From Proteiniphilum sp. UBA5267 (lineage in GTDB: Bacteria; Bacteroidota; Bacteroidia; Bacteroidales; Dysgonomonadaceae): a stretch of DNA of 34,433 nt. Each line of letters opens with the position of its first letter. The first letter of the stretch is position 1. Under the pieces are notes generated by a model that had not been told where the DNA came from, ran no database searches, and worked only from the letters and a program-made list of their open reading frames with translations. Shown here piece by piece: positions 1 through 34,433 of this stretch. The stretch is from contig DHTF01000020.1 of assembly GCA_002411515.1 (NCBI GenBank), forward strand, positions 1 through 34,433. Direction: 5' to 3'. The translations under genes were made by a program, and so were the position numbers.

Positions 1-154
1 CAGGTTACTAACTGATTTGATTACATAAAATTTAAGGCACACTTCATGCCCGTTGGTTTTTGAGCGTGCAAATATACGTTTTTTTTATCTTTTTAAGAAC
101 AATATTGCCGGATTATTTTCTGCAAAACAATCCGGCAATATCAGTACGTTTTTT
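1..154. other. Intergenic DNA at left edge
   Basis: No gene is visible here. The stretch holds a putative leftward -7 box (69-76), a hairpin terminator (102-157) and an exact 14-base direct repeat TACGTTTTTTTTAT at 75-88 and 145-158. The layout suggests a leftward gene begins beyond the left edge, while the oligopeptidase gene comes in from the right and ends at 155. Confidence 0.5.
69..76 (-). promoter_or_regulatory. Putative -7 box, leftward
   Basis: The minus strand reads TATATTTG, a full match to the Bacteroidota -7 consensus TAnnTTTG. It would drive a gene off the left edge. No convincing -33 TTG is seen at the usual 19-21 base spacing, so this is only a candidate. Confidence 0.35.
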
Positions 155-157
155 TTA
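102..157 (+). terminator. Hairpin with T-run
   Basis: A perfect 13-base inverted repeat, ATATTGCCGGATT (102-114) and AATCCGGCAATAT (129-141), has a 14-base loop. It is followed by a run of eight T at 149-156 on the plus strand. This is the form of an intrinsic terminator for rightward transcription. The stem can also form in the leftward transcript after the oligopeptidase stop, but the T-run there is poorer. Confidence 0.6.
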
Positions 158-2278
158 TTCAATAAAACCCCTGTTCCTGAGTAAGTAAACAGGGTTGGGT
201 TCGGCACCGCGGAATTTCTTGTAAAGTGTCATCGGATCGTCGGTGTTCCCTTTCGAGAGCACGTTGTCACGGAACAGTTGGGCGGTTTCCTTGTCGAAGA
301 TTCCTTTTTCAGCAAATGCCTGGAAAGCATCGGCATCCAGTACTTCGGCCCAAAGGTAGGCGTAGTAACCAGCCGAGTATCCGCCACTGAAGATGTGTGA
401 GTAGTAGGTGCTGCGGTAGCGGGGAATAATTTCATCGATCAGGCCTATTTTTGCCATCGATTGTTTTTCAAACTCGCGCACATCCAACTCTTTTTTCTCC
501 CGCTGGGTGTGATAGTCCATGTCGAGTAGGGCTGCTGCAACAAACTCTGTTGTGGTAAAGCCCATGTTGAATTTCGAGGCGGCATCAATCTTGGCAATCA
601 GTTCATTGGGAATGACTTCGCCTGTTTGGTAGTGTGTCGCGTAGAGCTTCAGCACTTCGGGGTGAAATGCCCAGTGTTCCATGATCTGGGAAGGAAGCTC
701 CACGAAGTCGCGAGAAACGCTCGTGCCTGAGAGGCCAGCATAGTTTACGTTAGAAAGCATGCCGTGCAGGGCGTGTCCGAATTCATGGAAGAGCGTTTCC
801 ACCTCATCGAGTGTCAGTAGTGCGGGCGTGGTCTCTGTGGGGCGTGTGAAGTTACCCACATTGAACACAAGGGGGCGAATATTTTCACCGTCAAGTATTT
901 TTTGTCCGCGGAAGCTGCTCATCCAAGCTCCAGCACTTTTACCTTCCCTCGGGAAGTAGTCTGTATAGAATACAGCAACATGAGAGCCCTCGGCATCGGT
1001 CACTTCATACGCTTCTACTTCGGGATGGTAGACAGCTATATTATCGAGTTTTTTGAAGTTCAGGCCATAGAGTTTGTTGGCCACGGTGAATACACCTTCG
1101 CGCACGTTCTCCATCTTGAAGTAGGGCTTCAGTTCCTCTTCGTTGAGAGCATACTTTTGCTGGCGCATTTTTTCGGCATAATACCACCAGTCCCAGGAAG
1201 CCAGTTTAAAGTTTCCTCCTTCGGCATCGATGAGCTTCTGCAACTCTACAGCCTCTTTTTTGGCTTGTGCCAGCGCATAGTCCCATACTTCATTGAGTAG
1301 TTTGTACACATTTGCTGGTGTCTTAGCCATGTTTTCGGCGAGAATAAAATCGGCATGGGTGTCGTAACCCAGCATTTGGGCTTTTTCTATGCGCAGGTTG
1401 ACAATGTCGTTGATAATTTTTTTGTTGTCGTACTCATTGTCGTTGTCGCCACGCATGTACATGGCTTTGTAGAGTTTTTCACGCAGGTCGCGGTTGTCGG
1501 CATACTGCAGGAAGGGTAGCCAACTGGGTTTCTGCAGGCCAAAGACCCATTTACCTTCTTCACCAGCAGCTTTGGCGGCATTTGCTGCAGCAGCCACAAT
1601 GCCTTCGGGTAATCCGGCAAGGTCTGCTTTGTTGTCGATAACCATTTTAAAGCTGTTTGTTTCTTTCAGCAGGTTGTTTCCAAACTTGAGAGTGAGGGCC
1701 GACAGCTCTTTGTTGATCTCCCGGAGCCTCGTTTTTTCAGCCTCTCCCAGCATGATACCCGAGCGGACAAAGTTCTTGTATTTATCGTCTAGCAGGCGAT
1801 ACTGTTCGGTGGTAAGGTTCAGACCGGTGGTGTCGTCGTGTACCGCTTTGATGCGGTTAAACAGTTTTTCGTTGAGGTTGATGTTGTCGCTGTGTTCCGA
1901 CAAGAGTGGGGAAAGTTCCTCGGCCAGTGCCTGAATGGAATCGTTTGTCTCCGCGCTTTCCAATCCGTAGAAAATCTGGGAAACACGGGTAAGCAGCTTT
2001 CCACTGTTGTCGAGGGCCACAATGGTGTTTTCGAAAGTGGGTGCTTCCGGATTATTGACAATTGAATCAATTTCGACAGTTTCTTCTTCCATCCCTGCCA
2101 GAAAGGCGGGTCTGTAGTCGGCAAACTCAATTTTGTCGAAAGGCGGTGTGCCGTAAGGGGTGTCGAACTCTGTGAAAAAGATCGTTCCTTTTTCACGGGA
2201 CGTGGTGTCGGACTTCTGCGAGTTGTTGCATGCTATCAAAGTCATAAATGCAAATGTAATAAATAAGACTCTCTTCAT
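155..2278 (-). CDS. dcp: M3 family oligopeptidase / peptidyl-dipeptidase lipoprotein
   Basis: This 707-residue zinc metallopeptidase belongs to family M3 (thimet oligopeptidase / Dcp). These enzymes cut short peptides, and Dcp releases dipeptides from the C-terminus. The zinc motif HEFGH is at H498-H502, and a downstream VELPSQIMEHW segment supplies the usual third ligand Glu. The N-terminus is a lipoprotein signal (hydrophobic stretch ending LIAC, Cys17), so the mature enzyme is probably anchored in the periplasm or outer membrane. The length is normal for the family. The start is preceded by a good -7 box (2343-2350). The protein probably finishes digestion of imported peptides, which fits a proteolytic Bacteroidales. 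Dcp and oligopeptidase A cannot be told apart with certainty from sequence alone. Confidence 0.93.
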   Translation of the reverse strand: MKRVLFITFAFMTLIACNNSQKSDTTSREKGTIFFTEFDTPYGTPPFDKIEFADYRPAFLAGMEEETVEIDSIVNNPEAPTFENTIVALDNSGKLLTRVSQIFYGLESAETNDSIQALAEELSPLLSEHSDNINLNEKLFNRIKAVHDDTTGLNLTTEQYRLLDDKYKNFVRSGIMLGEAEKTRLREINKELSALTLKFGNNLLKETNSFKMVIDNKADLAGLPEGIVAAAANAAKAAGEEGKWVFGLQKPSWLPFLQYADNRDLREKLYKAMYMRGDNDNEYDNKKIINDIVNLRIEKAQMLGYDTHADFILAENMAKTPANVYKLLNEVWDYALAQAKKEAVELQKLIDAEGGNFKLASWDWWYYAEKMRQQKYALNEEELKPYFKMENVREGVFTVANKLYGLNFKKLDNIAVYHPEVEAYEVTDAEGSHVAVFYTDYFPREGKSAGAWMSSFRGQKILDGENIRPLVFNVGNFTRPTETTPALLTLDEVETLFHEFGHALHGMLSNVNYAGLSGTSVSRDFVELPSQIMEHWAFHPEVLKLYATHYQTGEVIPNELIAKIDAASKFNMGFTTTEFVAAALLDMDYHTQREKKELDVREFEKQSMAKIGLIDEIIPRYRSTYYSHIFSGGYSAGYYAYLWAEVLDADAFQAFAEKGIFDKETAQLFRDNVLSKGNTDDPMTLYKKFRGAEPNPVYLLRNRGFIE

Positions 2279-2342
2279 GAGTGTAATAATTTGATGACGA
2301 ATATCAATTGGTGAATAATTTCTGTCAACGTGTTGTATGGTG

Positions 2343-2350
2343 CAAAGTTA
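2343..2350 (-). promoter_or_regulatory. -7 box for the M3 oligopeptidase
   Basis: The minus strand reads TAACTTTG, matching TAnnTTTG, about 65 bases upstream of the oligopeptidase ATG. No clear -33 TTG is present. Confidence 0.45.
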
Positions 2351-2360
2351 ATCAATTTTC

Positions 2361-2546
2361 TTAAAAACCGTAGGCTGCCTTGCGCATTTCGCTGGCTGAT
2401 GCGAAGGGATGAGGCGGATTAAGATACCGATTCAGAAACTGATAAACTGTGAAGCGGATGTCGGTTACCTCCTTTGTGTCGATGCGGTCGAAGCACAAGT
2501 CTGCACTATAACTGGGCCGAAGGGGTATAGGCGTCGTGATAAAAGA
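2361..2546 (-). pseudogene. Coding-like open frame after the MBL gene, no start codon
   Basis: This minus-strand frame opens after a TGA (2547-2549) inside the MBL gene and runs 61 codons to a TAA. From about residue 17 the composition looks protein-like (it contains CFDRIDTKEV and ends SEMRKAAYGF). It has no ATG near its beginning; a TTG lies 16 codons in. It could be the tail of a gene whose head was lost, a displaced C-terminus after a frameshift, or chance. I do not recognise a family. Confidence 0.25.
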
Positions 2547-3309
2547 TCAGCATGCGCTTATCCTCTTTGGCCTTTTCCATGAATCGCTTTTTCTCCTCCA
2601 TGGCAACCACTACACTGTTGTCGTATGCCGAAAGCCAGCTGAGAGCCAGATTGAGCGAGGTGGGTACCACATCGCCGGGAAAGGCATAATTTCCCTCTTC
2701 GGTTTCGAACAGCACCACAATCTGGCCGGGCGTGTGTCCATCGTACAGCTCAAGGCGCACCTGCTCGTTTAGTTGTATGTCGTCGAGCACAAACTGTAAC
2801 TGTCCCGCATCATAGACTGGCTCGATGTTGTCGGCAAAGAATGATCCCTGCTCAAATAGCGATGGGTTGCGATAGTTCTGCCACTGTTTCAGACTCAGGT
2901 GGTAGGTAGCATTGGGGTAGGCAGGAACGGCCTGCTGCCGCTCGTTGAGAACGGTACTGCCGCCACAATGATCGAAATGCAGGTGGGTGAGAATCACATC
3001 AGTCACCTCTTCGGGCTCATAACCAATCTTGCGGATCTCCTCCCGCATATCTTTCTGCTCGAAAGGCTGAAAGAACTTCAACTTTGATGCATGCTTGTCT
3101 CCCAGTCCGTTGTCAACCAGTATCCGGCGGTCGCCACTGACAATAAAAAGGCAGCGGAGCGACATGATACACATATTTTTTTCGTCTACCTTGTACTTTG
3201 CCGACCAGTATTTTTTGGGTACGGGCCCAAACATCACACCCCCGTCGCCCCGGAAAAAGCCCGACTCGATGATGTGAAATGAGGTGCCGTTTTGTTGAAA
3301 CTTGCGCAT
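2506..3309 (-). CDS. MBL-fold metallo-hydrolase
   Basis: A metallo-beta-lactamase-fold hydrolase of 267 residues from the ATG at 3309. The dinuclear metal motif HLHFDH begins at H109 (THLHFDHCGG). Later metal-site segments are YDGHTPGQ and the GD of FPGDVV, and the protein ends with FYHDAYTP, which supplies a late His. This pattern resembles the quorum-quenching lactonase / cytoplasmic MBL group, but the substrate is unknown. There is no signal peptide. A longer frame reaches an ATG at 3330, but that codon overlaps a good leftward -7 box (3328-3335), so 3309 is preferred. It is divergent from the DUF4924 operon with overlapping promoters. Confidence 0.85.
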   Translation of the reverse strand: MRKFQQNGTSFHIIESGFFRGDGGVMFGPVPKKYWSAKYKVDEKNMCIMSLRCLFIVSGDRRILVDNGLGDKHASKLKFFQPFEQKDMREEIRKIGYEPEEVTDVILTHLHFDHCGGSTVLNERQQAVPAYPNATYHLSLKQWQNYRNPSLFEQGSFFADNIEPVYDAGQLQFVLDDIQLNEQVRLELYDGHTPGQIVVLFETEEGNYAFPGDVVPTSLNLALSWLSAYDNSVVVAMEEKKRFMEKAKEDKRMLIFYHDAYTPSAQL

Positions 3310-3324
3310 AAAGTTGTATTTTTG
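3295..3324 (+). promoter_or_regulatory. Promoter of the DUF4924-rfbD-prfC operon
   Basis: TTG at 3295-3297, a 19-base spacer and TATTTTTG at 3317-3324 match the Bacteroidota sigma-ABfr pattern (TTTG, about 19 bases, TAnnTTTG) well. Transcription would start near 3331, about 50 bases before the first ATG of the operon. Confidence 0.65.
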
Positions 3325-3327
3325 TGG

Positions 3328-3335
3328 CAAATTTA
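3328..3335 (-). promoter_or_regulatory. -7 box for the MBL hydrolase
   Basis: The minus strand reads TAAATTTG, matching TAnnTTTG. It lies 18 bases upstream of the preferred start at 3309 and overlaps the rightward promoter, so the two polymerase sites would exclude each other. No clear -33 box is seen. Confidence 0.45.
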
Positions 3336-3380
3336 GTGAAAAGTTTCGGGTAACAGAACTCCCGACCAGCCGACATCCCT

Positions 3381-3917
3381 ATGAACATCCCGAAAAAAAA
3401 GGACAACATTGCAGAGTACCTCCTCTATATGTGGCAAACAGAAGACCTTTTGCGCGCCTGTGAACTGGACATAGATAAGGTGCAGCAATCCATCATCAAT
3501 TCTGCTTATCAAACAGTGGAAGAGCGTGATGCGGCGCGTGATTGGTATGAGGGCCTTATTATGATGATGAAGTCGGAGGGTCTCCGGAACGAGGGACACC
3601 TGCAGATCAACAGGAACATCATCATTGAACTGACCGATCTACATCTACAGCTGTTGAAAGATCCCCGCGAGTCGGAATATATCGCACTCTACTACCACAC
3701 CCTGCCGCACATCGTGGCCTTGCGGGCCAAAACAGCGGACAAGCAAGTGGCGGAGCTGGAAACCTGTTTTACGGCACTCTATGGTTATATGCTCCTGAAG
3801 TTGCAACAGCGAGAGATCTCTGCCGAAACGCAGGCAGCCGTAAGGCAGATTACCGCGCTGCTGCGGCTGCTATCGCAGAAGTACAAAACGATGGATGAAA
3901 AGGATCCGGAATCATAA
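3381..3917 (+). CDS. DUF4924 family protein
   Basis: A 178-residue, mostly helical, probably cytosolic protein with no signal peptide or membrane segment. It begins MNIPKKKDNIAEYLLYMWQ, a beginning I recognise from the Bacteroidota-specific family DUF4924, whose function is unknown. It is first in a rightward operon, 5 bases before rfbD and upstream of prfC. As I recall, this gene order is kept in other Bacteroidales, which suggests a housekeeping role. The ATG lies about 50 bases after a good promoter. Confidence 0.8.
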   Translation: MNIPKKKDNIAEYLLYMWQTEDLLRACELDIDKVQQSIINSAYQTVEERDAARDWYEGLIMMMKSEGLRNEGHLQINRNIIIELTDLHLQLLKDPRESEYIALYYHTLPHIVALRAKTADKQVAELETCFTALYGYMLLKLQQREISAETQAAVRQITALLRLLSQKYKTMDEKDPES

Positions 3918-3922
3918 AAAAT

Positions 3923-4882
3923 ATGCCCATTTTTACAGGATTAAGCAAAGCACTGGGAGGCACTGAGCAGGAGACACCCAAACAGCAGTACTTTTACGGG
4001 CTGGTACAGAAGAATGTGCTGGTTACCGGCGCCTATGGGCAGCTGGGCAGTGAGATCAAAGCACTGACTTCCCGCATGAACCTGCCTTTCCGCTTCTTTT
4101 TTACCGATGCCGACACACTGGACATCACCGATATCAACCAGATCGATGCCTTTGTGTCCGATTACAAGATTCAATATCTGATCAACTGTGCTGCTTACAC
4201 GGCAGTGGACAGGGCGGAAACAGATGTGGAGAAAGCCGCTGCCATCAATGTCACCGCGGTAACACACATCGCACAGGTCGCTGTGAAGTATGGTGTGAAA
4301 GTAATCCACATCTCCACCGACTTTGTATTTGATGGCACATCGTCCGTTCCTTACAAGGAGACGATGGCTGCTCAGCCCTTGTCGGTTTATGGTAAAACAA
4401 AACTGGCAGGAGAAGAGGCCCTGCAGGCAGCGGGGGGTGATTGGATTATCCTGCGCACATCCTGGTTGTACTCCGCTTATGGTAACAACTTCGTGAAAAA
4501 GATGATCCGGCTCATGCATGAGAGGGAGCGTCTGACTGTTGTGGATGACCAGTGGGGGAGCCCGACTTATGCGGCCGATCTGGCAGAGATGGTGATTCAC
4601 ATCCTGCAGTTCACCGAAGAACAGGAATGGAAAACTGGCATCTATCACTTTTCAAACAAAGGAGAAACTACCTGGTTCCGGTTTGCCCAAGCAATTCAAA
4701 AGCTTGTCGGCATCTCCTCCTGTGAACTCATTTCCGTACAATCGCATGAGTATCCTTCTGCTGCCCGCCGACCATCCTACAGTGTGATGGATCTATCCAA
4801 AACTACCTCTTCCTTTCACGTGGAGATACCAGCCTGGGAGGAAGCCCTGCAACGGTGTATTCAAAAAATGGATAAGGTTTGA
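3923..4882 (+). CDS. rfbD: dTDP-4-dehydrorhamnose reductase
   Basis: RfbD/RmlD reduces dTDP-4-dehydro-L-rhamnose with NAD(P)H, the last step in making dTDP-L-rhamnose for surface polysaccharides. Visible features are the Rossmann motif VTGAYGQLGSE, the STDFVFDG segment and the catalytic YGKTK (YxxxK), in the order expected for an extended short-chain dehydrogenase. The protein has 319 residues, about 30 more than usual, because of an N-terminal tail (MPIFTGLSKALGG to about QK) before the first beta strand. No later ATG fits the family start, so the tail may be real or a near start codon may be missed. It lies 5 bases after DUF4924 and 57 before prfC. rfbA, rfbB and rfbC are not in the window. 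Confidence 0.92.
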   Translation: MPIFTGLSKALGGTEQETPKQQYFYGLVQKNVLVTGAYGQLGSEIKALTSRMNLPFRFFFTDADTLDITDINQIDAFVSDYKIQYLINCAAYTAVDRAETDVEKAAAINVTAVTHIAQVAVKYGVKVIHISTDFVFDGTSSVPYKETMAAQPLSVYGKTKLAGEEALQAAGGDWIILRTSWLYSAYGNNFVKKMIRLMHERERLTVVDDQWGSPTYAADLAEMVIHILQFTEEQEWKTGIYHFSNKGETTWFRFAQAIQKLVGISSCELISVQSHEYPSAARRPSYSVMDLSKTTSSFHVEIPAWEEALQRCIQKMDKV

Positions 4883-4939
4883 AGGTTTCAGTGAACGCTG
4901 AATGCTGATCGCTAATGATTACTGAAAGCTAAATAAAGA

Positions 4940-6514
4940 ATGACAATAAAAGAAGAAATAGAACGGCGACGTACTTTTGCCGTCATCAGTCACCCCGACG
5001 CGGGAAAAACCACACTCACCGAGAAGCTGCTGCTTTTCGGCGGCGCCATCCACGTAGCGGGTGCTGTCAAGTCGAACAAGATCAAAAAAACGGCAACCTC
5101 CGACTGGATGGAGATAGAGAAACAGCGCGGAATCTCTGTCGCCACCTCTGTGATGGGTTTCGAATACAGTGATCACAAGATCAACATCCTCGATACCCCC
5201 GGTCACCAGGATTTTGCTGAAGATACCTTCCGTACGCTCACCGCCGTGGACAGCGTGATTGTGGTAGTCGACGTGGCAAAAGGGGTAGAAACCCAGACGC
5301 GCAAGCTGATGGAAGTCTGCCGCATGCGTAAGACGCCGGTGATGATCTTCGTCAACAAAATGGACCGCGAAGGAAAGGATCCTTTCGACATCCTCGATGA
5401 ACTGGAGGAGGAATTGCAGATTGCTGTGCGCCCCCTGAGCTGGCCCATCGACATGGGAGAACGGTTTCGGGGCGTGTACAACCTTTATAAGGAGAGCCTC
5501 GACCTTTATCAGCCCGGCAAGCAGGTTATCACGAAATCGGTGCAGCTCGGTTTGCAATCGTCCGATCTGGAAAAACATATCGGCGACAAGTTGTCGAAGA
5601 AGTTGCGCGACGACGTGGAGTTAATTACCGAAGTATATCCGTCCTTTCAGCAGCAATCCTACCTTGCCGGAGAGCTGGCGCCGGTCTTCTTTGGATCGGC
5701 GCTGAACAACTTTGGCGTAAAGGAGTTGCTCGACTGTTTTGTGGAGATTGCTCCTTCACCACGACCGGTGCAATCCGAAGAACGGACTGTGAATCCTTAC
5801 GAAGAAGATTTCAGTGGCTTCGTTTTCAAGATCCACGCCAACATGGATCCCAATCACCGCTCCTGTATTGCTTTTGTGAAAGTATGTTCCGGCAAGTTTG
5901 AACGCAATGTGAACTACAAGCATGTGCGTTTCAACCGGATGATGAAGTTCTCTTCGCCCACCGCGTTCATGGCACAGAAGAAAGAGATCATGGACGAAGC
6001 TTATGCAGGCGATATTGTGGGGTTACCCGACAATGGCAACTTCAAGATCGGCGACACCCTTACCTCGGGCGAACTGCTACACTTCAAAGGGTTGCCCAGC
6101 TTCTCGCCGGAGATGTTTAAATACATAGAGAATGCCGACCCCATGAAATCGAAGCAGTTGCAACGTGGCATAGAGCAGTTGATGGACGAGGGTGTAGCCC
6201 AGCTCTTTGTGAATCAGTTTAATGGGCGAAGAATCATCGGCACGGTGGGACAGCTTCAGTTTGAGGTGATCCAGTATCGACTCCTGCACGAATATGGAGC
6301 ACAGTGCCGCTGGGAACCGATCAATCTCTATAAGGCATGCTGGATTGAGAGTGACGATGCGGCACAGTTGTCCGATTTCAAAAAGCGCAAATTCCAGTAT
6401 ATGGCCCATGATAAGGAGGGCAGGGATGTCTTTCTGGCTGAATCAAGCTATATTCTGATGATGGCACAACAGGATTTCAAGCATATCCGCTTTCATTTCA
6501 ACTCCGAGTTCTGA
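4940..6514 (+). CDS. prfC: Peptide chain release factor 3
   Basis: RF3 is the translational GTPase that removes RF1/RF2 from the ribosome after peptide release. The 524-residue length is normal. GTPase motifs appear in order near the N-terminus: the P-loop SHPDAGKTT (about residues 17-25), the switch I region with GISVATSV, the DTPGHQDF G3 motif and the NKMDRE G4 motif. Beta-barrel domain II and the RF3 C-terminal domain follow. It is the last gene of the DUF4924-rfbD-prfC run. Its end overlaps the end of the convergent mscS-type gene by 22 bases, so no terminator separates them. Confidence 0.96.
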   Translation: MTIKEEIERRRTFAVISHPDAGKTTLTEKLLLFGGAIHVAGAVKSNKIKKTATSDWMEIEKQRGISVATSVMGFEYSDHKINILDTPGHQDFAEDTFRTLTAVDSVIVVVDVAKGVETQTRKLMEVCRMRKTPVMIFVNKMDREGKDPFDILDELEEELQIAVRPLSWPIDMGERFRGVYNLYKESLDLYQPGKQVITKSVQLGLQSSDLEKHIGDKLSKKLRDDVELITEVYPSFQQQSYLAGELAPVFFGSALNNFGVKELLDCFVEIAPSPRPVQSEERTVNPYEEDFSGFVFKIHANMDPNHRSCIAFVKVCSGKFERNVNYKHVRFNRMMKFSSPTAFMAQKKEIMDEAYAGDIVGLPDNGNFKIGDTLTSGELLHFKGLPSFSPEMFKYIENADPMKSKQLQRGIEQLMDEGVAQLFVNQFNGRRIIGTVGQLQFEVIQYRLLHEYGAQCRWEPINLYKACWIESDDAAQLSDFKKRKFQYMAHDKEGRDVFLAESSYILMMAQQDFKHIRFHFNSEF

Positions 6515-7428
6515 TTCCCGGCCAGGTGGACGGTCATCTGAGGGAAAGGAATATTCAGTCCGTGTTCAATCAGCGACTCATATGCCTGTTCGTTCAGGTC
6601 GTAGGTGACCGTCCAGAAATCAGCGGTGAGTGTCCAAACCCTCAGTACAAAGTCGATGGAGCTATCGTTCATCTTTACCATCCGTGATAAGGGGGCGGGA
6701 TCCTGCAACACCTGGGGATGCTTCTCCGCAATATCAAGCAACAGACGTTTCACCAGCTCCACGTCCGATCCGTAATCCACATTAATGGTCAGATCCACGC
6801 GACGTGTTGCCTGGGTGCTGTAGTTGACGATGTTTCCGGTGGAGAGGGGCCCATTTGGAATATGTACCGTCTTGTTGTCGAAGGTGGTGAGGGTAGTGTA
6901 GAGAATGCCCACCGACTGTACTGTTCCGGCAGCATTCTGTGCTTCAATGTAATCGCCCCCTCTGAAAGGTTTGTTGAAGAGCAGCATCACTCCTCCCGCA
7001 AAGTTCGCCAGGTTGTCCTTCACTGCCAGACCCACCGCCAGTCCCACCGAGCCAATAAGCGCGGCAATCGAGACCGTTTTTGTCCCGACAATATTGATGA
7101 TCAGAATGATCAGCGTTGCAAAAAGCGTGATATTCAATAGGTTTGTGAGGAAGCTGCGCAGGGCACGATCTTCAATTCGTTTGTCAAACACTTTTCCCAA
7201 AAGACCGGCGATCCGTTTGATGAACCATTTACCCACATAGAAAATGAGCAGGGCTACCAATAGTTTTCCCAGGAAGTCGATGCTGCCGGTAAGAAACTGA
7301 TCGGCCAGTTCATTGAACCGCCCTGCTTTGATTAGCTCGGCGGTCGAGCTTTGTGGCATGTCTGCCGAAGGAGAACTGATCACGGAACTTAGGAAGTCGG
7401 TTTGTGAACCGTAAAGGTTGAATGGCAT
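6493..7428 (-). CDS. MscS-type small mechanosensitive channel
   Basis: This inner-membrane channel opens under membrane tension to release solutes after osmotic downshock. The 311-residue protein has hydrophobic segments at about 50-70 (LLVALLIFYVGKW), 90-112 (LLNITLFATLIILIINIVG) and 118-140. The last is the Gly/Ala-rich pore helix (IGSVGLAVGLAVKDNLANFAGG). The beta domain follows (GDYIEAQNAAGTV, then VHIPNGPL), and then the alpha/beta cytoplasmic domain. Its 3' end overlaps prfC by 22 bases. A -7 box lies at 7458-7465, back to back with that of the TPR gene. Confidence 0.92.
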   Translation of the reverse strand: MPFNLYGSQTDFLSSVISSPSADMPQSSTAELIKAGRFNELADQFLTGSIDFLGKLLVALLIFYVGKWFIKRIAGLLGKVFDKRIEDRALRSFLTNLLNITLFATLIILIINIVGTKTVSIAALIGSVGLAVGLAVKDNLANFAGGVMLLFNKPFRGGDYIEAQNAAGTVQSVGILYTTLTTFDNKTVHIPNGPLSTGNIVNYSTQATRRVDLTINVDYGSDVELVKRLLLDIAEKHPQVLQDPAPLSRMVKMNDSSIDFVLRVWTLTADFWTVTYDLNEQAYESLIEHGLNIPFPQMTVHLAGNQNSELK

Positions 7429-7442
7429 ATTAATTCTTGTTT

Positions 7443-7475
7443 TTTGACATGAAACGGCAAAGATAAATATTTTTG
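7443..7475 (+). promoter_or_regulatory. Promoter of the TPR gene
   Basis: TTTG at 7443-7446, a 21-base spacer and TATTTTTG at 7468-7475. A second TAAATTTG match follows at 7478-7485. The TTG start that would lengthen the TPR frame (7473) falls inside the first box, which argues for the ATG at 7515 instead. Confidence 0.5.
7458..7465 (-). promoter_or_regulatory. -7 box for the MscS-type gene
   Basis: The minus strand reads TATCTTTG, matching TAnnTTTG, 30 bases upstream of the mscS-type ATG. It lies only two bases from the rightward -7 box at 7468-7475, so the divergent promoters probably compete. No -33 match is seen at normal spacing. Confidence 0.45.
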
Positions 7476-7514
7476 ATTAAATTTGTTGTTCCCATCCGCA
7501 TATCAAACCGGTAT

Positions 7515-8348
7515 ATGAGACTATTTTTACGATTACTTTTTTTTGTTTTTTTTCTTCCTGCCACACTACTGGCTCAAAGTTACGAAGAGCTGGTGGAGCA
7601 GTCTGCCACCTTCATTGAAGAAAATAATCTGGAAACTGCTGCCCAGACACTACAGAAAGCCATGTCGCTCGATCCGGCAAATGAGCACAATCCGGTACTG
7701 CTTCTAAATCTGGGAATTTTACAGCGTCAGCTTGGTTTGTTAGACGATGCGTACATCTCTTTCACTGCATCCATTGCCAATAACCCGATGCCTGCGTTGG
7801 TGCTGCACAACAGAGCTTCCCTACTGTGCGAAATGGAACGCTTCAATGAGGCAATGGAAGACTACAACAGTCTGATCCGTTTATACCCCGACGATGTGGA
7901 AGCCTACTACCGCAGGGGTTTGTTATTTTTGGAGCAGCATGACAGAGTCAGGGCAGAAGCCGATTTCAACATGTCGGAGCAGATCGAGCCCAATAATCTC
8001 TATACCCGGTTGAGCAAGGCTTTGATATACAAGCTGGATGATAATTGGGATGCTGCTGAAAAAATCTATACTTCCCTCATCGAATCGGATCAGCAACAGG
8101 TTGATCCCAGCTTTTACATAAACCGAGCCGAGTGTTATGTCAACACTGGTCAGATATTCAGGGCCTCAGCCGATTTGCGGGTCATAGAAAACAGTCAGGC
8201 AAATAATCCCTACTTCTACTTCCTACGTGGCCGGGTACGGTTTGAGCAATTCGACAAGATTGCAGCACAGGCCGATTTTAAAAAGGCCGGAGAGTTGGGC
8301 TACGATGCGACACTCCTGGAAGCATGGTTGAAAAAAACAGAAAAATAA
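7515..8348 (+). CDS. Secreted tetratricopeptide-repeat protein
   Basis: A 277-residue protein with an N-terminal signal peptide (MRLFLRLLFFVFFLPATLLAQ), probably periplasmic. Several TPR units can be read: AAQTLQKAMSLDPANEHNPV, the LGLLDDAYISFTASIANNP unit, the ERFNEAMEDYNSLIRLYPDD unit, and DRVRAEADFNMSEQIEPNN, followed by weaker repeats to the C-terminus. TPRs form helical scaffolds for protein contacts; the partner is unknown. The ATG at 7515 is chosen because it gives a clean signal peptide and lies after the promoter. DUF1080 follows after 27 bases and may be co-transcribed. Confidence 0.85.
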   Translation: MRLFLRLLFFVFFLPATLLAQSYEELVEQSATFIEENNLETAAQTLQKAMSLDPANEHNPVLLLNLGILQRQLGLLDDAYISFTASIANNPMPALVLHNRASLLCEMERFNEAMEDYNSLIRLYPDDVEAYYRRGLLFLEQHDRVRAEADFNMSEQIEPNNLYTRLSKALIYKLDDNWDAAEKIYTSLIESDQQQVDPSFYINRAECYVNTGQIFRASADLRVIENSQANNPYFYFLRGRVRFEQFDKIAAQADFKKAGELGYDATLLEAWLKKTEK

Positions 8349-8375
8349 GAATAGTCACATCTAATAAAAATAACA

Positions 8376-9113
8376 ATGAAAAGAAAATTACTTTATGTTG
8401 GCACACTGATGTTGTTGGTTGCATTTTCTGCTAACACACAGGCGCAGGAAGCGAATAAATTAACGAAAAAAGAAAAAAAAGAGGGATGGGAACTCTTGTT
8501 CAACGGAAAAGATTTCTCCGGATGGAGACAATATAACGGAACAGAGATGCCAAAAAACTGGCAAATAGAAGAGGAAGCCATGAAGGTGATGCCTGCAGAT
8601 CCGTCGAGACTGGGAAGTGGTGGCAATGGTGATGTTATTTATGCAGGCAAGATGTTTACCGACTTTGAGTTGTCGATGGATTGGAAGGCTGGAGATCAGG
8701 CCAACTCGGGCATTTTCTACTATGTACGTGAATTGCCTGGTAAACCCATTTACTATGCTGCACCTGAAATACAGGTACTCGACAATGAGCGTGCCTCCGA
8801 TAATAAAATTGACAGCCACAAAGCCGGATCCCTTTATGACATGATCGCTGCCGATCCTGCTACCGTTCACCCGGCCGGTCAATGGAACAACATCGTGGTA
8901 AGAGTGAAGGATGGAAAAGTAACCCACATCCAGAATGGAAAAAAAGTAGTGGAGTATACGCTCTGGACCAAAGAATGGGACGCTCTGGTCCAGCAGAGTA
9001 AGTTTAAAAGCTTCCCCGGCTTTACAGAAGGAATCGCACACGAGGGATACATCGGCTTGCAGGATCACGGTTATACCGTGTGGTTCCGCAATGTGAAGAT
9101 CAGGGAATTGTAA
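8376..9113 (+). CDS. DUF1080 (3-keto-disaccharide hydrolase-like) secreted protein
   Basis: A 245-residue protein with a signal peptide (MKRKLLYVGTLMLLVAFSANTQAQ). A single DUF1080 domain fills the rest. It opens with the typical GWELLFNGKDFSGWRQYNG and contains DFELSMDWKAGDQANSGIFYYV and, near the C-terminus, GYIGLQDHG. The fold is a concanavalin/laminin-G-like jelly roll. Some members act on 3-keto-glycosides made by Gfo/Idh/MocA oxidoreductases, and many are listed as DUF1080. The exact substrate cannot be read. A Gfo/Idh/MocA gene is present at 33355, but it is 24 kb away and not an operon partner. Confidence 0.88.
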   Translation: MKRKLLYVGTLMLLVAFSANTQAQEANKLTKKEKKEGWELLFNGKDFSGWRQYNGTEMPKNWQIEEEAMKVMPADPSRLGSGGNGDVIYAGKMFTDFELSMDWKAGDQANSGIFYYVRELPGKPIYYAAPEIQVLDNERASDNKIDSHKAGSLYDMIAADPATVHPAGQWNNIVVRVKDGKVTHIQNGKKVVEYTLWTKEWDALVQQSKFKSFPGFTEGIAHEGYIGLQDHGYTVWFRNVKIREL

Positions 9114-9176
9114 AAGCTAACGCAGGACACAGGCGCAGCTTTCGTCTAACAAGGGTGAAAATTAATCTCTCATTAC

Positions 9177-10049
9177 ATGAAGTGGATCAACAGAAACGAC
9201 AGCGAGGCCAATTTCGATGACCGCAGAGGCAGGGGAAGAGGCCGAAAGAATGCAGCCGTGGGCGGAGTGGGAGCCATTGTAATTGTCATCATTGCGCTCC
9301 TGTTGGGACAAAATCCTTTTCAGGCTGTAGACATGGTGAACAGTGTGGTGCCGGGGCAGTCGACAGAAGTAACTGACTCCTCCCGGGTCAACGAGAATGA
9401 GGAGCTGAAAGTGTTTACCCTGGGCGTATTCAACAGTGCCAATGACGTCTGGAGCAAAATTTTCAGTACACAGCTGCAGCAGAGCTATGTGAAACCTACG
9501 CTGGTGACTTTCACCGATGAAACGGTATCGGAATGTGGAGGTGCATCGGCTGCTGTAGGTCCGTTCTACTGTCCGGCAGATCAGAAGATGTATATCGACC
9601 TGAATTTCTTTCATCAGTTGAAGTCCGATTTCGGTGCCAAGGGTGACCTGGCCATGGCCTATGTCACAGCCCATGAGGTGGGTCATCATGTACAGAAGCT
9701 GTTGGGGATCATCGATCAGGTGAATCGCTATCGGGGGCGTATCAGTGAAGCCGAGCAAAACAGGCTGAATGTGAAGCTTGAGTTGCAGGCCGATTTTCTG
9801 GCCGGCGTGTGGGTCTACCATGCCCAAAAGATGAACATGATTCTGCTGGAGCCGGGCGACCTGGAGTCGGCCATCAGTGCCACCACCGCCGTGGGTGATG
9901 ATACCATTCAGAAGCGATCGATGGGCTACAGCGTTCCCGATTCATTTACACACGGTACTTCAGCCCAGCGTACTTACTGGTTCCGCAAAGGTATGCAGAC
10001 GGGCGATATCAGTCAGGGAGATACCTTTAGTGATCCCAGCCTGAACTAA
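9177..10049 (+). CDS. ypfJ: YpfJ-type putative neutral zinc metallopeptidase
   Basis: A 290-residue member of the YpfJ / KPN_02809 family of predicted zinc metallopeptidases. The N-terminus is charged (MKWINRNDSEANFDDRRGRGRGRKNA) and is followed by one membrane segment (VGAIVIVIIALLLG, about residues 32-45), typical of the family. The zinc motif HEVGHH is at H166-H171, and ELQADFLAGVW downstream probably supplies another ligand. CGGASAAVGPFYCP and YIDLNFF are also family-typical. Most of the protein is probably outside the cytoplasm. The substrate is unknown. A strong hairpin closes the unit. Confidence 0.9.
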   Translation: MKWINRNDSEANFDDRRGRGRGRKNAAVGGVGAIVIVIIALLLGQNPFQAVDMVNSVVPGQSTEVTDSSRVNENEELKVFTLGVFNSANDVWSKIFSTQLQQSYVKPTLVTFTDETVSECGGASAAVGPFYCPADQKMYIDLNFFHQLKSDFGAKGDLAMAYVTAHEVGHHVQKLLGIIDQVNRYRGRISEAEQNRLNVKLELQADFLAGVWVYHAQKMNMILLEPGDLESAISATTAVGDDTIQKRSMGYSVPDSFTHGTSAQRTYWFRKGMQTGDISQGDTFSDPSLN

Positions 10050-10052
10050 ATA

Positions 10053-10085
10053 AACAGGGGCTGTCTCTAGAAGACAGCCCCTGTT
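10053..10085. terminator. Bidirectional hairpin terminator
   Basis: A perfect 14-base stem, AACAGGGGCTGTCT (10053-10066) and AGACAGCCCCTGTT (10072-10085), has a 5-base loop. It sits between two convergent genes (ends at 10049 and 10140). No long T-run follows on either side, but the strong GC core and the position support a shared terminator. Confidence 0.75.
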
Positions 10086-10139
10086 GTTTGGTTAAATAGC
10101 AACACGACTTTTAACCGGTATATTTTTCTTCATGCGCTC

Positions 10140-12473
10140 TCAATCCAACCGGATCTCGTCGACAAAGATAAAGGCACGATTCCCTTTTCCGGCATGCCAC
10201 TCCGGTATGAGGGAGGGTTTCACTGTAACCTTGAAATAGCGAGCTTCAACCGGCTCAAAACTAAGCTTGTGCGAGGAAATTTCAGCCCAGTGGTCCTTGT
10301 GTTCATCGGTCACAGCTTCTGTGACGACCGGAACAAAAGTCTTGTTATCGGCCGATGATTCGATGATGATCTCCGAAGCATCGAAGATCCAGTCGCCCGT
10401 CACCACGGCATTGTTTACTTCTGCCTTACTTATTTCCGTGGGCTGCAGCAAGTCGATCACCGCCACCAGATCTTCCCCTTGAAATCCAATCCAGCGGCCT
10501 GTTCTGTAATTGGTGTCGCTTCCATTGAGTCCGTCCACCAGCATGGAAGCGCCCTCATAGGCATAGTTCGGGGCGGGCGTGGTCAACAGTTCGGTGGGCA
10601 TGAAAGTGGATTTGCTGATGACGATCTTTTCACTGAAGATTTTGCTCTTTTTCCCTCCTCTGATGGCTGTCGCTTTGAGCTCGACGTTTTCTTTGAAAGA
10701 AAGCTTGTTCTCATAACGCAGCGAGGATTCATCCGGCTCGCTGCCATCAAGTGTGTAGTATACCGGTGCATTGTCGATGGTGGTGAAAGTCACATCCAGC
10801 GCATTGCTGTCGAAGTTGGCTTTCAGTTCCGCCTCCACGTCGAACACATGGGTGGCATAGTTGTAACCCAGCTTGTCATAGAGCGCTATCAACTGTGGCA
10901 ATCGCTTCAGGAACGCTTCATAATCTTTCTTTTCCGGCTGCACCCACTGTACTTCGCTCATGGCAGCCAGGCGCGGCAGCAACATATACTCCACCTGTTG
11001 CGGTTCTTTGATATACTCTGTCCAGAGGTTCGCTTGCGGACCCAGAATGTGCTTCCGCTGTTCTTCGGTGAGTATTTCCGGTGCTGGTTCAAAGCTGTAG
11101 ACCAGCTCCAGGGGCAGAAATCCGCCAATTGCCAGTGGCTCTTCACTTGTCTGGTCTGTCTGATAGTAGTCGAAGTAGCAGTAGTTGGTGGGAGCCATGA
11201 TCACATCGTGCCCCATCTGCGCAGCCTGTATGCCGCCGCCCATGCCGCGCCACGACATCACCGTAGCGTTGGGAGCCAGCTCACCCTCCAATATCTCGTC
11301 CCAGCCAATGATGCTGCGTCCCTTTTCGTTCAGGAACTTTTCCATGCGGGCGGTCACGTAGCTCTGCAGGTAATGTTCAGCAGTGTGTCCCTCGCGGTCC
11401 TTCAGTCCCAGTTCTTTGATGCGTGCCTGGCAATCAGGACATTTCTCCCAGCGTGTCTTGGGTGCTTCGTCGCCACCAATGTGGATATATTTTGATGGGA
11501 AGATTTCCATCACTTCGGTCAGTACTGCCTGCAGGAAAGTGAATGTTTCCTCCTTGCCGGGGCAGAGTACATCTTCGAAGACGCCCCACTCGCGGGATAC
11601 CTCATAAGGACCACCGGTGCAGCCCAGTTCGGGATAAGCATGGAGTGCAGCCAGCATGTGGCCCGGCAGGTCCACTTCGGGAATGATGGTGATGTATCGC
11701 TCTTCGGCGTATTCGACCACCTCTTTCAGCTCTTCTTTGGTGTAGAATCCTCCGTGTGGTATGCCGTCATACTCGCCTGTGTTGCGGCCGATCACCGTTT
11801 CTTTGCGCATGGAGCCCATCTCTGTGAGTTTGGGATAAGCATCTATTTCAATGCGCCATCCCTGGTCGTCGGTCAGGTGCCAGTGAAAGGTGTTGATCTG
11901 GTGCAGTGCCAGTAGGTCGATATACTTTTTGATGAACGCTGTTGGCTGAAAATGGCGAGCCACATCGAGCATCACTCCCCGATAGCCGAAGCGGGGTGCA
12001 TCATTGATGACAGCAGGAGAAAAGGATACCTGTGCATAGTTTCCTACGGGAATCGATTTACGTAGGGTCTGTATGCCATGGAAGACGGCTGCTTCGGAGG
12101 TTCCCTCGATGCGTATTTCCCGTTCGGTGATGCTGATTTGGTAGGCCTCTGGGTTGTCGTTTTGAAGCCCGGTCGCCAGGATTATGGCGTCCTTTTCGGG
12201 AGCTGTAGAGGTTGTGGCCGTTTTTATTCCGGTCGACAGTTCTAGGTACTCCGCCAGGAATTGGGCATTACGCTGCATCTTTTCGTTTCCTTCCGGAAAA
12301 ACAATTTGTGTTGATCCCGAAAGTACAAAAGCTGTTCCTTCTGCAGCCTCAATCTCATTGGGCAAGGGCACCACATTGTAGTTTGCCTCGACTGTTCCGC
12401 TGCCCCCCGTACCACAGGAAGCAAGTGAAAAAACAAGCAATAAGATGATTGGTAATTTGTTGATAATCTCCAT
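10140..12473 (-). CDS. Beta-N-acetylhexosaminidase, GH20 lipoprotein
   Basis: This enzyme removes terminal N-acetylglucosamine or N-acetylgalactosamine from glycans, as in mucin, chitin-oligomer or peptidoglycan breakdown. The 777-residue protein starts with a lipoprotein signal (LLVFSLASC, Cys20). A GH20 N-terminal alpha/beta domain follows, then the catalytic barrel with HWHLTDDQGWRIE and the catalytic pair D335-E336 in HIGGDEAPKTRW. After the barrel come a chitobiase/hexosaminidase C-terminal-like domain (YTLDGSEPDESS) and a discoidin-like (F5/8 type C) domain at the end. It is third in a leftward operon after DUF4126 and cutC, 24 bases after cutC. It probably acts in the periplasm or on the cell surface. 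Confidence 0.94.
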   Translation of the reverse strand: MEIINKLPIILLLVFSLASCGTGGSGTVEANYNVVPLPNEIEAAEGTAFVLSGSTQIVFPEGNEKMQRNAQFLAEYLELSTGIKTATTSTAPEKDAIILATGLQNDNPEAYQISITEREIRIEGTSEAAVFHGIQTLRKSIPVGNYAQVSFSPAVINDAPRFGYRGVMLDVARHFQPTAFIKKYIDLLALHQINTFHWHLTDDQGWRIEIDAYPKLTEMGSMRKETVIGRNTGEYDGIPHGGFYTKEELKEVVEYAEERYITIIPEVDLPGHMLAALHAYPELGCTGGPYEVSREWGVFEDVLCPGKEETFTFLQAVLTEVMEIFPSKYIHIGGDEAPKTRWEKCPDCQARIKELGLKDREGHTAEHYLQSYVTARMEKFLNEKGRSIIGWDEILEGELAPNATVMSWRGMGGGIQAAQMGHDVIMAPTNYCYFDYYQTDQTSEEPLAIGGFLPLELVYSFEPAPEILTEEQRKHILGPQANLWTEYIKEPQQVEYMLLPRLAAMSEVQWVQPEKKDYEAFLKRLPQLIALYDKLGYNYATHVFDVEAELKANFDSNALDVTFTTIDNAPVYYTLDGSEPDESSLRYENKLSFKENVELKATAIRGGKKSKIFSEKIVISKSTFMPTELLTTPAPNYAYEGASMLVDGLNGSDTNYRTGRWIGFQGEDLVAVIDLLQPTEISKAEVNNAVVTGDWIFDASEIIIESSADNKTFVPVVTEAVTDEHKDHWAEISSHKLSFEPVEARYFKVTVKPSLIPEWHAGKGNRAFIFVDEIRLD

Positions 12474-12497
12474 ATTTATTGTTTATTTGTGAATAAC

Positions 12498-13259
12498 TTA
12501 TTCAGATTTGTTTTTCCAGTTAATCAAGGTCTCCGCCACCTTTTCGGCACTGGTCACCTGTTGGGTATATTCATCGATGAATATCCGGTCGCCCCCCATC
12601 TTCAGGTTCGGGTTGCGATAGATCATCCCGCTCTCCACCGATTCTCTTGCGGAGAGGTGAAACTCTCTGGCGCCGGTTTCTTTGGCCAGTTTTGCGATGT
12701 TGTTTGCATTTACGCCGCTGCCTGGCATGATGATGATCCGGTCGCCGGCTTTTTTTACCAGTTCATGCAACAGTTCAATACCATCTTCAGCTCGGGGTTG
12801 CTGTCCCGAAGTCAGCAGCCGGTCGCATCCCAGCTCTATGATCCGCTCTAGGCTATCATACGGGTCACGACACATGTCGAAGGCCCGGTGGAAGGTCACG
12901 CTCATTCCTGCAGCCGCATCCATCAGTTCGCGGTTGCGGGCCATATCCACTTCCCCTTCCGGAGTAAGGCATCCGATCACCACCCCCTCGGCTCCCAATC
13001 TGTTTGCATTTTCGATGTCCTTCAACATGATCCGGTGCTCCAGGGGAGAGTAGAGAAAGTCGCCTCCCCGTGGGCGGATGATCACGTGCAGTTTTATCTG
13101 CAACAGCTCACGTGCCAGGGCTATGTCGCCATAGGAGGGGGTGGTACCTCCCTCGGGGATTGCCGCACACAGTTCCACGCGCCAGGCCCCTCCTTTTTGT
13201 GCTTCGAGGCAGCTGGCCACCGAGTTGGCACATATCTCCAGTTTGTAGTCGTTCGTCAT
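12498..13259 (-). CDS. cutC: CutC family protein
   Basis: A 253-residue TIM-barrel protein of the CutC family. It opens with LEICANSVASCLEAQKGGAWRVELC and has the conserved HVIIRPRGGDFLYS, VTFHRAFDMCRD, LLTSGQ and MPGSGVNANN segments. CutC was named for copper tolerance in E. coli, but that role is disputed, and the enzyme activity is unproven. Its place directly between DUF4126 and a GH20 hexosaminidase (18 and 24 bases) suggests that in this group it may act on a sugar-derived compound; that is inference. It is cytosolic, with no signal peptide. Confidence 0.93.
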   Translation of the reverse strand: MTNDYKLEICANSVASCLEAQKGGAWRVELCAAIPEGGTTPSYGDIALARELLQIKLHVIIRPRGGDFLYSPLEHRIMLKDIENANRLGAEGVVIGCLTPEGEVDMARNRELMDAAAGMSVTFHRAFDMCRDPYDSLERIIELGCDRLLTSGQQPRAEDGIELLHELVKKAGDRIIIMPGSGVNANNIAKLAKETGAREFHLSARESVESGMIYRNPNLKMGGDRIFIDEYTQQVTSAEKVAETLINWKNKSE

Positions 13260-13277
13260 ACAGGGTTCATCCGTATT

Positions 13278-13856
13278 TTAGTATTTTTGTCGCTTCAGCA
13301 GTTTGCGATATATTAGGCGGAGTATTACCACGATAAAAATGATCAGGAGTACAGCCACCAGGATGGGAGCCACCAGCGAAAGGAGCGAGAACCCCATGGC
13401 GGCGATTCCCTCACTGGTGGAGACAACCGGATTGCCGGTACCGGCTGTAAATTTTGTAGAGAGGAGCCGGGTGAGGGCACTACCGCTTTGTATGGTCGCC
13501 GCGGCACCACCGCCAACCACAAATCCTAGTACCCACTTCATCCATTCGTTTTCGGCCGGAAACAGGGACGTCATCAGCAGCGTGCCGGCTCCCACCGCAA
13601 GCGGAGTGGCGATGCTGTCGATCAGGTTGTCGACAAACGGGATGTAATAAGCCAGTACCTCGACCACTGCCGCTACGCCAAAGCAGATGAGTGCAGGGAC
13701 CGATCCCATCCACACGAAGTTTTCCCCTAACGTCAAAATACCAAAATGGGAAGCCAGTCCCGCTACCAGCAAGGGGATGAACACCCTGAAACCGGTGCTG
13801 GCGCTTAATCCGATACCGAGAGCAATGGCGCTGAGGGTCTCCATATTTATTTCCAT
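13278..13856 (-). CDS. DUF4126 integral membrane protein
   Basis: A 192-residue membrane protein of family DUF4126, function unknown. At least four hydrophobic stretches are visible: ALGIGLSASTGFRVFIPLLVAGL, MGSVPALICFGVAAVVEVLAYY, WVLGFVVGGGAAATIQ and, at the C-terminus, LLSLVAPILVAVLLIIFIVVILRL, followed by a basic tail. The Gly-rich GFRVF segment near the N-terminus is family-typical. It is first in the leftward operon with cutC and the hexosaminidase. A -7 box lies at 13901-13908. Confidence 0.85.
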   Translation of the reverse strand: MEINMETLSAIALGIGLSASTGFRVFIPLLVAGLASHFGILTLGENFVWMGSVPALICFGVAAVVEVLAYYIPFVDNLIDSIATPLAVGAGTLLMTSLFPAENEWMKWVLGFVVGGGAAATIQSGSALTRLLSTKFTAGTGNPVVSTSEGIAAMGFSLLSLVAPILVAVLLIIFIVVILRLIYRKLLKRQKY

Positions 13857-13900
13857 GTCTTTTGTATTTAAACGCTTTGGGTATCAAAAGTACTTCCTTG

Positions 13901-13908
13901 CAAATATA
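13901..13908 (-). promoter_or_regulatory. -7 box for the DUF4126-cutC-GH20 operon
   Basis: The minus strand reads TATATTTG, matching TAnnTTTG, 45 bases upstream of the DUF4126 ATG. No clear -33 box is present. Confidence 0.45.
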
Positions 13909-13957
13909 GCCTATTTTTTCAGAACGCCTGCACAGGGAAAAAATAACCGGCTGCTTT

Positions 13958-13989
13958 TTTGTTATTTCTGCGAAATAGTTGTATTCTTG
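13958..13989 (+). promoter_or_regulatory. Promoter of the GH5 gene
   Basis: TTTG at 13958-13961, a 20-base spacer and TATTCTTG at 13982-13989 (one mismatch to TAnnTTTG). The ATG at 14077 lies about 88 bases downstream of the -7 box. Confidence 0.5.
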
Positions 13990-14076
13990 TAGTCGCTGCT
14001 GCACATGCTTACAGGGTCTTTACCTTTTTGAAGGCAACACCATAAATTGAGGGAAAATAATCTAAAACCGAACAAA

Positions 14077-15642
14077 ATGCGTCATACGTCAGTTCTGCTC
14101 ATCCTTTTCTTCCTGCTCCTGCACTGTAGCAGTACGCCACCTGTTGAGCCGGAAAAACCGGAGGTACCCGATCATACAGAAGACCCCGAAAAACCGGACG
14201 ATCCCACAGAGCCACAAGACACGGTGAAATGGACAACTGCCCGGGTGATCAATGGTCGCCTGGGGAAAGGAATCAACATAGGAAACACCTTCGAAGCGGA
14301 GCAGTCCTGGCAGTCCCCCTTTGTGGCGGGCGATTTAAAACGCATTGCCGACCTGGGCTTCACGCACGTGCGCATCCCCATTCGCTGGGAGCGTGAAGAT
14401 CGCAGCATGGCTTCATCACCCTACACCATTTATCCCGAATTTTTGAAAACCATTCAGTCGGTGGTCGATGAAGCACTGAAGCAGAAGCTCCACATCATCC
14501 TCAACATGCATCACCACGATGCACTCTTTGCCAATCCGTCCGCCGGGAAAGCTCGCTTTCTTTCGCAGTGGGAGCAGATTGCAGCTCACTTTCAAGCGTA
14601 TCCCGACAGTGTGCTGTTTGAGATCCTCAACGAGCCGCACGATCAGCTCACGCCCACCTTGTGGAACAGTTACGCGAAGGAAGCCCTGCAACACATCAGG
14701 GCGACCAATCCCAAGCGGTGCGTGTTGCTCGGTACCGCCGAGTGGGGCGGGGTAGGCGGATTGCAATCGCTGGAGATCCCCGACGACCCGCAACTGATTC
14801 TGACCATCCACTACTACAACCCCTTTCAGTTCACGCACCAGGGTGCCAGCTGGTCGGAGGGTTCCGAGGCGTGGCTCGGCACAAAGTGGCAGGATACCGA
14901 GCACGAGCGGCAGGCGGTGGCAGACGATTTCAAGGCCTCCATCAGGTTTGCCAACGAGAATAACATCCCGGTGCACGTAGGTGAGTTTGGAGCCTACTCA
15001 CGTGCCGACATCGATTCACGGGTGAAGTGGACCCGCTTTTTGGCGCGCTGGTTTGAACAGCAGCAGTTTAGCTGGGCCTACTGGGAGTGGAACTCCGGCT
15101 TCGGCATTTACGACCCCCGGACCGGACAGTACCAACAGCGGCTGGTGGATGCGCTCATCAAGGATCCAATGCCGGAAGCCTATCAGCCCTCTACTGTTCC
15201 CATCTACAGCAGCAACTTCTCAAACGGACAGGCTGGAGGCTGGTTTATCACCAACAACGATGCCTCAGCGGCGTCGACCCTGCAGATTGCGAACAACAAG
15301 GCGACCATCACCATCACCAAACCGGGGACGGTGGACTGGCATATTCAGTTTATCAAAACAGGCATCCCCATTACAAAGGGTAAGACCTACCTGCTCAGCT
15401 TCAATGCCTCTTCACCCGACAGCAACGACAGAAAAATCAGCATGGGCATTTCCAAAAATGCCGATCCCTGGACCACCTACGGCAACAAATCGGTCACCAT
15501 AGACAAAACCGAAGCAGCCTATAACCTGGTTTTCACCTCAGCCTATACCGATGCCCAGGCAAGAATTGTCTTTTCAGTGGGCAATGCCGGAAATGGCCGC
15601 GTCGTCTTGTCGGATATAAAATTGAGTGAGCTTATTTTTTAA
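14077..15642 (+). CDS. GH5 glycanase (cellulase-type) lipoprotein with C-terminal CBM-like domain
   Basis: A 521-residue secreted glycoside hydrolase of family 5, probably an endo-beta-glucanase or related beta-glycanase. The ATG at 14077 gives a lipoprotein-like signal (MRHTSVLLILFFLLLHC); the longer frame from a TTG at 14047 is not preferred. A Pro/Glu/Asp-rich linker follows. The GH5 barrel contains GINIGNTFEAEQSWQ, HVRIPIRWE, LNMHHHD, the acid/base Glu186 in LNEPH and the nucleophile Glu303 in VGEFGAYSR. The last 140 residues or so form a jelly-roll domain like CBM_4_9 (FSNGQAGGWFITNNDAS to VVLSDIKLSE). It is a single gene with no SusC/SusD neighbours, so the target polysaccharide is unclear. 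Confidence 0.9.
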   Translation: MRHTSVLLILFFLLLHCSSTPPVEPEKPEVPDHTEDPEKPDDPTEPQDTVKWTTARVINGRLGKGINIGNTFEAEQSWQSPFVAGDLKRIADLGFTHVRIPIRWEREDRSMASSPYTIYPEFLKTIQSVVDEALKQKLHIILNMHHHDALFANPSAGKARFLSQWEQIAAHFQAYPDSVLFEILNEPHDQLTPTLWNSYAKEALQHIRATNPKRCVLLGTAEWGGVGGLQSLEIPDDPQLILTIHYYNPFQFTHQGASWSEGSEAWLGTKWQDTEHERQAVADDFKASIRFANENNIPVHVGEFGAYSRADIDSRVKWTRFLARWFEQQQFSWAYWEWNSGFGIYDPRTGQYQQRLVDALIKDPMPEAYQPSTVPIYSSNFSNGQAGGWFITNNDASAASTLQIANNKATITITKPGTVDWHIQFIKTGIPITKGKTYLLSFNASSPDSNDRKISMGISKNADPWTTYGNKSVTIDKTEAAYNLVFTSAYTDAQARIVFSVGNAGNGRVVLSDIKLSELIF

Positions 15643-15867
15643 CACCGCAGCAAGCTTCCAGAAAATGTTGAAACCAGGGCTGCTCATACTTTGTTATAAG
15701 CCCAAAGATAATCCGTATCATTCGCTTATCTGATCCAGATTAATTTGGAGTTTATTCGAACTATATTCGAAGCATATTAGGAGAAGATACGGAGAATCAC
15801 CAGACAAAACCCGGGACGATACAAGATTTTTATTTTTTATTACACCCTATAAACCCACATAATTTTC

Positions 15868-15875
15868 TATTTTTG
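15868..15875 (+). promoter_or_regulatory. -7 box for the macro-like protein
   Basis: TATTTTTG matches TAnnTTTG, 41 bases before the ATG at 15917. The GTG at 15875 that would lengthen the frame overlaps this box. The rest of the 232-base gap 15643-15874 holds no gene that I can see. Confidence 0.45.
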
Positions 15876-15916
15876 TGGGGATCAGAAAAATTGACGATGG
15901 CATAACAAAAAAACAG

Positions 15917-16324
15917 ATGATGATGAAAGATTCAGTCGAACGACCCGCATTTACACCCGAGCATATCACCGTTTTAGCGGCAGATGAGATTTTTGTGTTT
16001 GGCAGCAACCTGGGCGGAAATCATGGTGGTGGCGCTGCCTTGGTCGCATGGAAAAAGTTTGGCGCTATCTACGGGCAGGGTGTCGGCCTGCAGGGACAGA
16101 GCTACGGCATTCCCACCATGCATGGAGGTGTGGAGGCCATTGCGCCCTTTGTCGATGAATTCATTAAATTTGCAGAAGCACACCCCGAGTACTTCTTCTA
16201 TGTCACACGCATTGGATGCGGCATTGCCGGATTTACCGACCGGGAGATTGCTCCTCTTTTTAAAAATGCCTTGAATCTAAAGAACGTTTGTCTGCCAGAA
16301 ACGTTTGTTAAACTTCTGGGGTAA
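15917..16324 (+). CDS. Small macro-domain-like conserved protein
   Basis: A 135-residue cytosolic protein starting at one of three tandem ATGs (15917, 15920, 15923). The core has IFVFGSNLGGNHGGGAA, FGAIYGQGVGLQGQSYGIPT and VTRIGCGIAGF. These resemble the Gly-rich ADP-ribose-binding loops of macro domains. The same family is known from bacteria and from phages (named as a phage non-structural protein, A1S_2505 type). Its function is not established; binding or processing of ADP-ribose or another nucleotide is an inference. It stands alone between the GH5 and dienelactone hydrolase genes. Confidence 0.75.
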   Translation: MMMKDSVERPAFTPEHITVLAADEIFVFGSNLGGNHGGGAALVAWKKFGAIYGQGVGLQGQSYGIPTMHGGVEAIAPFVDEFIKFAEAHPEYFFYVTRIGCGIAGFTDREIAPLFKNALNLKNVCLPETFVKLLG

Positions 16325-16440
16325 TTAAACTTCGGACTGTCTCAATAAATTATTGTCTTGATTGTGCTGCATGCTGTCCTCAAGCCAACAAAAACGCGTT
16401 GTGCGTTGTTTATAGTTGAAACAGTTTAAAAATCACGAAA

Positions 16441-17184
16441 ATGAAAGGATTCATCATTGCATGCCTGCTTATGGGTATTTTCCAAACAATACAGCCACAA
16501 TCACTGAAAACGGTTTCTTATCAGGATGGAACCCAGAAATTAAACGGACTGGTCACTTCCAATGCCGGCAAGCAGTTGCCCGGAGTACTTATCCTGCCTG
16601 CCTGGAAAGGCGCGGACAGTGAAGCGCGTACTGCTGCGCTGAATCTTGAGAAAGAGGGTTACATCGCTTTTATTGCCGATATCTATGGCGAAGGAAACAC
16701 ACCGGCAGACAATACAGCGGCTGCGAAACTGTCGAGTTCCTACAAAAATGATCATCAGGCTTATCAGCACAGGATTTCATTGGCTTTGGAGCAACTGAAA
16801 GCCCAGGGTTCGAAGGCAGATAAAATTGCGGTGATCGGATACTGTTTTGGCGGTACCGGCGCCCTCGAAGCCGCAAGGGCAGGGTTCGACGTGCAGGGAG
16901 TGGTTTCTATTCACGGCGGGTTGGCGAAAGATGAAAAACGGCCCAACAATCCCATTCGTGCGAAAGTGCTTGTGGAACATCCGGCAGAAGACAAAAGCGT
17001 GTCGCTGGAGGACCTCCATAACCTGGCGAAGGAATTGAATGAGGGCAATGCCGATTGGCAAATCATCACCTATGCCCACACCGGCCACACTTTCACAAAC
17101 CCCGAGTCGCCCGAATACAACGAAGTGATGGCAAAGAGAGCCTGGAACCACACACTGTTGTTTCTGGAAGAGCTGTTGAAATAA
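16441..17184 (+). CDS. Dienelactone hydrolase family protein, secreted
   Basis: A 247-residue alpha/beta hydrolase of the dienelactone hydrolase family. It has an N-terminal signal peptide (MKGFIIACLLMGIFQTIQPQS), so it is probably periplasmic. The nucleophile Cys135 is in GYCFGGTGALE and the catalytic His216 in HTGHTFTNPES; the acid residue should lie in the KVLVEHPAEDKSVS region. Family members hydrolyse lactones and esters. Despite the name, no catechol pathway is nearby, so the true substrate is unknown. The ATG at 16441 gives a clean signal peptide. Confidence 0.88.
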   Translation: MKGFIIACLLMGIFQTIQPQSLKTVSYQDGTQKLNGLVTSNAGKQLPGVLILPAWKGADSEARTAALNLEKEGYIAFIADIYGEGNTPADNTAAAKLSSSYKNDHQAYQHRISLALEQLKAQGSKADKIAVIGYCFGGTGALEAARAGFDVQGVVSIHGGLAKDEKRPNNPIRAKVLVEHPAEDKSVSLEDLHNLAKELNEGNADWQIITYAHTGHTFTNPESPEYNEVMAKRAWNHTLLFLEELLK

Positions 17185-17301
17185 GTGCACTTCGTTTCAT
17201 TGTCCGGGGAAATTGATTAAATTTGCCGGGACAATTCAATTTTCCGGGAATCGGTTTTCCCGGGAATTACACCATTATCGTAAATTATTTGTCTTTTTAT
17301 T

Positions 17302-17880
17302 TTGAATTACCTCGCCCATATATATTTTTCGGACAGCTGTCGTCAGGTTGCCGTTGGCAATTTCATTGGAGATTTTGTCAAAGGCCGTGGATACAAATCG
17401 TATCCTTCGGGTATCAGAAAAGGAATCCTTTTGCACAGAGAAATCGATCATTTTACCGACAACCACCCGGTATTTCAGGAGACCGTGGCGCTGCTCCGGC
17501 CCTCTTTTGGTCGCTATTCGGGTATCATGGCCGACATGTATTATGATTATCTGCTTGCCTCAGATTTTGAGCGGTACAGCAATGGGCGGAGCCTCAATCA
17601 ATTTGCCCGCAACTTCTACCTGTCTGTTTTATTTTACTACTGGTGGCTGCCCGAAAGAGTTAAAGGATTCATTTTTCATTTCATCGGAACCAACCGGCTA
17701 AAGAAATACGATACCTTTGCCGGGCTGCAGCAATCGCTCGAAATCATGTCTGTTCATAAGAGCTCCGCAATCAATCCCACCCTCGCAATTGAGTTCCTTG
17801 CAGCCAATGAACCACAGCTGAGAAACCATTTCGGCCGATTCATGGCGGAGGCACAGCAAAGATTTCCCCATCGAAGGTAA
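17302..17880 (+). CDS. acpH: Acyl carrier protein phosphodiesterase (AcpH-type)
   Basis: A 192-residue protein of the AcpH family (DUF479, HD-like fold). AcpH removes the 4'-phosphopantetheine arm from acyl carrier protein. The protein begins MNYLAHIYFSDSC and has VGNFIGDFVKG, LHREIDHFTDNHPVF and ADMYYDYLLA, the family's metal-site and conserved segments. The start is a TTG (17302-17304) giving the usual NYLAH beginning; no in-frame ATG lies close upstream. It is the last core-like gene before the AT-rich island. Confidence 0.88.
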   Translation: MNYLAHIYFSDSCRQVAVGNFIGDFVKGRGYKSYPSGIRKGILLHREIDHFTDNHPVFQETVALLRPSFGRYSGIMADMYYDYLLASDFERYSNGRSLNQFARNFYLSVLFYYWWLPERVKGFIFHFIGTNRLKKYDTFAGLQQSLEIMSVHKSSAINPTLAIEFLAANEPQLRNHFGRFMAEAQQRFPHRR

Positions 17881-18134
17881 TTGGCTGAAAGGTTTGCTGG
17901 TGAATCAGCCTTATACCATATAACGCTATCTGGTGAAGATACAGTAAATGCAGTTCATGTTAAAATTCAGGCTGGAAAGTTGTGAATATAATTATAATTT
18001 TTGATACATTTGAAGTAGTCGTAGGATAATTAGCAGACTTTGAATTGAATAAAAGACTTCGGTGTGAGAAAAGGTATACAGGATAAAGTTCTTTTATACA
18101 CTTGGCTTTTCATACTTTCAAATAACTCTGTAAC
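17881..18134. other. AT-rich gap at the left edge of the island
   Basis: No intact gene is seen. A promoter-like pair, TTG (17980-17982), a 22-base spacer and TACATTTG (18005-18012), points right, but no open frame follows it. The composition changes from the core genes on the left to AT-rich DNA here. Confidence 0.5.
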
Positions 18135-18332
18135 CTATTTGCATAGATAGGATTCGTTTGAAAATAAACAAATCTTCTTTTTCTTTTCTACACATTTAAA
18201 GGTCCTACAAAAGTATTGGGGATCATTTTTATATTTACAACAATAAATATTTATCTCTACGAAAAGGATAGAGATGGCACGAATAAAATCCAGAACTTTG
18301 GCTAAGCCCTGAAGGTCATCTTCTTGTTGCAT
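18135..18332 (-). pseudogene. Remnant of a MobC/TraG-type coupling protein gene (YWFCY domain)
   Basis: From an ATG at 18332 the minus strand reads MQQEDDLQGLAKVLDF, then IRAISILFVEINIYCC. I recognise this as the start of the YWFCY domain at the N-terminus of Bacteroidales conjugative-element coupling proteins (MobC/TraG type). Here the usual YWFCY residues have become IYCCKY. Similarity fades after about 35 codons, and the frame stops at 66 codons, where the intact protein has several hundred residues. So this is the broken front end of a mobilisation gene, left by a conjugative or mobilisable element. Confidence 0.6.
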
Positions 18333-18595
18333 AATATTCGCATTTAAATGTATGAGAAGCAAATTTATGTCATAGGATAATACAATTTACTGATTTGCAA
18401 TTTTATGGTGATTTGTGGCTCCGTTATGGGTAGTTTGTGTCGCTTTTCAAGTCTTGCTAAAGTTTTTTTTCTCATTATATCTCACAGAGGCAAAAATTAT
18501 CAAGTTTTCTATGACTTCTCAAAAAATAGTGATATCTTTGACTGTAATATAATATATAGTCATATGTATTGCAGAATACATCAATTTTGGCAGAA
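18333..18595. other. Intergenic DNA upstream of the XRE gene
   Basis: No gene that I can support lies here. It separates the broken mobilisation gene (leftward) from the XRE-AAA-protease operon (rightward) and holds the promoter element at 18533-18540. Confidence 0.4.
18533..18540 (+). promoter_or_regulatory. -7 box for the XRE-AAA-protease operon
   Basis: TATCTTTG matches TAnnTTTG and lies 55 bases before the ATG at 18596. No good -33 TTG is seen at normal spacing, which would fit a weak or controlled promoter. Confidence 0.5.
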
Positions 18596-18799
18596 ATGGG
18601 TATTCCAATTAATAGGATAAAAGTAGTTCTCGCAGAGAACAAAAAAACTAATCGATGGCTAGCAGAGTCTTTAGGTAAAAATGAAGCAACAGTATCTCGG
18701 TGGTGTACTAATGAAACACAACCATCCATTGAGATGTTTTTTCAAATAGCTAAATTACTAGATGTTGATATTCGAGAACTATTTAATAGAACAAAATAA
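18596..18799 (+). CDS. Small XRE-family DNA-binding regulator
   Basis: A 67-residue helix-turn-helix protein of the XRE/Cro type. It reads MGIPINRIKVVLAENKKTNR, and the recognition part is LAESLGKNEATVSRWCTNET, followed by IEMFFQIAKLLDVDIRELF, the standard end of the domain. No other domain is present. The ATG at 18596 is preferred over a TTG at 18569. The AAA+ gene begins two bases after its stop, so the two are surely co-transcribed. The protein probably binds its own promoter and sets expression of the ATPase and protease, as seen in many toxin-antitoxin and defence operons (inference). Confidence 0.85.
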   Translation: MGIPINRIKVVLAENKKTNRWLAESLGKNEATVSRWCTNETQPSIEMFFQIAKLLDVDIRELFNRTK

Positions 18800-18801
18800 G
18801 T

Positions 18802-19806
18802 ATGGCAAGGGCTGATTTGTTAGTTGATTTAGTAAAACATGCAATCACGGGAAATAAAACCATGATTAAAAAAGTTACGGAAGCTATTATTGCTGAAGAA
18901 AGAAGTAAACAGCATACAATTTTAGCAGACAAGTTAGAGAATGAACTTAACAAAGCATCTTCGGCTGAAAGTAGTCAAAATACTAATGTGTTCTTTAATA
19001 ATAGCAAATCATCGATTGATTTTCGGGCTGAAAATTTAATTACAGAAATTAGTCCCACTAAAAAGCTAACTGATCTTGTATTGCCAACAGATGTGGTTAA
19101 TATATCGGAGCAATTTGTTAAAGAGCAATATCGGGTTGATTTGTTGCGTTCATATGCATTAGAACCTAGAAATAAAATTTTATTAATTGGGCCTCCGGGG
19201 AACGGAAAAACGTCATTGGCTGAGGCTTTAACTGAATCCTTGATGTTGCCTCTTTATGTTGTGAAGTATGATAGTCTAATTGGAGCATATCTTGGAGAAA
19301 CAGCTTCTCGCCTAAGAAAGTTAATGGATTATGCTAGTACTAGGAAATGTGTTTTGTTTTTTGATGAATTTGAAACATTGGGGAAAGAACGAGGTGATAC
19401 CCATGAAACAGGAGAGATTAAGCGCGTGGTAAGTTCCTTATTATTGCAAATAGATAATTTGCCCAGTCATGTAATCGTTATCGGAGCGACTAATCATCCA
19501 GAACTGTTGGACAGGGCTGTTTGGCGACGATTTCAAATAAAGATGACGTTACCTACCCCCACAAGAGTAAATATGATAGCATGGTTAGATAAGTTTCAAC
19601 ATAAACATAAAGTTCGATTTGAATATGCATCTGAAACCATCGCAAAAAAAATGATGGGAACTAATTATGCAGAATTAGAGGAATTTGGTTTGTCTGTTTT
19701 ACGTCAATATGTATTGAACCTGCCAGATTCCAATATGAAAGAAATAGTGAGTGCTGAATTAAAAAACAGAGCCAGCATAGTTGTTGATTCAGAGCTTCAA
19801 AAATAA
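18802..19806 (+). CDS. AAA+ ATPase paired with a subtilisin-like protease
   Basis: A 334-residue AAA family ATPase. The N-terminal 85 residues or so are helical and charged. The AAA module follows with Walker A GPPGNGKTS (G130-S138), Walker B VLFFDEFE (D188-E189), the sensor-1-like GATNHPELLDRA and Arg residues in WRRFQ (R242-R243). A short lid region ends the protein. The FtsH/Cdc48-like core suggests a hexameric remodelling ATPase. It lies 2 bases after the XRE gene and 5 before the subtilase gene, so the ATPase probably works on or with the protease: unfolding or delivering substrates, or holding the protease inactive (inference). AT-rich composition marks it as transferred DNA. Confidence 0.88.
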   Translation: MARADLLVDLVKHAITGNKTMIKKVTEAIIAEERSKQHTILADKLENELNKASSAESSQNTNVFFNNSKSSIDFRAENLITEISPTKKLTDLVLPTDVVNISEQFVKEQYRVDLLRSYALEPRNKILLIGPPGNGKTSLAEALTESLMLPLYVVKYDSLIGAYLGETASRLRKLMDYASTRKCVLFFDEFETLGKERGDTHETGEIKRVVSSLLLQIDNLPSHVIVIGATNHPELLDRAVWRRFQIKMTLPTPTRVNMIAWLDKFQHKHKVRFEYASETIAKKMMGTNYAELEEFGLSVLRQYVLNLPDSNMKEIVSAELKNRASIVVDSELQK

Positions 19807-19811
19807 AAATT

Positions 19812-22370
19812 ATGGCAGATTACCCATTGTTATTTTTCCCCGAACCACAAGGACTAGATAGAGTTGGAAAATCTTTTCCTCCGCGCAAAATTCATTATCC
19901 TTCTTCCGAAAGGCAAACAGAAAGATTGTCACCACTATTTGACACCTTGAGAAGTGCTTTTGATGCAAGAAGAATGGAAATACAACAAACCCCGGAAGGT
20001 ATTGATCCGGAACAAGTAATTGTTTTTGAAACAATAGGAACAGTTGATGATTTTGTAACTGCCATTAGGCACACAGAAGGATTGGAATGGATGGGAGAAA
20101 TAGAACTTGATGATTTGCAGCCAACTGAAGATTTCTATTTCGAAAAGGCAGAGGACAGAGAGAAATCCTTATCTGGCAGATTATTTTTGACTATGACCAA
20201 TCAAAGGGCTCTTAATGAAATGCTTTCGTTATGGCGGCAATATTCCGATAATCCTGATACACAATTTATGAGAGGATTAGCTGGATTCAAATCATTATTT
20301 CTGAAATTAAAAAACATTCGTCGTTGGGATGTTAAGGATAGACTGTTAGAAACAGGCGTACTTGATTTTTGGCAACAACAAATTGAGAGGGAAGAACCAA
20401 TAATTAGATTTGAATTACAATTATGGTATAGCAGTTCTGAAGCAAAACGTCAACAGTCTCATCGTTCTATCATTAGTCTTATCGAATCTTTAGGGGGACA
20501 ACATATTATCACTTCAGTAATACAAGAAATAGCATACCATGCTCTTTTAGTTGAATTGCCAGCAAATGAAATACAAAATATTATCGATAATCCCAATACT
20601 CAGTTAGTAAGGTGGGACGATATCATGTTTTTTAGGCCATCTGGACAGATTGCAATAAAAGTAGACTATGAAGAAAATGAGGCGCTTGAAATAGACAGAA
20701 GATTTGAATCACAACCAACTGGAGAGCCTGTTGCAGCTTTGCTTGATGGCATGCCTATGGAAAACCATCATTTACTTGCTAATAGATTGATGGTAGATGA
20801 TCCCGATAACTATGGAGAGAACTATGAGGCACAGTGTAGGCTTCATGGTACAGGAATGAGTTCCCTTATTATTCATGGAGATTTAAATGATAATAATCTC
20901 CCAATTACTACACCTTTATATGTTCGTCCAATAATGAAGTTAAAGATGTGGCTGGACGATAGAATAGAGCGTGTCCCTGACAATGAGCTATTTGTTGACT
21001 TGTTACACCGTGCTGTAAAAAGGATTTTTGAGGGAGATGCTGATAGTAGTCCTATAAAATCTATTAAAATTATAAATTTGTCAATAGGCGATAGTTCTTT
21101 GTTGTTTTATCACACGATGAGTCCTGTGGCAAGATTGCTTGATTTTCTCAGCCTTAAATATGATGTTTTATTCATAATTAGTGCAGGTAATCATCTCCAT
21201 AGATTGGAACTTTCGACTTTATATAAAGACTTCAAACTATTAAATGATTGTGATAAAGAAAAGTTGATTTATCAAAAAGTCGTTGGGGATATGAGAAATA
21301 GAAGATTATTATCTCCTTCTGAAAGTATTAACAATATAACCATAGGCTCTATCCATTATGACAATGCGGTATTAAGAGAGTATGATCGAAGAATAAATCC
21401 TTCTTCCAGATTATTACCCAATGTTCATTCAGCGTTTGGGGGTGGATATCGCAAAGCAATTAAACCTGACATGGTTTTTAATGGTGGTCGCCAATTTTTC
21501 AATGAGGCTTTTTTAGAAAATAATCCAACTCCATTAGTTTTTTCGTGCAATAGAATAGAACCGGGTCAACTTGTAGCAGCCCCTTCTTCTGAACGAGATA
21601 AAACAATCTTTACACGTGGTACAAGTAATGCTACCGCCCTAATAACCAGAGGTGCGATTAAAATATCAGAAACGCTAAAAAACATCTTTCAAAATGATTA
21701 TAACTCTCAGCTATATAGCCAATATATCCCTCTTTTGATAAAAGTTATGCTAGCTCATGGATGTAGTTGGGGCGAAATCGAAACTAATTTATATGAAGTA
21801 TTAGGAGACAGATATTCAAATATTGATTTAAAAGAAATAATTACAAGATGGATAGGATATGGCTTTCCAGATATAGATAAAGTAACAGAATGTACAGCCC
21901 AAAGAGTTACAATTCTTGGTTTTGGAAAACTAGAGGTTGATAAAATTCATTTATTTCGACTACCTCTTCCTCCCTCATTGTCTGCAAGACCAGAAAATAG
22001 GAAACTTACTATAACTTTAGGTTGGTTTAGTCCTATTGCGTCTAACACACAAAGATATAGAGTTGGAAGCCTTTTCTTTGAAGCGCAAAATGATTTATTG
22101 GGTGTCAAACGAGATGATGCAGACTATCATTCAGTTAGAAGAGGCACATTGCAACATGAAGTGTTTGTGGGAGAGAAAGCCATTCCATTTGAAGACGAGA
22201 GCAGTTTAGGAATCCAAGTAATATGCAAAAAGGATGCAGGTGATTTTTTGGGATTAATACCGTATGCTTTAGCTGTTACCTTAGAAGTTGCAGATGAAAT
22301 TGGTCTCCCGATTTATCAAGAAGTGAGAAATAGATTGATTACACCGATTATAGTAGATCAGTACATTTAG
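19812..22370 (+). CDS. Large cytosolic subtilisin-like (S8) protease
   Basis: An 852-residue peptidase of family S8. The triad reads as Asp312 in VAALLDGMP, His345 in RLHGTGMSS and Ser605 in RGTSNATA, with oxyanion Asn460 in IISAGNH. The order Asp-His-Asn-Ser is that of subtilases. About 300 residues precede the catalytic domain and about 220 follow Ser605; neither part resembles a family I recognise. There is no signal peptide or membrane segment and no obvious propeptide, so the enzyme should act inside the cell. It is last in the XRE-AAA-S8 operon. AAA/subtilase gene pairs recur in bacterial accessory islands, and a role in phage defence or regulated self-killing is plausible but not shown. 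Confidence 0.88.
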   Translation: MADYPLLFFPEPQGLDRVGKSFPPRKIHYPSSERQTERLSPLFDTLRSAFDARRMEIQQTPEGIDPEQVIVFETIGTVDDFVTAIRHTEGLEWMGEIELDDLQPTEDFYFEKAEDREKSLSGRLFLTMTNQRALNEMLSLWRQYSDNPDTQFMRGLAGFKSLFLKLKNIRRWDVKDRLLETGVLDFWQQQIEREEPIIRFELQLWYSSSEAKRQQSHRSIISLIESLGGQHIITSVIQEIAYHALLVELPANEIQNIIDNPNTQLVRWDDIMFFRPSGQIAIKVDYEENEALEIDRRFESQPTGEPVAALLDGMPMENHHLLANRLMVDDPDNYGENYEAQCRLHGTGMSSLIIHGDLNDNNLPITTPLYVRPIMKLKMWLDDRIERVPDNELFVDLLHRAVKRIFEGDADSSPIKSIKIINLSIGDSSLLFYHTMSPVARLLDFLSLKYDVLFIISAGNHLHRLELSTLYKDFKLLNDCDKEKLIYQKVVGDMRNRRLLSPSESINNITIGSIHYDNAVLREYDRRINPSSRLLPNVHSAFGGGYRKAIKPDMVFNGGRQFFNEAFLENNPTPLVFSCNRIEPGQLVAAPSSERDKTIFTRGTSNATALITRGAIKISETLKNIFQNDYNSQLYSQYIPLLIKVMLAHGCSWGEIETNLYEVLGDRYSNIDLKEIITRWIGYGFPDIDKVTECTAQRVTILGFGKLEVDKIHLFRLPLPPSLSARPENRKLTITLGWFSPIASNTQRYRVGSLFFEAQNDLLGVKRDDADYHSVRRGTLQHEVFVGEKAIPFEDESSLGIQVICKKDAGDFLGLIPYALAVTLEVADEIGLPIYQEVRNRLITPIIVDQYI

Positions 22371-22511
22371 ACTAATTTAGTTCAAACTATATTTTCAGAA
22401 AGCTTCCTTTTGTTGACAAAGCAAGCAAAGTATTTCATATTATATTACAGGTTAGAATGATATTAAGTCTGTAAATGAGATTGAAAGTCTTAAATAAAAG
22501 TATATCAATAA

Positions 22512-22688
22512 CGGCTAGATAATCGTTTTGATGAACATATGTTTTGTCTTTGGCTGATGATGGATACCACGGGAAAGGCAATGGTTTATTATAATTGGGA
22601 TTTATGCCCGCGAGATACTTGTGGAATGTTACAGGTGATGACTTTGATTGGAGCAGATTTATACCGTATAAAAAAAGATATCAGATAA
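22512..22688 (+). pseudogene. Unrecognised coding-like fragment
   Basis: A frame open from a stop at 22509-22511 to a TAA at 22686-22688, with an ATG at 22539. It encodes RLDNRFDEHMFCLWLMMD and continues with YYNWDLCPRDTCGMLQ. The residue mix looks like a real protein more than chance, but the piece is short and no family is recognised. It is probably the remains of an accessory gene. Confidence 0.25.
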
Positions 22689-23004
22689 AAATTTTGAACC
22701 TTTAAGATACCATAGAGAGTTATATACCCGCCCATATTACAGAGAATTGTGAGAAGACTTTGTCTCATCCTTACCCCAACATGTTGCTCATAGAAAAAGC
22801 TCAGACAAAGCAATTAAGAAACTATTAATGAGTATTTTAACTTATTGAACAACAGCAAAAAAGAGGTGTTAAATAATATCTTTAATCGTTTTACTAAATT
22901 ATTTAATGGAGCTGGAGAAGTTGCTATAATAACTTTAAAGTAGCGATTAACAATATCTTATGACTCATATCATATTCTTTTTCAGTTTATTTTTTTTGCT
23001 AGTA

Positions 23005-23036
23005 ACATGTACATAAAATTGGTATTTTGTACATGT
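23005..23036. repeat. Inverted repeat before the Fic_N-like fragment
   Basis: ACATGTACA (23005-23013) and TGTACATGT (23028-23036) form 9-base arms, with further partial pairing inward (AAAAT/ATTTT). The repeat ends 9 bases before the ATG at 23046 and spans the place where a promoter -7 element would be, as an operator would. Confidence 0.4.
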
Positions 23037-23045
23037 AGAAAGAAA

Positions 23046-23132
23046 ATGAAAAAGGGAATTAAAATAGCTCTATCACCTCCTGATCAGGATGTTGAAACGA
23101 AATCTATGGTGGAATGTATGAACAGGTCATGA
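23046..23132 (+). pseudogene. Possible remnant of a Fic-family gene start
   Basis: A 28-residue frame starting MKKGIKIALSPPDQDVETKS and stopped by TGA at 23130-23132. The PPxxDVETK pattern resembles the beginning of the Fic N-terminal domain (Fic_N), where a Pro-rich segment precedes a D-x-E-T-K helix start. The helix that should follow (ALAELKG-like) is absent. So this may be the stump of a lost Fic gene; similarity over so short a piece is weak. Confidence 0.3.
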
Positions 23133-23511
23133 GACGGAAATATGACTGAAACAACATCATTATTAATAATTTACAATAAAGTTTGCATATCTACTTTTCA
23201 ATAGTTAACAAGCAAAAATATCTGAATTTCTAAACATGGAAATATCATGACATAAATTGTCAAAATTAACTGTATTTTCGAATACACTATCAACGAGAGT
23301 TCTACCACGACAGCGAACTGTTGAAGTATCCTCGCATGAAGCAGTGAAAAAATCACATCTGCATCATTTTATGCTAATGAAGAGGATGATGTAATTACTG
23401 AATATTTTATATAAATATATCAGTAGATAAAGATGAACGCAACATGGTGTTCAAATAAATATTAACTAACTTCGGGCTCAAATCTGATTATCGATTACAA
23501 ATAAAAAATAA

Positions 23512-25071
23512 ATGACGAAGGAACAGGAGAGAGATGAGTTGCACAGAACCATCTGGAGGATAGCCAATGATCTGCGTGGAAGTGTGGATGGTTGGGATTT
23601 TAAATCGTACGTGCTTGGAATGTTGTTTTACAGGTTTATTTCTGAGAACCTGACAAATTATCTCAACAAGGAGGAGCAACGTGCGGGGAATATTGATTTT
23701 GACTATACGAAAATCACGGATGAAGATGCAGAATATGCAAGGTATGAAACCGTTTTAGAAAAGGGTTTCTTTATCCTTCCTTCGGAACTGTTTGTGAATG
23801 TAAACGGCAAAGCAAAGAGCGACGACAACCTGAACGAAACACTGAGCACAGTTTTCAAGAATATAGAGAATTCGGCCAAAGGTACATCCAGTGAAGACAG
23901 CATGAAGGGCCTCTTTGACGATATCGACGTGAATAGCAACAAGCTGGGGGCCACAGTAAAGAAACGCAACGAACTGCTTGTAAAGATCATGGATTCCATT
24001 GCCGGTTTAGGCTTGGGTGATTACCAGGACAACAACAACGATACTTTTGGTGATGCATATGAATATCTAATGACCATGTATGCGGGAAATGCCGGTAAAT
24101 CGGGTGGGGAATTCTTCACACCTACCGAAGTATCCGATTTGTTGGCAAAAATAGCTGTTGTGGGTAAAAAACAAGTCAACAAAGTATATGATCCTGCCTG
24201 CGGATCCGGATCGCTGTTGTTGAAATTTGCCAAAGTGTTGGGCAAGGGAAATGTACGTCAGGGATTCTTCGGACAGGAGATCAACATCACCACCTACAAC
24301 CTTTGCAGGATCAATATGTTTCTGCATGATATCAATTACGAGAAATTCGATATAGCCCATGGCGACACACTGATGGAGCCCAAACATTGGGATGATGAAC
24401 CTTTCGATGCCATCGTCTCCAATCCCCCTTACTCCACCAAATGGGAAGGAGATGACAACCCAATACTGATAAACGATCCACGTTTTTCGCCCGCAGGAGT
24501 GTTAGCCCCCAAGAGCAAAGCCGATCTTGCTTTTACCATGCATATTCTGAGTTGGTTGTCCACTACCGGAACAGCTGCCATTGTTGAATTTCCTGGAGTG
24601 CTTTACAGAGGCGGTGCAGAACAGAAAATCAGGAAATATCTGATCGACAACAACTATGTAGATGCAGTACTCCAACTGCCGCCCAATATGTTTTTCGGTA
24701 CCAGCATAGCCACCTGTGTGATTGTATTGAAGAAGAGCAAAAAAGAAAACAGAACCCTGTTTATTGATGCTTCGAATGAATTTGTACCAGCAGGCAATAA
24801 AAACAAGTTGGGTGAGGAGAATATCGAAACTATTCTCAACGCCTATATCGAGCGAAAAGATATCAACCATTTTTGTAGCTTAGTGGACAATACTGCGATT
24901 GGCGAAAATGATTATAATCTGTCGGTGAGCAGTTATGTAGAGAGGGAGGATACCCGTGAGGTCATTGATATTGAAAAGTTAAATGCTGAAATAGCTGAAA
25001 TAGTAGAACGGCAGACGATATTGAGAAACGAGGTCGATGTAATTGTGGCAGAATTGGAGGGTGCTGAATAA
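23512..25071 (+). CDS. hsdM: Type I restriction-modification DNA methyltransferase subunit
   Basis: HsdM adds a methyl group to adenine N6 at the site chosen by HsdS, and also forms the core of the restriction complex. The 519-residue length matches type IC (EcoR124-like) HsdM. The N-terminal domain contains NDLRGSVDGWDFKSYVLGML. The SAM-binding motif DPACGSGSLL starts at D227, preceded by GKSGGEFFTPTEVSDLL, and the catalytic NPPY is at N304-Y307. A C-terminal helical region follows. It is first in the operon hsdM-hsdS-fic-hsdR. The GC content is higher than in the gap before it and in hsdS after it. Confidence 0.96.
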   Translation: MTKEQERDELHRTIWRIANDLRGSVDGWDFKSYVLGMLFYRFISENLTNYLNKEEQRAGNIDFDYTKITDEDAEYARYETVLEKGFFILPSELFVNVNGKAKSDDNLNETLSTVFKNIENSAKGTSSEDSMKGLFDDIDVNSNKLGATVKKRNELLVKIMDSIAGLGLGDYQDNNNDTFGDAYEYLMTMYAGNAGKSGGEFFTPTEVSDLLAKIAVVGKKQVNKVYDPACGSGSLLLKFAKVLGKGNVRQGFFGQEINITTYNLCRINMFLHDINYEKFDIAHGDTLMEPKHWDDEPFDAIVSNPPYSTKWEGDDNPILINDPRFSPAGVLAPKSKADLAFTMHILSWLSTTGTAAIVEFPGVLYRGGAEQKIRKYLIDNNYVDAVLQLPPNMFFGTSIATCVIVLKKSKKENRTLFIDASNEFVPAGNKNKLGEENIETILNAYIERKDINHFCSLVDNTAIGENDYNLSVSSYVEREDTREVIDIEKLNAEIAEIVERQTILRNEVDVIVAELEGAE

Positions 25072-25287
25072 TAAAATCCAACTGTTCGGAATAACCGAAG
25101 AGCTCGGTGGTTATTTAGAAATTTCGAAATATAAGTATAGCAGTTAGAATATTTAGAAAATAAATGAATTTTGGTGAAGTGATCTGCTATTAATTCTGAT
25201 CATTTTCGTGACCTCACGAAAATGGTCGAACAAGGCATTAGGATTAGGCTTGAAAACATTTCACTAATCTACCAAAGAAACTATTAA
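25072..25287. other. Gap between hsdM and hsdS with a perfect inverted repeat
   Basis: This 216-base AT-rich gap is unusual because hsdM and hsdS normally touch or overlap. It contains the inverted repeat at 25201-25224 and a 28-codon GTG frame (25061-25147) that overlaps the hsdM stop and reads VLNNKIQLFGITEELGGYLE. No gene can be supported. Confidence 0.5.
25201..25224. repeat. Inverted repeat in the hsdM-hsdS gap
   Basis: CATTTTCGTGA (25201-25211) and TCACGAAAATG (25214-25224) are perfect 11-base arms around CC. Pairing extends three more bases outward with one mismatch. No T-run follows on either strand, so a simple terminator is unlikely. It may be a regulator or recombinase site, or an RNA hairpin tuning hsdS expression. 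Confidence 0.55.
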
Positions 25288-26460
25288 ATGAATAGAATAG
25301 AAAAACTGATACAAGAATATTGTCTAAATGTAGTGGACTTTATGGAGTTGGGGATGATATTAGATTATGAACAGCCGACGAAATATATAGTTGAAAGTGC
25401 TCAATATAATGATGATTATGAAACCCCTGTTTTGACAGCAGGACAATCATTCATTTTAGGATATACTGATGAGAATGATGGCATTTACCAAGCAAATAAG
25501 CTTAATCCTGTAATTATATTTGATGATTTTACTACTTCTTTTCATTGGGTTGATTTTAATTTTAAAGTTAAATCTTCAGCTATGAAGATGATTAAACCTA
25601 AAAATAATAATGAGGCCATTTTTAAATATGTTTATTATGCAATGAATTGTATAAATTATAAGCCTCAAGACCATGCTCGTCAATGGATTTCAGTCTACTC
25701 AACATTTAGGATACCTGTTCCTCCACTTCCAGTTCAACAAGAAATTGTAAATATTCTTGACAAATTCAATCAGTTGGAGGATGAATTGAATGCTGAACTT
25801 GAGGCAAGACGCAAACAGTATGATTTTTATCTTAACCAATTGATGGGTTTTAAAGATAGTGAAGTTGAGTGGAAAACCTTAGGTGAGGTTGGTGAATTTG
25901 TTAGAGGGAAAAGATTTGTGAAAAATGATATTACCAAAGAAGGAATTCCCTGTATTCATTATGGTGAGTTATACACTCATTATGGAATATGGACAAATTC
26001 AGCTAAATCATATTTAGAGCCAAACTTAGCAGAAAGATTAAGAGTTGCAAATCCTGGTGATGTTATAATTGTAAGTACAGGAGAAACAATTGAGGATATA
26101 GGTAATGCTGTAGCATGGTTAGGTGACACTGAGATAGTAATACACGATGCTTGTTTTGCTTTTTCTCATAAACAGAATCCAAAATATGTTTCTTATTTTC
26201 TGAGAACAAATCATTTTCGTTCACAAATTAGGAAATACATATCTTCAGGAAAAATATCCTCAATCAATGACTCGGGACTAAGTAAAGCAAAGATACCTGT
26301 ACCATCATTAGAAGAACAGGAGCGCATCGTTTCAATTTTGGACAAATTTGATGCATTGGTCAATGATTCCAAGATCAGTATTCAAGCTGAGATTGAAGCA
26401 AGGCGCAAACAATATGAGTATTACAGGAATAAATTATTAACTTTCGAAGAATATGCATAA
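25288..26460 (+). CDS. hsdS: Type I restriction-modification specificity subunit
   Basis: HsdS recognises the two halves of the target site. The 390-residue protein has the normal two-fold layout. The first target-recognition domain covers about residues 1-140. The central conserved helix region runs from [18 protein letters not shown] to [13 protein letters not shown]. The second recognition domain starts near [16 protein letters not shown], and the C-terminal conserved region runs [18 protein letters not shown] to [13 protein letters not shown]. The two ARRKQY segments are encoded by near-identical DNA (25801-25823 and 26395-26417, 20 of 23 bases). The gene is more AT-rich than hsdM and hsdR, as expected if recognition domains are exchanged. 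It overlaps the fic gene by 8 bases. Confidence 0.95.
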
Positions 26461-27325
26461 AGTTTCTGTCCGCTTTTTCAATGATCGTGAAGTACGTGCC
26501 GTGTGGGATGAGGAAAATGCCAAATGGTGGTTCTCCGTCCTGGATGTCGTGGCAGTTCTTACCGATCAGGATGACTATGCGAAAACACGAAACTATTGGA
26601 AATACCTGAAAACGAAACTCAAAAAAGAAAAAAGTGAAGTGGTTAGTGCCACTAACCAGTTTAAAATTCTCGCACCCGATGGTAAAAGAAGGTTGACCGA
26701 CATGCTGGATTCGGATGGAGTGATCGCTTTGGGCAAAGAATTCCCGGGCAAACAGGCTAACCGTTTTATTGAGTGGTTTACCTTCAGTGATGAGTCCATC
26801 GACGGCAAAAGTAAACTAAAGGCATACGCGTTGTTTGACAGTTCTCTGATCGATAGCATTGAAGTGGGTACGACCAACGGATTGCAGCAGATTCATGCGT
26901 ATCTGTTCGGTGGTTTGTATGACTTTGCCGGCCAGATTCGGCAGAAGAATATTTCGAAAGGAGGATTTCAGTTTGCCGTCGCTCATTTTTTAGGGAACAC
27001 CTTAAAGCAAATTGAACAGATGCCGGGAAGCACTTTCGAGGAAATTGTCGATAAATATGTCGAGATGAATATCGCGCATCCTTTTATGGAAGGCAATGGT
27101 CGAAGTATGCGAATCTGGTTGGACCTGATCTTGAAGAAGCGGATGAAAAAATGTGTGGATTGGAGCAGGATTGGTAAAAAAGAATACCTGAGCGCAATGG
27201 TACAAAGTCCGGTCGATAGTGCTGCAATCAGGACGCTACTCCATAACGCGCTTACGGATGATATCCACAGTCATGAAATGTATATGAAAGGGATTGATTA
27301 CTCCTATTACTATGAAGAAGATTAA
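26453..27325 (+). CDS. BRO-N-like / Fic-domain fusion protein in the hsd operon
   Basis: A 290-residue protein with two parts. The N-terminal 110 residues or so ([20 protein letters not shown], then [12 protein letters not shown], and later [14 protein letters not shown]) resemble the BRO-N/antirepressor-type domain common in phage and accessory proteins. The C-terminal part is a Fic domain with the complete motif [12 protein letters not shown] (H209-R220). His209 is the expected base, and Glu213 takes the acidic metal-ligand place, so AMP transfer to a protein target seems possible. The gene overlaps hsdS by 8 bases and ends 12 before hsdR, so it is made with the restriction enzyme. It could modify or control HsdR, or act as a back-up toxin (inference). 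I see no clear inhibitory (S/T)xxxE(G/N) motif. Confidence 0.85.
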
Positions 27326-27337
27326 AATGAGATAAAG

Positions 27338-30300
27338 ATGAATCAGTTTAATGTGGTTGCCGAAAATCCTGAATCAACGGTTGTTGCTGAGTATAAGTCG
27401 CCTTACAAACGGGCAACGGCTTACCAGTCGGAGGCAGATCTGGAAAAGATGCTGATTGAACAATTGCAGAAGCAGGCATATGATTATCTGCCTATAAGGA
27501 GTGAAAGGGATCTGATTGTCAATTTGCGTATTCAGTTGGAGAGGCTGAATGATTTTGTGTTTAGTGACAACGAATGGGACTTCTTTTTCAGGAATAAGAT
27601 TGCGAATCAGAACCTGGGTATAGAGGAGAAAACGTATATCATTCAGGAGGATTACATTCAGCTGCTGGCACGTGATGATGGGTCGGTAAAAAATATCTAT
27701 CTGATCGACAAGACAAATATCCACAACAACAGTCTGCAGGTCATCAACCAGTATGAAACTGAAAACGGTACGCACAGCAACAGATATGATGTGACAATTC
27801 TGGTGAACGGTCTGCCCATGGTGCATATTGAGCTGAAAAGAAGGGGCATCGAGTTGAAGGAGGCCTTCAACCAGATTAACCGGTACAACAGGGAGTCGTT
27901 CTGGGCTGACTCGGGATTGTTTGAATATGTACAGCTTTTTGTCATATCAAACGGCACGTTCACAAAATATTACAGCAATACCACCCGGTTTACCCACATT
28001 AAAGAGAAGGCGGAAGGCTCGGTGAAGAAAGGAAAACAGACGAGCAACAGCTACGAGTTTACCTCCTGGTGGGCCGATGCGAATAACATGCCGATCACGG
28101 ATCTAATAGACTTTACCGACACGTTCTTTGCCAAACATGCGATATTGAATCTGCTAACCAGGTATTGCATATTTACATCGGAGAAGCTATTGCTTGTGAT
28201 GCGCCCTTACCAGATTGTGGCGACGGAACGGATCCTGGGACGGATTCATGTGGCTTATAATGCAAAGACCATTGGTACTATAAATGCAGGTGGTTATATA
28301 TGGCATACCACCGGGAGCGGGAAAACATTGACTTCGTTCAAGACGGCTCAGATTGCCAGCAAGTTGCCCTATATCAACAAGGTGTTGTTCGTGGTGGACC
28401 GGAAGGACCTCGATTATCAGACTATGAAGGAGTATGATAAGTTTGAGAAGGGAGCCGCAAACAGCAACAAGAGTACAGCCGTTTTGAAAAAGCAGATCGA
28501 GGATCCCAACGCAAGAATCATCATTACCACCATTCAGAAGCTATCGATCTTTGTTGAGAAGAACAAGAAACATCCTTCATTCAATCAGCATTTTGTGATC
28601 ATCTTCGACGAGTGTCACCGCTCCCAGTTTGGGGAGATGCATACGGCAATCAAGAAGAATTTCAAAAAGTTCTATATTTTTGGATTTACGGGTACTCCAA
28701 TTTTTGCAGTGAACGCAAGCAGTGCAGGCAGGGTTGATCTGAAAACCACCGAACAGGCTTTTGGGGAGAAGTTGCATACCTACACCATCGTGGATGCCAT
28801 TACGGATAAGAATGTGCTGCCTTTCCGTATCGATTATATCAGTACGATGAAAGAAGAGGAGAACATCAGGGATGAAAAGGTGTGGAACATCGACAGGGAA
28901 AGGGCTTTGGCTTCGTCCGATCGGATTGGGAACATCGTTTCCTACATCATTGAACATTTCGACCAGAAAACAAAACGCAATTCTTTTTATAAACTGAAAG
29001 ACCGGCGTCTGTCGGGCTTCAACTCCATTTTTGCGGTCGCATCCATTGATGTTGCCAAAAAGTATTATGCTGAGTTTAAAAAACAATTGCAGGATAAGCC
29101 GGGCGATAAAAAGCTGAAGGTGGCTCTTATTTACAGCTATGCTGCGAATGAGGATGAAGTGGAGACGGATGGTATCCTGGGCGATGAGAACTCGGATGAC
29201 ACGAGCGGTCTGGACAAGAGTTCGCGTGATTTTCTGGAAGCGGCCATTCAGGACTACAACGGGATGTTTAATATGAATTTTGACACATCTGCTGATAAGT
29301 TTCAAGGTTATTATAAGGATGTTTCAGAAAAGGTGAAAAAGAGGGAGCTGGATCTGCTCATTGTGGTAAACATGTTCCTTACGGGTTTCGATGCTACCAC
29401 ACTGAATACGCTTTGGGTGGATAAGAATCTGAGGTTACACGGACTTTTGCAGGCTTATTCGCGCACGAACCGCATCCTGAATTCGGTGAAGACATTCGGT
29501 AATATCGTCTGCTTCCGGAATCTGGAGGATGCTACCAACGAGAGCATAGCCCTGTTTGGCGACAAGGAGGCGGGGGGAGTGGTGCTGCTGAAGACTTTCG
29601 ATGAGTATTATAACGGTTATACCGACGGAAAGAAGAACATTGCCGGGTATGCTGAACTGGTGTATACCTTGCTGGAGAAATATCCCATTGATGAATCAAT
29701 CGTGGGTGAACAGAACAAGAGAGAGTTTATCAAGTTGTATGGTGCCATTCTGAAGGTGAGAAATATCCTTTCTTCGTTTGACGAGTTCAAAGGAAGAGGC
29801 ATTTTGACTGAACGCGATGTGCAGGATTACCACAGCGCTTATATCGATCTGTACCGGGAGTTCAGAGAACTGGGTAAACGAGACTCTGAAAATATCAATG
29901 ACGACATCGTTTTTGAGATGGAGCTCATCAAGCAGGTTGAGATTAACATCGACTATATCTTGATGCTGATTAAGAAATATCATGAGGATCATGTGAAAAA
30001 CAGAGAGGTTAAGATTGATATTTACAAGGCAATTGATTCGAGCGTGGAATTGAGAAATAAGAAAGATCTGATTCAGACGTTTATTGAATCGTTGACGCCA
30101 ACGACTGAGGTGGACGACGACTGGAAGAAATTCGTGGACGAGAAAAAGATGGAGGAGCTTGATCGTATTATCGTGGAGGAGAACCTGAACCGGGAGGCAA
30201 CTTATAATTTTGTGGACAATGCATTCCGGGATGGTTATGTGCAAACCACCGGCACGGCTCTGGCAAAAGTGTTGCCGCCCATGTCGAGATTCTCCGCCAA

Positions 30301-30403
30301 AAGTGAACGACCTAAAAAAAGGGAAAATGTACTGGTGAAGATAAACGAGTTTTTCAATAAGTTTTGGGATATTTCCGGAGGAAAATTATTTAATAACGGG
30401 TGA
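27338..30403 (+). CDS. hsdR: Type I restriction enzyme motor/nuclease subunit
   Basis: HsdR moves DNA and cuts it when the HsdS site is unmethylated. The 1021-residue length fits the type IC EcoR124 group. The N-terminal PD-(D/E)xK nuclease shows D151 in NRYDVTIL and E165-K167 in HIELKRRG. The helicase domains show Walker A HTTGSGKT (H323-T330), the DECH box at D424-H427 in FDECHRSQFG, GFTGTPIF, and motif VI-like QAYSRTNRI. A helical C-terminal part contacts HsdM. It is last in the operon, 12 bases after the fic gene. No frameshift or stop interrupts it, so the system looks intact. Confidence 0.96.
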   Translation: MNQFNVVAENPESTVVAEYKSPYKRATAYQSEADLEKMLIEQLQKQAYDYLPIRSERDLIVNLRIQLERLNDFVFSDNEWDFFFRNKIANQNLGIEEKTYIIQEDYIQLLARDDGSVKNIYLIDKTNIHNNSLQVINQYETENGTHSNRYDVTILVNGLPMVHIELKRRGIELKEAFNQINRYNRESFWADSGLFEYVQLFVISNGTFTKYYSNTTRFTHIKEKAEGSVKKGKQTSNSYEFTSWWADANNMPITDLIDFTDTFFAKHAILNLLTRYCIFTSEKLLLVMRPYQIVATERILGRIHVAYNAKTIGTINAGGYIWHTTGSGKTLTSFKTAQIASKLPYINKVLFVVDRKDLDYQTMKEYDKFEKGAANSNKSTAVLKKQIEDPNARIIITTIQKLSIFVEKNKKHPSFNQHFVIIFDECHRSQFGEMHTAIKKNFKKFYIFGFTGTPIFAVNASSAGRVDLKTTEQAFGEKLHTYTIVDAITDKNVLPFRIDYISTMKEEENIRDEKVWNIDRERALASSDRIGNIVSYIIEHFDQKTKRNSFYKLKDRRLSGFNSIFAVASIDVAKKYYAEFKKQLQDKPGDKKLKVALIYSYAANEDEVETDGILGDENSDDTSGLDKSSRDFLEAAIQDYNGMFNMNFDTSADKFQGYYKDVSEKVKKRELDLLIVVNMFLTGFDATTLNTLWVDKNLRLHGLLQAYSRTNRILNSVKTFGNIVCFRNLEDATNESIALFGDKEAGGVVLLKTFDEYYNGYTDGKKNIAGYAELVYTLLEKYPIDESIVGEQNKREFIKLYGAILKVRNILSSFDEFKGRGILTERDVQDYHSAYIDLYREFRELGKRDSENINDDIVFEMELIKQVEINIDYILMLIKKYHEDHVKNREVKIDIYKAIDSSVELRNKKDLIQTFIESLTPTTEVDDDWKKFVDEKKMEELDRIIVEENLNREATYNFVDNAFRDGYVQTTGTALAKVLPPMSRFSAKSERPKKRENVLVKINEFFNKFWDISGGKLFNNG

Positions 30404-30567
30404 CCGCAGGTAGTGTCACTACCCAACTGAAATTCATTATAAAAAAGAGGAGAAAAAATATTTTTTTTTGTAAGGTTTTCCTTTAATAAAACTTACAATT
30501 GACAAAAGATGTCAAAAAAAATACTTTCCTTTGTACATTCTTTAACCGGAATGTATAGAAAGTGTTT
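30404..30567. promoter_or_regulatory. Upstream region of the CxxC protein with a palindrome
   Basis: This AT-rich stretch holds a perfect inverted repeat TTGACA-N5-TGTCAA (30499-30515). Poor matches to a -7 box follow (TACTTTCC at 30522 or TTCCTTTG at 30526). The palindrome is placed to act as an operator. The same TGACA-N5-TGTCA pattern occurs at 23248-23262 ahead of hsdM. This is the likely right edge of the island. Confidence 0.4.
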
Positions 30568-30879
30568 ATGAGGAGTTTACCTGAAATAACAATTAACTCG
30601 TTTCAACTGGCGGTGTTGCTCGATGAGGCAGAAAAACATTTTTACAATTTTGTAATGGAAAATCTTGTTTTTTGCGCTCATTGCAGAGAGATCGCCACCG
30701 AAGGTATAGAGGTGACCGAAGTTTGCCTGACCGCAATGAACGATGTCAGGGTACGGGGAAGATGCAGGAAATGCAACAACGAAGTAATCCGACTCTTCGC
30801 CTTTGGGGGGAACGAAATGTTTTACGCGAAGGCCTGTCGGTTACGTGAGTCGATTAAATTACATGTGATAGAAGCCTGA
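30568..30879 (+). CDS. Small protein with two CxxC pairs
   Basis: A 103-residue protein, not recognised. Two Cys pairs, CAHC (Cys36, Cys39) and CRKC (Cys66, Cys69), are spaced like a four-Cys zinc ribbon. There is no signal peptide. The ATG at 30568 is preferred over a GTG two codons upstream. The composition is closer to core genes than to the island. The WYL regulator follows 48 bases after its stop in the same direction, so the two may be co-transcribed. A nucleic-acid or protein-binding role is possible but unsupported. Confidence 0.65.
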   Translation: MRSLPEITINSFQLAVLLDEAEKHFYNFVMENLVFCAHCREIATEGIEVTEVCLTAMNDVRVRGRCRKCNNEVIRLFAFGGNEMFYAKACRLRESIKLHVIEA

Positions 30880-30927
30880 CTCATATTTACTTTTTTGGAT
30901 ATCTTGACAATGGCATAATTGAATACC

Positions 30928-31839
30928 ATGGATCAACCCAAACTTGAGCGACTGCTCCGACTGATGAAACTGCTCGCGGCGAACAACTACCTGAGCGTGG
31001 AGGAGATCGCCTCCAGGCTCTCAATCACACCCCGCTCAGTTTATCGCTACATAGATACTTTCCGTTCAGCTGGTTTCGTGATCAAGCGAAGGAATGGATG
31101 CATCCGACTCGACAAATCGTCACCTTACTTCCAAGAGATCAGCGAGCTGATTCACTTCACCGAAGAGGAGGCCTACATCCTGAAGTCGGCCATCGAAAGC
31201 ATCGACGAGAATAACATCCTCAAACAGAACCTGAAGAAGAAGCTCTACACGGTCTACGACTATAAGATACTGGCGGAGACCATCGTCCACAGCAGGCTCA
31301 GCCGCAATGTGCGTCAACTGGTACAGGCCATGGAGAACCGGCAGGCGGTGGTCCTGAAAAAATATGCCTCCTCCCACGGCAACGACATCCGCGATCGCAG
31401 CGTGGAGGCGTTCGCCTTCACCACCAACTACGAGCAGGTATGGTGCTACTGCCTGGAAGACAGGGAGGTGAAGCTCTTCCGCGTTTCCCGAATTGGGGCG
31501 GTGGAGATGTTGCCGGAGCCATGGCTACATAAAGCGGAACATGTGGAGGGCTTTATAGATATCTTCCGGATACACAGCAACCGGAAGCTGCCCATTCAGC
31601 TTAAGCTGGGACTCCGTGCCACCAGCCTCCTGACGGAGGAGTTCCCACTGGCTGCCCCGCAACTACAGAAGCTGACGGACAACCAATGGCTACTCAAAAC
31701 CGAGGTCTGCTCATACGAAGGGGTGGGGCGCTTTGTCCTAGGACTGCCGGGGGAGATCGAGATCATCGAGTCTCCGGAATTCCTGGACTACATTTCCCGA
31801 CAGCATGATAAGATGAAAGACACATTTCTGATTGGATGA
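30928..31839 (+). CDS. HTH-WYL transcriptional regulator
   Basis: A 303-residue regulator from the ATG at 30928 (an upstream TTG at 30919 is less likely). The N-terminal helix-turn-helix of DeoR/HTH_11 type reads LLRLMKLLAANNYLSVEEIA with recognition part SITPRSVYRYIDTFRSAGF. The middle (about residues 130-220) is a WYL-type domain, in which the usual WYL triplet reads WCY (QVWCYCLED). A C-terminal WCX-like part follows. WYL domains bind nucleic-acid or nucleotide ligands, and several control defence islands. Its place next to the restriction island makes such a role worth testing, but it may be a plain core regulator. Confidence 0.82.
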   Translation: MDQPKLERLLRLMKLLAANNYLSVEEIASRLSITPRSVYRYIDTFRSAGFVIKRRNGCIRLDKSSPYFQEISELIHFTEEEAYILKSAIESIDENNILKQNLKKKLYTVYDYKILAETIVHSRLSRNVRQLVQAMENRQAVVLKKYASSHGNDIRDRSVEAFAFTTNYEQVWCYCLEDREVKLFRVSRIGAVEMLPEPWLHKAEHVEGFIDIFRIHSNRKLPIQLKLGLRATSLLTEEFPLAAPQLQKLTDNQWLLKTEVCSYEGVGRFVLGLPGEIEIIESPEFLDYISRQHDKMKDTFLIG

Positions 31840-31916
31840 ATATCGATGATGGCGAATATGTTATCTTATGCTGTTTTCTGTTTCATAGCGTATTGCGCTC
31901 TTTTTGGGACCGAATA

Positions 31917-32993
31917 CTATTTCATTTCGATATCAAACTGATCAAATGGAGCAGTACGGTGTGCCAAGTGCCTGGTAGAAGGAGAGATCCCAAATAGAGG
32001 AGAATACGTTTTAACCTTGATTGTTTTACCATCTGGTAGAAATTCAAGAATGCGTAGCCAACCGTCGCCTCCGTTACCTTCCCATCCTCCACCGAGAACC
32101 TGTACGTTAAACATCATTTGATGCACGTCTTTCCCTATGGCATTCTTATCGACCCGGTAAGCGACTGAATTTTCAAAATTCTCCGGATTCCCAGTATGGC
32201 CACAAATAACAAGAAAAATATTTGAGGCAGGCTCTATCAGTTTCGTCCAGATGTCCTCTCCCCAGTTATTTGGTGTAATCGTGTAATTTTCTTCTTTAAT
32301 ACGTTCAGCTGTTCTTTCACGCAGGAAGGAATGAGTCATGAAAATCACTTTGTGGTCTTTATATTTTGGCTTGGAAATTAACTCTTTTGCCCAATTGAGT
32401 ACTTCGTCTCGTGGAGCAAATTCTGAAGTGATGACCAATAGTTTTCCCCAGTTTTTGTCGTCAAATTCAAAGGCTGCATTTTCCAGGGAAACAATTCCAT
32501 TACGATTAGGGAAAGTACTCACACAGATATTGCGCCAGGTGGTATTGCGTTCGAATGGAAAGTATTCAGGAAAATGCGTCATTCCATTCTCTGCACGTTG
32601 ATAGCCATAATCATGATTACCAGCAGAAATAATGTATGGTACTTTGTTGTCAAGACGCTCAAAAGCTCGGGAACAGGATTTCCACATTTCGCTACTGGTC
32701 TGATTCAGCATGTCGCGGTTGAGTACAATGTTTTCATTCTGTTCTACCAAATCGCCCGTGCATAAAACTGCTTTGACATTTAAATTCTGTATGTTGTCTG
32801 CAATCCATGCTGTACATAATTCAAAAAGTGGTTGATTGATGTCGTATTTCGCATATCCTTGGGGATCGCCCAACAAAATCATAGAAAATGAATGAGGATC
32901 AGTTAAGTGTTGCTGGTCTGCCCGATGTTGTGCGAGGAGGGACAATGGCTTAACGGACAGTAATAGAATTAAAACGACAAACTTTATTTTCAT
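31917..32993 (-). CDS. Secreted calcineurin-like metallophosphoesterase
   Basis: A 358-residue phosphoesterase with an N-terminal signal peptide (MKIKFVVLILLLSVKPLSLLAQ) from the ATG at 32993; two ATGs further upstream would add a basic tail and are less likely. Metal-site motifs appear in family order: GDPQGY (in place of the usual DxH), CTGDLVEQ, AGNHDYGY, MTHSF and CGHTGN. The fold suggests a two-metal phosphodiesterase or phosphatase acting in the periplasm; the substrate is unknown. It stands alone on the minus strand with a long leader after a -7 box at 33136-33143. Confidence 0.87.
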   Translation of the reverse strand: MKIKFVVLILLLSVKPLSLLAQHRADQQHLTDPHSFSMILLGDPQGYAKYDINQPLFELCTAWIADNIQNLNVKAVLCTGDLVEQNENIVLNRDMLNQTSSEMWKSCSRAFERLDNKVPYIISAGNHDYGYQRAENGMTHFPEYFPFERNTTWRNICVSTFPNRNGIVSLENAAFEFDDKNWGKLLVITSEFAPRDEVLNWAKELISKPKYKDHKVIFMTHSFLRERTAERIKEENYTITPNNWGEDIWTKLIEPASNIFLVICGHTGNPENFENSVAYRVDKNAIGKDVHQMMFNVQVLGGGWEGNGGDGWLRILEFLPDGKTIKVKTYSPLFGISPSTRHLAHRTAPFDQFDIEMK

Positions 32994-33135
32994 ATGTTTT
33001 TTGTTAAGATGATACATTGTTTTTTTCTTTATAATTTTAAACAACTCTTTGAAATATTAAAATTTGGTTAGCTGTAGATGGTAGCCAAAGTTTACATGTG
33101 TTTGCCAGCTTGTGTAACATAGGAATGTCGATTTG

Positions 33136-33143
33136 CAAAAGTA
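33136..33143 (-). promoter_or_regulatory. -7 box for the phosphoesterase
   Basis: The minus strand reads TACTTTTG, matching TAnnTTTG. It leaves a leader of about 140 bases before the ATG at 32993. No -33 box is obvious. Confidence 0.4.
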
Positions 33144-33285
33144 CACAAAATTTCTATTTTGGACTTGGATTGAATTCAAAATAGTTTCTATTCAAGAGAA
33201 TAGGGAAGATATCTTAACTTAAATGAAGAAAAGAATCGGAGCAACTTAAGTTGTGAGAAAGAGAACTGCTATTCACAAATTTTTG

Positions 33286-33293
33286 TATATTTG
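33286..33293 (+). promoter_or_regulatory. -7 box for the Gfo/Idh/MocA gene
   Basis: TATATTTG matches TAnnTTTG, about 61 bases before the ATG at 33355. No TTG lies at the normal -33 spacing; a palindrome lies just upstream of that place, which would fit a promoter needing an activator (inference). Confidence 0.5.
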
Positions 33294-33354
33294 TCCCGGA
33301 TGGATGCCATCGGCCATTGACAATGTTCCTATCATACTAAAAAAACATATACAT

Positions 33355-34433
33355 ATGAAGCACAGATCAAAAAGCGTAACACGAAGAGAGTTCCTGGGCC
33401 TCTCGGCACTGGGATTGACAGGACTGACCATTCTCCCCTCGTGGGCCATGAACGGGGTAAGGATTGCACCGAGTGATAGAATATACCTGGGCTTTATCGG
33501 CCTGGGAAGACAGGGGATCAGCGATTTTCATTCATTTTCCCAATGCCCGGGCGTGCAGGTGGTGGCAGGAAGCGATGCGGATTCTATGAAGAACGACCGC
33601 TTCAGGAACGTGGTCAAAGGCTGGCAGGAGAAAAGCAGCCTGCCCTTGAAATGCGACACCTACGAGTTTTATGAGGATCTACTGGAAAGAAAGGACATTG
33701 ACGCGGTCTCCATTGCCACGCCGGATCATTGGCATGCCCTCACGGCCATCCACGCCTGCCAGTCGGGTAAAGATGTTTATTGTCAGAAGCCGTTGTCGTA
33801 CACAATAACGGAGAGCCTGGCCATGGTGGAAGCTGCTAGAAAGCACAAACGTGTGTTTCAGGTGGGAAGCCAGCAGCGCTCCAGTGCTGAATTCCAAAAG
33901 GCTGTCTCTCTGGTGCGGGAAGGTAAAATAGGCCACATAGAAAAAATATACGTGCGCATCGGTGAACCACCGAAGCCCTTCAATCTGCCTGAAATGCCTG
34001 TCCCTTCAAACCTGAACTTCAGGCTCTGGCTGGGACCGCTGAACGACCCGAAGGTACATTATAACCCTACCATGTGTCCTCCCATTGCGCCTCCCGATTA
34101 TCGCGAAAAGGGAGAGTGGGGCACATGGCGCTATTACCGGGAGACAGGTAACGGGTTTACGGGCGACTGGGGAGCGCATCATTTCGATATCGCACAATGG
34201 GCGCTGGGACTCGATGGTACAGGCCCGATTGAATATATCCCGGCAGGATACAACGGAACGGAATACACCACAGTGAAATATGCGAATGGCATCGTGATGA
34301 CGGAACAACCTTTCCGCGACGACAAACCGGACGACAAGGGCATACAGTTTATCGGCACCAAGGGATGGATTAAGGTAGCCCGTGGCTACATTGAGTGTTC
34401 CGATCCCTCACTGCTGAAAAAAACGGAGCAGGA
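33355..34433 (+). CDS. Gfo/Idh/MocA family oxidoreductase, Tat-exported, partial
   Basis: The first 359 codons of an NAD(P)-dependent oxidoreductase cut by the window end. A twin-arginine signal (SVTRREFLGLSALGLTGL) suggests export of the folded, cofactor-bound enzyme to the periplasm. The Rossmann motif GFIGLGRQG follows, then SIATPDHWHALTAI and the CQKPLSYTITES segment (the family's EKP motif, here QKP). Later come RLWLGP and GDWGAHHFDIAQWALG, typical of the Bacteroidota secreted group. These enzymes oxidise or reduce sugars and cyclitols; some make 3-keto-sugars that DUF1080-type enzymes then split, and a DUF1080 gene lies at 8376. The C-terminus is not visible. Confidence 0.9.
   Translation, partial: MKHRSKSVTRREFLGLSALGLTGLTILPSWAMNGVRIAPSDRIYLGFIGLGRQGISDFHSFSQCPGVQVVAGSDADSMKNDRFRNVVKGWQEKSSLPLKCDTYEFYEDLLERKDIDAVSIATPDHWHALTAIHACQSGKDVYCQKPLSYTITESLAMVEAARKHKRVFQVGSQQRSSAEFQKAVSLVREGKIGHIEKIYVRIGEPPKPFNLPEMPVPSNLNFRLWLGPLNDPKVHYNPTMCPPIAPPDYREKGEWGTWRYYRETGNGFTGDWGAHHFDIAQWALGLDGTGPIEYIPAGYNGTEYTTVKYANGIVMTEQPFRDDKPDDKGIQFIGTKGWIKVARGYIECSDPSLLKKTEQ

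Follow-up and report, generated by a model that had tools for sequence, protein, structure and literature searches.

A divergent IetAS ATPase-subtilase pair preceded by a defence-associated XRE regulator gene in Proteiniphilum sp. UBA5267

Described relatives of the pair and of its regulator

The founder of the IetAS family, the IetA-IetS pair of the Agrobacterium plasmid pTiC58, reportedly acts in plasmid stability and incompatibility, as the title of the paper has it. The SgiAT pair of SGI1 consists of the toxic subtilase S025/SgiT and the ATPase S026/SgiA, which neutralised it in E. coli (PMC5006074); our statements on this and the other papers cited by PMC number refer to the part of each text that was available. 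A mycoplasma operon, TA132/3, likewise pairs a subtilase toxin with the AAA-ATPase antitoxin that neutralises it (ATPase and subtilase of 353 and 757 aa, PMC8562856). The initial annotation of the present locus had noted the lack of a settled mechanism, and the IetAS mechanism was indeed still termed unknown in the available part of a 2025 paper (PMC11878078).

Three kinds of regulator are close to the small gene in front of the pair. RptR of Gammaproteobacteria is a repressor of 79 aa with the site TAGCTA; its small HTH-type gene heads defence operons, most often type I restriction (54/117, PMC12255303). The BrxR/CapW regulators, WYL proteins about 295 aa long that come mostly from Proteobacteria, form a single family found near diverse defence systems, with a system within 50 kb downstream in 164 of 347 cases (PMC9122601). 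The controller (C) proteins of type II restriction are encoded by a small gene that lies 5' of the restriction gene and is co-transcribed with it (PMC6237814).

The IetAS pair and its surroundings

We analysed a window of 34,433 nt, contig DHTF01000020.1 of Proteiniphilum sp. UBA5267. Three forward-strand genes lie in series: an XRE (Pfam HTH_3) regulator gene of 67 aa (18596..18799), an AAA+ ATPase gene of 334 aa (ietA, 18802..19806) and an S8 subtilase gene of 852 aa (ietS, 19812..22370). The ATPase is the proposed antitoxin or control subunit, and the subtilase the proposed protease toxin. The gaps of 2 bases (XRE to ietA) and 5 bases (ietA to ietS) were as the initial annotation had given them, and its description of the DNA as AT-rich also held (GC 0.353 over 18569-22370 compared with 0.496 over 1-17880). 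An alternative in-frame TTG start at 18569 would lengthen the XRE protein to 76 aa. Both large proteins matched PADLOC models over almost their full length, and among 80 relatives IetA directly preceded IetS in 77, the remaining 3 lying at contig edges. These two full-length family matches and the conserved gene order place the operon beyond chance.

IetA matched PADLOC IetA PDLC04232 with an E value of 2.4e-146 over residues 1-327 of 334, and it also matched Pfam AAA. The Walker motifs predicted for it were found complete: Walker A is GPPGNGKT at residues 130-137, including Lys136, and Walker B is VLFFDE; sensor 1 is GATN. Its nearest solved chains in a PDB sequence search were AAA domains of p97/Cdc48, and models of proteasome-activating ATPases in NCBIfam were matched below their cut-off.

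IetS matched PADLOC IetS PDLC04233 with 1040 bits over residues 1-846 of 852 and Pfam Peptidase_S8 with 47.6 bits. The Asp-His-Asn-Ser set given in the initial annotation is complete, and each of its residues, Asp312, His345, Asn460 and Ser605, was unchanged in 29/29 aligned relatives. The N-terminus has no hydrophobic stretch, which fits the cytosolic location already proposed; in view of this absence and of the pairing with IetA, we dropped the idea of a secreted or housekeeping subtilase. Searched against PDB sequences, the IetS profile matched nothing at E 1. The predicted structure was of middling quality (mean pLDDT 71.5), left the N-terminal 190 residues without an assignment and was matched by ordinary subtilases. 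In this model, residues 197-278 (20400..20645, forward strand) form a beta-alpha-beta-beta-alpha-beta domain that immediately precedes the catalytic part and may be an inhibitory propeptide of the I9 type. Residues 304-826 (20721..22289, forward strand) hold the subtilase catalytic domain and then a strand-rich C-terminal part.

By its sequence, the pair belongs to IetAS, a known toxin-antitoxin and antiphage module, as a divergent copy. The pair shares with pTiC58 IetA-IetS and SgiAT the order of an AAA+ gene directly 5' of an S8 subtilase gene. In contrast to them, it stays below the NCBIfam equivalog cut-offs (IetA, 225 bits against IteA with a cut-off of 510; IetS, 56.3 bits against IteS with a cut-off of 900), so its function may differ from that of the tested homologues. 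The likeness to mycoplasma TA132/3 is one of description; that pair belongs to another phylum, and no XRE gene is mentioned in the available part of the report (PMC8562856). The initial annotation had taken the operon for a candidate poorly described system and had proposed a PADLOC search of the locus. PADLOC identified the pair as IetAS and named both genes, and we rejected the idea of an undescribed system.

Relatives of IetAS were distributed over many phyla in an alignment-based contig scan; a contig scan with IetS alone gave no confirmed relative. IetA was present at E ≤ 1e-60 in 3/295 Bacteroidales genomes. A plasmid DNA search with ietAS returned 14 records, and the 10 listed covered 5-6% of the query, in an ATP-binding protein. 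Searching phages with IetS gave one weak match, and scanning viral contigs with IetA gave 3 loci.

A type I restriction-modification operon with HsdM, HsdS, a Fic/Bro-N gene (PDC-S04) and HsdR follows on the forward strand at 23512..30403 (PADLOC, Pfam). It bears out the adjoining restriction operon of the initial annotation, and we treat it as context outside IetAS. GC is 0.378 over 17881-30561 and 0.496 upstream of 17881, and in another genome (G056, L194) the same two genes flank an interval that a single large gene fills. On this evidence the region around IetAS looks acquired. The broken mobilisation gene claimed beside the operon was not found: the gaps on either side showed short open pieces between stops and nothing longer, and the one piece searched, of 36 aa, had no match among plasmids at E 0.1. 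A tRNA search across the window found none. Taken as a whole, the observations of the initial annotation were partly confirmed and its interpretation was partly supported.

The XRE family, its neighbours and its promoters

The 76-aa form of the XRE protein matched Pfam HTH_3 with 38.9 bits, and its solved relatives are PDB 3bs3 (E 3.3e-23) and 3omt (E 4.2e-21), whose entries name no function and are titled 'Putative DNA-binding protein' and 'uncharacterized protein'. With 67-76 aa and HTH matches alone in Pfam, it differs from BrxR/CapW in having no WYL domain; RptR is likened to it by description. A search of titles and abstracts, in which subscription papers were little covered, returned no paper describing the family, and one may be in print.

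Members of the family were found in 73/295 Bacteroidales genomes (E ≤ 1e-6), with at least two matches in 27 of these 73 by hand tally. The gene preceded 3/80 IetAS pairs, all three from Bacteroidales, and was not found at the other 77, at least six of which end at or near ietA; IetAS therefore does not need XRE in general. One of the three IetA-positive genomes, G189, had no XRE match on its IetA contig. With XRE in 73/295 genomes, IetA in 3/295 and XRE at 3/80 IetAS loci, we rejected an IetAS-specific regulator. From the self-regulated ATPase of the initial annotation, the operon's own regulator gene stands, whereas its dedication to this system does not, as the family precedes other systems too.

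By hand tally, 52 of the listed places reached E ≤ 9.3e-17. Removing two whose frames are interrupted by stops, the window's own copy and one at a contig end (L100) gave a sample of 48. As controls we took 39 small HTH_3 genes outside the family (open frame ≤130 aa) in order of score from 22 of the genomes sampled; L191, which is a family member, and a gene adjoining a broken family copy were left out. The next gene matched a PADLOC defence model (E ≤ 1e-10) for 43/48 XRE copies compared with 8/39 controls (Fisher p 3e-11), the PADLOC set including candidate families (PDC, HEC) of predicted function; one next gene (L090) was counted through phmmer to IetA, and several were truncated where the extracted locus ends. 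A strict count, without weak or ambiguous models (L095, L102, L117, L136, L142 and L146, and controls L166 and L187), gave 37/48 and 6/39 (p 8e-9). For sixteen of the 39 controls, no ORF of ≥80 aa began on the same strand within 300 nt, and these were scored negative; dropping controls without a next ORF gave 43/48 and 8/23 (p 4e-6). The next gene lay within 30 nt in 44/49 members, the window included, compared with 11/39 controls.

Among the genes behind XRE were those of restriction-modification types I, II, IIG and III and of Druantia-like, Ssp and BREX systems; few resembled type II endonucleases. Five next genes were PADLOC-negative (L097, L105, L135, L139 and L148), and four of them had no PDB relative at E 0.01. 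A small plasmid sample gave 10 records with XRE matches, of which 9 were inspected and 6 were annotated. The XRE gene was followed by an N-6 methylase gene (L201), a type I restriction subunit (L207), an RNA-binding-domain protein and then SNF2 and methylase genes (L203), a GIY-YIG nuclease (L202) and a hypothetical protein (L206); it had no same-strand neighbour after it in L205. XRE matches also occurred in 17 phage records, those listed carrying no annotation, and at 6 distant loci in the viral contigs scanned. The XRE-region sequence of L211, one of the three viral-contig loci obtained with IetA, was the same as that of a Bacteroides neonati locus (L009).

In front of the window's XRE gene lies TAnnTTTG (TATCTTTG, 18533..18540, forward strand), which we take to be the Bacteroidota -7 promoter element. 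It occurred at most 60 nt from the start of XRE in 37/53 family members, compared with a mean of 2.4 in base shuffles; the window's copy stands 63 nt before the ATG at 18596, beyond this limit, and so is not among the 37. An inverted repeat, TGACT-14 nt-AGTCA (18539..18562, no strand assigned), overlies the element. Repeats with arms of at least 6 bases crossed the -7 element in 11/43 members (shuffled mean 2.2, 0/300 shuffles as high) and those with arms of at least 5 in 19/43 (shuffled mean 9.7, 1/300 as high). The arms in the window are 5 bases long, and its repeat is a suggestive candidate for an XRE operator. The inverted-repeat search of the promoters found no operator common to all members, nor, with one repeat sought per promoter, a shared two-site C-box. 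The 110 nt before the window's XRE gene hold no TAGCTA and one TATATA, which is uninformative in AT-rich DNA.

Two pairs of loci showed breakpoints at the junction or close to it. L094 and L133 were 90% identical over 279 nt, covering the promoter and XRE and stopping at the XRE stop codon; the genes behind are unrelated, a HEC-01A ATPase and a type III methylase. Between L115 and L132, blastn at E ≤ 1e-8 matched a methylase gene (81% over 855 nt, beginning 2-5 nt after XRE) and nothing else. We read the promoter and XRE, about 280 bp, as a portable regulator cassette on these alignments. The XRE tree required 25 changes of system (shuffled mean 30.9, as low in 1/200), and the IetAS-linked XREs clustered as tightly in 3/500 shuffles; this partial clustering by system indicates that the cassette is not freely shuffled.

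Proposed working, alternatives and meaning

We consider it probable that the operon is a divergent IetAS toxin-antitoxin and antiphage module under a shared XRE regulator cassette. IetS would be a cytosolic subtilase harmful to its own cell when free, and IetA a p97-like ATPase that restrains it. Phage takeover might upset IetA, and the unleashed IetS would then cleave cell or phage proteins, so that infection is stopped and the cell is lost. The XRE protein would bind the promoter of its own gene and keep the entire transcript at a low set point, and the same unit of promoter and XRE appears to be joined to unrelated defence systems. The initial annotation's active-looking ATPase-subtilase defence module with its own regulator agrees with this reading, and its suicide outcome is plausible, with toxicity and cell death presumed.

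Other roles for the pair can be set against this reading. IetA might feed IetS in a proteasome-like unfold-and-cut machine that acts on proteins of phages or plasmids and spares the host. The p97/Cdc48 unfoldases nearest to IetA, its sub-threshold scores against proteasome-activating ATPases and the intact active sites of both proteins would suit such a machine, but the published homologues act as toxin and antitoxin in the available texts (PMC5006074, PMC8562856) and the IetS model resembles ordinary subtilases; we think it unlikely. IetAS might instead chiefly stabilise its island, through post-segregational killing or plasmid incompatibility, with phage defence secondary. This is a rather doubtful account, although SgiAT, by the title of its paper, has a part in island maintenance (PMC5006074): under its own promoter SgiAT caused no post-segregational killing according to the same text, IetAS relatives span many phyla, and the neighbour of ietAS is a restriction operon. 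The role reported for the Agrobacterium founder speaks for it, as do the low GC of the region and the other gene found there in G056.

The XRE protein, for its part, could work in the manner of a type II controller, activating at low dose and repressing at high dose and so delaying expression in a new cell, instead of simply repressing. Its gene is placed like those of controllers, as the available part of PMC6237814 describes them, and restriction-modification genes follow many members. However, type II endonuclease-like partners are few, the promoters, with one repeat sought in each, gave no common two-site C-box, and inverted repeats overlapping the -7 element are better suited to repression. 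We regard this behaviour as possible, with the balance against it. Unlike C proteins, the family also stands before type I and III, IetAS, Druantia-like, Ssp and BREX genes, and we did not file the window's XRE as a C protein because its next gene is IetA and no type II endonuclease. The association might also reflect a general presence of small XRE genes in defence-rich islands, as 8/39 controls preceded PADLOC-matching genes too, of which three or more encode type II restriction enzymes. The differences in defence linkage and spacing between family and controls, and the breakpoints located at the XRE/defence junction or close to it, make this very improbable.

The IetAS pair was known already; less expected, from the sequences compared, is a 67-aa XRE family before many unrelated defence systems. 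To our knowledge, little is known outside Proteobacteria about how newly entered defence genes are controlled without killing the cell. As a serious but tentative possibility, an exchangeable cassette of about 280 bp serves Bacteroidales, its paralogues could link systems into a cross-talking regulon, and it marks undescribed defence genes; if so, the genes behind L097, L105, L135, L139 and L148 would be undescribed defence candidates. If one cassette is common to many Bacteroidales systems, the question of control could be tested directly with a single protein and promoter in laboratory Bacteroides, and new defence genes could be sought by means of the cassette. The regulated, divergent copy described here may be a further model for IetAS, a system whose mechanism is unexplained in the available part of PMC11878078.

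The ATPase-protease pair and its surroundings

We rechecked the window sequence, and the open reading frames, the gaps of 2 and 5 bases and the motifs of the XRE-IetA-IetS operon (18596-18799, 18802-19806 and 19812-22370, all on the forward strand) matched the initial annotation. Because the PADLOC IetA and IetS models covered the ATPase and the protease at near full length, and the NCBIfam scores of the pair (IteA as top family for the ATPase, IteS as sole family for the protease) lay far under the equivalog cut-offs, sequence comparison places the pair in IetAS in the broad sense, on a divergent branch. What had been called a candidate poorly described system is thus, by the PADLOC run on the locus, such a branch of one that is already known.

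A protein search of 7996 scored candidates returned 2209 IetS relatives at E <= 0.001. A pattern scan of the genome collection gave 326 matches, 304 of which encode a relative. We kept 80 loci for a gene-order count, spanning, to judge by record title, Bacteroidota, Proteobacteria, Firmicutes, Planctomycetes, Acidobacteria, Lentisphaerae and others. IetA lay directly upstream of IetS in 77 loci; two of the other three contigs begin at ietS, and one carries a partial IetA at the contig edge.

The AT-rich setting (GC 0.353 over 18569-22370 vs 0.496 over 1-17880) and the adjoining restriction operon, type I by PADLOC and domain matches, were recovered as described. The broken mobilisation gene reported earlier was not found in the DNA flanking the operon; the AT-rich spacer of ~1.1 kb between IetS and HsdM (22371-23511) held short open frames only. 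A Fic/Bro-N gene (26453-27325; PADLOC PDC-S04, E 6e-162) is housed within the restriction operon, between HsdS and HsdR. Beyond the restriction operon, the gene at 30919-31839 encodes an HTH protein that also matched WYL, possibly another defence regulator.

The site behind the ACP-phosphodiesterase-like gene was variable among relatives of the genus (loci L192-L199). In genome G056 (L194), a single 1246-aa gene, read as GH2-like, lies between that gene and the homologue of the window's 105-aa gene at 30562. In the window itself this interval spans 12.7 kb and contains IetAS and the restriction genes; the remaining relatives fetched had different content there, or their sequence ended too early.

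Genes behind the XRE family

XRE preceded IetAS at 3 of the 80 loci (L009, L045, L086), at least 6 of which stop at or near ietA, so that XRE could not show there. Within Bacteroidales, the XRE family was detected at E <= 1e-6 in 73 of 295 genomes, and IetA at E <= 1e-60 in 3. Genome G386 had five XRE-family matches, and the four inspected (L097, L132, L135, L143) head four different genes.

We inspected the next genes of 50 members (L089-L118, L132-L151), of which 48 entered the count once the window's own copy and a member truncated by a contig end had been removed. With PADLOC candidate families taken as defence and tallies counted by hand, the next gene matched a defence model (E <= 1e-10) in 43 of 48 members, including L090 through its IetA match, and in 37 without weak or ambiguous models. 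These systems comprised IetAS, restriction-modification types I, II, IIG and III, HEC-01A ATPase, BrxP, BrxA, Druantia DruE-like, SspB, Snf2 helicase models, MkoA and PDC candidates. Among 39 other small HTH_3 genes from 22 of the same genomes, 8 had such a next gene (strict, 6), a significant difference (Fisher p 3e-11; strict p 8e-9) that persisted when controls were restricted to those with a downstream ORF (43/48 vs 8/23, p 4e-6).

A protein encoded 111 nt behind one member (L135:3051-4367, reverse strand) had no PADLOC match; its N-terminal part resembles Rv1873 (2jek) and its C-terminal part ADP-ribosylhydrolases. It is a candidate new defence gene. The genes directly behind four others (L148:695-2737, L105:1692-3176 and L097:1704-2873, forward; L139:3193-4509, reverse) had neither a PADLOC match at E 1e-10 nor a PDB match at E 0.01.

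Signs of exchange and inheritance

Nucleotide comparison suggests exchange of the promoter-XRE segment between defence systems. L094 and L133 come from genomes of different families. Their identity is 90% over the segment that begins 278 nt ahead of the XRE end and runs through its stop codon, after which they diverge, into a HEC-01A ATPase and a type III methylase; the L094 contig is 13 kb, and a chimeric assembly is possible there. L103 and L104, whose contigs measure 3.4 Mb and 227 kb, agree at 83% along a 266-nt stretch that stops 11-17 nt before the XRE end, ahead of an EcoRI-type methylase and a type IIG enzyme. For L097 and L138 the common stretch is 250 nt long at 86% and stops 31-34 nt before that end, ahead of a gene without assignment and a PDC-S41 match. 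In L115 and L132, a common methylase gene (81% over 855 nt) starts 2-5 nt after XRE, and the two loci gave no other blastn match at E <= 1e-8. Similarity spans XRE and next gene alike in L116/L149, L133/L134 and L141/L144, as expected from plain inheritance. The XRE tree, limited by its 68 columns, points to both processes, because its 25 system-label changes lie between the minimum of 5 and the shuffled mean of 30.9; a count this low arose in 1 of 200 shuffles.

Position and proposed role of XRE

In 37 of 53 members a TAnnTTTG element falls no more than 60 nt ahead of the XRE start (base shuffles average 2.4), so the defence transcript probably begins with the XRE gene; the window's own element lies 63 nt upstream. 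Inverted repeats with arms of at least 6 overlapped the element in 11 of 43 members (shuffled mean 2.2). Published accounts already describe regulators heading diverse defence systems (C proteins, BrxR/CapW, CapH/CapP, CapK/CapS, RptR), and from position, promoter and precedent we infer that XRE regulates the operon. A literature search of partial coverage returned no Bacteroidales XRE family fronting such a range of systems. Two relatives have solved structures and no named function (3bs3 and 3omt), and the defence association of the family suggests a role for them.
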